Source: Symbiodinium sp. CCMP2592 (Eukaryota > Sar > Dinophyceae > Suessiales > Symbiodiniaceae). Taken from it: DNA of 64,000 bases. Made by a program: the position numbers and the translations under genes. Location: NCBI GenBank assembly GCA_905221615.1, contig CAJNDT010003546.1:649909-713908 (forward strand). The letters are read 5' to 3'. This document shows, in pieces, positions 1 through 64,000 of the stretch (position 1 is its first letter; every line of letters starts with the position of its first letter). The notes under the pieces are model-generated. The model did not search any database. It worked only from the letters and a program-made list of their open reading frames with translations, and was not told the origin of the DNA.

Positions 1-897
1 TTTGCAACCCCGATACGATCCACCCGGCGTGTCCTCGTACTGATTGAGAAGCCCCAACGGATTTGCTGAGGTGTGTCTCGCTCGTGGTGCACAGAGGTGT
101 GGGCATTTCGGGCTTGCTGACCAGGCCTCCAAGAAATAATCGAGAAGGCTTTGATACATTCCGCTTCGAATGTCGATTGACTCCTGCTTTCTGCCTTTGG
201 CCCGGTACAGGGCCATGTTGGCATCGCCGCCGATGAGGTCGACTTGATAGTGCAGGCAGTCGATGAACATGTTGCCCAACGCCTCGTGTGCCAATGCCAC
301 CTTTTCTGCTGCAATGTCGTTGCGGAGGTGGAAGCAACAGACGCTGATGCGGTCGGAGCCGGCACGCTCCAGGACCCTGGTCAGCGCCGCGTCGGGGAAG
401 TCGCCACGAATTCCCTGACTCCCTGCTGGCAATGTCATCCCATACACGATCTCGACGATCATATACGTGATCGGCAGAGCCTGATGAGCAAGCCCAGTGT
501 AGGTTGAGTCAGCCAGCCGGGTGATGCTGCTTCCGACATTGTTTGTCCGGCATCCAATGAGAATGTCCTTGGAGGCATTCTGTATTGTTTGCCAGCCTCG
601 GCTGTAAAGGAACTCCAGTTCGGGTGCCGATACCTCGGAGGCCTCGCACAACATGAAGAGGTGTGACTTACTCTGGGCGATCGATTTGATAAGAGCCCCC
701 TTGGATGGTGCCGAGTCTTTGTAGTCAATGTTGTCCGCAACGGATGAAGGTGCTGATCGTTTCCTCCCTCGGCTCATGTTACCGAGATTGATGATAAGAG
801 CGGCATACTTGGACTTGCTGGTGTAGATAGGAACAGGCCCACCCTCTGCTATAGCCAAAAACGATGGAGGTATGGACTCGGCATCTTCTCAAGAGAG
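1..897 (-). pseudogene. C-terminal block with a nuclease/phosphatase-like GGDAN motif
   Basis: Open from about 888 to the window edge (about 295 codons, still open). It begins after a CT microsatellite (889-907) that shifts the frame from the block upstream. Visible pieces include PVPIYTSKSKYAALIINLG, a basic MSRGRKRSAP stretch at 777, and DLIGGDANMALYR at 240-202. G-D-x-N following a hydrophobic strand is the pattern of endonuclease/exonuclease/phosphatase folds (GDFN in LINE endonucleases), so a degenerate or divergent member is possible; the histidine and second acidic motifs needed to confirm this are not evident. The 3' end lies outside the window. Confidence 0.45.
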
Positions 898-898
898 A

Positions 899-1236
899 GA
901 GAGAGAGGTCCCCGATCTTATCCTCGTCAACTCCAGCGTTCAGGAAGTAGTGAAGCATTGCATTGAGAAGCCCTTCCCGAGATGCCGGATTGCCGCTATC
1001 ATTCAGCATTTTCACCTTTTCGATGAGAGCATCCTGAACTTCAAGAGCCGATGCACAGATGTCAGAGGCTTTCTCCATCAACTTGTCATCAAAGGTGCTG
1101 CGAACGTCTCCCGATCTGAAAACCACGTCGAGGCGCTCGGGTCTGCGCTCATAAATCGGAGACATTCTGCAAAGCTGAGCAAACAAGTCCACGGTGCGGT
1201 GGCACATTGACTCTCCAACTCATATGTTGCACTTTA
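899..1236 (-). pseudogene. Helical block of the decayed gene
   Basis: Open minus-strand stretch reading from about 1230 (ERRPERLDVVF, then FDDKLMEKASDICASAL and ASREGLLNAMLHYFLNAG) to the CT repeat at 889-907, where it goes out of frame into the nuclease-like block. Composition suggests amphipathic helices. The frame of the preceding block continues past 1215 only as a shadow, so a one- or two-base indel lies near 1210-1230. No family recognised. Confidence 0.4.
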
Positions 1237-1860
1237 AATGCGAGCACTGGGTCCCGCTGATGGTCGCGAATGCCGGTATGGTAGAGGCCGCTGTAGCCAT
1301 ATCCTTTGTTCTGCTTTGCTAGCAAGCGCATGGGACTCTCACGTTCGACATTGACGAGGTCGGTGAGGAAGGACTTGTACTCATCTGTGTCGACGAGACC
1401 AATCTTCTCCTTCGCCTTCCCCAGGTCCTCGAACGCGTTCTCGTTCTTCTCCTCTGCATCTTTGGCGGCCTTGTTCCACTCAGGATTGGTGACGTTCTTG
1501 GATTTCCCCCAGATGCCTTGATCGTGAAGTTCACTTTCATCATCTTTCTCGGGAGAAATGTCTGGCATGGATTCCTCACCCTGTGGTGAGCTTTCCTCAT
1601 CCATATCGTCGCCTCTTCTCCCTGAGGAGAGCCTTCGGCAGGCGGTTCGGCTTTCACCCCAGATGCCTCTCCCTGAGGAGAGCTTTCCGGCCGGTTCAGC
1701 CTTTACTGGACCAGCTCTCTTGCCCTGTGGCAAGTCTCCTGATCCTGTGGCTGGTTCGGAGGTGTCCATGGGTGCGGCCGTCTCCGGCTCATCAACCTCT
1801 TCGACCTGTGGACCGGGCAGCTTTTCGAGAAACTCTTCGACGAGAAGATCTTCATAAGGT
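1226..1860 (-). pseudogene. Acidic, hairpin-bearing linker and charged helix block
   Basis: Reading down from about 1860: an acidic stretch (PYEDLLVEEFLEKLPGPQVE), then a P/E/S-rich linker with four mini-hairpins, then a charged helical part (NPEWNKAAKDAEEKNENAF) and YKSFLTDLVNVERESPMRLL. A TAA ten bases before the first codon separates it from the block above. The two middle hairpins (1616-1631, 1667-1682) are out of register with the outer two (1575-1590, 1719-1734), showing two opposite small frameshifts inside the linker. Probably disordered plus coiled-coil; no enzyme domain. Confidence 0.4.
1575..1734 (-). repeat. Four mini-hairpins (1575, 1616, 1667, 1719)
   Basis: Each is a 5-6 bp stem around a four-base loop (CTGA or CTGT on the plus strand): 1575-1590 with stem CTCACC, 1616-1631 with stem TCTCC plus a T-G outer pair, 1667-1682 with CTCTCC, and 1719-1734 with CTTGCC. 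The loop is nearly invariant and the stems differ with matching changes on both sides. On the coding (minus) strand they give S-S-P-Q-G-E, G-S-P-Q-G-E, S-S-P-Q-G-E and D-L-P-Q-G-K. Confidence 0.85.
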
Positions 1861-1869
1861 CGAGTTTAG

Positions 1870-2779
1870 AGTTCTTCCAACTCTGCCTCTCTTTTCTCTC
1901 GCGGGGTCTCATGCGCCAACAAATCTGACCGTGCCTTGCGAGCAAGGCTGACTTAAAGTCTTTGTTTTCGGCGCTGGAGAGAACCTTTTCCAAAGCCGCC
2001 AGCACATAGCGACCGTTGAATGGTTGCCTGAGGGTAGAGTCAAACAGACCGTCTCCCTCTGGAGTCTTCACAAGATACTTGCGACGGATCTCCGTGTCAT
2101 GTGCATGGCGCTGGATGTAAGAGAAAAAGTCCACACCATAGGACGAGCATCTGAAAATCCTCCCGCACATGGCCAATCTCAAGGTACACATCCCTTTCCT
2201 TGAGGAAAGCGGAAAGCATTGTGTGCCTCAAGCTTGCCAGAGTATAGTCAGGATCCTCCGTCTTTGGCATCCTTGAGCGAGCATCATCATCACGGGGGCG
2301 ATTGAAGCCAATGTTTCCAACGGAAGGTCGGAACTCATTCTGTGCGGCCACCGTGACATCTTGCATCATCGTCGCTAGGCCTCTTGGGTGACGCTGAAGG
2401 TTCGTGTATGGGCTGCGATACCCATGCGAGAAGACCTTCGGCTTCTTCTCCAACTCCACAAGGTAGTTCCCCTGAAGCTTCCCCATCTCGAAAGCCTTGG
2501 GGAAGAAGTGAAGGGAATAACCAGAGAGAGAGAGGATGTTGCAACCAGGTGGCTGTACTCTCCACCCAACGAGTCTCGCATGCTGGTCGACAAAGTGTGC
2601 CAGGGTGTGACCTGAACGAGTGCATCGCCATAGGTCGTCAACATCCGCTGACCACGAGAGTCGACTATGCGCAAGCGACCATGGGCAAAAAGATGCCATG
2701 GATTGGTTCTCGCCTTACGAAGGACCTTTTTGAGCTCCTCCTGCTGCTGGGCCTTGCGCGCATCAATCTTCCCGTGCAC
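1870..2779 (-). pseudogene. Central block of the decayed gene
   Basis: Three successive open stretches: 2779 down to about 2540 (KIDARKAQQQEELKKVLRKA, then FAHGRLRIVDSRGQRMLTTY), then a frame change to the stretch ending near 2150 (AFEMGKLQGNYLVELEKKP, then PDYTLASLRHTMLSAFLKER), then 2191 to about 1940 (RRKYLVKTPEGDGLFDSTL). The order and lack of spacer DNA indicate indels. A hairpin of the mini-element family sits at 2194-2209, coding RFPQGK in the block's own frame. No domain recognised; a lysine-rich helix opens the block. Confidence 0.4.
2194..2209 (-). repeat. Mini-hairpin, stem CTTTCC, loop TTGA
   Basis: Perfect 6-bp stem with a one-base loop change (TTGA for CTGA). The coding strand reads CGC TTT CCT CAA GGA AAG, R-F-P-Q-G-K, so the changed loop base is a silent CAG to CAA difference. 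Confidence 0.8.
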
Positions 2780-2799
2780 TGTGTCACCCGACTGGCACG

Positions 2800-3137
2800 C
2801 GTACTTGGTGGCCCATTCGGACTGCGTGGTGGATTGCCGCTCCTTCTCTTCCCTCAGCTCATTCTCACGAATATAGAGCAGCCGCGTCCAATGTGGGTAC
2901 CTCTCCCTGAGGAGAGCTTCCCATGGACGGCGACGCGCCGGTATCCTGAGATACCTTTGCCCTTTTCTTGGGAGCTGGCTTTTGAGGCTTCTGATCCGTG
3001 CTGCTTCCCGGCCCCTCTCCCTGAGGAGAGCCTCCGGTAGCGGAAGCAGATGCTGAGGTTCCCTCTTCCTGAGAAGAGCCTACCCCGAGCAGAGTGCTGC
3101 TTCTGTTCGTGGCGCAAGCCACCCGGATCCTTCTCAT
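2800..3137 (-). pseudogene. Hairpin-rich S/P/Q linker of the decayed gene
   Basis: Minus-strand frame encoding VGSSQEEGTSASASATGG, then GSPQGEGPG, a basic KPAPKKRAKVSQDTG patch, and GSSPQGEVPTLDAAAL. All three hairpins in this linker (3063, 3015, 2901) are in one frame, each giving the same kind of hexapeptide. After about 2880 the frame shifts by one base into ENELREEKERQSTTQSEW, which leads into the central block. Low-complexity and likely disordered; the KKRAK patch could be a nuclear signal, which is only a guess. Confidence 0.4.
2901..3078 (-). repeat. Three mini-hairpins (2901, 3015, 3063)
   Basis: 2901-2916 and 3015-3030 have stem CTCTCC with loop CTGA; 3063-3078 has CTCTTC with loop CTGA. 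In the third, both stem halves differ at the paired position (CC to TC, GG to GA), so pairing is kept and the peptide becomes S-Q-E-E in place of P-Q-G-E. All three share one minus-strand frame. Confidence 0.85.
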
Positions 3138-3147
3138 GTGGCGGCCT

Positions 3148-3280
3148 TTAGTGGAACGTCAAGTACATCGGCGCCACGTCGGCGTATGAGAGCACCACGC
3201 CGTTGTCTGTGAGATACAGATCGTGGCCGTGGCTCAAGAAGCTTTCATAGTCAAGCTTGGCTGGATGTACGAGCCGTACT
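3148..3280 (-). pseudogene. Short block, weakly KptA-like tail
   Basis: Minus-strand stretch reading KLDYESFLSHGHDLYLTDNG, then VVLSYADVAPMYLTFH and a TAA (3148-3150). The pattern of a strand, S/T-x-NGV-(V/I)-L, and a P-x-(K/M)-Y-L end recalls the C-terminus of RNA 2'-phosphotransferases (KptA/Tpt1), which are common in dinoflagellates. The fragment is too short to be sure, and the H-x-R catalytic motifs of the family were not found in the blocks upstream. Confidence 0.25.
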
Positions 3281-3395
3281 TAATGAAAGTCCCAGGCCCC
3301 GGCCCCGGAGAAACCTCTCCGCCCGCGTAAACGAAGTGGATGGCTCTCCTGTGCCTCTGCCACGAAGCCTTCTTAGCCTCCAACAGCAATCCCCG

Positions 3396-4378
3396 CTAGC
3401 GGATACTTCCATAGTTGAAGTTATCCGAGGCACGAAAGATCATGCCGAGCTGGTGGCATCTTCGCAGGGTGAGCTTCTCACCCAGGGCGACATCTGACAC
3501 CTGTTCCGGAACTCTGCTGTGTCCTTGAGCTGCTGAGACGCTGATCTGAAAGTCAAAGTCGAGGAAGCGCTCGAATGGCAATGCTGTCGGTTTCAGCCAG
3601 ATGCTGAAGCGGCCCTTCGAGTTCGCCCTCAGGAAGCTGAAGAATTTTCGTGCGTTCCAATCGAACGGTCGAAGGACAAAACTTCATCATCGTTTCCAAG
3701 GAGATTGCCATGTACTTTCCTGGGGTGACCCGCTCTTCATGTCTCGTCAGCTTGGAAAGTGCCTTCGAGGAACGAACGGCCCAACTGCCATGGTCGTGAC
3801 GGAGCTTGTAGACCTCGGCGATCTCCTTGTCCATCACCTCCAGAGTCCAGGCAACAGCACAGGAACTCGTACTTCCGTACGAGATCTCTCTGCAGAATGT
3901 GTGTTCCAGGGTGGCTCTCCTCATAAAGACGGACATGTGACAGAAATGCCAGCTGTCCCTCCAGAATCTCTGGTACGACCTTCTCCCCATGAGGGAAGTA
4001 CGCCGTAACATCCTTCTGTCCGTAGAAGCGAGGAACAGGGTTGGGCTTGATCTTGAGGGAGGCCACAGGTGCATCGCGTGGAAAGGCCCGACCTCCCAGA
4101 GGAGGATAGGTAACCACGTCGCCATCTCCAACTGATCGGAGTACACGACGTGGCTCCCAGGACGTTCTCTTCAGATACATGGCAAAGTCAGGGACACCAG
4201 TACGGAGGTCAACCTTGATGTTGCATCCATTGTTCGGTGTCCAGAAACCTGCACTGGTGCCATGCTGGTAACAAAAGTGGAAGTTGTGGGCTACTTTCTC
4301 ACTAGAGTCTTGAATCAGCTGATTTGAGCAACGCAGGCACAAATTTAAAAAGACCAACAACTCTTCATGAATGCACAT
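3396..4378 (-). pseudogene. N-terminal block of the decayed gene
   Basis: Starts near 4378 (ATG at 4378-4376 is one choice) and reads AHNFHFCYQHGTSAGFWT, VPDFAMYLKRTSWEPRRVL, DVVTYPPLGGRAFPRD and HGEKVVPEILEGQLAFLSH. Near 3880 the frame changes to EVMDKEIAEVYKLRHDHGSW and SKALSKLTRHEERVTPGKYM, and it continues through MPFERFLDFDFQISV to about 3400. Mixed charged and aromatic composition looks globular. Family unknown. Confidence 0.4.
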
Positions 4379-5884
4379 GCGCTGAATTGCTCTGACAGCT
4401 CACACATGCAGCAGACATGACTCACAGACGCTCCTGCATGAACATGACATGTTGCACATGACTCAAAGCCGCGTGCTCCTTGCGAAGCCAGGCCTTCAAG
4501 AATGCTTTGTGCTCAATCATAGAACGAAAAGGAGGATGTGAATCGATTTCCTTTAACCATCCAGTTTGAACAGCGTTCAGGAGGTTTCTAGGATGAGCGC
4601 TTCGTTTCGTGAGACAATCAGAAAGACAATGTTCGGTTCGAACGTGAGAAAGATCAGCCTTTCCCCACAGAACAAGCTTCCTTCCTCAGCATTTGAATCA
4701 TGTGAATGGCCCGGTTTCCTGTTGTTCGGGTGCGTGAGTAGTAGAAGCGGTAGACACGAGATTGTTAGCATCGGTTCGCATGTGAATCACCACTAATATC
4801 CTTCCACAAACCACGAAGCATCCCTGGAGATGCTTTTGTCGTTTCTTAAAGGTCGTGTTGTTTCTTTTTATTAAATGCAGTTTCACGCTTTTCTCTTGGG
4901 GACTTGTCGTTTCTTAAAAAACGTCAAACGTTTGTTTGGGGTGGGGGCCCAAGAAACGTCAATGAAGTCAGTTGGGGGCGAAAAAAACGTCAAACATCGA
5001 TTTGAGGCCCAGGAAACGTCAAAGCTAAGGCCAGACGGCTGCAAAGAAAAACTTAAGTGTTTCTTATGACCTGGACCCCTTTGTGCATAAACTTCATGCA
5101 TGGACATCGATTAGACAATTCATGCATCGGTTACGATTTTGCACTGATCGATATGTAATGTCTTGGGCTTATTGGCGGGAAAGCCCTACCCTAACTACAC
5201 CGCTCAAATGAGATGTGCTGCGAGAAAACAGACATTCACCCTTTTGCAACACGAAATCCAAAACAAGTCAGGTTTTGAACATGTTTTGGCGACACATTAC
5301 AGAGCGAGTCCATTTGTCACATGTGTCTGTATCATAGATGATTTATGGCACAATTGCATACATTTCCACTGCTTTTCCGTTACGGATGTAATTTTACTAT
5401 ATGGTATTTGGCCACAAACACTTTGATATCGCAAGTCTATGTTGTCAAAAACCTTTGAAACGCTTCGTCTACCTCTAGAATGGCCATGATCCTATAGGCT
5501 CTTTGAATTGAAACAGCAGACGCCTGATAGCAGGAAAATCGATAGAAGTTTGCGCAGCCTTGTTCTAATAGTAAATCATATTTTTGTTTAGTTAGAAGCA
5601 GGACACCGGGTTCAGGCAGGGCAGGGTTTATGTTTAGAACTTCAGGCCGGGTTCGGTAGGTTTCGGTTTTCAAAGCCGTGCAAATAAACTCAAATTCCTG
5701 GAGCCCAAAAACTGCTTAAGTTCACATCACACGTCTAGGATGTATGGTCTTACCAAAGCGATCCTTGGAGTAAGTGAATAAAGGGATAAGACTGTAAAAG
5801 CAAGAAAAATGAGAAAGACTGAAAGTCTTGATTGAGAAGGGGCTGTATCGTGCTCTGTGTGTATAAGCAAACCTAGTAAGAATT
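4379..5884. other. Non-coding stretch with dispersed AAACGTCAA motifs
   Basis: No convincing gene. Between 4840 and 5030 the motif (A)AAACGTCAA(A/C) occurs four or more times at uneven spacing in both orientations with TTTCTTAAA. The same motif cluster returns at 7810-7950. The open frames here (such as 5163-5426) are short with no coding bias. The part from 5430 to 5880 is AT-rich and featureless. Confidence 0.5.
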
Positions 5885-6510
5885 GGGCGTCACGATTGTG
5901 ACGCCGTCACGCCCGTCACGGGGCACTAGACAGGCCGTGACGCCGTCGTGGCGCGCTCACGCTTGTCACGGCGGCGCTCCAGCCGCACATGACTACAGGC
6001 CGTGACGCCGTCGTGACGTGGTCACGCCCGCCACGGGGGCGCTACAGCTATCAACGACTACCCGCCGTGACGCCGTCGTGACGCGGTAACGCTTGTCACG
6101 GGGGCACTAAAGCTATCAACGACTACAGGCCGTGACGCCGTCGTGACGCGGTCACGCTTGTCACGGCGGCGCTCAAGCCATCACAATATGACGACAGGCC
6201 GTGACGCCGCCGTGACGCGGTCACGCCCGTCACGGGGACGCTCGAGCTGTCAACGACTGCAGGCCGTGACGCAGTCGTGACGTGGTCACGGCTCCTTGCC
6301 GGCCACGACGCCGTCAATGCCGCCGACCCGAGGCCGTGACCGCGTGAGTCACGGCCTGCAGTCGTTGATAGCTCTAGCGCCCCCGTGGCGAGCATGACGG
6401 CATCACGACGGCGTCACGGCCTGTATAGTCATTGATAGCTCTATAGCGCCGCCGTGTCGGGCGTGACCGTGTCACGACTGCGTCACGGCCTGCAGCTCTT
6501 GATAGCTCTA
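5885..6510. repeat. 65-bp minisatellite that reverses orientation
   Basis: About six imperfect units of roughly 65 bp (starts near 5932, 5997, 6062, 6127, 6196, 6261) built on CCGTGACGCCGTCGTGACG and GGTCACGC, followed from about 6330 to 6500 by about three units in the opposite orientation, so the array folds back on itself. Each unit itself contains GTGAC/GTCAC inverted pairs. It is far more GC-rich than the flanking DNA. Reading frames through it are not genes. Confidence 0.85.
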
Positions 6511-7695
6511 CTCGCGAATTTCGCTTCGGTTTCTTTCAGGCGGGCATCGTGCAGCCCAAATCTGGCCCGGTTTGTTTTCGCCAGCCCTGGCCCTGCAACA
6601 TAGACCTTACCTGCGTTCCGTAAGCTCTGAATTTCGAATCTTGAACAATCCCTACACTTATAGAAATGCCGGGGCCTCAGTGCCAGGCGTTGGCCCTTGT
6701 AATTTGTTTGAGTCCAAAACTTTGATATGTAGCTTCGAGGCTTGAAGACTTTCATAGGTCTTGCAGTCTATATCATCCTTATAATCAACTTTAAACCATT
6801 CAACACCCTCGAAGCCTGCGACTTCTCAAATTCTGTACTTTGATTGTTTTAAAATCTAAAATCCGACCCTGAACGAGCCAACCTCGGCCCTGTTGACCAA
6901 GCCCGCAACCTGAGACATTAGAAGGTTCGGGCTAGCAGTAGATTCGAGCCACAACCCTGAACCACGCCCTGTGTGCCAAAGAAAGCAAGCATCTAGCAAC
7001 CTTTTCCGGAGAGTGAGATGCATATGATCTTTTTTGCACGCGGGCACAAAATGCACACTTTGGCCAGGTGTCCTGTGCCAACATGGCTTGGTGGCAACAT
7101 GTTGGATTGACAGTTTTTAGTTCGCCGTGGTTTTGTTTAACAGCTGGTACCGTTTCTGCTTTGCCACAGACTTCTCGACGAAGCCATAGCTTTTTCGTTA
7201 AGTTGCAATAGTTGCCGATTGAAGCCTTGCAGCTCGATGAAGACATGTTGGTGCAAGCAAGCACGCACATGACTAGAAAGCATACATGGTGACACGAGCG
7301 GATAAGGCGTCACATGTAGCAAAAAGTTACGATGTGTCCGACAGAATAACATACCAAAAACTACTTGGAGTCGTCTGATTTGTCTTGGCAGCACAGACAG
7401 AGTCAAAAAAACGCTATCCTAAACCCTAAAGAAACAACAACGTTAGTGCTCTTCGACTTTTCCTCCACAAAGCCCTATTTTGTTGGGTTCTGAGCGAAAC
7501 AAGATAAATATGATTAGCAGCTCTTCAAAAATGCTGGCGAGATACAGGTTGGGTGCGATGAGAAAAGCTGAGCAAAACCCAGAGCCCTCATGCAATCCTA
7601 CATCTGTCCCTGAGCCTTGAAGCCCTTTCGAACCCTAAAACCCCCTTGTCTCAGCTAAGCGCATTTGAACCCTAAGCCCCCACAACCCTCAACCG
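6511..7695. other. Unassigned non-coding DNA
   Basis: AT-leaning sequence with several single CCCTAAA-like words (near 7420, 7625, 7665) that resemble the TTTAGGG telomere repeat. Short open frames (for instance 6932-7270 minus) show no family resemblance. I see no gene. Confidence 0.4.
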
Positions 7696-7699
7696 ATTG

Positions 7700-7729
7700 T
7701 TGGGCTCAAGCATATTTTGGCTCAGCAAG
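7700..7729 (+). other. Possible tandem relic of the dinoflagellate spliced leader
   Basis: Sequence reads TTGGGCTCAAG at 7700-7710 followed by CATATTTTGGCTCAGCAAG at 7711-7729. The 3' half of the known leader is CCATTTTGGCTCAAG. The second part matches ATTTTGGCTCA and then AAG after a two-base insertion; the first matches the last eight to nine bases. Tandem truncated leaders are the known mark of mRNAs returned to the genome by retroposition. The match is imperfect and no gene follows. Confidence 0.35.
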
Positions 7730-7799
7730 GAGACGAGAAATAAATATGGCTCAAACATCTGGCGGGGGAAGCTCGCAGTGCAGACTTCGGTGACAAGCA

Positions 7800-8021
7800 G
7801 GCGCTAATTCAAAGCACTCTCACGTTTCTTTAAATGTCAAAGCTTACATTGGAGGCTGTTTCACGCTTTTTTTTAAACGTCAAAGCTCACATGGGGGTCG
7901 GGGGAGAGAAACGTCAATTCTCCCTGCTCGCCCAAAAGAAACGTCAAACGTTCATGTCGCCGCCGCACGATTCTTGATGTTTTGTCCTCGACTGGATGTT
8001 TCTTGGTGAGTGGCCACGCTT
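7800..8021. repeat. Second cluster of AAACGTCAA motifs
   Basis: Between 7818 and 7952 several copies of (A)AACGTCAA or AAATGTCAA alternate with TTTCACG(C) and G-rich spacers, as at 4840-5030. The cluster lies directly beyond the 3' end of the copia RNase H fragment on the minus strand, so it might belong to the element's 3' region. Confidence 0.5.
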
Positions 8022-9072
8022 TCAGGTCTGACAGGTACCAAAACACTTCATCAAAGCATACAACTCAGCGACAGTGGTGCTAAGGGTCGTTCTGTTAATC
8101 TTGGTAGATTCGAAGAAGACCAATGAGCCTCTGGTGTCTCTTCGGTTCTTGACCCTTTCATCAGCAATGAAAATAGTCATCGCTCTCTGCGAAGACTTGT
8201 CGCTGTTGTTACGGAAAGCTGCGTTCTTACCCTGTGCATCAAGAACCCAACGAACACGCTGTCCAGTGAACGTAAGGTCATTCTTGTCCTCGTGACCGAC
8301 AGTTAAGTTTTCCTTTATCTTCTTGAGGAACCAAGTGACGAACTCAGGGGTTCCATTTATGATGAGATCATCAACATGAAGGCTCATCACTCCAACTGTC
8401 TTCCGGCCTTTACTCGGACTTCCATGCACAGGGTCAACGAAGTGCTCAAGAAGCTGATCAACCAACTCGGGAGAGAGTTCTGAAAGACTCTCGACCTTGT
8501 AAGAAGCCTTCTCTGGAAGGAACAAGGAGACGAGAACCTCAGCTTCCTCTTCCAGGAAACAGGTCTTGTCACCCTTGTCCAATTTCAGGTCATAGGCCCT
8601 TTCCACAATCCACCATGTTCCTTTCCGAAGGATCATCGAAACACGGTAAGGGTAGTCCTTGACCTGATGGACAGGTGCAGGAGTACGAAGAGCCTTGGCT
8701 CTGTGAGAAACGAGAGCATGCCCGTTCTCATAAGGGAACCAACCTCTCTTCTTACAAGCGACACTGTCCAAGAATCCAAGAAGCTTACTGTCAGTAACAG
8801 GTCTCCAAGCATAGTCAACCATCTTCTTGGTCTCGGTGTTGAAGCAGTGAGCAATATCGGGACATGAAAGATAGGATCTCTCCTCCGCACGGTCCGAGGA
8901 AGAACGGTTTCCTTCATCGTATGCGTAGCATGACATGGCATGAAGGGCAACCTCCTTGAGGTAGGCAGGTTCCACCTCATGAGAGGTGCTTCCTGCCTCA
9001 GGTTCCTTCTCCTGAGAGAAGCTTCCTGCCTTCGATGCAGTCGTATGCGACATAGGTGCATCGGTCAGCTCG
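8022..9072 (-). pseudogene. Copia pol: RT catalytic half and RNase H remnant
   Basis: A 343-codon frame (9053-8022). Near its N-terminus lie two hairpin-encoded linkers (GSFSQEKEP, GSTSHEVEP). Copia RT features follow: VMSLHVDDLIINGTPEFVTW (the x-x-D-D catalytic box) and LTVGHEDKNDLTFTGQRVRW. The final part, TTLSTTVAELYALMK, matches the S-S-T-E-A-E-Y-x-A-L signature of copia RNase H. Only about 60 residues separate the two, where intact elements have well over 100, so a deletion is likely. Upstream of 9053, RADRCTYVAYD in a neighbouring frame continues the RT to the insertion site. Confidence 0.75.
8973..9021 (-). repeat. Two mini-hairpins (8973, 9006) in copia pol
   Basis: 8973-8988: stem CACCTC, loop ATGA, coding S-T-S-H-E-V. 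9006-9021: stem CTTCTC, loop CTGA, coding S-F-S-Q-E-K. The stems share few bases with each other or with the CTCTCC type, yet both pair perfectly. They are 33 bases apart and in the same frame. Confidence 0.85.
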
Positions 9073-9129
9073 AGTCGTCGGTGGTGGCGGTATGTTTTTG
9101 CTTGTTTCCGTTTTTTCTCCTTTTCCGGC

Positions 9130-9345
9130 CAAGCCGCAAGCTAGCAAGCAAACCACCAGGCAAGCCAGCAAGCCAGCCAGCAACAAGCAAGCAAGCCAGC
9201 AAGCCAGCGAGCAAGCAAGCATGCAAGCGTGCAAGCAGGCAAGCAAGCAAGCGAGCAAGCAAGCAAACACGCAAGCAAGCAAGCAAGCAATCAAGCAAGC
9301 ACGCAAGCAAGCAAGCAAGCAAGCAAAGAAGTGCGCAAGCAAGAA
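9130..9345. repeat. (GCAA)n tetranucleotide tract
   Basis: About 210 bp of CAAG/GCAA units with scattered substitutions. It produces open frames on both strands (Q/A/S-K rich on plus, L/A/C rich on minus) that are artefacts. Confidence 0.9.
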
Positions 9346-9577
9346 AGGAAGCAAGGATAGAATCGTTGCAGCCTCCTGTTACTCCTTCCTACTACCTACT
9401 TCCTTCTTCCTTCTACCTGCCACCTACTACCTACTATACCACCACCACCACCACTACCACCTAGCACCTAACACCTAGCACCTATACCACCGACCACTCA
9501 CCTACCACTTGCCACCTCCACCACCCACCACCTAGCACCTACCACCTACCACCTAGCACCCACCGCTGCTACTACTA

Positions 9578-10552
9578 CCCTATCCCCCCCTGGTGCGACG
9601 CCGGTCGCAGAGTTCGTGGATGTACAACATGTTTCCATCAGAGCTGTCGCGGAATGCGCTAGACCATGCACGTCATTAGGTTTTGGACATGGATGCTCTC
9701 CAAACCAAAATGCGCTAGACCATGGACGTCATTAGGTTTTGGACATGGTTGCTCTCCAAACCTCAATGCGCTAGACCATGGACGTCATTAGGTTTTGGAC
9801 ATGGATGCTCTCCAAACCTCAATGCGCGAGACCATGGATGTCATTAGGTTTTGGACATGGATGCTCTCCAAACCAAAATGCGCTAGACCATGGACGTCAT
9901 TAGGTTTTGGACATGGATGCTCTCCAAGCCAAAATGCGCTGGACCATGGACGTCATTAGGTTTTGGACATGGATTCTCTCCAAACCTCAATGCGGTAGAC
10001 CATGGACGTCATTAGGTTTTGGACATGGATGCTGTCCAAACCTCAATGCGCTAGGCCATCGACGTCATTAGGTTTTGGACATGGATGCTCTCCAAACCTC
10101 AATGCGCTAGACCATGGACGTCATTAGGTTTTGGACATGGGTGCTCTCCAAACCTCAATGCGCTAGACCATGGACGTCATTAGGTTTTGGACATGGGTGC
10201 TCTCCAAGCCTCAATGCGCTAGACCATGGACGTCACTAGGTTTTGGACATGGATGCTCCCCAAACCAAAATGCGCTAGACCATGGACGTCAGTAGGTTTT
10301 GGACATGGATGCTCTCTAAACTAGGATAACAGCAAAAAACATGAATTTTGCAAAGACAAGTGCTGTAAATACCAGCATTTTGAGGTGCGAGATTGATGAG
10401 CAATGTTAGAAAACATGATAAAAATACACACGAAACCAGGAACAGTTGCCACTTTCGATAACTGCGGAAAAAAGTGCTGTAAGACACAGCATTTCCGACC
10501 ACAACAGGTTCCAAGAATAAGAGGTCTGGGCGTCGCACCGGGGGGGATGCGG
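9578..10552. mobile_element. Small TIR element carrying a minisatellite
   Basis: Left end CCCTATCCCCCCCTGGTGCG through GACGCC (9578-9602) is matched in reverse complement by 10529-10552, with two mismatches and one extra base. Outside both ends lies the same (TAC)n simple repeat, so the element appears to sit inside a TAC microsatellite. It is 975 bp, has no ORF, and most of its body is the 56-bp array. MITE or foldback element; autonomous partner unknown. Confidence 0.6.
9653..10325. repeat. 56-bp minisatellite, 12 copies
   Basis: Unit starts with AATGCGCTAGACCATGGACG and ends in ATGCTCTCCAAACC; starts at 9653, 9709 and then every 56 bp. Copies differ at only a few positions (ACCAAA/ACCTCA, ATGGATG/ATGGTTG), so the array is young or homogenised. 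Direct repeats without unique spacers, hence not CRISPR. Confidence 0.95.
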
Positions 10553-10601
10553 TACTACTACTACTTCTTCTACTCCTACTCCTATACTCCTACTCCTACT
10601 C

Positions 10602-10655
<54 letters not shown>

Positions 10656-10697
10656 TCACTACTACGACGACTACAACTACTACTAGTACTACTACTA

Positions 10698-10729
<32 letters not shown>

Positions 10730-10781
10730 GCTACTACTACTGCTGCTACCAATACTGCTACTGCTGCTGCTACTACTACTC

Positions 10782-10815
<34 letters not shown>

Positions 10816-10872
10816 GACTGCTGCTACGACTACCACCTCTACTGCTACTAGTACTACTGCTACTCCTACTAC
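10553..10872. repeat. (ACT)n trinucleotide tract
   Basis: About 320 bp of TAC/ACT units with interspersed GCT and CCT. It gives poly-Thr on plus, poly-Ser and poly-Val on minus; none is a gene. Confidence 0.95.
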
Positions 10873-10972
10873 TACACCACATACCCCTACCCCTACCCCT
10901 ACCCAAACAAGGGAAACGGAAAACATGAGAAAACAAACGAAAAATGAACAAACGAAAACAAGCCTATAGTCG

Positions 10973-11540
10973 GTTCCATGCCAACAGACCGGAGAAACTT
11001 ATCCAAATGATTCCACCATCTTCTCGGTGCATCGTTCAGACCATAGACCGGTCGGAGGCACAAACCAACCATCCAAGTTGGCAGGCCGATGTCAGGGGAC
11101 AATTGCACCACAACCATGCGAGATGACAGATTGTAGTGCTCGCCCTGAAGGAAAGCGGTCTTAAGATCCAAATGAAAAAGATCCCAATAGTGATTGGCAG
11201 CGCGCTGCGCAACCAAACGGCAACCGTACCGAGTAGCCGTAGGGCTGTCCGTTTGTTGATCCTTGTCCTGAAACCCACGACAAACCCAACGGGCATTGAA
11301 CTTGGAAAAGTAACCGTTTTTGTCAACCTTCACCGCAAGGACCCATCGTCCGGTCAGAAAATTGACATGGCGACTAATTTTGCGGCGATCCGTGAGCCGA
11401 ATAGCATCATTGTCCAAGTAACTCTTGAACTCCTCAAGCTTGGCCGCACGAATTTCAGCAGCATACTTGCACTGCATCTCCGGCATCAAGGTGCCAGCCT
11501 TGATCTTGTCCTGCTTGGTCAACCACGACGCAAAACCATC
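10973..11540 (-). pseudogene. Copia reverse transcriptase, first half
   Basis: Frame running down from 11519. It carries the conserved opening of the RVT_2 domain: GRWVLAVKVDKNG, ARWVCRGFQDKDQQTDSPTA, the first catalytic aspartate in FHLDLKTAFLQGE, and RPVYGLNDAPRRWW. It then reaches G-M-E-P-T at the insertion boundary. Upstream text LDGDGFASWLTKQDKIKAGT lies in a frame shifted from the linker above, marking a one-base indel near 11545. Motif spacing is normal for copia. Confidence 0.85.
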
Positions 11541-11913
11541 ACCGTCCAACGGAAAGACGGAACCTTATTGTCCGACGGAAGGCGGATCAAGACGTCATCG
11601 TCGCCACAAGCCAAAGCAAGCAAACTCTCATGACGATAGTCAACCGTCGCATCAGAGTCAGTATCCTGACCAGCTTCCGGCACCGGCGGTTGTGGGGTGG
11701 GTTCCGGGAGTGGGGCTTGCTGAATGGGAAATTCTCTCTCAATCACTGGCAAACCAGGAACCGGAGCCGGATCAGACGACGAAGAAGACGGTTCATCATG
11801 AACCGGAAAGTCCCCTGAAGAGTGAGGATCCTTCTTCCCTGCAGACTGGGAGGAGGAGGAGGAGGCGGAGGAGGAGGAGGCGGAGGAGGAGGAGGAGGAG
11901 CATCCTTGCGTGC

Positions 11914-11978
11914 CGTTCCCTGAGGAACGCTGCCCTTGGCTCTCATCCCTCGCCACCGGTTCCTTTCCCTGAGGAAAG
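11914..11978 (-). repeat. Two mini-hairpins (11914, 11963)
   Basis: 11914-11929: stem CGTTCC, loop CTGA, coding S-V-P-Q-G-T. 11963-11978: stem CTTTCC, loop CTGA, coding S-F-P-Q-G-K. They are 49 bases apart, so their coding frames differ by one, matching the frame break seen in the surrounding linker. Confidence 0.85.
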
Positions 11979-12383
11979 CTTCCAGCTGCTCCTGGTTTCT
12001 TCGAGCTGTCTTCAGGCTTGCCTTTACTAATCATATCCTCTGGTGGCACGAGTGGGATCTCGGGACTTAGCTGGTACCGAGGTTCTACTCTCGATACCAC
12101 CAGACAAAATCTTGAAGACTGTCCTACCATTCCAAGAATCAGTTGTTCGTGTGGAAGGAAGCTCAGAAGAACGCCAGTCATCTTCTTGAGTAACACTCTT
12201 GCCCTTGGAGAACTGCATGATCGTCTTGCGCTTGTTGTCCAGATACTCCAACGGAATGGACACGGAGCCCGCCTTGGGTTCATACTTGACCTTCCTCATC
12301 TTCTTGTGAATCCGGATCATCTCCATGTCGGCTTCGTTGATAACCCACTCATCATCCGTCGCCAATACCAGATTGTGGGGTAC

Positions 12384-12399
12384 CTCTTCCTGAGAAGAG
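12384..12399 (-). repeat. Mini-hairpin, stem CTCTTC, loop CTGA
   Basis: Same sequence as 3063-3078 in the unrelated gene at the left end. Codes S-S-S-Q-E-E in the frame of the copia linker, followed by V-P. Confidence 0.85.
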
Positions 12400-12556
12400 C
12401 TTCCCTGGGTCTTCTGGTGGAACCCATACTCGCAGTGGGAGAAGTGAGGCGTGAGGAAGCTCGACTTCTTGTGCTTGTTGAACCGGACGTTCCAATCAAC
12501 TTGCTGAGGTCGAGAAGGTCCAGTACCAGGTGTGAGCTAGGAGCAGCCTTTAGCTT

Positions 12557-12784
12557 CGGAGATCAGGTAAGCCGATGCTCAGGCTCTGGGTGCAAGAAGA
12601 AGAAGATAGAGTAGAAAGTAGTTGTATAGAAGAAGAAACATGTTGCTCTGCTTATTGGGGGGTAAAACGCCTTCTCGACAAAAGACAGAAGTGTATAGGG
12701 ACTTGTGCAGCAAACTGTTAAGATGCTTTTCTGTCGGTCGTTCGCTCGTGGAAACAGTACTGCTGTGGCCATCCCCCTTCCGGG
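12557..12784 (+). repeat. 228-bp repeat, copy 1
   Basis: Nearly identical (about five differences) to 21153-21380 and exactly the same length. Starts CGGAGATCAGGTAAGCCGAT and ends CATCCCCCTTCCGGG. The copy abuts the copia pol linker on one side and non-element DNA on the other. It begins next to CAG|GTAAG, a splice-donor look-alike on the plus strand, but ends without AG. Ends share only CGGA/TCCG, so it is not a clear TIR element. Both copies have the same orientation. Confidence 0.85.
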
Positions 12785-13004
12785 GGTTATGAGCCCAAGT
12801 CGTTCGTGCCATGGATAGTTCAGCTCCGCCCGAGTCTGCAAGAGAAAGGAGGCTGGATGTAACAACCTGCTAGAAGTGCTCACGGACAGTTCATTTGCAC
12901 CGGATGCGTCACGCTCTAATGAATGCTGCTTGTTGTTCGTTGAAAACTGCCTTGTTGGTTGGCATGTCACGCGCCAGGCTTATATGACTCAAAGCTCATG
13001 TTAG
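12785..13004. other. Short unassigned spacer
   Basis: Lies between the 228-bp repeat and the plus-strand copia tail. No frame with coding character and no repeat recognised. Confidence 0.4.
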
Positions 13005-13636
13005 ACTGAGCTCTTAGCAACAGCTACAGGGTGTTGCTTTGCACAGGCTCATGTCTACCTCTTGGCGGAGTTGGCGCAGAAAGCGCCACGCGTCCACATC
13101 TACAATGATAATCAAGCAGCCGTATCTGTCTTCGTAGGGCAAAGCTCCCATTGGAGAACGAGGTCGTTGAGAATCAAAGCTCGCACGATGCGCGAGCGGT
13201 GGGAAATGGGGTTTTACATGATTAGCCACATTGCGGGGTTGCAGAACGGAGCTGATTTAGGTACCAAGCCTTTGGGAGCTCAAAGCGTAAAGTATCTATG
13301 CAGTTTGATCGGAGTTCAAGAGATAGGAAACACTTCAGTCCACAACCCGAAGGAGAGCCAGGGTCTGTCAAAGGCCACGTTGAAGTGTTTGCAGGTTGTG
13401 CTTTTGGCATGTATGGTTTGCCAAGCTGAAGGACACCGGTCCACTGAGGTTGATGATTACGGAATCGCATGGATGTTCTGGATAGGGGTCGTAGTTATGG
13501 TCGTGTGCTGTTGGGAAGGGCTGAAGTTTGGGATTAGGACTCTTTCGGCGGTTCTAGCTCGGATGCGGAGGCCGGATTTACAAGAGCCTTTGCCTGAGGA
13601 CCATGTAGAAGCACTGCAGATGCAGACAGAGCTCAG

Positions 13637-13705
<69 letters not shown>

Positions 13706-14453
13706 AAGACGCCTCCTTGAAATTGGCCTGAAAATTAATGCCAAGAAAACCCAAGTCATTTCTAATCGGAAAGACGACCCGTTTAGGTTCCTTATAGGAG
13801 GGGTTGAAGTAGTCCCTGACGGCCCCGACGCCATAATGACCATCCTTGGAGCCCCAATTAGTCTGTCTGGGGAGGTTGCCCCCATTGTGGCGGAGATGCA
13901 AGCTCGTGCCAGGAGATCTTTTCAAGCCCACAAAAAAGTTCTGTGCTCTAAAGCCCCGCTCAAAGAGCGCCTAGTGCTGCATCAGACCTTAGTCAGAGCC
14001 TCAGCCTTATGGGGTTGCCCGGCATGGCCCATACAGTCATCTTTGCTACAAGCTGCCAACTCAACGCAGCTCCTGCAAGTTAGGACGATCGTTGGAGGGG
14101 AGAGAACCCCCACGGAAAGCTGGCATCAGTGGCATGTACGCACTATGCGTAGATCACGAGCCCTAATGCACCAGTGCAAGATCACCCGTTGGTCCACCCA
14201 TGCTCTGCAAATGCAGTGGAACCTGTGGGGCCACATTGGAAGAGCTGTCTTCCAGCCCACCTTCCATATCATGCGATGGCGCGATCTTACGTGGTGGAGA
14301 GACCAACAGAACCTCCTGCCAGGCCCTGCTCCTAAGGGGGTCCGACATATAGGCCACCACAACCCCCAAAGGGACCCGGAAAGAAAGATTGAAGCCACAG
14401 CTGCCACGCATGGTGGACAACAGCCTCTGACCGCTCCTTATGGCAGTTCATGA
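13005..14453 (+). pseudogene. Fused ORF: copia RNase H tail, ER tract, LINE RT tail
   Basis: One open frame of 463 codons from 13062 (open back to 13005; no convincing ATG). Residues 1-100: copia RNase H end, with VHIYNDNQAAVSVFVGQSSH, SLRIKARTMRERWE, then H-I-A-G-L-Q-N-G-A-D-L-G-T-K-P-L. Residues 140-165: one strong membrane segment (AWMFWIGVVVMVVCCW). Residues 187-213: Glu-Arg run from the (GA)n tract. Residues 216-463: C-terminal part of a LINE reverse transcriptase (EIGLKINAKKTQVIS, TILGAPISLSGEVAPIV, LVRASALWGCPAWPIQ). Neither half has its catalytic residues complete, so this is a chance in-frame junction of two dead elements. Confidence 0.75.
13636..13703. repeat. (GA)n tract at the copia/LINE junction
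   Basis: About 34 uninterrupted GA units marking the boundary between the copia tail and the LINE tail. Microsatellites are common junctions for LINE insertions. Confidence 0.95.
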
Positions 14454-14655
14454 GTGAACACTTCGTGGATCAAAATGATCCCCAATGGGCCTCAGGCAAC
14501 CAACTTGCACTCCCTGGAGCCCCTAATTTGGCCCCTAACAAATCGGCCCGCACGAACCCACCTCGAAGAGGTGTAATAAGTTGTGTCACTCCCCGGGGAG
14601 CCCCCCGAAGGGCGGCGAAGGTGCACTTGGCGCGCGCTGTGATGGACGGATGACT
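13704..14655 (+). mobile_element. LINE 3' fragment
   Basis: From the RT thumb region to the ORF end. After 14445 the LINE frame shifts by one into SLWQFMSEHFVDQNDPQWAS and ends at a TGA near 14653. The 5' truncation at the GA tract is the usual outcome of incomplete reverse transcription. It lacks the endonuclease and the D-D box. Confidence 0.7.
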
Positions 14656-15316
14656 GAACATCAGGACAGTCCAACAGCAAAGCAGCAGCCCTGACCAAAC
14701 TGCTAGAGGGCACGAGTACCCTACATGACAGCACGGTCACCCCGACTGCAGCAGCAAAATTGAGCTTAGGGTCCAAACCTACTCTTTCGAAGAACTTGTG
14801 CGAGAGTTTTGATCCCAACTTGTACCCCCTGACCCTAAACCAACCAGGACCTTCATCCCGCTGCAGTTGCCACACATGTGATTGCATACCGTTGCATGCA
14901 CTGCCAGATTCAGCCACACTGCATGACTGTCGTACTGGATTAGCCCGCCAATGCGCTCCTGCAGCAAGAATCGCCGAGGTACCGCAGTGCTGACAGCTCG
15001 AGCTGATACTTAGGTGCTGTACCGCGCCGAGACAAGCCATGCCCTTGCACCAGTACTTTTTGCGACTGGCTGCCTTCAGCCTCTGGATGCAAACATCCCG
15101 AGCTGGCACGCAGATAAAACCTTCAAACAGAGAAGGCCAGGACCCTACTGACAGTGACTCTTCGGATGCCCCTGTTGCGCCACCTGAACCACCTGATGCA
15201 GGGGAAGTGCCCCTACATGTCCTGGGAATGCCCACCAACACGGCGGAGAACAACGGCTACCACGAGGTGACGAACATTCCGGTACTACGACACCCCAGGC
15301 GATACACGAACCGAGC
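14656..15316. other. Leader region before the two-ORF element
   Basis: Plus-strand open stretches occur (15039-15395, with GEVPLHVLGMPTNTAENNG), acidic then basic, which may be an upstream piece of the following element in another frame. No domain, promoter or terminal repeat recognised. Confidence 0.35.
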
Positions 15317-18300
15317 ATGGCGCAAGGAGACCGCCCACCACAACCGAACCAGCCGACCTACGGAGGCCCAGTGCAGATGGCGTTCCCGACTTTAACGGGA
15401 CTTTCTTCGGCGAGTACCTCCTGGAGCCCCTCTACGGCAAGCATTACGCAAGCACTACCCCAACCAGGCCTTCCTCCTCAATCGCGTGATCCAGAACTAC
15501 CACACCGAGCTCAGCGAACAGAACCGGGGCGAACTTCTACATGGACCCCGACTACCAACCCAATGGACGCACAACGAGCTGAACGAACGACACCATCCAC
15601 GCCCTCTGCGACTTCGGCATCCTCTTCCTCGATGAGACCACTACAGGACGCGACCGCAGCGGCGAACCCTGCCACTCAGCAGGACCGACATTCGGACTCT
15701 CTCCGATCTGCAGCCGCACACCATACCCAAAACCAACCAGAGCCGCTACAGCACCATCAACCTCCAGCTCTACCACATCAAGCTACCAGATTCGGTGTGG
15801 CTAAAGGCTTTCCCCCAACCTATGTGGCTGAACATGACCCATGGCACGAAGATGGCTATATCACCGCAGAAGAGATTGGCTACCAACCTTTACCTCTACC
15901 ACAACAACAACTTCATCACCAACAACAGCAACAGGGTGCTCCACCTCATCGTGACAGCCATCAACAACCACCACAACCACCTTTACAACCGCTGGTTCCC
16001 CAAACACCTGAACATCAACGAGGACCTCAAGCACAACAAGCGCCGCATCCCTCGCTACCACAATCACAACAAGCAGATGAAGCTGAGCCGATGCCCACCA
16101 TGGATCCATGGAACTTCCTGGCCAACCACTATGCAGGAGAGGGACCTCTTCTCCCACCGCACCAATGGCGCAACAACCCGCTGGGCTTGGATCGGCTACA
16201 TGTACGAGATCAACTTGATGACTCAGCGACTGCCAGCACTTGTGACCCAGATGAACCACATGCACCACCTGAACCCGAAGATGATCAACCACCGGCGGGC
16301 TATGAAGCAGGACCAGCCCAGGACCCTGCTCGCGACCTCCACTGCGACAACTCAGTTCATGAAGCACCAATGGAGACGACCGAAGCGACGATGGACGCCA
16401 CACAGCCGGCTACTCTGACCACCTTGGCCACAGCCCCGGCGGAACCTTCGACGTCCAGCCCAAGAACTACAACCGAAAGAGATGACCACTTGAAGTACGA
16501 TGGCCCCATGGCCCCCACAGCAACCAACGACGATGACTATGATACCAACAGCGAAGGGAACACCGAAGAACACTCGGAGACATCCTCCTCGGCATCGAGC
16601 TCCAACTCGGACGACCCGGACCTACAGACTTCTTCGCCACACCAAGGACAACACGAAGGTCAAGGGAAGCCGAGCAAAAGAAAAGCCGGGCATGGTAGTC
16701 AAAGAGTCAAGAACAAGGGCCAGAAGACTGATGTGAAACAACTATGGCGAAATCTCCAATGGGGGGACAAACCTCCGTGGCTGAGCTGGCGACAAACTTT
16801 GCCATACATCCAACAGGGAGTCAAACCCCCTTGGACCAAACCCAGGGTGAGACCGGAACATGAAAGCATGGTGGCTATGATGCTTGCAGCCCAAGACTAT
16901 GATAGGGACGCCGACGGCAATGTCATCAAGAAGAACCGCAACCGTGCTCCGCAACCCGGCGACGCAATACCTCCCCTACAACAAGCCCAAGACAGCAAGG
17001 CAAACAATGCAGCTGCAGAAGACCACAAGCGCAGACTAGACAGCAACCCCTACCTGCAGCCACCTCACCTTCGACAATCCCAAAGCAGTTCTTCAACTTC
17101 GGCAACGGGGGATGCCCCCCGGGTGGAACCAGCCCGACGAGCCCGTGACCTACCACCACAACAACGACGACCGAAAGCCCAAGTACATTTCCAACTGCCT
17201 GCGGACCATCGAGAAGAACCGCCCAAACCCACAAGGAGGCAACCCATGCTCCGGAAGTTCTCTGACAGCAACCGATTGCAAATCAAATTGGACGGAGTGA
17301 AGAACTATCCCATCTACCTGGTTGACAACAGACCGGATTCCTTACATCCTGACACCATGGACTACCTGGACAAGATCCATGTGACTGCACCCAAAGACGC
17401 GCCGCCAAAGCCACCACCACAACCAAGACAACATGTACCACAAGACAGCGCTCCACTGACCCAAAGGGGAGCCCCCCTCTTCTACCAACCACCACGACTT
17501 CGAGGAAATGACAGCGCCAGCGCGGGATCCAGCTCTGACCCTCCAACTCGACAAGCCCTGGACCAAGCAGCCACACCACACGACATCATGGACCTGGAGG
17601 CGACCAAGACAACAGCGACAGCATCGGGGAATAACCCCCAATGGAAGGCGCGAAAAGCAGATGAAAACAACTCCTTACAGAGCTCCATTCGTACAGGAGC
17701 GAACACTCAGGATCTATCATGGACCTGGGGCAGTCCTCCGACTACCTTACCGCCGGCGATCCCACTCAGCCCGAACGAGGTCTTGACTTTGCGAGGGGCA
17801 TCCAATGGAGCTTGGCGCGGGGTGGTGTGGACCCCTGCAGATCGAACCACCGTGAGACATCCTGACCGTCACCACCACGAACCTACGGCGGTTATCTTCA
17901 ACACCTTGAACAGCCACGTAGAAAAAGGCCCCACCCTGGCACCAGGCACAAGACTGACGATGACACCAGTGGGACCTTGGATCGCGACGACCAAAATTGA
18001 GCTCGCATACTCCCGGACCCCTCGCTTCTGGCTGATCCATATCGACGAAGCTCCAGTTCACAACGCATCCCAGGGGTGGATTCCCCTAGCTGCAGGACAA
18101 TCATTTTGGCTGGAATGGAAAGGACTTGACCGACTGTGGGCCCGGAGACCGCGCTTTGAAGGAGATATCCTACGATTGGGAGGCTTTTCTGAAATTCCGC
18201 CTGAGCAGCCCCCGAGACCTCCAACACCTCCTGAGCGACGACATCCAACAGGACCACGGGGAAGAACAAGACCTACACCGACCCAACAGCAGACACAACG

Positions 18301-18505
18301 TGACGATCAACAACGACATCCTCCACGACCGCACCCCCAACAACAGGCAGATCCAGCTACAAGGCCAAGGCATTCTGGACAGGACCATCGACCTTCGCAG
18401 CAACCTCCGCAACCTCGACCTCAGCCAATATCCACGGGCTCGGAGTCTGAAACAAGCTGGCCGAGCGAAGATGAAACAACAACAACGACAACGAGGACGT
18501 GGTGA
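15317..18505 (+). CDS. ORF1 of an unrecognised element: 1,062-residue Q/P-rich protein
   Basis: Uninterrupted from ATG 15317 to TGA 18503-18505. Long disordered P/Q/H/T-rich stretches separate three compact segments: about residues 455-550 (KQLWRNLQWGDKPPWLSWRQ, RPEHESMVAMMLAAQDYDRD), 640-680 (LQIKLDGVKNYPIYLVDNRP), and 815-960 (GAWRGVVWTPADR, RFWLIHIDEAPVHN, QSFWLEWKGLDRLWARRPRF). The last looks like a small beta-rich domain. No zinc knuckle or RT. In the linkers, third codon positions are A/T-rich while another frame is strongly G/C-ending (see the feature at 15385). It overlaps ORF2 by TGATG. Probably the first ORF of a non-LTR element or a gag-like protein; function unknown. Confidence 0.6.
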   Translation: MAQGDRPPQPNQPTYGGPVQMAFPTLTGLSSASTSWSPSTASITQALPQPGLPPQSRDPELPHRAQRTEPGRTSTWTPTTNPMDAQRAERTTPSTPSATSASSSSMRPLQDATAAANPATQQDRHSDSLRSAAAHHTQNQPEPLQHHQPPALPHQATRFGVAKGFPPTYVAEHDPWHEDGYITAEEIGYQPLPLPQQQLHHQQQQQGAPPHRDSHQQPPQPPLQPLVPQTPEHQRGPQAQQAPHPSLPQSQQADEAEPMPTMDPWNFLANHYAGEGPLLPPHQWRNNPLGLDRLHVRDQLDDSATASTCDPDEPHAPPEPEDDQPPAGYEAGPAQDPARDLHCDNSVHEAPMETTEATMDATQPATLTTLATAPAEPSTSSPRTTTERDDHLKYDGPMAPTATNDDDYDTNSEGNTEEHSETSSSASSSNSDDPDLQTSSPHQGQHEGQGKPSKRKAGHGSQRVKNKGQKTDVKQLWRNLQWGDKPPWLSWRQTLPYIQQGVKPPWTKPRVRPEHESMVAMMLAAQDYDRDADGNVIKKNRNRAPQPGDAIPPLQQAQDSKANNAAAEDHKRRLDSNPYLQPPHLRQSQSSSSTSATGDAPRVEPARRARDLPPQQRRPKAQVHFQLPADHREEPPKPTRRQPMLRKFSDSNRLQIKLDGVKNYPIYLVDNRPDSLHPDTMDYLDKIHVTAPKDAPPKPPPQPRQHVPQDSAPLTQRGAPLFYQPPRLRGNDSASAGSSSDPPTRQALDQAATPHDIMDLEATKTTATASGNNPQWKARKADENNSLQSSIRTGANTQDLSWTWGSPPTTLPPAIPLSPNEVLTLRGASNGAWRGVVWTPADRTTVRHPDRHHHEPTAVIFNTLNSHVEKGPTLAPGTRLTMTPVGPWIATTKIELAYSRTPRFWLIHIDEAPVHNASQGWIPLAAGQSFWLEWKGLDRLWARRPRFEGDILRLGGFSEIPPEQPPRPPTPPERRHPTGPRGRTRPTPTQQQTQRDDQQRHPPRPHPQQQADPATRPRHSGQDHRPSQQPPQPRPQPISTGSESETSWPSEDETTTTTTRTW
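15385..16420 (+). pseudogene. Out-of-frame GC3-rich coding remnant inside ORF1 linker
   Basis: In frames other than ORF1's, successive pieces read like globular protein with nearly all C/G-ending codons: DFNGTFFGEYLLEPLYGKHY, then YPNQAFLLNRVIQNYHTELS, then NFYMDPDYQP, then NDTIHALCDFGILFLDETT, then SRYSTINLQLYHIKLPDSVW and on to 16418. The first switch is explained by an 11-bp tandem duplication (15437-15447 and 15448-15458, one mismatch). So a codon-biased coding sequence seems to lie here, broken by small indels, while the ORF1 frame passes through it unbroken. Alternatives: a captured host-gene fragment, or a chance by-product of Q/H/P-rich codons in ORF1. Confidence 0.4.
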
Positions 18506-19719
18506 TGATGCAATCGGGCCAACAAGGACGCAGCCATGCACCACGACGACCTGGGGATGATCCAGCTGAACCCCAACCCAACAGCTCCGGAGCTTCCTCT
18601 TCCACGGATCCACATACACTACCTCCTGACGCTGGACCAGAACAAATCCTGGCAAACCTACAGAATATTCTACATGCCCTACTACAACAAAGTTTTCTAC
18701 AGCCGAGAGAAAACGTCACTACGCTTGCCTACAAAGCCTGCGCCCGGGTACACGAACTACAAAGGGCACAAGCTGCAGACCGAGAACGTGCCAGCACTCT
18801 CCTGGACCAACCGCCAGAAACAGGGGTCAACCCCCTTGCGGAAGTACAAGTACTACTCCGACAACTCCGAGACAACCTGGACAGCGCGACGCTCAAGTAC
18901 ATGAGGCAGACCTCATACCGGATCCAAGACATTATCCAGCAGACTCAGCAGATGCGAAATAACCTCAGAGCGGGGGGTGACCCGCACCACGAAGCAGTAC
19001 TGGAAATCCTGGCCGGAACAAAGAACGCAGCCTCGCAAGCCATCTTCCTGGACTTGGCCATCGAAGAAAGGGGCATTGCGACAATCGACGACGCCATCAA
19101 TGCCTTACTGGCGACTATCGACCGCACGGCCATCTACTACGACCGATATATCATTCGGGCAAGAACACAGCCACTACATCCGGAGCTACCTCTACCACGA
19201 GCTCTACCAATACCAGGACTACCAAGACTACAAGGACGACAAGACCAACAAGGACCTCCTGGACAACCAGAACTGCCTCGGGGAGTTCCTCGCCCTCATG
19301 CTGAAAGACAAGATGATGCCACGCCGTACCAGGTGCTTCGAGCGCAACAGCTGCTAGAAAGAGTCATGCCCTTCCTGGTCCAAGCTGAAGCAGCCTTGGT
19401 AGCAGAAGCACATGGATTGTTGTTCTCATGGACAACATCAATATGGGGCCATCCCATATACCTCGTCGACGATGGCATGGGGAACAATCAAGGCCCCGAT
19501 GTAACAACGATACCAGGGGAGCCACCCCTACAACCACATGAAGAGCCGGGATCACCTTCTGATGCGCCTACACAAATTTTCAGATCCCGCAGTCCGAAGC
19601 CAAGGAGAGGACCAATGCCGCTAGCCAGAGCTTCCTCTCACCGCAGACGACGCATGCACGCCATATTCCATGGCACGCCAGAACATGGAGACGACGAACA
19701 GGAGGATGAAAACTCCTGA
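18505..19719 (+). CDS. ORF2 of the same element, helical protein
   Basis: First in-frame ATG is 18505-18507, sharing its A with the ORF1 stop, so about 404 residues ending at 19717-19719. After a P/S-rich start comes a long helical part (ILANLQNILHALLQQSFLQP, AEVQVLLRQLRDNLDSATLK, TSYRIQDIIQQTQQMRNNLR, AIFLDLAIEERGIATIDDAI), then a P/L-rich linker and a second helix (LLERVMPFLVQAEAALVAEA), ending in a basic RRR patch and acidic tail. CTA is used unusually often for Leu. No RT, nuclease or zinc motif. Could be a capsid-like or coiled-coil accessory protein; unknown. Confidence 0.55.
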   Translation: MMQSGQQGRSHAPRRPGDDPAEPQPNSSGASSSTDPHTLPPDAGPEQILANLQNILHALLQQSFLQPRENVTTLAYKACARVHELQRAQAADRERASTLLDQPPETGVNPLAEVQVLLRQLRDNLDSATLKYMRQTSYRIQDIIQQTQQMRNNLRAGGDPHHEAVLEILAGTKNAASQAIFLDLAIEERGIATIDDAINALLATIDRTAIYYDRYIIRARTQPLHPELPLPRALPIPGLPRLQGRQDQQGPPGQPELPRGVPRPHAERQDDATPYQVLRAQQLLERVMPFLVQAEAALVAEAHGLLFSWTTSIWGHPIYLVDDGMGNNQGPDVTTIPGEPPLQPHEEPGSPSDAPTQIFRSRSPKPRRGPMPLARASSHRRRRMHAIFHGTPEHGDDEQEDENS

Positions 19720-20577
19720 GAGTGCCGCCTCTGAAAAAGAGCCGCAGCTCACTGAACGCGGCACACACACCAATGACATAGGGGATTTTCTCCCCTGGGC
19801 GTAGTAGTCACCTGCACTTGTTCGGTACTTGTTCCTCGTTCGTGTTGCTGTTGCTGCCCTTGTAAAAGCCCAGGAAACACACAACAAATCCCCTTGACAT
19901 GCAATGACACCTTGACCTTGAACTGCAAATGAGCCTTCTCTTTCCGGTGTTTCATCATGTATTTCCACCTAAGAATCTGAGCAGTTCAATATAGTTTCAC
20001 TGCACAGGGGACGCCCGACCTAAGATACTTCCTGGAATGTCCTTCACCACTTTTCTAGGGGTCGACCTCCTCGGCGTACTAAAACCTGCATCTTTGTAAT
20101 TCCTAGTCTCGTTTGGTGTGCTGCCCGAGTGAAAGCCGAGAACGACCATCAAACAAATCTGCACTTCCTGCTACTTGTTTGGTATGTACTTTGCGAAAGT
20201 GTTAGGTTGCCCTGGTCATAAGCTGGAGACGTCCAGTTAAGCATGTGACCAAATGAAGCAAAGCACGCGACCATGTGTTGTACCCGTCTTTCTTTTGCTG
20301 CCTCTGCAAACAGCTTCAAAGTCACCTGCAGTAATTCAGGACCCACAAAGGGGGAAACTCCTATACTGGAACAAGAAAGGGGACTTTGCTCTTTCATTTT
20401 AAGCCACTGCTTACATGTTATTGTCCCTCTGATTCCAGTTGCTGAGGGTAGTGCGAAACAAGCACAATTTCAATCCGAGCCGTGGGCAATGCATGTAACA
20501 TATTGGCCCCACACCCGTCGGGGGCGCACCTGCGCGCGGTATAAGGGGTAAAGCCCTTATACCATAACCCTGGCGAA
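19720..20577. other. Non-coding stretch after ORF2
   Basis: No gene recognised. It would contain the 3' end of the two-ORF element, but I find no poly-A or terminal repeat that fixes the boundary. Confidence 0.4.
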
Positions 20578-20688
<111 letters not shown>

Positions 20689-20769
20689 TTTGAGAGCTAG
20701 GCGTCGAGGACTACTGTACCATTTCAAACCACTGAGCCGGAACTTGAACCGGCATCTCAGCAGGTGCCC

Positions 20770-21130
20770 ACTCGAGTGATCAGGTATTTGGACGATGCTG
20801 TTGAAATCCCTGTAAGTCCTTCGGACGACCGCCCTGCCCCACATGTGCGAGTGTTGAGTTGCGAAGAGGCTAGACAACAGGCAATTAGGGCTAATAATCC
20901 TCAGTTTTTTGGGACCCAAAGCCCAAGGGCGGGTGTCTGAAGCCCGATCGTATGGTTGCTCCTGCAATCAGGGAAGATTGGCAAGTGCCGGTTAGGGTTC
21001 CTTTACGGGACATCGATCAGCAGCGGTCGGTCTGGGGAAGCAGGCTCTCGGCAGCAGGACCTGGACAGGATGACTTCCCGTATCAGCACCGGCGGTATTG
21101 ATGAGTCACGTGGAGTTTGCAGGCACGGCA
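20770..21130 (+). pseudogene. Plus-strand transposon-protein fragment
   Basis: Two adjacent open pieces: RYLDDAVEIPVSPSDDRPAP and VLSCEEARQQAIRANNPQFF ending at a TGA near 20939, then shifted by one base PDRMVAPAIREDWQVPVRVP and DIDQQRSVWGSRLSAAG to a TGA near 21102. Composition resembles pol-linker sequence, but there is no diagnostic motif. It ends just before the 228-bp repeat. Confidence 0.35.
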
Positions 21131-21152
21131 ACGGCCATGCCAGCAGAGGGAG

Positions 21153-21380
21153 CGGAGATCAGGTAAGCCGATGCTCAGGCTCTGGATGCAAGAAGAAGAA
21201 GATAGAGTAGAAAGTAGTTGTATAGAAGAAGAAACATGTTGCTCTGCTTATTGGGGGGTAAAACACCTTCTCGACAAAAGACAGAAGTGTATAGGAACTT
21301 GTGCAGCAAGCTGTTAAGATGCTTTTCTGTCGGTCGTTCGCTCGTGGAAACAGCACTGCTGTGGCCATCCCCCTTCCGGG
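21153..21380 (+). repeat. 228-bp repeat, copy 2
   Basis: Same length and about 98% identity to 12557-12784. Here it interrupts minus-strand copia protease sequence on its right, with the plus-strand fragment on its left. Flanking bases differ entirely between the two copies, so the repeat boundaries are sharp; no target duplication is evident. Confidence 0.85.
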
Positions 21381-21837
21381 AGCTTCACATCCTTGATACC
21401 CAGCACAGGGCTGCCAAGCCAAGCAAAGCCTTGTCCGGATGGAGTTCGAACTGGAACCTCAGATTGCGCATCTGTGGCAAGGACATGAGAATGGGAACAT
21501 GCCCCTGCTCCACAATATCGAGCTCGGTCGATTGAACTGCATACTCACGGTCGCACATGCAAATGACCAACTTCTGGTTGCACTTGGTCGACTCGGAGGT
21601 GGCAAAGGTAAACTGAGACGTGGTCTCAGCTATGGTGTACCAAATGCCACAGTTCTGATTCTTGTCACAGATCCTATGCGGCCACTCTCGCAGCCATAGC
21701 TCTCGTGCATCCCAAATCCAACACCATTGCAGTCGGCGTCAGGGGCTGAGAGATGAAGGCTTCCTCGATCTTGTCGATCTTCTCCTCGGTGGCCATGAAA
21801 GAAAAGTTCAAAGGGTTGACGTGTTCAACAAAGAACG
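21381..21837 (-). pseudogene. Copia aspartic protease region
   Basis: Reads TFFVEHVNPLNFSFMATEEK, KIDKIEEAFISQPLTPTAMV, then LDLGCTRAMAARVAA at about 21722-21676, ending at a TAG (21674-21672). The segment after the stop continues with KNQNCGIWYTIAETTSQFTF, DIVEQGHVPILMSLPQMRN and FELHPDKALLGLA. The position and hydrophobic context of D-L-G-C-T match the catalytic D-(S/T)-G of retropepsins, with Leu in the middle position. The stop, then the 228-bp repeat at 21380, inactivate it. Confidence 0.6.
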
Positions 21838-21839
21838 TT

Positions 21840-22432
21840 GTAGCGGCTGTGGTGCAGCATCAGCCAGCTGGGCTTGTCGGTTTTTCCCGGACTTTCCATC
21901 CTTTCCATCTTTGCCAAACTCGCTCTTTCCTTTGCCCTTCTTCCCTTTCTTTCTTTTGCCCTTGGCTGCATAGGACTCCTCAGACTCGTACCAGGACCAG
22001 TCATCCCAGGACTGATCGCTCCATTGGCTGTCTGGCCATTGTCCTTCTGCTTGCCACGCATCGGAATCTTCGGCAAGATCATGAGACCTGCCTTTCCTTT
22101 TCTTGAAGAAGCGCCTTCCACCGGATCCTTTGCCACCTTTTCCTTTGCCCTTGCGGCGGCCCTTGAATCCGCGCTTCATCTTGCGACCTTGGAAGCGTCG
22201 CTGGAACCATGAATAGTTCTCATCGTCGTAGGCCCAGAAAGCATCATCATCTGCTTCAAGAGAACCTTCCGTGCCATCCTCCTCGTCCTCGACCCAGTAG
22301 CCTTCATGATTGTCCAAATATCCATCATCGATCACCAGGAAGGTCTTGCGGCCACCGTGGCCAGAAGGAGCGAGAAGAGGATTGTCGACGGTAGTCTTGG
22401 TCGTGCAGAAGATCTCAAGGTAGACTTCGGGC
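21840..22432 (-). pseudogene. Gag C-terminal basic and acidic linker
   Basis: Opens LPEVYLEIFCTTKTTVDNPL and APSGHGGRKTFLVIDDGYLD, then alternating acidic (EDEEDGTEGSLEADDDAFW) and very basic Gly-Lys-Arg runs, W/S/Q repeats (SDQSWDDWSWYESEES), and a second basic run. It probably binds RNA in place of a zinc knuckle, as no CCHC box is present. Confidence 0.6.
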
Positions 22433-22434
22433 AG

Positions 22435-23210
22435 CTAGTTCAGGTTGTAGTCTGCCAGCACTCGGTTCCGATGCGTTATCAATGATGTCAACACCTGTCG
22501 CTGATCCTGCGTGAGGTCGGACAGTGAGACAAAAATCAAAGCAACGAGGTTGGCCGTGATCGGAATGGTCCGAGCATGCTGATCTCTGAGCCGTTCATTG
22601 GCTCTTTTCATTGCCTGCTCTGGCGTAAGTCCTTCTTGCTCTTCCGCTGGAAGTCCGGCTATGTAAGCTCTGACCTCTGCGTTGTTCGGGTCACGATCGG
22701 CAGATAGGCATCGTTCCACGATTCTTGCATCCTCTGAACAGAGAGTTGAAACCTGGTAATCCAACGAAGCATGTCTCCATTCCCGCGGTGCAAATTCATG
22801 AACTGCTGGAAGCGGTAGAGAAAGACATTCGCTGCTCCCTTCACGAAGAGCGGCCGCAGGAAACTCTTGAAGTACTTCACTCCGTTGGTTGGGTCCTTCA
22901 GGCGGTCCCTGTCGAGAAGCCTTTTGTGGATAGCTGCTTCACCTTCTAGCCGAATTCTCAAAGCTGGTCCGTGCTTGTCAGCGTCTAGCTCAGTAATGTC
23001 ACGCCAGTCATCGATCGCATCTTCGTAGGCGAAGCAACTGTTTCGTCCATCATAAGATGGCGGTACTTTGGTGGTCACCTGCTGGAGAGCTGAGAGACGG
23101 TGTAACTCATCGAGATGACGATGATTCGTCGCGTAAGGTTCATTACCTTGAAGGAGGTAGTCATCATCTCCTTCACCATGCGCAAAGATAGTCGCAGAGT
23201 GGCTAGCCAT
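22435..23210 (-). pseudogene. Copia gag
   Basis: Start chosen at ATG 23210-23208 (MASHSATIFAHGEGDDDYLL); the frame is open further upstream but with no gag-like text. Typical gag sequence follows: YDGRNSCFAYEDAIDDWRDI, GPALRIRLEGEAAIHKRLLD, TNGVKYFKSFLRPLFVKGAA, WITRFQLSVQRMQESWNDAY. Near 22690 a one-base shift leads to NNAEVRAYIAGLPAEEQEGL and SLSDLTQDQRQVLTSLITHR, ending at a TAG near 22435. This is the capsid-type domain (UBN2-like) that packages element RNA. One frameshift breaks it. Confidence 0.75.
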
Positions 23211-23989
23211 TGTGCTGTTCTTGGATCGAGCCGTACCAACAAGTACCTGAAGCTTCCCGTTTCCCGGAGCTCCGCTACTACGTTGAGATGTAACCTGGAC
23301 GTGTATCCCCTCGCTAGGCGTACAGGAACACAGGCACTCAGGTGTCTCTTTTGCTACAGGCGCACAGCTGTAGTCCACTGCACTAGAACCTTGAGCAACA
23401 GGCATGGATACATGCAAGTGATACGTGAAACAGACAGGCACTGGTTGTGTAACATTCAGTGTTCCCCTCCCCCCCCCTCTCCCCCTTCCCCCCATCCCCC
23501 CCCCATCAATGGTATCCCCCCCAACTACAAGGGCCTGAAGCCTGGACTGGAGGACTCCCGCTACAGGCGCGCCGCACTGCGTATTGTACTCCGCTTGGCC
23601 CGCCCACGACGCACCCGCGTAATTGCCACAGTAAGGATAGGGCTTCGAGGCAAAACTGAGTAAAATTATTCCTACTCCAAGCAGGCTCAGGGCTTCCTGT
23701 GAGCAGTAAGCAAAATGTTCTAGGCAACACTCAGCAAGATGACTCGTGTCCTACAATTGCCAAGTAAGGCTATGTAAAATTCCTTAGAAAAGGGTTCCAG
23801 GCAATAAGAATGGAACGGAGGCTTAATCGCTTCCCGCTAACATTCAACCCCCCCTTGATATAAAAACTCCCGGCCCCCGGAATTTCGCGGTTTCCGGCCC
23901 CACATTCAATTTAAAAGGGACAACATTAGGGGGGGGTGGCAGATCTGTATGTGTTTTACTTGAACGAAGACTACAGTAGTACTAAAGAC
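23211..23989. other. Upstream of copia gag; C-rich run and unassigned DNA
   Basis: A C-rich run lies at 23463-23520. If the element had a 5' LTR it should be here, but no matching second copy is present in the window. The rest is non-coding with scattered poly-C tracts. Confidence 0.35.
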
Positions 23990-24190
23990 AGCAGAGTTTA
24001 GGGTTTAAGGGTTTAGGGCTCAGGGCTGAAGCTTTAGGGCTTAAAGTTTAGGGCTCAGGGCTTTATAGAGCCAAAGATTACAGCTGTACTAAAGACAGTA
24101 GAGCTTTAGGGTTTAAGGGTTTAGGGCTCAGGGCTTTAGGGTCTAGGGATCGAAGTTTAGGGCTTAGGGCTTTAGTAGGGCCTCAGGGCT
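23990..24190. repeat. Interstitial telomere-like repeats (TTTAGGG type)
   Basis: About fifteen TTTAGGG or TTAGGGC words alternating with GGGCTCAGGGC and AAGTTTAGGGCT, in two sub-blocks (23995-24065 and 24100-24180) each preceded by AAAGACAG(C/T)AGAG. TTTAGGG is the telomere repeat of dinoflagellates and plants. The degeneracy argues for an old internal tract. Confidence 0.75.
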
Positions 24191-24329
24191 CCAGGCTGAG
24201 GATAGCTAGCAGCTGGGAGTCCGTGTACGTGGATGCACCGAACCGAACCCCCCCTATATAATATAAAAACTAAACCTTCGAAATCAAGTTTTAATATTAG
24301 GGAGGGGGGGGCCCTTTAATATTAGGGGG

Positions 24330-24685
24330 AAGGGATTAGCAGGAGAGCATGTGCGGAGAATGCCATACATACACAGACACGTGGTGTGTGTGTGTGTGTG
24401 TCTCAAAGCAAAAGGGAAAACCATCCTGTTCCACAGGAGGGGGGGAGATAGAATGGCCATACATTCAGAAAGACTGTGTGTGTGTGTGTATATGGCAAAA
24501 GGGAAAACCATACCGTTCCACAGGGGGGGGTTCTACTTCCTCCCTGGCCTGCACGCACAGTAGGAAAACCGGAGACGAAGTTCGCATTTCGTAGCAGCAG
24601 AATACCGCAAACCAAAGAATGGAACGGAGGCTTCTTAGCAGGAGACCATGTGCGGAGAATGCCATACTTACACAGACACGCGGTC

Positions 24686-24733
<48 letters not shown>

Positions 24734-24885
24734 TCAAAGCAGACCAAGCATCCTGTTCCACAGGGGGGGGGGGAATAGAAAAGGCGAACCATGCCGTTCC
24801 ACAGGGGGGGGGGGGAGGGGGGCGGGGAAATAGAAAAGGCAAACCATGCCGTTCCAGGGGGGGGGGGGGAGAATACACGTCGATT
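24330..24885. repeat. Two-copy 293-bp repeat containing (TG)n
   Basis: AGCAGGAGA(G/C)CATGTGCGGA occurs at about 24339 and 24632, each followed by a (TG)n tract, TCTCAAAGCA and a CTGTTCCACAGGGGG motif. The CC(G/T)TTCCACAGGGGG motif recurs five times, each time with a poly-G run of variable length. Confidence 0.8.
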
Positions 24886-24929
24886 ACTTATGAAAATATA
24901 TAAGAGTACCTAACAGGATACCATAGGGG

Positions 24930-24965
24930 GGAGGGGGGGAGGGGGGGGGCCCCGCCGGGGCGCAA

Positions 24966-25009
<44 letters not shown>

Positions 25010-25035
25010 TCGCCCCCCCCCAAGATCTACGTCTG
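24930..25035. repeat. Poly-G runs flanking (TA)n
   Basis: Long G runs, a GCCCCGCCGGGGC palindrome, CAACCATATATA, (TA)n at 24968-25006, then GCTCGCCCCCCCCCAAGATC. The right side is the reverse complement of the motif found beside (TA)n at 27537-27580. Confidence 0.8.
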
Positions 25036-25089
25036 CAGGTTTTCGGAGTCTGGATTTCCTGATATCCGGCTTTCTGCAGTACGTAGGTT

Positions 25090-25530
25090 TCCAGATTCCA
25101 GATTTGCATGCACTATGTTTCCAGAGATTCCAGATTTCCAGATTTGCAGGCTCTAAGATTCCAGATTTCCAGATTTGCAGGCTCCAAGTTTCCAGATTCC
25201 AGATTTCTGGAAACCTTAGGGTTTCCAGATTCCAGATTTCTGGAAATTTGGAAACGCCTTAGGGTGAGCAAACCTGGAAATCTGGAATCTGGAAACCCTA
25301 AGGTTTCCAGAAATCTGGAATCTGGAAACTTAGAGCCTGCAAATCTGGAAATCTGGAATCTTACAGCCTGCAAATCTGGAAATCTGGGAACTTAGAGCCT
25401 GCAAATCTGGAAATCTGGAATCTTACAGCCTGCAAATCTGGAAATCTGGAACCTTAGAGCCTGCAAATCTGGAAATCTGGAATCTGGACATTTATCCTGC
25501 AAATCTGGAATCTGGAAACTCTAGGACGTG
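25090..25530. repeat. Large imperfect palindrome of CCAGATTTCCAGATTTGCAG
   Basis: Left arm (25090-25240) is built from TTCCAGATTTCCAGATTTGC units; the right arm (25275-25500) is its reverse complement with extra copies. The innermost 45 bp of each arm pair almost perfectly around a loop of about 30 bases near 25245-25275. Both strands therefore read nearly the same peptide, which is a consequence of symmetry, not a gene. Confidence 0.9.
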
Positions 25531-27530
25531 TAGAAACATGAGCATCAGCCGTGGCCTCATGAACATCAGTCGGCTTCGGGGTTGGTCCTAAAACCAAAAC
25601 CGCCTAGTCAGAAAGCGTCTTTGAGATTGATCATGGTCAAAAAGAAGTGAATTTGCTTAATGCACCACTCAACAACGAGGTCATGGGGTAGCGGCTCCAG
25701 TTATTGCACTGCCATGCAACACCGCTGATGCTCATGATGCGCGTGTCTTGTCGGCCCCCAAACCTGCTGATGCTGGTCCTAAAACCAAAACCGCCTGGTC
25801 CGTCTCGTTCTCCCATAGCCGAAGTCTTGAGCCATTGAGTGTTTATGAGAGGGTCTAGTGAAGAGGGACATGCGATATGTGATGGGTGCGCAGCTGTGCA
25901 CAATCAAGTGTGACTCCAAGCTTATTGAAATCTTGCCGCACACGAAGCTATGGAAATCCACCCGGACGAGGTGCGGTTCAACCGCACAAAAACATTGTAA
26001 TGCTCAATAAAAATCAACTTTTCCTACCATTGAAACGCACGAAACACTGCTATGCTCAAAAAATTCCAAACTTTTAAGGAATCTGCCCCCGGCCTGGCCA
26101 TGATGCCGGAATTTTAAAATTTTGGATTTTTTGAGCATTACAGTGTTTCGTGAGTTTCAGGGTTGGAAATTTTGGAGTTTTTTGAGCATTACAGTGTTTT
26201 CTGATGTCCAGGACAGGAGATATTGCATCACAAGATAATTGTGTGCTTTCAGCCGTTGTCAAAGACTGGAAGTAATGATTTACGTGTCTTCTGGAACAAC
26301 AACGGTTTTCATTACTCTTGTTTGGTAAGTATGAAGAAGGCCTAGTCGTTGCATAGTTTATTTCATGTATGTTTTTGGAGGTTGGTAGATCTACGGCACC
26401 AGCAGCACTGGCTCCAGTACCGGAGCTTTCTCGAAAATGGTTTTGGCCCTTCTTCGGCAAGCTGCACCGCCTACAGATCCAACACTGTAGCAGCGCAAGC
26501 CTATCTAGAACTTAATTCATTTCCTATTGAAGACTGTAGGAAACAGAGCTCCGTTTCATGTTGTGATACGAACTATGACAGCGTTTAAACCACAGTCACA
26601 GACAGAAGGACCGGTATCGCTTTGTCAGGACAAAGCGATCGGTATCATCTCCGGGGTATAGGACAGCATCAATAAGGAGTTAACCGAATGAAAATTCATG
26701 GCCCAAATGAGTACCCGCAAAAATAGACAGCGATTGCTATGCACATGGCTGCCTCTAACATCGACTCACAACATAAAGAGGAGTTTTCTTCCATGAAGTG
26801 CCATCTTACTTTGTTTTACAAGGTTAGGGAGCCCCTGCCTTGTGATTGATACGTATCAATGCAGCCAGTCGTAATTAGTCCTGCTTCATGTTTGGAAGGT
26901 TGCAACAAGCTCTCTTACTTCTTGCTGCAGACGAGCCTTCTTGTGCGCCCGCATATGCACATGAACTTTCCAACTCCAGGGGAGTTTTCCCATGTTTTAT
27001 GAGGCAAAGAACAACTATTGGAGTATTGCTTCAAAAACATACGCGCCCGTATATTCGATTTCCTTCATATATAACGGACAGGACATGGAAGGAGCTCTTT
27101 GTGTTTCGTAACTCATAAATCAAATGCTAGAGCTATTAGGCCGCATCAGAATCGGACGCTTCACGAGCAGCGGGAAAGAGATGGCCCACGCATACAGACG
27201 TCTTCGTAAGAGAGACAATAGTATTTTTATTATTAGAGGAATGTCGTCAAATAACACACCATAAAACTCAAAAAACACGAGGTTTTTTGGTACTACCAGA
27301 ACAAAAATAACACGCCCTCCAGCATTTCAGCTTCTCCAACATATAAACTACCATAAATCTGCTGCCGAGATTCGGCACCAGATTTTTGCACATATCAAAC
27401 CCGCGACTTGTAGCAGCACGGTTTGCACGCACATGGAGTAAAGCACGATTGTATCGGAATTTACGGTGTTTTCGGCATATATGAGTAGTCGACCAATGTA
27501 GAGAAGCAACCTGTGGAATTGTGTGGAAGA
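25531..27530. other. Unassigned DNA with a foldback at 25980-26205
   Basis: No gene recognised. At 25980-26083 the words ATTGTAATGCTCAA and AACACTGCTATGCTCAAAAAA appear, and at 26110-26205 their reverse complements (TTTTTTGAGCATTACAGTGTTT, twice), so the region can fold back. A 33-bp segment with CCTAAAACCAAAACCGCCT(A/G)G is repeated at 25588 and 25772. Confidence 0.5.
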
Positions 27531-27740
27531 GGCGGATGTAGATCTTGGGGGGGGTGACCATATATATATATATGTATATATCTATACGCACATGCAAAAG
27601 TATGTATTTATGTATGTGTACATATATAAGTATAAATGTGATTATGAGTAGCTATAAATATCAATAAAACAAAAATGTATGTATACACATACTTAATTTT
27701 GTTGATGTATTTGTATATGCACATATGTATATACACCACA
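27531..27740. repeat. Poly-G plus (TA)n and TATG tracts
   Basis: GATGTAGATCTTGGGGGGGG, TGACC, then (AT)n and TATG/TACA-rich DNA. Matches in layout the units at 25008-25035, 59138-59260 and 61524-61700. Confidence 0.75.
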
Positions 27741-29246
27741 TGTGCACCACTGGAACAGAGTCGGGTGGCGCATTGGGCTATAGTGTCGAAGGTGTTTGAC
27801 TTTGTGGATGCAAATTTCTTGCAGCAAGGTTTTCGGAAACCTGGCGAGACGAACACTGAAATAGGAAAACATTTCCAATGAATCCTTGTGATCTCTTGTT
27901 GTTCGGGCGGTGACAGACTCTAGATCAGCTGACCCACCAACCGTCGTAACCACAACCCTGAAGCCTCATCAACGCTTGTAGCGATGTTTGTTAACATGCC
28001 AAAGGCAACCAACGTTAAACCCGAGTAGAACCAACAGCAAAATCAAATTCACCAAATGTGCGAATCCTCGCAGCATCCATTAATTTTTGGGTTGCACCGT
28101 TTTTGGGCCTTAGCGATGCGAAAAATATGTTTCGGGACATGACAGTGCGAGCAGTTTTCAGGAATACCATTAACAAGCGCTGCGCCCCCATCGTTGAAGT
28201 CCGTTGAATCTTAAGAGCTACCCAAACTCGCTGACACGAACAAACCCCATGATCTTTTAAAACCCAAGCTCCTCCCAAAATCTAGCAAAAAGGCTATATG
28301 TAAAGCCCTATAATCGCCAAACGCTGAAGTGGCATTTTTGCTTAGTGGTGTACCCGGCATAACGACTTCGTAGATGGCTGATAAAACCGGTGAAGGCGAA
28401 GTGTACGCAGGCGTGATCCACGTTTTACAATGACAGTGACTCAACAAAAGCCCTTTGACTGCCAATGCCCCAGGGGCAGGGGTCGGTGCTTGGTGGTGCG
28501 TTTGGCCCAGGGCCCGGCGTCGGCCAGAGCAGGAAGGCCCGAACGAGCTGCAACCACGACACGTGAAACCACGACTGACAGAACGAATGTGTGACTATCG
28601 AGTCAGCTAGTGCCCCACCCAAAGCTTGTACAAGCAAAGGATTGAAAAGGCATGTAAACAAGCGAAAAGTTCAAAAACACGAAACAACCGAAACGAACAG
28701 CAGAACCCGAGAAGTAAAGAAACAAGTCCCAAACTTGCAGGAAAAAATCAAAGAACCGAAATGCCCAAGAAGTGCGAAAAGTGCACGAAAATTTGACGAA
28801 TCACAACGCAGAAAAGCCAAAAACATCCGAAAAGTATAGGACAACCCGAAAAGTCGAAAAGGCGACAAGCCGTGAACAGTCGGAAAGTACAGCAAACGTC
28901 GAGAAGTCAGAAAGTCAAAAACTTTCGACTTTTCGAATTGTCGCTTCGGTTCTCCGCTTATGGAAACCAACGCCAGCTTGCGTACTTAGCCAAAACCTAG
29001 CTCGAAGTTTGTTCCTATGGTTTCATCAGAATCCGTGTGGCAATCCGGGGAGTCCTCCTCACAAGCCATCCAAACAAAAAGTACCCATCCCTTTGGATAG
29101 AGTCATACTGTTTTTCCAAAAACAACTTTCTCGGATTCCCGAGAGTGATCGTTGTGGAGCCAAAAGTATTCAGAGCTGTCCCCAGAATGACCCCGGCTCG
29201 CAAGTCTTGAGAAACGCCCGAAGGCCGAAAGTCTGGACGAATCTGC
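27741..29246. other. Unassigned DNA
   Basis: Contains an A/C/G-rich stretch at 28640-28920 with many CGAAAAGT/AAGTC words (plus frame Lys/Arg/Glu rich, 28591-28839). It has the composition of a charged linker but no start context or family. No other gene-like frame. Confidence 0.35.
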
Positions 29247-29640
29247 CTGACTGGAGGCTGCACCCTCCGGATGCGAACGACGGCCTGTACAGCTTTTCCA
29301 CGTCGCCAACTATGAAGCCGGAGCGGTAGCAAAAGCCTTGTTGCAGGCTTCGGGATGCGAGGCTTGGAGTCCATCCGGAAGGGTCCAAGCACACACCTCG
29401 GTATGTCAGGGTTATCTCTGAAAACATGCCTGGGATCGAGGGCAGCTCCCATAGGTCTTGGCTTTGGCTTCTACACCATTGGCTTAGGTTTTTGGAGGCT
29501 TTGGGTTTCCGGATCTCAGGCGAGGCGGGCCAGGCTGCTGAAGTCAGGCCTATCACGGTTTGATCACCTCTCGGCTTCTGCCAGCCACCCTCTGATTTCA
29601 CTTCCTACCCATAGGTCCATAGGTACAACCCGAAATTGTA
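29247..29640. repeat. Dispersed repeat, copy A (partner 44514-44830)
   Basis: From CTGACTGGAGGCTGCACCCT to a CATAGGTCCA end it matches 44514-44830 at roughly 80% identity with a deletion of about 60-80 bases in the partner. Shared words include GGATGCGAACGACGGCCTGT, TCGCCAACTATGAAGCC and CTTGGAGTCCATC. No intact frame in either, so it is probably a transposon remnant of unknown class. Confidence 0.7.
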
Positions 29641-29890
29641 AAGCCACTTGCAGGCAACCATGTCTTGCCGGGGCAGTGAGGGGAGGGGCGACGCGAGCCG
29701 AGTCTTTCGTCACTCCACAGGGCTCCACTGCCATGCTCGCAGCGGGCGAGGGATCAAACGGGGTAGTCATGATTTTGTGGGGGACGGAAGAGAGAGGATT
29801 CAGACATGTCTTAAAAAAAGTCTATTTGTGACCAAGTAGTCGCACAACTTCCGCAAAGAAGCCATGTGAAGCGCTGGCCCCAACTTCGAA

Positions 29891-32350
29891 ATGCGGCGCT
29901 TTCATTCGCTCGTTTTCTCGACCTGTGCATGGTTTGGTGCATGGCCATTATGTGGTGGGCGGAAGATTGCCGTGAAGCCTTGTGTTGAGTTACAGGCATG
30001 GGCAAATCGCCTGGCACCGCTCTTTGACATCATGCATCCACCGATAACACAATTCGTGTTCGATTCATGTCTTGCAATCTCAGACTTGTGCAGAGATGCC
30101 GGTCTTCGAGCATGTTCTGCAGCGGCGCACGTGTTTTGCCGGCAGGCATTCCAGATAGCAACTCTGCAGCGGATTCCACACTGTCCACTGGACACTTTTG
30201 GTTGGAGCTCGAGGGGCTACTTCGATTTTCTCGAAGAGCAGCCGGCAGAGGGGACATGCTCGAAATGGATTACGCCACTTACGGAGCCCAGCATCAATTG
30301 TCCAGCACAAAGCAAGGCTGTCCCGTTGGATGCGGTTCTTGTATGTAGCAAGACGAGCACAATAGAGATTTCTCTCCATGATTTCTCGGTGGTATCATCC
30401 ATTTGGATCAGCGGGCCGCGTGGCAGGTCGCGAAGGTCATACATACTCGGGCTTCAGGGGAAATCTAGACCTTGGTGGCATCAGAACGGCAACGCACTGA
30501 ACTTGAGCTCACAGACAGGCTGGCACTCTTTGCCATTTCCGACAGCAAGCGTGATACGAGTGAAGGCCGTGGGCCTGGGGGAAAGGGAGCATTGCTTATG
30601 TTTGGCAATCCGAGGCTGTGGACGGCTCCGTTCACGTCCAAGTCCATCTTTGGTTCAGCTCTTCACAGAACCGTTTCCCATCTTTGGAATGCAATACCTG
30701 ATACAAGACATGCAAGGAGCAAGCACCATACCGCCCCGTCCCTGTGAACAAGCAGCTCTCTCCTTTGTCGATGCGGTGATGGAGCAGCAACGAGCACCGG
30801 GATCTCGCTTGTTGCCTTTCGATAAGCTCCTTCCAGCAACCCCAGACATGCCATGCAGCGCCTCGGCCGCTGCTGCGCTGCAGAGCGCAAAAGCTTTGAT
30901 CCTTGCACCGCGGCCGTTGAACGCCACGGGAGCACAACTGCCAGCCCGCGCCCATGCTCAACAACTTCAAGCCCGTCTTGCCCTTCGCGAGGTGGATGAG
31001 GCCGAGCAGTGGCTGAGAAAGAATGAGAGTGCATTCTGTGAGCACCACGCAGAACCGTGGTTACTGCTTCATCGCACGCATCTTCGGGTGGCTCATGAAG
31101 TAGACCCGATGTTGAATGACAACAGTGGCCCAACTGATGTGAGGGACTTGTTACCCAAAGTTCCCCCACACCACCCGTGTGCCGGCGTGGCCTTTACTGG
31201 CCAGTTTGGGCAGGACCGATGGGCATTGGAAGAGATCTTCTGTTGCAAGAGGCACGGAGTGTACGTTGACATTGGCGCAGCGCACAGCTGGAAACTGAGC
31301 AATACCTACGCCATGGACATTTTTTTGGGCTGGCGTGGCATATGCATTGATGCTGCATTCGAGAACCCTGAAGGTTTCCAACACACTCGCAGCTGTGAGC
31401 TTCAGGAGCGGCCAGTTTGGCATGTGTCGGGCGAGTCACGGACTTTCCTGCGCCCCTGGAGCGGGCCGTCCCATGCATTCGGCCATGGATGGGTGATAGG
31501 CGACAACCAATCTGCGGAGCAGCAGAAAACTGTATCATTTCATGAAGAGCTTGGACAAGGCTGGACTTTGAACACCAGGACTGTGGTGACTATCTCCTTG
31601 TGGGATGCGCTCGTTCCATACCTCCAACTCAACGAGCTGGATGCAGTGGACTTCCTGAGCCTAGATATCGAGGGGCACGAGGACACTGTTTTGGAGGCTT
31701 TTTTTGATGAAGCCGAGCTGCACAACAGCACCCTCCTCATTCGAGCCATGTCCATTGAGGTTATGAGTGCAGAGAAATCCCAAAGCATTCAGAGAATCCT
31801 TCAGAGCCACGGCTACGCAAGAGACGGGAGTTCCACCACCGATGAGTTCTGGCTTCATTCATCTGTGGTGCCTTGCAGGGCCGAGGGCAAAACAGGTCGA
31901 GTGCCATCTTCTGTGCCAGAGGGCTACTGCGAGGTACGTAAAGCTAGGGAATCTTGAGTAGCCTTCGTTTAGCTGCTTGCAACAACACTGGTTGGATCAA
32001 GTCCGACGAGAAATGCTGACTTTCAAAGCGCTCGATCGTTGCAATATTTAGTTAGATCTAACCAGCCGTCAGCACCGCCGCAACGCATCACTAGCCGGCA
32101 ACGGCGCGGAGGCAACGCACGGGCAGAGAGCGCCTCGTCCGGACATTTTTGGCTCAAGTGGTCACATGCCTTGCTTGGAGGATGAGGACTCCATCCCCAG
32201 GGATTTCTTTAGAGGCCTAGCCCCGGGCAGCGAGCCTCGTGCTTGATGATCCCTTTCCTGAAACTATCTTGGAACAACCCTTGCACTCGACATTGCCGAA
32301 TCCACCCGAGCTCTCACGCAGCAAGCTATTAGCGCGTTTCTCTGTTGCAG
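29891..32350 (+). CDS. FkbM-family SAM-dependent methyltransferase (exon 1, intron, exon 2 start)
   Basis: Exon 1 is 29891-31933 (681 codons); an in-frame TGA at 29867 makes this ATG the first. The N-terminal 275 residues are unrecognised, starting with a short hydrophobic stretch after RR. The C-terminal third has the FkbM signature: FGQDRWALEEIF (about 437-448), then HGVYVDIGAAHSW (455-467, SAM-binding loop), GWRGICIDA, a CELQERPVWHVSGES segment, and DAVDFLSLDIEGHE (583-596), the family's second motif. FkbM enzymes O-methylate sugars and related hydroxyls. The exon ends TAC TGC GAG|GTACGT, and the next good acceptor (TCTGTTGCAG at 32341-32350) keeps the frame (D-P-K-V-F-S-D). The end of exon 2 is not fixed. 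Confidence 0.8.
32144..32158 (+). other. Relic spliced-leader sequence inside the FkbM intron
   Basis: CATTTTTGGCTCAAG matches the 3' 14 bases of the dinoflagellate spliced leader (CATTTTGGCTCAAG) with one extra T. The bases upstream (CGTCCGGA) do not match the leader's start. A 12-base exact core by chance is unlikely in 64 kb, so it probably marks a retroposed mRNA end or a leader gene relic. Confidence 0.55.
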
Positions 32351-32698
32351 GACCCGAAAGTCTTCAGTGATGTACAATGTCTGAATACTCTACTTCTGCT
32401 TGTGCACAGAGATGAGCGTGTCCAAAGCAAGCGCTGGTTGCCACATGATGCTGGGCATCCTAGCGCTGCAGCTGATGCTGGTTTCGGCGGTTTTCGCCGA
32501 ACCCATCGTCATAGACAACGCCAGAACCTAAGATTGCAGGCGGTAACGGAATGGCATCTCGCTCCGGCGAGAAGCAGACTATACAAACCCCAATTCCTTT
32601 GTGAGGGTCGGGTTTATGGCCCAGAATCAAGCGCAATAGGGCGTCGGATGGAAATATTCGCAAGGAAGGTGCACGGCCCCTTGATGGCAGCTTATTGA
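32351..32698 (+). CDS. Candidate FkbM exon 2 (end uncertain)
   Basis: After the acceptor at 32350 the frame runs D-P-K-V-F-S-D-V-Q-C-L-N and stays open to a TGA at 32696-32698, but beyond about 32410 the text becomes Arg/His-rich and loses coding character, and a separate ATG with a signal peptide begins at 32412. The true exon is probably short. Confidence 0.4.
   Translation, partial: DPKVFSDVQCLNTLLLLVHRDERVQSKRWLPHDAGHPSAAADAGFGGFRRTHRHRQRQNLRLQAVTEWHLAPARSRLYKPQFLCEGRVYGPESSAIGRRMEIFARKVHGPLMAAY
32412..32531 (+). CDS. Signal-peptide exon or 39-residue secreted peptide
   Basis: ATG AGC GTG at 32412 opens a 39-codon frame: MSVSKASAGC, a hydrophobic core MMLGILALQLMLVSAVF, and an A-E-P cleavage-like site, then IVIDNART and TAA. 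A pyrimidine-rich acceptor (CTTGTGCACAG, ending 32409) lies two bases before the ATG, the expected place for spliced-leader addition. It may be exon 1 of the gene whose exons follow from 33195; a GC donor after AAC (32519) would keep phase 0. No family can be assigned from this piece. Confidence 0.5.
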   Translation: MSVSKASAGCHMMLGILALQLMLVSAVFAEPIVIDNART

Positions 32699-33194
32699 CA
32701 TTCTGAGACTTCTCATAGACCAGAAGCCGCTTCTGGGAATCCATATTCGCAAAAACTCAGCCCCAACGTCGTAACAGACAACATCGTTTGAGCCTGCCAA
32801 GACTCGCTGACATGATTCCGATCCTGTCCTGAGCCCACTTCGAGCTGCTGAACCCCTCGCTAGCTCCATAGCCACGCGAGCTCCAGGTCGTCAGCACGTA
32901 CGAACACATGGAGGCGCTGCCCGGGGAATCTGAAGACTCCGAGAAAGAAGCCACCTGCCCAGGAGCCAGAGCTGTGACTTCGTGTGCAGTACTAGGATGC
33001 CGAATGGCGGTGTCGGAGAGAAGGTCAGGATTGAACTTGGTTCAACAGTTGCCTTCCTCTTGTAAGTAACTATGCATTATGAAGAGCAAGTACGTAGGTA
33101 GGCAAACCAGTTGCCAACAAAATCTGACAGCATTATCGCTTGACTTGGGAACAACACACATCGCGTACTCGCCTTGATTCTGCCGGATGTGCAG
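32532..33194. other. Probable intron
   Basis: No coding character. It ends in a good acceptor, GCCGGATGTGCAG at 33182-33194. Confidence 0.4.
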
Positions 33195-33290
33195 GGTTGG
33201 CGCTGCAAGACGCGCATGTTCAGCGCCCTGCACCTCCCGGATGAGATGGAATTCCTGGAGACTTGGGTGCTCATGCGACCAGTCCTTTCG
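33195..33290 (+). CDS. Exon: 32 codons, phase 0 at both ends
   Basis: Between acceptor TGTGCAG (33194) and donor GTGTGTC (33291): GWRCKTRMFSALHLPDEM, then EFLETWVLMRPVLS. Sharp edges, intact frame and mixed composition support a real exon. By position it belongs to the glycosyltransferase gene or to a secreted-protein gene directly before it. Confidence 0.6.
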
Positions 33291-33923
33291 GTGTGTCAGA
33301 ATTAGGGCCACGCTTTGCTGCCTTCAACTTACCTATTGAACTGCCATCAGTTTTGCACATCACACGCCGCAGCGCTGAGGAGAAGATGCAGAAGGCCGGA
33401 TTTTCGCTGTTTTGGGATCTATGTGGGGCAGCCTCAGCTCAGATATACGTCGAATTTGTGTTCTCTTGCACATTCACAGAAGTGGCAGCAGCACTTTGTT
33501 TGTCGCCGAGAAGCTGTGTCAGCCGGGTCCCCATCAGAACAAAGCGCTTGTCCATGCGTTTGTCCGGAATCCTCGCTTGCTCATCTAGAATATGGAATAC
33601 ACAGCCCAGGACATGCGATGGCACAGAACCTCGCTTTACGGCAGAGGGTAGCAACAGAACGGACCATGCGCAATGCACATATCTCGTCTCAAAACCTAGA
33701 CACGTAGCAGCACCGTTGTGCATACATGCAGACAGATACAGCGCGATTTTCGGGTTTTGTTGTTTTACGGTGTTTGCGGTGTCGACGAGTCGTGCACAGA
33801 CATGCGGCATGTGGAGCTGGAGGTTTTGGATCGTGTTGGCAGGGGCTTACCATGTCCGCACACAGTCAGTGTATGTATTCATATATACATATATAGATAG
33901 ATACATACGTTTTTCTACACTAG

Positions 33924-33962
<39 letters not shown>

Positions 33963-34040
33963 GTCACGTACTATGACTTCGCAGCACCGCTCTGTGACAG
34001 CATCTTGAGGAGTTGAGCTGACCCTGTGGTGGCCTGGCAG

Positions 34041-34120
34041 GCAGCCCTCTGGTGCAGCTACCACCCGAGCTGCTACGGCGTGCAATTCTACAATGCCGGG
34101 ATGGAGGCCATAGCTTCAAG
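34041..34120 (+). CDS. Cysteine-containing exon
   Basis: After GGCCTGGCAG (34040): AALWCSYHPSCYGVQFYN, then AGMEAIAS and AG|GATTGG, a GA-type donor known in dinoflagellates. Two Cys six residues apart suggest a secreted or lumenal domain. Confidence 0.55.
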
Positions 34121-34401
34121 GATTGGTAGCCCCTTCAGGCGAGGCGGAAGGTGTACGCAATGTAGCAAGCACCAGCGCAAGCAGACAAAGCTCGCATGCA
34201 GCAATGCGTGCATCTAGCACGTTAGTACCCCCGAGTTTGACACTGGGCGCAAGCGAAGCGCCGACATCGCCCGAGCTGAGAGCCAGAGCCTTTCGAGATC
34301 CAAGCATCCCTCGAAGCGCCGAGTCTTTCGAGTCCTCACAGTAAGAAAATAGCCGGCAGCAATTTCGATCCTCTTTTTGACTTTTTGATTTTCCGCTGCA
34401 G

Positions 34402-34480
34402 GAAGACCCCATGTACTGCTTGAAGTGGTGCGGGGAGCCACAATGGTGCTTGGCGCCCATCCTAGAGCTTGTTGCTGCAA
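34402..34480 (+). CDS. Cysteine-containing exon
   Basis: After TTTTCCGCTGCAG (34401): EDPMYCLKWCGEPQWCLA, then PILELVAA and donor GTATGT (34481), ending in phase 1. Three Cys in a short span, as in the neighbouring exons. Confidence 0.6.
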
Positions 34481-35295
34481 GTATGTGGGCTTCCAAGAGA
34501 TCGTCAGTTGCCGATTGTCCTAAACTTACAAGATTCCCAAGATGTCATGCGGCCGGGAATAAAACATGTTAACGGATTTCAAAAGTGCGGTTCAATCTTA
34601 CAGCACTGGCCTGAACAGCGCCATCATAAGAGCGGCTTTCGGATCCAGAGCGCTTTATACAGCCTTCCCAGCGCCGCTGCCCTCAGCACATTTGAGGAGA
34701 ATGACGGAGTCAAGGCGGAGGAGCTGGTTCAAGACAATCTGTTTTACCTGCTCGTCCGGCACTTACATGAATGGGACACTCGACATGTTCTGGCTATCCA
34801 CGTTGGGATCATGAATCGTTACAAGTCACAAGTATGACGGATCGTGCTATCACACATCGACACCTTGCAGCTGCGAAGCGAAGCCACCAGGCCCTGTGCA
34901 CGTAAAGGCATGCTCTCGACGACCCCACTTTCCCAAATGCTCCAGAATGGTAGCTCAGCAACTTTGGAAGTACCTATGGCGACACGCCGAGCCAAATGCT
35001 GTCTGTCCCTCGCAAAGCCGATTTCCCACAGAGACGCGAACGCTGGGTCTGGGCGCTCAGAGGCCTTGATGTCGTTTCGTCATTGCGGTGTGAGCTGCTG
35101 ACGGTATGGTCGCTCGAAAGACAATCAGCTTTACGGGTCCAGGCGTGGACCGTCTCAAGGTCAAGCCGACCCATGGCTCCTACACCATGGCCCAGCCTCT
35201 GCATGGGCTGCCTGCCAGGCGGAGAGAGGAGTCTTCCTAGGAAGGATTCACTCTGGGACACGGACAAGAGTTCCCACAAAATTCAGACGTGTCAA

Positions 35296-35375
35296 TGGCA
35301 GCTTGGCAGCTTGCGCTTGTCGGTTCTCCAAGAATCAAGCACTCCAGGCTGCGGGGACTTGCACAGTTGTTACGG
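35296..35375 (+). CDS. Candidate cysteine-containing exon
   Basis: Frame AACACRFSKNQALQAAGTC, then TVVT and donor GTAGGT (35376). The acceptor is ambiguous (two GGCAG within 12 bases). Phase to the next exon fits only if the donor is read one base earlier, which the shared G at both intron ends permits. Confidence 0.4.
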
Positions 35376-35449
35376 TAGGTGCTTGGGTGGGTTTAGGGTT
35401 TAGCCTAAGTGGTTTCGAAGCTGGTTCGGTAATTTTCTACGTTTTGCAG

Positions 35450-35535
35450 GTGCTCTTACGCTGGCCACGTGAGCCCGTGCTTCGATCCGCTCGCTCGAGA
35501 GGCTTGCAAGGCCCACGAGCTCCATGGCACTGTGG
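35450..35535 (+). CDS. Cysteine-containing exon
   Basis: After TTCTACGTTTTGCAG (35449): CSYAGHVSPCFDPLAREA and CKAHELHGTV to GTGGGT. The start C-S-Y repeats that of the exon at 34041 (C-S-Y-H-P-S-C), suggesting a duplicated cysteine module. Confidence 0.5.
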
Positions 35536-36183
35536 GTGGGTTTAAATTTGCAGTCGGTACTGTAACCATGTCCAGCCGGGCAATTGCATGATGCCCGCCA
35601 TTCCAAGCACCGCAGCATGATCAAGCTAAGTTGTTATGTAAACGCACTCATGTGCTTATCTACCAGTCTCTGGCTGTCTTGGTGGCTCTGGTGCTGGCAG
35701 TCATGCAAATCAAGCAGAGAATGATCATGTCAAAAGAAAGTATACGCTGATGACGCAACAACCAGACCTCGGCTGCAGCCAGCAGCTCGCAAAGATATGT
35801 TCAGCATGCGAGAGGAGAGTGGGATGCCTTCGGGGCCTAGGTTAATGACTTCGGATCACGATCAGCGCAACGACAGAGGCAAACTAGCCGAGGAATGATA
35901 TCTGCTAGAAGTTCGACCTTGAATTGTCCGCTCGTTCAGAGTGACACGGGTTCTGCGACACGAAAGGCACAGTAAGAGTCGACTAATCCAAGCAGGTTCT
36001 CTTGCGAAACAACTAACTCATAACACACTCAGACTGTGAGCAGCATGGGCGAAAGGATCGCGATCTCCCAACTTCGCGAGCTGTGTATCAAATCTCTTGG
36101 CTGGCTTGCAAGCGCGTGAGACATGCTTCAAAGATCGCGACAGATCTACCACGGCGGCGTGGATCGGCTTTGATCTCTGGTAG

Positions 36184-42621
<6,438 letters not shown>

Positions 42622-44513
42622 GCTCGCAGATGTCATTTCTGAGTACTTGCTGCTTCGACTGGGGGTGGGCCCAGCTGATGTTGAATGTTTTTGGGTGCAC
42701 TACTAGGGCGTGACAGGGGCTATATTGTGGCTGTTGATCTCACGTGCACTCTGACCGCAGCACCAACGTTGCCCTATTGCGACTGGTATGTTTTATCTCG
42801 ACACTTGATTAAGTTTCTTCCAAACCACTTTCATGCTGCTACTAGATTTGCGTGCCGATCACTGATGTTTGCGACGCCGGGCACCTGATCTTGCTTGTCA
42901 CATCTTGTCACATCTTGTGACAGACTGAAGAAACCAAAACCTTCAGAGCAGAACCTCTGCCTAGGGTGCCCCGGCCCAGCCCCCACCTTCCCGGCCCCCA
43001 AGGTATCCTCACCACGACCAAAGATACGAGGCTTCAAAAAGTCCCTCCTTCTGGGTGCACATAAGAACAGTTGCCAGCTTCGCCTGCTTGGACTGCGAAG
43101 GGGCTGGGGGGTTTGGCGCCCTGGGCCCTAGCGCAACCGAGAAGAAGGAACAAGGACAAGCGAGGGAGCGAGAATGAGCGAGAGCAACCTCCACCCCCAC
43201 ATCTTGACTGCGGCACATTGTACACCACGATTGTGATCCTGAAGCCGGACCCGCAGACTCCGCAGACCCAGTGGTGTTGTGGATCGTCCCATGCCCCCAA
43301 ACTCCTTGTGGCGGGTTGCGTGTCCGGTCTCTCATTCTTGCGATGCTGCTGAGTTTCTTCAGCATGCCCGGGTGTATTCGTGTATACGGCATACACGTGT
43401 CGACGTCCCCGCTCCCAGTTGACATCTCGGAGATGCAGCGACACTCCGACAGTCAAAGCGACGACAGCCACGGGGATGCGACTTGCAGGGGCCCGATTTC
43501 TGTGACACGCCACCACGACCACATCCAGACAACCAGTTGCACAAAGCAGGACGGAAGGCACAACCCTCCAAATCGTTCCCCTCACACTAAGGACGCCGAG
43601 GATGTGGCCCTGCCTAAGTTTCAGTGCTTGGAGTTTGAGCGCGTGGTGGGAACACAATGTTTGGGGGAAGGGAGGAGGGGACCCTCGGGCAGACCACAGT
43701 GCCAAGCAGCATCGTAACGTGGCCGCTGCGATTTGCGGCACTTCGAGCGTTGTCAGAGCAACACCCCTAAACTGATTCCCGCAGGTGCCACGCGCGCCTC
43801 CGAGGGCGGACTAAGGAGTACCGCTTGACACCTATGCAAGAAAACAACATGCTGTAGTCTTACTGCGCTGCTTTGGCGAAGAAGCAAATACCTCTGTGCT
43901 CAAGCTGATTTTAGGTGATTCAAGGCCGCGGCTGCGCCGCATCGCCCGAGCTCCTCGGGGAGGCCTGGACGAAGCTGAGGCACCGCCCGACTAAGAGCTA
44001 AACAGCCAAGCGGGCAAAAGAGGCCTTCTGGAAATCTGGGATGCCCTCCGCAGAATCATACTATGACTGCAGGTTGAAGGTTCGGGAAGACTGGTTTCGT
44101 GGAATTGGGGAATGTGCAGGCAAGTGACAAAATGGAAAGCACGGAGGCAGGCGGATGCAGGTGACGTTTCTTACAGATGCTGATCCAAAGACCCCAAGCT
44201 AGTCATGATTTTGCTTCGTCAACAGAGCCAGTCTGACAATTTGTGATACTTGGGAAGTACTCCGAAGTGTATAGCCGCCCGATGATGTCAGTGACTCGGC
44301 CTCCCAAACAAGCGAGAACGGTGCAGTTTCTTCCTGACAGAACGTACTGGTTCCCGAGGGTGAGCGTCCGAGAGCTCACGCACTGCAATCGAATCCTTGC
44401 GAATGGCGAAAGGCGAGAAGGAGTAAGCGAACACACAATACTCACAGCCAACAGCTGCCATCACAATAACCCAAGATCGCAGAACTTCATAACCGCCTGC
44501 AAGCCTGAAATCC
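42622..44513. other. Intergenic stretch
   Basis: Holds a short tandem of TCACATCTTG (42899-42918) whose last part forms a perfect hairpin TGTCACA-TCT-TGTGACA (42906-42922). Long frames on both strands at 43034-43741 overlap each other and lack family resemblance. Could hide 3'-UTR and promoter DNA between glycosyltransferase and sulfotransferase. Confidence 0.4.
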
Positions 44514-44830
44514 TGACTGGAGGTTGCACCCGTCGGATGCGAACGACAGCCTGTATACGTTCTTTACATCGCCAACTATGAAGCCCGAGCTGTAGCAAAA
44601 GCCCAGATGCAGGCTTCGGGTTGTGAGCCTTGGAGTCCATCTGCAAGGGTCGAAGTACATACCTCGGTGTGCTAGGGCTATCTGCAGAGAAATGCCCAGG
44701 AACCTTGGCGTGAGGTTTCTGGGGTTTCGGGTTTCCGGCGAGGGAAGTCAGGCCGAAGTCGTCGTTTGATCACGGCTTCTGCCAGCCAGCCTCTGGTTTG
44801 AGTTCCTCCTACAAGGTCCATTGTGTGCTA
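44514..44830. repeat. Dispersed repeat, copy B
   Basis: Partner of 29247-29640, same orientation, shorter by an internal deletion. Confidence 0.7.
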
Positions 44831-45079
44831 CCAGAAAAAGGGTCTGGTAGGACAGCACAGACGGGTGGGTTTTTTTCGACAGCGCCGACAACTAACTTAC
44901 ACTGTGCTTGCATCGGCTTGTCAGTCGCCGAGTGCCGCTGCCACGGAGTTGGTTTCCAGGTAGATTAGGTAGATGCTCGCACCGAAGAATCGAAGTAACA
45001 GCCTGTGACCAAGACGTCTCCTATACCATACTTCCTCACACAATTGTTCGGCTCATTGGTTGGAAGATGATGTAGGTAG

Positions 45080-45574
45080 ATGCTTGCCGCTCGACTTATC
45101 GTGCATGGCGGGCAGCTTTCTGTCTTTGCTGCATCCTTCCTTGTAGCAAAAAGCGAAGATGTCAAATGTTTGTCTGAGTACTATGAGGGGAGAGACGGCT
45201 TCAGATCCGTACCTTTGAGCCCCTTGGTCTACACTCCAATAGCGCACCGGCCAGACTGGTACTGGAAGCAAATCTTCCAAATGCGTGGTATCGATCCGGA
45301 GTCGGTTAAGTCGGGATACACGGAGGCTTGGCTCGACTTTCTGTTTGCGGGGGCCCAGGAGGCGTTGACTCTTTGCTCGATCTTGGGTGGTCACTACTGG
45401 GATTGCATCCTCGATGTCCGGAAGGTCTACGATCTTGCACGGGCCAGTGAAAAGTCCGCTTTTGCAGGGCGATTGGCAGCTGTGTTCGGCGTTAAGCTTG
45501 CACATGCACGAGACCAGTTGCCAGCCCATCTTCGGCTTAGCCTGTGTGCTCCTGGATCGTTGATAAGGCGTTAG
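45080..45574 (+). CDS. Hypothetical exon(s) upstream of the sulfotransferase
   Basis: Open for 164 codons. The part from about 45150 has good composition: EDVKCLSEYYEGRDGFRSVP, YTPIAHRPDWYWKQIFQMRG, SGYTEAWLDFLFAGAQEALT and SILGGHYWDCILDVRK. It then hits a donor-like GTCTAC at 45427; beyond that RASEKSAFAGRLAAVFGVKL remains open to TAG 45572-45574. Likely an exon of the same gene as 45653 or of a neighbour. Domain not recognised. Confidence 0.4.
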   Translation: MLAARLIVHGGQLSVFAASFLVAKSEDVKCLSEYYEGRDGFRSVPLSPLVYTPIAHRPDWYWKQIFQMRGIDPESVKSGYTEAWLDFLFAGAQEALTLCSILGGHYWDCILDVRKVYDLARASEKSAFAGRLAAVFGVKLAHARDQLPAHLRLSLCAPGSLIRR

Positions 45575-45652
45575 GGAGCGGCATAAGTAAGGACGTCATA
45601 ATACGTGTTTGCTTTATATCCTTTTCATGGAATTAGATCGTCGTTTAACTAG

Positions 45653-46401
45653 GTTCGCCAGCGAGAGCCGAGGCTCCGGCCAGCTGTACCGAAGACCAGG
45701 TCATCCAAGGCATATTCCCGCTGGCTGCTGATATGCTGATGGGAGACAGGCCACAACGAATGCTTGGCAACGCAAGTTTTCGGGACGTCGTAGTGGCCGA
45801 CGAAGTTGCAGGTTGGCACGACTTTGACATCGATTTCGCTATTGTCGGGGTCGACGGCTGTGGCACGACCTCTTTGAGGAAGAACATGGAACTTCATCCT
45901 GACGTCGTGATCAAAGGTGATGGGGAGGAAACCATCTTGAGTTACGAGCTAGCCAACCGCTTGCTGCCCCTGAAAGCACAAGTTGAGGAGTACAATGCAC
46001 AGGTGCAGGAAAGAATGACTGCGAAGTTCAACGAGACTGGACACCGACCGCGCGTAGTTCCCAAGCTTCCCATAGATATTTCCGCCTATATTGTAACGAT
46101 CGAGCACTACGGCCCGACTGCGGTTTGAAGGGTTTCACGACTTCTTTGCGTGTGTAGGCCAGCCTCCCCTCAACATGTGAGCATGCAGATAAAGACACCA
46201 CAGCTTGGTCCGAGCTAGGCACTTTCCTGGTGGGCATAAGCTCTTGCTCCATTGTACATGCAGCGCTCCTTCCCGTTCCAGGTTGGTATTGGAAATCCCC
46301 TTCTTTTCCAAAATGCCCTGGCCCGGAAAAGGTTGGCTTCGATGCCACGCTTGAAGCTCGGATCTCCAACTGCACCTTCAAGTGTGAAGGAAGTTTGTTG
46401 G
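45653..46401 (+). CDS. Sulfotransferase-like gene, two exons
   Basis: Exon a is 45653-46053: after acceptor AACTAG, phase 2 start, S-P-A-R-A-E-A, LAADMLMGDRPQRMLGNASF, then IDFAIVGVDGCGTTSLRKNM and ELHPDVVI. G-x-x-x-C-G-T-T-S-L followed by H-P is the 5'-phosphosulfate-binding loop of membrane-type sulfotransferases using PAPS. Exon b is 46282-46401: GIGNPLLFQNALARKRLASM, PRLKL, ending TGG|GTATGC. The intron 46054-46281 is GTAGTT to CCAG, phase 0 on both sides, so both exons join cleanly. The second substrate/PAPS motif (R and S of the 3'-phosphate loop) should lie in a later exon not identified. Expected role: sulfation of glycans in the Golgi. Confidence 0.65.
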
Positions 46402-47096
46402 GTATGCATTAGACTATGAGACATGGGATTCATTACACATGTGTGTCTGTGTAGGTATATTATTATGTAGACACGTATATCTGTATGTGCATCTCTCTAT
46501 ACCTGCGTATGTGTATGTTATACGTTTGTATATGTATGTGTCATGGATGTAGGGTTTGGATCGAGCCTGTAGCAAACATTGCTAAGCCCCAGTGCCCTTG
46601 CTCGCCCAAGAGACGGCGAAGCACTCTCCGGCGTGGCACTGCAATCAACGCAATGCACGCCATAAGGCACGACAGCGAGAGCTAGGTACAAGCCATCTGC
46701 CAATAGGATGCTCTCGGAAAGGCGACCGATTCACCATGTACACTGATGTCCCATGCATCGGCCTCATGAGCATCTCAAGAACACGAATATGTTGTCTGTC
46801 CAAATTCTCTTTTGCTTCATCTTGCGACTGCCACCAAAGCACATGCTGCCACGGCTTGTAGCCTCTATGCTTGGCTTCGGCTAAGCCAATCTGGACGCTC
46901 TCAGCTTGAGCAATTCATTCGATTCTCGTATGCCGTTCCCCTTCGCAAAACATGTGGATATCGCGTTCGACATGGATCACATCGGGCTGGTGCACATTTC
47001 GGCAGTCCCGGAACTTCAGTTTGCAGCACAGGTGGTTCGACCTGCGGGTCCAAATCATGTGCTGCTCGATCATCATCCCGTTGAGCGATCACTGCC
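46402..47096 (+). other. Unassigned; possible further exon near 46906-47096
   Basis: TATG-rich DNA at 46440-46545 looks intronic. At 46906-47100 a frame reads FDSRMPFPFAKHVDIAFDMD, then HIGLVHISAVPELQFAAQVV, of protein-like composition, but the neighbouring frame is also open and no splice sites decide. It may be a last sulfotransferase exon or the start of the LINE. Confidence 0.3.
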
Positions 47097-47459
47097 TTGA
47101 GCTACTCGATCTCGGACTCGGCTTCACGGAAACAGGATGGCAGTCGCTTAAAACAAATCATGAGCATCATGCTGGCTATCGTGAAGTGGCTTTGCGCCCC
47201 TGGGTTATGGGAAGAGGGGACAGACAGAGAAATGGGAGCAGCCGGCATGGGACGGAGAAGCTGGATACGACAAGCACACAGGTGGGCGTGGACCACCATC
47301 GCACTTGTGGGATGGGGCGAGACACGTCTCGCCCAAACACAAGAACAAGCCTACCCACCTGCAATACGATCAGATGGAGGTGCGTGGCCATGCTACTACG
47401 TCCAAGCCTTCGACGACACGCGAGGCTGGCCCGAGTCAAAAGATTCCTATCTCTTGGGC

Positions 47460-48249
47460 GGGCGGCACAGAAGGCTTTATCCGATGCTCGCACAGCGGAT
47501 GGGAAAATTCGGCGACTACGCGACGAGCTCCGCAAGAAGGAATCTCAGTGGAAGGCCTACCAGAAGGCGAAGAAAGCCGAGTTTTTGGCCGAAGAGCAAC
47601 GCTACCATGCCGACCAGGTGAAGATCGAGGAAACCATTCAGGCCACAATGCAGACGGGGCAGGAAGCTTCGCAGCTGCTCCAAGATCTGATTGCGAATGG
47701 TATTTCTGCCAAGTCGACAGAGATGGAGGAGGAAGATGGCACCTGGGAAGCTCTTCTCAAGGAGCCGCCCACCGCCGAACAGCCCGTGACGGGGCTGCCG
47801 AGACTCTGCGCCGCAGCCAAGGACAGGCGAAGCACAACGAAGGTGGATTCATAAGTCAGGCTGCAGCCTTGCAGCTCCTTCAGGCTACATTGGCGCAGCT
47901 GCCTCCTGGATTGACGCTTCCTGGAGCTTCCGGGCAATTGCCGAGCACAGCCACTGCCTTGACGCCTTCGGGAGCAATTCAGGGAACGGTAGCGGGGAAT
48001 TTTGCGCCGCCGCCGGGGCACCCTACGCCTTTTCCGGCATCTCCTTCCACTACTACACTGGTTCCTCAGCCAGCGGCCCATCAAGGGATGCCAACGACCA
48101 GCCCGGGACTTCCTTCCAAGCCAGGCACCAGACAACCTATCAAAGGTGCAGCACTACATCCTGTGCATACTGGGACGGGACATCCAGAGAAGTTGGCGGA
48201 GAAGCTAGATGCCGCAAGACAGCAGATCCTCCGCCACAGTGCGATGTAG
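47460..48249 (+). pseudogene. LINE ORF1, coiled coil and P/T-rich tail
   Basis: First frame: AQKALSDARTADGKIRRLRD, ELRKKESQWKAYQKAKKAEF and VKIEETIQATMQTGQEASQL form a long charged coiled coil. It ends at TAA 47852-47854, and a one-base shift leads to GGFISQAAALQLLQATLAQL, PPGLTLPGASGQLPSTATAL and GHPEKLAEKLDAARQQILRH, stopping at TAG 48247-48249. It likely binds element RNA in trimers, as ORF1 proteins do; no RRM or CCHC seen. Confidence 0.55.
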
Positions 48250-49849
48250 CCTTTCGGACTGCCACTTCCAAAGACGACGGCAGACTCATGTGGATCCAAG
48301 GCGGGACACACAGTTCCAGTAGACGACGACGACTTGGAACTGCAGGCTCCTTTCCAGGCAAGGCGATCGAACCACCCCTCCCAGAAGGAACCGCTCTTGG
48401 TCGACAACGGATGGTGGTGTTGTCCGACAAAGCCCGGCAACCGGATGGAGGGGTCCGACACCGACGCTATGCCTGTGAGAGGAGTCGCGGCCGGCCCGCT
48501 GCGGTAGCACTGTAAAGACAGTTTTTCCATGTCCTCTTTTCCTGCTGCCTGCCCACACTCGCCTGTTCATGCGAGCGATACTGAGGATATGTCCCTCGCC
48601 TCGGGAGGATTCTCTGACCACAACATGCTTCTCAGCTTCAGCGCGCCATATTTACAGGCTGCGCTTGTGAGGGAGGACAGTGCAAGATGGTATGCTGAAT
48701 ATTGGCGCCTAAGAGGTGTATCGGTGGCTCAGGGACACCCGCCATCCAGCGACCACTTGCACTATGGACAGCATGGCCGTCGACTTCACCGACCCGTTTT
48801 CCATTCCCAGGGTGCCGACAACCAGGATGGGTTCAGGTTGTATGGTTCCTGTTTTGCCTGGGTCGGGCAACAAGCACAATCTTCTGGGTTCCTGCTATTG
48901 TTGGGGCTCACGGTTTTGTTGGGTGACCTGCTCCTACATGGCCTCCGGCTACGTAACGCACGATTGGGGATCGTCCTCGGATGGCCAGCCAGGCTGCTAC
49001 ACCGCCACACTCTCAGGGGATTTGAGAGGTTCCTGTTGATCAGTGCTCACTTCGCCGAGAGAAGGCCCACTGCATCACCGTCTCCGTGAGAGACGACCTC
49101 CGATTTAGTAACCGTCGAGCCGGTTTATGGGGAATAATACTTTCCTTTTTTAGGGTTCCGGTACCTCTGACTCCGACTTGTCATAGCAGCCCTGTGCCGG
49201 GTCTGCGCTTGCTTGCCGGCCTTCCAATACGGGCCGCAACGTGGCGCGTCTGCTGCGAGGGATCAGGACTATTTCCTTGCCCAAGGTGCCAGTTCAGAGG
49301 AAGACCAGTTCACTCCGACTCAGTTGCCTGAGCAGACAGCTGCAGCGGCCGTCTGGCCTGCCCGCTTCTCTGCCGAGGGCCATAATAATCAAGCGCTTGA
49401 TGTAACACCCAAGAGCGCACGTCGGAGGCACTAGGCTCAGATTGGCTTGAGGTTTTAGTTATGGCCCCGCACTACCAAACCACAGCATGACCCATGCGTA
49501 TAAGTCGAGACCACAATCCGGACCAACTCCTGTGCGACGTCTTGGACAGCTCCCCTCATGCCATGCCATCGCCTCCCTCATCCGGAAACGGGTCTTCGCG
49601 TGGATTTGGCTACTGGCAGAGACGAATAGCTCAGCCCATGTGTTGGCCCGTCATGACGCCATCGGGTCTGCGGGACTGTCCTCAGCGCCTCCCTACCCTG
49701 CCGACTGATACGGAGTGCCAACACATGCTTGGGATAGATCCTGCCCTCATGCAGGACGGTACTGGTCCAGACCCTAAGAATGTTTCCTATGGCACCATAG
49801 ATCTGCGGATCTTAACGGTTAACGTCCATAGCCTAGACCCAGGCCCCGT

Positions 49850-50420
49850 GAGTTGCCCGAAGGAGCTCCTTCTGTTGAGACTGGTGCCTTTGTTGGACGT
49901 ACCCGGATCAACTCTCCGGCTGTGCACTGGGACCCCAGATCCCTACTTGTTCGATACACTCGGGGCTCTGTGCGTATCCTCTTTGCCAATGTTCACGCCC
50001 CACACGGTGCGGATAAGGATCGTGAGCCTTGGTGGAACATGCTGTTCCAAACTTTACGGAGAACAAGCCGAGGGGAGACCTAGTCCTTTAGGGGATTTCA
50101 ACCTTACTATCACTGACAGTTTGGGGATGCCGTAGGCGATCTGCTTTGCCCTGGTTCTGCCCAGCTGGCCCTCGCCGGATTCCGTCAACTCCTTTCCCAT
50201 TTCGGTCTTTGGCTTCCCTGCACATATAGCCATTGTCACCCTGGCGATTCCTCAACATGGTTTCTTGGGGGGGGCGGTACGGGTCGCCGTTTAGACTACA
50301 TCGCCATACCCCGTGCATGGCAGGCACCGCAGGCCACTAGCTGCACAGTTCCTGACCTTGACTGGGGGCAGGGTCACATTGACCATGTCGCGGTGGCTCT
50401 GGATGTGAAGGCTTTTAAAG
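49850..50420 (+). pseudogene. LINE apurinic-like endonuclease domain
   Basis: SVRILFANVHAPHGADKDRE then PWWNMLF (49960-50050), GDFNLTITDSLG (50091-50126, the G-D-F-N catalytic motif), LAGFRQLLSHFG, a GRRLDYIAIPRAW strand (50281-50319) and DHVAVALDVKAF (50378-50413, the final D-H). Motif order is that of the LINE endonuclease that nicks target DNA. Frames change between motifs, so it is inactive. Confidence 0.75.
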
Positions 50421-50939
50421 CCCTGTTTGCCACCCACCGCCAACGCAATGTGCGCCTCAACACTGCGGCTATGCGCGAACGGGAGGGACAAGTCCTTCTT
50501 CGAAACATTTGCAGGGGTCTTCCACTCCAGCCCTGGGCCCTGGACGTGCATCGGCATGCGGCTGCCGTCGACCAATGTTTCCGGGACCGCCTTGCTACAG
50601 CTTTTCCTGCTACTAAGGCTCGTTGCCGCCGAGAGTACTTTGGGACAGACACTTGGCGGACAAGGAGCCTCCGGACCTGGCTACGCAAGCGCATCCGAGC
50701 TGGCAGGAGATGCATCGAGCACTTCCATAGTCCTGCTTTGGCTTGCCAAAGACCTTCCAGCCTATGTGACAAGCTTCCGGTCCTCCAGTAAGGAGCTACG
50801 GGCGCTGATCAAGAGGGATACACAGTCTCACATCAGCGCGGCTGCAGCCTCCCCTGCCTGCAGTGGAAACTACCGAGGGAAGCCTCGCGACCACGGCAGA
50901 CGAGGCGAAACAATGCTGGATTCAGCATTTCTCCCGTAT

Positions 50940-52260
50940 AATTAGAAGACGGCACCATTCGGGATCCTACGGCCTTTGTACATGACTGCTATCGCCGCCA
51001 GCATCAGCGAGACCTCGAGGATTATTCCCCTCAGCCGCAGGACATCCTTGATCGTACTGAGCTAGAGTACGCGCTGCGCAGCATGCAGACTGACCGTGCA
51101 TACGGCTTGGATGCGGTGCCGGGTGGGATGGCCCACTATTGCGCACCGCAGCTCTCGAGGGCCTTGTTTCAAATACGCCTCAAGGGGGGTCATGCGGCTA
51201 CAGGGACCGGTGCAATACAAGGGGGCAACCCTTTACTGCGTTTACAAACACAATTAGGCTAAATTCAATTAGGGTCCTAGGGCATGCTACTCCTCCTACC
51301 GTGGGATCTTAGTCAGTTCGGTTCTAGGAAAGGCCGTCCACAAACTCTTGAGACGCCACACCGTGCCGTCGCTTGCCTCCGTGGCGTCGCCACTCCAGGT
51401 CGGGGGCCTTCCGGGGTTCCCCGTCATGCTTCCGGCGCATGCCACCAGACTGTTTCAGGCAGCATGCCTGGAGCGCAAGCGATCCCACGCCGTGGTCTTT
51501 TTAGACCTGCAAGAGGCGTTCTATCGAGTCACGCGGCCCTTCTTGACCAACGACGCTCTCACCGACTTGGATATTGCTCGTGACTGCTCGTGCTTGTCAA
51601 GCGGTTAATTTAGCGCAGGGAGTCTACCATGAATCACAGACCCATCTTCGGGGTCCCTCACTTGTGGCTGCCTCCGGAGCCGGCCAATGGGCCGTTGGGG
51701 CCTTAAGCGAGACATTGCTGGACACGTGGTTTAGGTTCCCTTATGAGCCGGACCTTATTCAGACAGCGGTGGGATCACGTCCAGGGGATTCCTTGAGTGA
51801 TCTTGCGTTCAGCTTTCTGTTCGCTATAAGATTCTTGCTCGTGTCCGGCGAGCATTGTCCGCTCATGGATATACTACTCGTGTTCCTTGGACGCCTGATA
51901 TGGTTGGGCGTATAGAGCCACTTGCCGCTTCCCCCACGGAGACCTTGGAATTACTGGATGCCACTTGGATGGATGACTTGTCGTTGCTGCTTTGTGCCCC
52001 GACGGCCACCGCCCTGCATGAACGGCTTCGGGCCGGCGCGGCCTGCCTCATAGATGAATGTCTTTCCCACGCACTTTTACCGAACCTCAGTCGTGGTAGA
52101 ACAGAAGGGCTCCTCTCCTTCTGCGCGGACGGTGCGCGGAGGCTCCGTCACCAGATTTACCACGAGGATTCCGGAACTGTTCTGCTGAACTGCCGCCTCT
52201 GGCCGACGGCGGCACTCCGTGCCACGCCTACGTATAAGCATTCAGGCGGCCTCAAGCGCC
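50940..52260 (+). pseudogene. LINE reverse transcriptase
   Basis: RTELEYALRSMQTDRAYGLD (51055-51114) opens the domain; FLDLQEAFY (51500-51526) is the first catalytic Asp motif; TWMDDLSLLLCA (51964-51999) is the x-x-D-D box; LLPNLSRGRTEGLLSF matches the L-N-x-x-K-T-E box with Arg for Lys. A stretch of about 100 bases near 51210-51310 lacks RT sequence and shows a frame break, so a small insertion or deletion is present. Confidence 0.75.
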
Positions 52261-52324
52261 ATTTGTTCGGCTCGCCGCTAGTTTCGGCCCAGGACAAGGT
52301 TGCCTTCTTTGATTCTTTGATTCG

Positions 52325-53407
52325 TTGGTCGTCTCGATCCTGTTTTACGGGTCGGGAACGTGGCCCCAGGTCTCCAGCAAATGCCACAGCATCCTTCATA
52401 ATGCCATCCGTGGCATGGCTTGCCAGATGATGAGGCCTCATTATTCGTGTGAGCCTGAGCAGGCATGGCATTTAGGAGCGGATCGAGTTTTCGCTCTCCT
52501 CGGACTCCCATCGGTTGACACTCTTCTACATATCCGGTACTTGCTCAGGTTGGCCACTCCTGAAGTCTGGGCCTTGGCCCGGCAAGGATTGGTCAGGTCC
52601 TCGGTATGCTGGATGTGGACGCTTTTGGATGCAGGTGCCTACCAGCCTAGGTACCAAGCTGCTTAGGAGGCCTGGAGCCACGAGGCATGCCACAGCCCCG
52701 GCAAATGGAAGGGACGCATCCGACCTGCACAAACAAGGACAAACAAGGGCCATCCAACGCGAGCGCTAGGAGGCGGCACGACTTTACCATCAGGGTCTAC
52801 TGGTACGCCAACTCCGCGAGGCAGGTGCACGTCCTCCACAGGACCTGATCCAGGACCAGGTCACTGCAGAAGTTTGTGGCCCTTGCTGTGTCCGCTTTCG
52901 CGACCTTCGGTCGTGGTCGGTGCACGCCTCGTCTCCGGCACCCAGTGCCCTGTTTGCCTACACCATTTCACCTCGAATGTCAAGCTATGCCGTCATGTTA
53001 GGTATGGTGGGAGCTGTCGAAGTCAGCTGCTTTCTTGCGGTTCCAGGGGTCAGCCCCAACCTGGCATGGGCAGCCGTAAGGCTACGGATGATGGATTATA
53101 TGCCTCCAGCTTGTCCTCCAGGTTCAGGGCCCTTTTCCCTTGTGCCCGGGCTCCGTTCGTTGGGGATGAGTCCCAACGTCCCTCGGCCGAAGTGCTGGAA
53201 TGCCTCAGCTGCCTCAACCATGACGGGCCGACCCCTGGGCTCACCGACGCCGACCTGTGGCAACGAGTGAGGGCCTCCTTCGCTTGTGTGTGCCTCCAGG
53301 CCACGATCTGGCGCGAACGACTCCGCGAGCGCGCGCGGGTTTTATTACGTAAAGCCCGGCCGGATCCTGGACAGAGGGTTTTGGGTAAGCTTAACATTGG
53401 TTCATGA
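52325..53407 (+). pseudogene. LINE C-terminal region and zinc finger
   Basis: VSILFYGSGTWPQVSSKCHS, IRGMACQMMRPHY and GLPSVDTLLHIRYLLRLATP (52325-52666), then after frame changes GTQCPVCLHHFTSNVKLCRH and VRYGGSC (52940-53020): C-x2-C, then H and C, a typical nucleic-acid-binding finger at the LINE C-terminus. Ends with a helical basic tail (RERLRERARVLLRKAR) and TGA at 53405-53407. Confidence 0.7.
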
Positions 53408-55069
53408 GAAGCTTCATGAGGAGCAAGCAGGCCATAAGATAGAATCTACCGAGAATACATCGTAATTCACGCTGTTTCATATGGCTTCTATCTATAAAGA
53501 GCCTTGGACCAAGGTAATATACGGATAAGAAACTACATGAAGGTGGGTGTTGGAAGGGGGTGATGATGGCTGGTTCTGAATGGGTGTTGCTCATTTTATG
53601 TTTTCGACTGTTTGATGTTGTGATCGCGCGTGGAACAAACAAGCCTCCACAGCGTCCTCCTCCCTTCTCGTAACGCCCGCAAGTTCTGCATGCGGCACGA
53701 CTTCGTGTCGCAGCCATGCAAACGTGGCACCAGTAGCAGTCATGTAGTTGTGATCTTAATCAGTGTTGTCGTTTTCCGTTGGCAAGGGAAGGTTGCGGTC
53801 ACGCAAAACAGAACCCACCAACCAAACCAGAGCGCAGGGGGGTGGGGTGACGAGGCCATGGGTGTCAATCTCCATCTGCATTATTCTGCAAGTGGGACAG
53901 GGAACACCACCAGCTCAAGTGCAGCAACAATCACAATGCGCATGACAATACCAGTAACAAATAGCAAGCACTCAGTAACGCACATGGCCCCAGTGGCCGA
54001 ATTTGCTAGCTGCTCAGCAGCCACCTGCCCAGGGCAGGTGGGTGGGAAGTCGAATGTCATTAATTAGAACAGCATGCGACGAGACTCGAAACTTCTGCTC
54101 GGTTGCATGCAGGAACAAACACAAAGTCCGGTGCTTGCCTGCTGCAGTCGACCGCAAACACCACAGGCGAGACCTCACAGGGGGGGGTCAAGCCCTGCTA
54201 GCTGTATAGCGAGGTGCCCGAGCTGATGCTAGTACAGAGGTTCTGGCCTGTAGGAGGTCCCGGAATCGAGGTCGAGAGCTGCAAGGGAGGGACTCGCGCA
54301 GGACGTCATTCTTTTCTTCGCACCACAAAGAAGCGTACATTCGATCACCACACATCTGTGAGTGAGAGAAGGTCAATTGATCTTTTCACTTGCATCTCCC
54401 CTTCCCCGGGGAAGCTTGTTGTCGTTAACATGGTTTTCGAAAACAGCGTCGTCAGCATGTTTGCTTGTGTCTGGTGTCTGGTGGCCATGGGACTCCAGGG
54501 GCTCAAGGCCGTCTGCTCGGCGTTTGCGTGCAGACCGCATCTCTGGGCCAACGATCGGGCCCGTCTTTTTTCCTACCCCCTAAGGCTTTTTTACCACCCC
54601 CCATCTTTAAAGCCACCCCCTAGAGCTTTTTCCCCCGCTCTGTAAAAGCTTGTTCTTGACCCCCCCGGGCAGCTTTTTATCCACCTTATGCAAAGCTCTT
54701 ATTCAACCCCCGGCAGCCGGTTTTCGACCCCGAAAAGTTTTTTGTTGACCCTCTCCGTCTCCTGTTCAACCCCCGTCCTCTTCAATTTGACCCCTTCTGA
54801 ATCGACCCCGAATGTCTTCCAGCAGACCCTGCCCCTCCGCTCCCGCAGGCCGGCTAACTGAACAAGGCCGAGGTGTGACGAAGGGGCAGGCCAAGCCATC
54901 AAGGTAACTCTCCGTCTTGATATCTCCACACATGACGGCTTCGGGTGCAGAGCAGCAGCCCGCGTGGCAGCCGCATGACCGTCCGCATGTTGCATTGGAT
55001 TGCACGGGGGGGGTTGGGGGCCCTCTTTGCAAGCGTCTCAGGCTTCTCAAGCTTCTCAACCGTCTCAGG
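53408..55069. other. Unassigned; degenerate C/T-rich repeats at 54560-54830
   Basis: The part to 54550 has no gene. From 54560 a loose tandem alternates TTTTT(A/T) and (G)ACCCC(C) with a 20-30 base period, about ten units. Frames on either strand are low complexity. Confidence 0.45.
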
Positions 55070-55880
55070 CGTTTCAAATTCTGCTTGTTAGACCTTTCAG
55101 ACCAAGGCTCAATCCTCGGAGTCCACGGTCTGTAATAAGAGCTCTGATTTGAAATCAGGGGCGCCCCATCAGTCCAAGGCTCCATCCTCGGAGTTCAAGG
55201 TCTCTAAGAGTTCTGATTCAAAAGACAGGGGCGCCCCATCAGTCCGCGGCTCCATCCTCGCAGTTCGCTGTCTGTAAGAGTTCTGATTAAAAAGACAGGG
55301 GCGCCCCATTAGTCCAAGGCTTTATGCTCGGAGTCGACGGTCTGTACAAGTTCCGATTAGAAATCAAGGCCTACGCATCAGTCCGAGGCTCCATCCTCGG
55401 TGTTCGCAGTCGGTAAGAGTTCTGCTTCAAAAGACAGGGGCGCCCCTCAGTCCAAGGCTCAATCTTCGGATTCCACGGTCTGTAATAGGAGCTCTGATTT
55501 GAAATCAGGGGCGCCCCATCAGTCCAAGGCTCCATCCTCGGAGCTCAAGGTCTTTAAGAGTTCGAAATTCAAAAGACACGGGCGCCCCATCAGTCCGAGG
55601 CTCCATCCTCGAAGTGCAAGGTCTGTATTTTAAAGATCAGGGGCGCCCCATCAGTCCAAGGCTCTACATTGGCACCCCGTCAGTCCGAGGCTCCATCCTC
55701 GGATTGCACGGTTTGCAAGAGTTCTGATGCGAAAGATCACGGGCGCCCACAGTCCAAGGCTCCATCCTCGAAGTTCGAATTTGGGAAGAGTTCTGATTTT
55801 ACAGATTATGGGCGCCCCATCAGTCCGAGGCTCCATTCTCGGAGTCCAAGGTCTGTAAGGGTTCTGATTTCAAAAAAGGT
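55070..55880. repeat. 70-bp minisatellite, about 11 copies
   Basis: Unit contains GGGGCGCCCCATCAGTCC, GAGGCTCCATCCTCGGAGTT and GTCTGTAAGAGTTCTGATT; GCGCCCC falls at 55161, 55231, 55301 and then about every 70 bases to 55812, with one short unit near 55671. Two palindromes per unit: GGGGCGCCCC and GAGG-CTCCAT-CCTC. Confidence 0.9.
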
Positions 55881-56688
55881 CCCCCTTTTTTTGTGACGTC
55901 GTTTGTCTTTTTTTGGACAACGGGCCTTTTTTTCAGCAGTGATTCTTGTTCTACGTACCCCAGCGGGGGCACGTCTTTGTTTCGACATTGAAAAACTCCT
56001 TCTGACGGGGCGTGTTGTAGATATGTGATGAACCGGAATCGCCAATCACCGGGCATGTTGTGGATGTATGAACCGGAGTCGACAAATGAAGCCGTGTATA
56101 GAGATATGATGAACCGGAAGCGCTAAACGAGAAGGCGTGATATATACATACACGCATATACACGCACATATGCGTTTAATACTTATAAGGCTACGTATAA
56201 TATGTACGTAGGTAGTAAGTACCGTACGTATGCTGCCGGACAAGGAGGCAACGCAGCATGTACACGTAAATGTTTGCCTGCCTACTGCAGATCTGTATTT
56301 ATGCTTTGTCTGCCTACCATGCCACAAAGTTACTGAGCACAGGCATGCCTACGTACTAACGTACCGACGTACATTATACATACGTACGCGCTCCCGTGTC
56401 CCCACGTGGCCCACGTGCGTGCGCTATACCTATACTATAATCCTCCTGAGTTAACATACGTACATACATGCCTACGAACCACTAAGCTACTTACTTTGCG
56501 CACAGACGTTCTCTCCCCTGCGGCGACCACGGCAAGTACGTGCCACCGCTTTCCTGTACCGGCTTAATAACACACTACTGCTCCTTGGGCGTGCTTGCGT
56601 ATATACATATCGCTCCGACTTATTTACCTACTTGCCTCAGTACCCACACTGCGCCTGCCAACCGAAACAGAGACAGCGGGAACACACA
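55881..56688. other. Unassigned DNA
   Basis: Includes two GTTGT(A/G)GAT(A)TGTATGAACCGGA units (near 56020 and 56060), and TACGTA-rich DNA from 56130 to 56500. No gene. Confidence 0.4.
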
Positions 56689-57660
56689 CCCTGCAAGGGC
56701 CCAGGTTTTGAAAAAAAATGAAAATCTGGTTTTGCCGGGTCTGTGCTGTTTTGCAATCAAAATTTTAGAGATCAGATCTGTTTTGAGGGATACGCATACT
56801 TGCTACGGATTTTCCGCCTTTGGCTGTCGAGCACAAAGCCTAGGTTTCCAATAGCCATGGGAAAAGCTTCTTTCACGTGGCGAACACAGCGTAGAGGGCA
56901 TATAAAAACCCTGCAAGGGCCTAGGTTTTGAAAGAAGATGCAAAGTCGGGTTTTGCCGGGTTTGTGGTGTTTTACAAAATCTTGGACATCAGATCTTGTT
57001 TTGAGGGATACGCATGCTTGCTACGGATTTTCCGCCTGTGGCTGTCGAGCTCAAACCCTAGGTTTTCAATAGCCATGGAAACAGGGTCAGATTTTCTTGC
57101 ATGTACCTTTCTGGCCTGTTTGAGGATCCGGACTTTGTCTTTAAGCATCCCTGGGCAGGCTAGCCCCAGCTGCCTTTTCTCGTGGCGAAACAGAGCGCAG
57201 CGGGCATGAAAAACCCTGCAAGGGCCTAGGTTTTGAAAGAAAATGCAAAGTCGGGTTTTGCAGGGTTTGTGGTGTTTTACAACATCTTGGACATCAGATC
57301 TTGTTTTGAGGGATACGCATGCTTGCTACGGATTTTCCGCCTTTGGCTGTCGAGCTCAAACCCATGGTTTTCAATAGCCATGGAAAAAGGGTCCAGATTT
57401 TCTTGAATGTACCTTTATGGCCCGTTTGAGGATCCGGACTTTGTCTTTAAGCATCCCCGGGCAGGCTAGCCCCAGCTGCCTTTTCTCGTGGCGAATCAGA
57501 GCGCAGCGGGCATGAAAAACACTGCAGGGGCCTGGGTTTTGAAAGAAAATGCAAAGTCGGGTTTTGCCGCTTCTGTGGTGTTTTACAAAATCTTGCACAT
57601 CAGATCTCGTTTTGAGGGATACGCATACTTTCTACGGATTTTCCGCCTCTGGCTTTCGAG
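56689..57660. repeat. Tandem repeat, four copies, 222-306-305 bp spacing
   Basis: CTGCA(A/G)GGGCC(C/T)(A/G)GG begins units at 56689, 56911, 57217 and 57522; each holds TTTGAGGGATACGCAT and CTACGGATTTTCCGCC. Copies 2 and 3 carry an extra segment of about 85 bases with GGATCCGGACTTTGTC and GGCAGGCTAGCCCCAGC. The last unit is cut at 57660 where the copia RNase H begins. Confidence 0.9.
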
Positions 57661-57662
57661 GG

Positions 57663-58499
57663 CTAGAAAAAAGCTGCGTCCCCAACGATCCTCCATCGTG
57701 AACTCATCTTGTAGAAACATTCCAGCTCCTTAGCACCACCAGCCTTAGTGAGAGAACTGGCCAATTGAGCCTCGCTGTGCACCCACCTCAGTATGACTTG
57801 TACACGTTCCTGTGCTTCTTTCAATCCTATCAGCTCGATGTTGCTGCGTTTCTCGGCCGCTTTGATGGAGGATACCTCAGTAGCCAAGCGATCGTATACG
57901 TTTCTGGAATCAGTAATTACACATCCAGGGATTCTCCGAACCAGGGTGTCCGGATCTCGGATGTTGTCACATCCAAAATGCATGTCAGCCATCTGGAATC
58001 GAGCGTAATACAAGGCATCCTCGCCGTTTACGGCGGTTAAGGCTTCAGCAGCACCAGGACTCCGGCAGGTGCGGTCTATTCTGTTGCTGTGCCAGCTAAT
58101 TAAGGTGATAGCCCCAACTTCTCCCCTCAAGAGTCCCCGAAGTCCTATGCCCACAATGATCCATTGAGTGCTTCCCCCATCTGGCCGATTCTGGCTTCCA
58201 GCGTCGACCCAGGAGTACAGGCACAGCTCCTCGGTTGGCGGAAACCGATGCACCTGTATCTTGTAATTCTTCCTGGCGCGTGTGTGTTGCACCAGAAGAT
58301 TCGTCCTGACGATCGTGTCTACAGTACTCCGACTCACTTCTGACCTCTGAAAGGAGTAATCCCACTTCCGCGGAAATGTGTGGGTGGCACGCAAGGATGA
58401 TTTTTCTGGCTCTGTTGTCGGAGCTTTACTGGCTTTTCGCCGGCTAGAGCCGGCTATATGAGCGTGATCTTCATTCACGGCCAGCCTTCTGTATGTCAT
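57663..58499 (-). CDS. Copia-type RNase H domain, intact 278-codon ORF
   Basis: Reads MTYRRLAVNEDHAHIAG, a short helix, then an RNase H fold: LCLYSWVDAGSQNRPDGGST (first Asp), AAEALTAVNGEDALYYARFQ (Glu), CVITDSRNVYDRLATEVSS (second Asp in T-D-S) and QVILRWVHSEAQLASSLTKA (the W-x-x-x-x-x-Q-x-A-x-x-L-T-K tail of copia). It removes the RNA strand during reverse transcription. No RT precedes it; upstream the frame stops at 58500. Open throughout, unlike other copia pieces here, so recently inserted or retained. Confidence 0.7.
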   Translation of the reverse strand: MTYRRLAVNEDHAHIAGSSRRKASKAPTTEPEKSSLRATHTFPRKWDYSFQRSEVSRSTVDTIVRTNLLVQHTRARKNYKIQVHRFPPTEELCLYSWVDAGSQNRPDGGSTQWIIVGIGLRGLLRGEVGAITLISWHSNRIDRTCRSPGAAEALTAVNGEDALYYARFQMADMHFGCDNIRDPDTLVRRIPGCVITDSRNVYDRLATEVSSIKAAEKRSNIELIGLKEAQERVQVILRWVHSEAQLASSLTKAGGAKELECFYKMSSRWRIVGDAAFF

Positions 58500-59260
<761 letters not shown>

Positions 59261-59379
59261 CCCTTTTGTATGCTTTCCTGCTCAGCTCCCCTACACAGTC
59301 CCAATCGTGCTCCCCTACACCGTCTCCAAATTATGCGGTCGTGCTCCCGTACACAATCCCAAAACATTGGGACCACTTA

Positions 59380-60175
59380 TGGTTTTCGCATCCTACAGTA
59401 GAGGCTCAAAACCATGAGAGGTCCCAATGTTTTGGGCCCGTATAGCAGAAAACATTGGGACCTCTCAGCACTTTCGCACTCCACAGTCCCAAAAGCATGA
59501 AAGGTTCCAATGTATTGAGGGTTTAGAGCCCAAAACCTTGTAAGGTCCAAATAGAACCAATAAAACCAATGTTTTAGGCGTCTCTGGGGAGCGCGAGCCT
59601 GAAGACGCCTAAAGCATTGGTTTTATTGGCTTTATTGGGACCTTCCATGGTTTTATGCTCCTACATCTTCAAAACATTGGGACATCTCACGGTTTTCGCA
59701 TCCCAGAAACTCAAAACCATGAGAGGTCCCAATGTTTTGGACCCGTAGGGCACAAAACATTGGTAATTACCTCTCAGCACTTTCGCATTCCAGAGTCCCA
59801 AAAGCATGAAAGGTCCCAATGTTTGAGGGTTTAGAGCCCAAAACCCTGTAGAGTCCCAACAAAACCAATAAAACCTATGTTCTAAGGGGTCTCTGGGGAG
59901 CGCGAGCCTGGGAACGCCTAAAACATTGGTTTTATTGGTTTTATTGGGACCTTCCATGGTTTTATGCTCCTACAGCTTCAAAACATTGGGACCTCTCATG
60001 GTTTTCGCATCCCAGAAGTTCAAAACCATGAGAGGTCCCAATGTTTCGGGCATGTGGGAGCCCAAAACATTGGGACATCTCATGGTTTTCGCATCCCAGA
60101 GTCACCAAAGCATGAGAGGTCCCAATGTTTCGGGCCCGTAGAGACCAAAATGCAGACCACCAGGAGGAATTAGAA
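59380..60175. repeat. 305-bp tandem repeat with internal hairpins
   Basis: ATGAGAGGTCCCAATGTTT starts units near 59415, 59720 and 60027. Within units, AAAACATTGGGACCT and its reverse complement alternate, and at 59555-59635 and 59858-59945 a long hairpin (AACCAATG... paired with ...CATTGGTTTTATTGG) encloses the loop CTGGGGAGCGCGAGCCT. Confidence 0.85.
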
Positions 60176-60229
60176 AGTAGAACCACCGTTTTGGGACCCT
60201 ATACTACTAAGGGTACTTGATAAGAACGG

Positions 60230-61190
60230 TGGTCTGGGCAGGTATACTGGTATATGGGTACACTGGTATACGAAAGTATACAAATACAAGAACATACTAC
60301 TACATGACGATACATATTTAAATGCTAATACTACTATCAAAACCAAGGCTATAAGACGCATGCCAATACGAATACTAACACGATCATTAACAGCAGTCTT
60401 AGCACGACTGATACTGACAGTGCCACAGACACCAACATTAACACTCACATTAGCGAACACGAACACTCATATTAAGACTAATGCTCGTGTTAACATTAGT
60501 GCTTATACTAATACTGAGTCAAAACTGATACTAACACTACAACGGTAACACGAGTACAGACACAAAGACTACTACTCATGATGATAATTATACTAAGGTT
60601 AAACCCAGAACAGGTCTAAGTCAAGACTCAGACTAACACTATTACACAGGCTGGGACTAAGAATAAGACTATATGATCAAGGTTACAACACGACTAAGAC
60701 TGAAAAACACAACTATATTCAACCTCGCAGAATAGCAAACAAAACATATTCGCAGAGGGGTGTATGAGTATATTAGTATGGTGGCACATACGTGTACTAG
60801 TATATTCCCAGACGACCAGGAGGATCTAGAAAGTAACACCATTATCAATAGCAATATTAGTACAAATAGGAACACTGATACGGACACTGCCACAGACACC
60901 AACACTAACATTCACAGTCACACTAACGAACACGAATACTAACATTAGACTAATACTAGTATTAGCATTAGTACTTGTACTAATACTGACTCAAAACTAA
61001 TTCTAACACTACAATACTAACACTAGTACAAACATAAAGACTACTACTCATGATGATAGTTATACTATTGTTAAACCCAGAACAGGTTTAAAACAAGACT
61101 CAGACTAACAATATTACACAGGCTGGGACTAAGAATAAGACTAAGGTTAGGATTACAACACGACTAAGACTAGACAACACAAATATTTTC
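60230..61190. repeat. Diverged tandem duplication, about 472 bp offset
   Basis: ACTACTCATGATGATA at 60571 recurs at 61043, with CCCAGAACAGGT and ACACAGGCTGGGACTAAGAA in both. The duplicates share about 85% identity. Rich in ACTAACAC(T/A) words; no gene. Confidence 0.8.
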
Positions 61191-61985
61191 AACCAAACTT
61201 GCATGTATGTTCTGTGTGCGCCTGCCCAAGCAGATTTTACACGCAGAAGTATGGGCGTTGAGAGTAACACGCAATCAAGAGGAGAGCGGAGATACGTAAT
61301 ATAAATGTCTTGATGCTTGTAGACATAAAGAACTTGACGGAAGACGTGTCGAGATAGTAAATGTACCCACGAACACGAAATCTACCGACATTTACATGGC
61401 TTCCGGCTTCCACGTGCAACAGCACAGCGACACAATTGATCACTCATATGGTCACTAACCCCATGTCTTCTTAGACTTCACTTGGGGTTGGACAAGAACT
61501 TGCTTTATGAAAGCCATGAAAGTGTAGGTACGTCGGGGGGGGGGGGGTAGCATATAATATATATATAATTATATATATAGATATATAGATATATAGATAT
61601 AGAGATATATAGGTATAGATATATAGATATATAATATATATATATAGATATATATTAAAATACATATATGTATATGTAGATATATATATATATAGAGAGA
61701 GAGAGAGAGGCACATAGATAGAAGGCAGTGATTTCTGGCTTTCCAGACTGTCATAAAGGTGTCTTGTATGTACACCGCGTTCAGTATGTGCATATGTTTA
61801 CATATGCAAGGGCATCGAGAATATGCAAACTGCAGAGCATGTCTGGGGAATTCGAAGATCAATCGACCCCGGTTTGTTTGGAGTTTGGTTTTGTCAACAT
61901 CATAGCAATACATCGGGGGGGTGGCTCAACACATATGTAGACATGTACACGAATGTATGTAGATAGTTTATGAGCATCTTTGTAA
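61191..61985. other. Poly-G, (TA)n/(TAGA)n tract and unassigned flanks
   Basis: GTAGGTACGTC, a run of 14 G, TAGCATATAATATATA, then TAGATATA units and (GA)7 from 61524 to 61710. Same layout as 27531 and 59138. The flanks show no gene. Confidence 0.8.
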
Positions 61986-62945
61986 TTGTTCCATGTGTTT
62001 GTAACATTGTGTTATGTACCAGAAGGTTGTTGTCGACGCAGAGCTTCAGAATTATGTTTCAAGGAAACTGGTACTCGCCGTTTGCGAGCCGGTTGGTCGA
62101 ATGGAGAAGAGTCTTCGTGCGCAATTGGCGTGAGTTTCTTGTTGCGGTCTGGTGGCGTAAACCTTACTTGGGTTGACTCCCACTACTCGGGCTTCAGGAT
62201 TTTCATGATGGGAAAATATTGCTATGATGATCTCTCTGCGGCTCAGAAGCGTCTCGTGGCCTGGCCTTACCGCACCGGCAGTGAAGTCTGTGGCTCGGCT
62301 CCGTTTGCTATGAACTCGGGATACTGCAAGCCTGTTCTGAGAATGAGCCCTTTTGATGCACACGTTCCGAGAGCAGCGTTCTTGATGCATACACATGGTT
62401 GATGAGTCGCAGAAGTGGGCGGAAGTGAGTTTGGTGGCATGTGTGTGGCAGCTGGAGCGAGGTTTCCCAAGCACTTCGGCACTGCTGACGGAAAGGCATG
62501 GCCAGCTGTGCCTTTGGCATGCTTCGTAAATTTCCAGCAGAGGCTTCGGCAAAGTTGCACCCTAAACGGCAAAGCACGCATTTCCGTAGTACAAGCAGCA
62601 ATGGTGTTGCTAAAGCGACAGAACAGTTTGAGCAGACATCGATCGCAGTACAGCCATGTACCTCCTGCACTTCGTGTTCTTCTGCGAGAGCGGGCATTGA
62701 AGCTGCTTGAAACGATACTACAAGATTTCCAATCTCTTGAGCCTCAATGCCAGGAAGTCATTTTGGGATCAGCGGATCGACACAGCACAGCATTTGGCAG
62801 CTTTGGAGGAGCTGTTTCCCAGTCGACTTTTTGTGTTGTGCCTGGGCAAGCTACGTTTGGTCAGCACCAAGTGTGCGGGGTGCTCATCTTAGTCAAAGCA
62901 ATTCAACCGGATCGGAGAAGAACAACTGTCGTGAGGCTGCAATAA
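61986..62945 (+). CDS. Unrecognised plus-strand coding candidate
   Basis: A frame to TGA 62400-62402 reads GVNLTWVDSHYSGFRIFMMG, KYCYDDLSAAQKRLVAWPYR and SEVCGSAPFAMNSGYCKPVL with balanced composition and several Cys. A second open frame (62415-62945; CFVNFQQRLRQSCTLNGKA, PPALRVLLRERALKLLETIL) follows directly. A CAG acceptor at 62021-62023 could open the first. These may be exons of one gene, but no family or splice pairing fixes this. Confidence 0.35.
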
Positions 62946-64000
62946 GGGGAGAAATGACGACTGCAATACCTAGATTGGGCAAAGAAAAGAAAGCAGGGAA
63001 GCAGTCAGTAAAGAAGCAAGGGCATAACGAACAAACGGAAAATCAACATGAGCAGAAAATGATACAAGCAACACATGAAACCTGAAACTTCGAGAGACAA
63101 GAATGAAAACAGTAGATGGCGAGCGAACGAGCTAAAGAAAGAAGGCTGGCACGAATTCAGCACAAGAGGAAATAAGTAAGAGCAATCCGCAGAAACTACA
63201 GAAACAAACGACACGTACACTCGACAACAAGAGTCTGCAATAACGCAAGGAAGAAGCGGTGTAAGTAAGGAAGGAAAGATGGCAACACCAGTTTTTACAA
63301 CAACAATGACTATTGATGTAAACGCCTGGTGGTGGTTTGTTAGCATTCTTGAATAGCGTCGTGGCACCATGTGGCAGCAGATAGATTTGCCAGGTGTTTT
63401 TAATGCCTGGTGACTAGGGAATCAGTTTTCTTGACTTTCTGCAGACGATTTTCGATTTGGTGGAGATTGCGGCAGAACTTTTGGTTCTTGCCATCTTCGG
63501 GCTGAGACTCTCTCGGTGGATACAGAGCAGCGAGGCACCAAAGCGAGCTGCGCGACACACCGGGCAACATCTTCGATGAACTGGCGGCCTTTTTTGGGCT
63601 TCGTCCTTTCCCCGGCAAGATGATGTTCAGGCAGATCTTCAATGGGTTGGTTATGCACGTTAGCGTCTTTGATGTTTCGCCCTGTTTCGTTCTTCAGTAA
63701 CAGGAGGCAAGCCTCGTGTTACGCACGTCGAAGTGCAATTCCCGTCGAACCCCGGTTGAACCCCAAGTTCAGATAGGGCCGCAATAACTCGTCAGCTCTT
63801 TCTGCAGCCATGAGATCCCTCTGCAGGCGCCACAACTCCGTGGGGGGGCACCGAACGGATCTTTGCTTCAATGCATCACTTGTGCGATCCTAGGATGCAG
63901 TCATGATTTTCATTTAACAGGTGTGCGGTATGACACGCTGGAAATATCCCTAGACTCTGCAGAAGATCAACTTCACACATGGACCATAAGTTTCATGTAT
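62946..64000. other. Unassigned right end
   Basis: An A/G-rich stretch at 62950-63260. A minus-strand frame (63658-63422, with GRQFIEDVARCVAQLALVPR) has some protein character but overlaps another open frame and lacks motifs. No gene is supported. Confidence 0.35.

Follow-up and report, generated by a model that had tools for sequence, protein, structure and literature searches.

Why should a stretch of dinoflagellate DNA carry, within its reading frames, a series of short hairpins that share a loop but differ in their stems? The window considered here, 64,000 nt of contig CAJNDT010003546.1 from Symbiodinium sp. CCMP2592, had been predicted to hold thirteen such hairpins, and all of them were found where the original prediction had placed them. 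Perfect 6-bp/4-nt pairing held for 12/13, the hairpin at 1616 having five of six pairs, and the loop, supposedly fixed, is CTGA in 9/13, besides two cases of CTGT and one each of TTGA and ATGA. The list was real but incomplete: there is a same-loop hairpin at 2940, there are weaker ones at 4118-4149 and 3975-4006, and L003, the 10 kb that adjoin the window on its left side, contains another three.

As anticipated, hairpins exceed what shuffled sequence yields. For positions 1-12560 of the window, dinucleotide shuffles give 3.63 perfect 6/4 hairpins and the actual sequence has 18; for positions 12561-24900 the figures are 3.25 and 3, i.e. no excess. Perfect hairpins are also over-represented outside the element described below (13 against 2.57 shuffled in L004; 6 against 0.78 in L039:7774-10000), and the excess by itself is not special. 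The loop and the strand bias are: among the perfect hairpins of positions 1-12560, NCAN loops occur 13 times on the minus strand and not once on the plus strand.

The two hairpin-bearing frames, thought to be unrelated, proved to be parts of one carrier. It is an LTR retrotransposon of the copia type, belongs to a Symbiodinium-like genome and has pol followed by a downstream ORF2 (Table 1). A copy on another contig (C6:37587-53773, hereafter the C6 copy) measures 16.2 kb and has long open ORFs and 184-bp LTRs with 2 mismatches across their 184 bp; a PBS-like TGGTAGCGGAGC starts 3 nt past the LTR, and the flanks, checked for a target-site duplication, show a G-run on either side. RVT_2 was found in the window pol, which matches L039:793-1685, as well as in relatives of pol; a search for such relatives in viral contigs gave none. 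L001, a stretch from viral contigs, proved to be a pattern match by chance. Ty1/copia elements are marked by two direct LTRs (TG..CA), a PBS, a gag-pol with RVT_2 and an integrase upstream of RT, and the carrier agrees with this pattern. ORF1 itself had no Pfam match; in the C6 copy it contains an HHCC zinc-binding pattern. It has a basic stretch with 20 R/K among 40 residues and lacks a CCHC knuckle, and ORF2 combines a Tpt1/KptA-like RNA domain with a basic tail.

Table 1. Remains of the retrotransposon and its hairpins in the window.
Feature	Position	Strand	Remarks
ORF2 remains, frameshifted; accessory ORF 3' of pol	1..4378	-	open 1654-aa relative in L038; extends left past the window into L003
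Hairpin, ORF2	1567..1598	-	stem CTCACC/GGTGAG, loop ACAG
Hairpin, ORF2	1608..1639	-	inner pairs 5/6; gapped in C6 copy
Hairpin, ORF2	1659..1690	-	CTCTCC/GGAGAG
Hairpin, ORF2	1711..1742	-	CTTGCC/GGCAAG, loop ACAG, internal loop aga/aga
Hairpin, ORF2, different reading phase	2186..2217	-	outer helix perfect at the C6 site but weak in the window
Hairpin, ORF2	2893..2924	-	CTCTCC/GGAGAG; C6 counterpart CTTCTC/GAGAAG
Possible hairpin (h2940)	2932..2963	-	GGTATC/GATACC, loop TCAG; C6 site without full hairpin; doubtful, may be chance
Hairpin, ORF2	3007..3038	-	CTCTCC/GGAGAG; C6 CCCTCC/GGAGGG
Hairpin, ORF2	3055..3086	-	CTCTTC/GAAGAG
Weak hairpin, ORF2	3975..4006	-	CTTCCC/GGGGAG, one G-T pair
Hairpin (weaker), ORF2, other reading phase	4118..4149	-	CTCCGA/TTGGAG, internal loop gta/atg
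Copia RNase H end and junction to ORF2	4259..4821	-	89% to L038:8828-9399
Broken pol with low-complexity inserts	8022..12554	-	RVT_2 in ORF at 10899-11549; ~3.2 kb of C6 missing
Hairpin, pol linker, second of pair	8965..8996	-	CACCTC/GAGGTG, loop TCAT
Hairpin, pol linker, first of pair	8998..9029	-	CTTCTC/GAGAAG; C6 CTCCTC/GAGGAG
Hairpin, upstream linker	11906..11937	-	CGTTCC/GGAACG; C6 CTTTCC/GGAAAG
Hairpin, upstream linker	11955..11986	-	CTTTCC/GGAAAG
Hairpin	12376..12407	-	CTCTTC/GAAGAG; C6 CTGTTC/GAACAG

Rather than the 16-base hairpin with a GGAAG flank that had been proposed, the unit is a 32-base structure, in which a 5-bp outer helix, a symmetric 3x3 purine internal loop and a 6-bp inner helix lead to a tetraloop (mostly TCAG, ACAG or TCAT). 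The C6 copy carries 27 hairpins, without exception on the sense strand: four follow the PBS and precede the start of ORF1, four more come after the ORF2 stop and before the 3' LTR, and the others are in ORF1, the pol region and ORF2. When hairpins of this copy were selected by the inner stem only, 24 perfect ones were counted against 4.53 in shuffles (sum of two pieces); NCAN loops were found in 20 of them in the sense and in none in the antisense direction, and the outer helices of these 20 form 84/100 pairs (0/2000 shuffles). No counterpart had been named, and none emerged from Rfam: at gathering score, its covariance models matched no hairpin in the window, the sole match being LSU rRNA at 40953-41222, and L038 and L039 gave no match up to E 0.1. 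The leader was present in 14/20 stretches taken from other copies, 6 of them 100% identical; these leaders are too similar for a covariation test, though more diverged ones do have changes inside hairpins. In the minimum-energy fold of the leader, the arms of adjacent hairpins pair together instead of forming four separate hairpins.

Both helices covary. Among the window copies, cells changed on both sides of a pair number 36 against 12.0 in shuffles (0/500), and it was in this check that the outer 5-bp helix emerged. Across 26 aligned copies, 87 double-change cells stand against 21.8 and 93.7% of cells are paired against 65.7%, a share biased upward because 25/26 copies were retrieved with a model built from the window copies. 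Comparison of the window with the C6 copy at 15 chosen, gap-free homologous sites (1608, 2186, 2893 and 2932 excluded) showed 84 inner pairs unchanged, 5 compensated and 1 broken, as well as 11/75 outer pairs broken; over both helices, double changes amount to 8 against 0.79 expected (0/5000). A separate tabulation of sites kept three gapped ones outside its totals. Selection on the hairpins at the RNA level is thus strongly supported, and the prediction that structure rather than peptide is conserved held, both through this covariation and through copies that are untranslated or lie in other phases.

The internal loop obeys a different rule, since A.A and G.G face each other and co-vary as identical letters. 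In the 26 aligned copies, positions -3:+3 are identical in 26/26 and -1:+1 in 25/26 (1/20000 shuffles each), and -2:+2 in 14 against 6.1 expected; in the decayed window copy the rule is weaker (9/14 for -3:+3, 13/14 for -1:+1). A.A can replace G.G in the HIV-1 RRE, and such a homopurine pair, G.G covarying with A.A, is what the element hairpins show. The mirror loop is, besides, an unusual example of non-canonical purine pairs detected through covariation alone. It also bears on the idea that templated mutation, by template switching in replication or reverse transcription, maintains perfect short inverted repeats without selection. Double changes would then be possible in a single step, and perfect inner stems far above expectation, with an excess in L004 and L039:7774-10000 too, would fit. 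However, such a process makes complementary and not identical letters, and the mirror loop counts against templated palindrome repair; nor could such a process produce a sense-only NCAN loop, and a one-sided G-T intermediate links two compensated states (L024 versus L019 and L032). We regard it as very improbable.

Could selection act on the peptide instead? On this account S-x-P-Q-G-x is favoured as a linker, and the choice of codons yields the hairpin as a side effect. The claim of a single hexapeptide type holds for 13/15 copies lying wholly within ORF1 and ORF2 of C6, the other 2/15 being in other phases, and relatives ~51% identical have, at the protein level, such peptides at the corresponding sites of ORF2. 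But hairpins occur in the leader, past the ORF2 stop and in all three reading phases, which counts against a peptide explanation and rules out a mere peptide repeat. Peptide changes, moreover, come as complementary pairs (e.g. F-K, T-V, P-G, C-Q), and contexts concordant with a protein-level pairing code reach 115/151 against 75.8 and 73/95 against 44.0. A selected linker is hence the least credible of the readings weighed here.

A loop-agnostic structure scan of ~244 kb on both strands, with the short stretches L018-L037 and L041-L060 not included, returned 33 matches, 32 of them within the element and all of these sense; 13 stretches from other contigs (122,740 bases) contributed 1 match. 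Of 885 genome pattern matches 100 were checked, 65 being perfect hairpins; among these 100, 64 perfect hairpins, from 24 contigs, use one of three element stems, the remaining one (C144) has the protein context of the element, and no exception lies outside the element. Two candidates were discarded: C144 as an independent copy, its stems and surrounding protein letters being those of element site L039:2017-2048, and C59 (considered with C63) as a perfect hairpin outside the element, its inner stem being unpaired. Within the sequence scanned, convincing copies are therefore confined to the sense strand of one LTR retrotransposon family. The suggested likeness to in-frame palindromes that insert into unrelated host genes finds no support: in the scanned sequence the copies belong to one family and one strand and are partly untranslated, and neither the 122,740 bases on other contigs nor the 100 of 885 matches revealed insertion in many unrelated genes. 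A miniature palindromic repeat might still multiply as a hyperparasite within the retrotransposon, in the manner of Rickettsia palindromic elements or organellar GC clusters, with pairing inherent in the palindrome. Neighbouring copies arrayed in the leader and in the 3' portion resemble duplications, a 33-nt period runs through 8966-9031, and copies are gained or missing between relatives. This account is nonetheless weakened, and improbable in our view, by the restriction to one strand and one family in the scanned sequence, by the mirror loop, by sites kept in ~51%-identical relatives, and by the compensated changes at homologous sites of the window and C6 copies.

We propose, with a probability of about one in two, that the hairpins are dispersed protein-binding sites on the genomic RNA of the element and serve its packaging. 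Stem-loops with a common motif do lie along the sense genomic RNA, as in dispersed packaging signals. An element-encoded protein would recognise the shape shared by ~27 copies of one structure dispersed over this RNA, namely two helices around an A.A / N.N / G.G mirror loop with a [TA]CA[GT] cap, and would do so on the RNA strand only. Through the four-hairpin cluster near the PBS and the copies out to the 3' end, it could select, coat and condense the 16-kb RNA, and packaging would be the outcome. As the binder, the basic stretch of the putative Gag is the best candidate.

Candidate protein-binding sites may instead be imagined to serve nuclear export, stability or translation control in a Rev/RRE-like manner, with ORF2 or a host protein as partner. 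The Rev site, as the cited account has it, is typified by homopurine pairs within a helix (PMC6649712). The RNA domain and basic tail of ORF2 would suit this role. Yet export elements are usually local and do not extend over 16 kb, and every observation in favour is shared with packaging. We consider this somewhat unlikely, though the most serious of the rivals.

More tentatively, dispersed packaging sites may embody an RNA recognition code, in which a trans-acting protein reads the homopurine loop and the tetraloop and the sites shift together with its specificity. At eight comparable ORF2 sites the loop residue is altered in 8/8 in ~51%-identical relatives: one family has Q (CAG) at 7/8, and its sister family S or F in 50/52 cells, so that the loop has apparently changed at every comparable site. 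If true, protein and dispersed sites would co-evolve, one lock with some 27 keys. The packaging proposal bears on whether dispersed, structured packaging signals occur beyond RNA viruses and on how LTR retrotransposons whose Gag has no zinc-knuckle choose their RNA, questions that to our knowledge are both still open. Recognition is directly testable, given ~27 natural variants in one RNA, a genome whose contigs hold almost identical copies, and a sister family that has diverged.

Among known systems, Rickettsia palindromic elements are likewise palindromes inside reading frames, but the element hairpins keep to one strand, are also untranslated and show no host-gene dispersal in the scanned sequence. 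The coding palindromes of nematomorph mitochondrial genes are again inverted repeats in coding sequence; they are long perfect repeats for which the cited account, as far as it goes, mentions no shared loop or internal loop, whereas the hairpins here have both (PMC6649704). Ty1 and Ty3 are likewise LTR retrotransposons, with cis-acting sequences near the 5' end of their RNA, but the signals they require are described as close to its ends, with a dispensable interior, in contrast to copies along the entire RNA here; dispersed signals would thus be unusual, which counts against packaging (PMC4974528). In stem IIB of the HIV-1 RRE, two helices flank a purine-rich internal loop that contains G48-G71, and there, in the account cited, an arginine-rich helix is received in a widened major groove; the homopurine G.G, a protein-recognition feature there, recurs here, though in ~27 symmetric 3x3 loops instead of one complex site with a bulge (PMC6649712). 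MS2 and other ssRNA viruses, finally, have many dispersed stem-loops proposed to recruit coat protein and drive assembly (PMC6281560). In the source cited, MS2 uses a short, degenerate motif made up of loop letters plus a single bulged A, as opposed to the 32-nt structure here, whose two helices covary and whose internal loop is symmetric, and the carrier is an ssRNA virus rather than an LTR retrotransposon with candidate binding sites; what the two have in common is many stem-loops along a genomic RNA, with variable stems and a common recognition motif (PMC6281560).

All 13 hairpins of the original prediction are present in the window, 12 of them with a perfect 6-bp stem, and they are features of the minus strand, where the loop reads TCAG (CTGA on the plus strand). 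There is an excess over shuffled sequence as well: window 1-12560 holds 18 perfect hairpins with a 6-bp stem and 4-base loop against a shuffled mean of 3.63, and loops of the pattern NCAN (e.g. TCAG) occur 13 times on the minus and never on the plus strand. In window 12561-24900 we counted 3 perfect hairpins (3.25 shuffled) with one NCAN loop, on the minus strand, and an inner-stem scan found no NCAN series there; window 28000-59000 gave 16 (8.90 shuffled), with NCAN 0 and 1 on the two strands. Since two control stretches likewise exceeded their shuffles in bare count (L004, 13 versus 2.57, NCAN 1 and 1; L039:7774-10000, 6 versus 0.78, NCAN 0 and 0), it is loop and strand bias, not number alone, that mark these hairpins. 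Across 122,740 bases in thirteen stretches from other contigs there were 473 perfect hairpins, with four NCAN loops per strand.

The 14 window copies (the 13 hairpins plus one at 2940, each with eight flanking bases) share, beyond the inner stem, an outer helix of 5 bp, with three bases on each side between the two. In this outer helix, 77.1% of cells are paired, with two-sided changes in all five pairs, and the pairing excess is lost about eight bases out from the inner stem. Across the whole structure, double-change cells number 36 (12.0 shuffled) and the covariation score is 0.649 (0.212 shuffled; 0/500 for both). The proposed stem covariation is thus supported against shuffles and extends to the outer helix.

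The window comes from the end of its contig, part of a 1.098-Gb genome in which the hairpin pattern matched 885 times, versus 124 for the reversed pattern. Among 100 matches listed, 65 were perfect hairpins; 64 of these had one of three stems, on 24 contigs and often with identical spacing. A 26-kb piece around one match (L038-L040) proved to contain a copia-type element, the C6 copy, with long open ORFs (see table). The window matches it in blocks of 73-93%, so that the copia pol and the gene at 1-4 kb, previously regarded as two unrelated frames, belong to a single broken copy of this element, as its pol and its ORF2. The named relatives of pol come from Symbiodinium, S. microadriaticum being one of the species. 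The Tpt1/KptA-like domain of ORF2 scores slightly below the Pfam cutoff of 26 (25.3 bits, E 1.8e-5), and nine of ten long ORF2 relatives carry a precomputed PF01885 label.

Features of the C6 element copy (C6:37587-53773, 16.2 kb)
Feature	Location	Description
LTRs	ends of C6:37587-53773	184 bp, 2 mismatches between them
PBS-like sequence	3 nt past 5' LTR	
Leader hairpins	between PBS and ORF1 start	4
ORF1		1393 aa
ORF1 hairpins	ORF1	4
Pol-region hairpins	pol region	4
RNase H segment	between ORF1 and ORF2	
ORF2	L038:3868-8832, 3' of pol	1654 aa; Tpt1/KptA-like RNA 2'-phosphotransferase domain
ORF2 hairpins	ORF2	11
3' hairpins	between ORF2 stop and 3' LTR	4

Six of 14 recovered leaders (L041-L060), from different contigs, are 100% identical across 437-440 bases, which points to very recent copying. 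In the window, the broken pol is interrupted at 9136-10875 by low-complexity sequence and tandem arrays (GCAA; ACCTACC; a 56-bp unit in 11.9 copies; TAC in 108 copies). A plus-strand ORF at 13062-14453 looks by eye like the RNase H end of a different copia element and had no Pfam match; at 40953-41222 there is a fragment that matches eukaryotic LSU rRNA (Rfam RF02543, 173 bits). Besides, contig NYST01000022.1, which is labelled a Euryarchaeota MAG, encodes a relative of the window pol (65% in the best segment) and looks like eukaryotic contamination.

In the C6 copy we counted 27 hairpins: 25 model matches, one from the inner-stem scan (L039:2101-2132) and one from a structure scan (L038:8638-8669), leaving out a weak model match (L039:3078-3109, E 0.34). 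In an alignment of 26 of them (all except 8638), 93.7% of cells are paired versus 65.7% shuffled, a share that leans toward structure because 25 of the 26 came from the model search, and double-change cells number 87 versus 21.8. Free of that bias as regards the outer helix, the inner-stem scan yielded 24 hairpins (4.53 expected), of which 20 have an NCAN loop when read in sense and none when read in antisense; the outer helix of these 20 is paired in 84/100 cells (0/2000 shuffles).

The three bases flanking the inner stem on each side are mostly identical across the helix, not complementary. In the same alignment, -3 equals +3 in 26/26 (23 A.A, 3 G.G; 1/20000 shuffles), -1 equals +1 in 25/26 (21 G.G, 4 A.A, the exception being one T.G; 1/20000) and -2 equals +2 in 14 (6.1 shuffled; 6/20000), an agreement not favoured by the model, since it holds these columns unpaired. 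In the window set the rule is weaker (9/14 at -3:+3, 13/14 at -1:+1), as expected for a decaying copy, yet this counts against strictness. A structure scan requiring both helices and the homopurine positions, and blind to the loop, gave 33 matches on both strands of ~244 kb: 32 in element copies, all sense, and one in another stretch, L012.

Compensation was scored by comparing 15 chosen gap-free sites of the window copy (extended by L003, the adjoining 10 kb) with C6; the two copies are 88.3% identical within hairpin sites and 80.0% elsewhere. Of the inner pairs, 84 were unchanged, five had changed on both sides and still paired, and one was broken; for the outer pairs, the counts were 54 unchanged, seven one-sided but paired, three two-sided and 11 broken. 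In total there are eight double changes, where a base-change-preserving shuffle gives 0.79 (0/5000). At one site, CTTCTC/GAGAAG (window, L032) stands against CTCCTC/GAGGAG (L019), and a third copy, L024, has the G-U step CTTCTC/GAGGAG. The alignment has gaps at three window sites, and 2932 has no full hairpin in C6.

That structure rather than peptide is conserved, as originally suggested, is borne out by copies outside ORFs, coding copies in other phases and paired amino-acid changes. Of the 15 copies wholly within C6 ORF1 and ORF2, 13 read as S-x-P-Q-G-x types, the other two (8638 and 6690) lying in other phases, and eight copies lie in the leader or past the ORF2 stop, which argues against the peptide as the selected unit. 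Base pairing in the RNA joins the second codon to bases of the final two codons, from which the amino-acid pairs S-E, F-K, T-V, P-G, C-Q and V-T are expected. Among 151 unique contexts from 148 retrieved proteins, mutually related and with chance matches included, P-G/S-E concordance held in 115 (75.8 shuffled), and residues two and six were as predicted in 73/95 (44.0 shuffled; 0/5000 for both), leaving 36/151 and 22/95 misfits.

When the ten long ORF2 relatives (51-65% identical) were aligned, most had the peptides at matching positions, and some lacked parts. Of eight C6 sites, seven have Q as the residue covering the loop and one has H. Seven proteins of a sister family (P0140-P0143, P0145-P0147) never have Q there: their 52 readable cells comprise 50 S/F, one H and one P, and at a ninth phase-2 site (4043) they have no such peptide. 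Their close relationship reduces this to about one change per site. The pattern would fit a loop that changed everywhere together.

Sense-only occurrence, a 16-kb spread, the highest density by the PBS and extension to the 3' end are, on sequence grounds, as would be expected of sites in genomic RNA read by a protein. The hairpins are thus candidates for such sites, with packaging the likeliest putative role and export or stability next. ORF1 is without a CCHC knuckle and has a 40-residue stretch with 20 R/K. In its minimum-energy fold (z -5.98) the leader does not form four hairpins; arms of neighbouring ones pair with each other instead. The fold of the 3' array (z -3.35) shows two of its three hairpins. 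Rfam gave no match for the hairpins, and the titles and abstract openings of top-ranked open-access matches held no description of their kind in dinoflagellate retrotransposons. Among known systems, Rev is described as using homopurine pairs within a helix of the RRE (PMC6649712), and dispersed packaging signals have been proposed for several RNA viruses, as outlined in PMC6281560. In Ty1 and Ty3, by contrast, the interior is presented as dispensable (PMC4974528), whereas here the hairpins are spread over the whole 16 kb.
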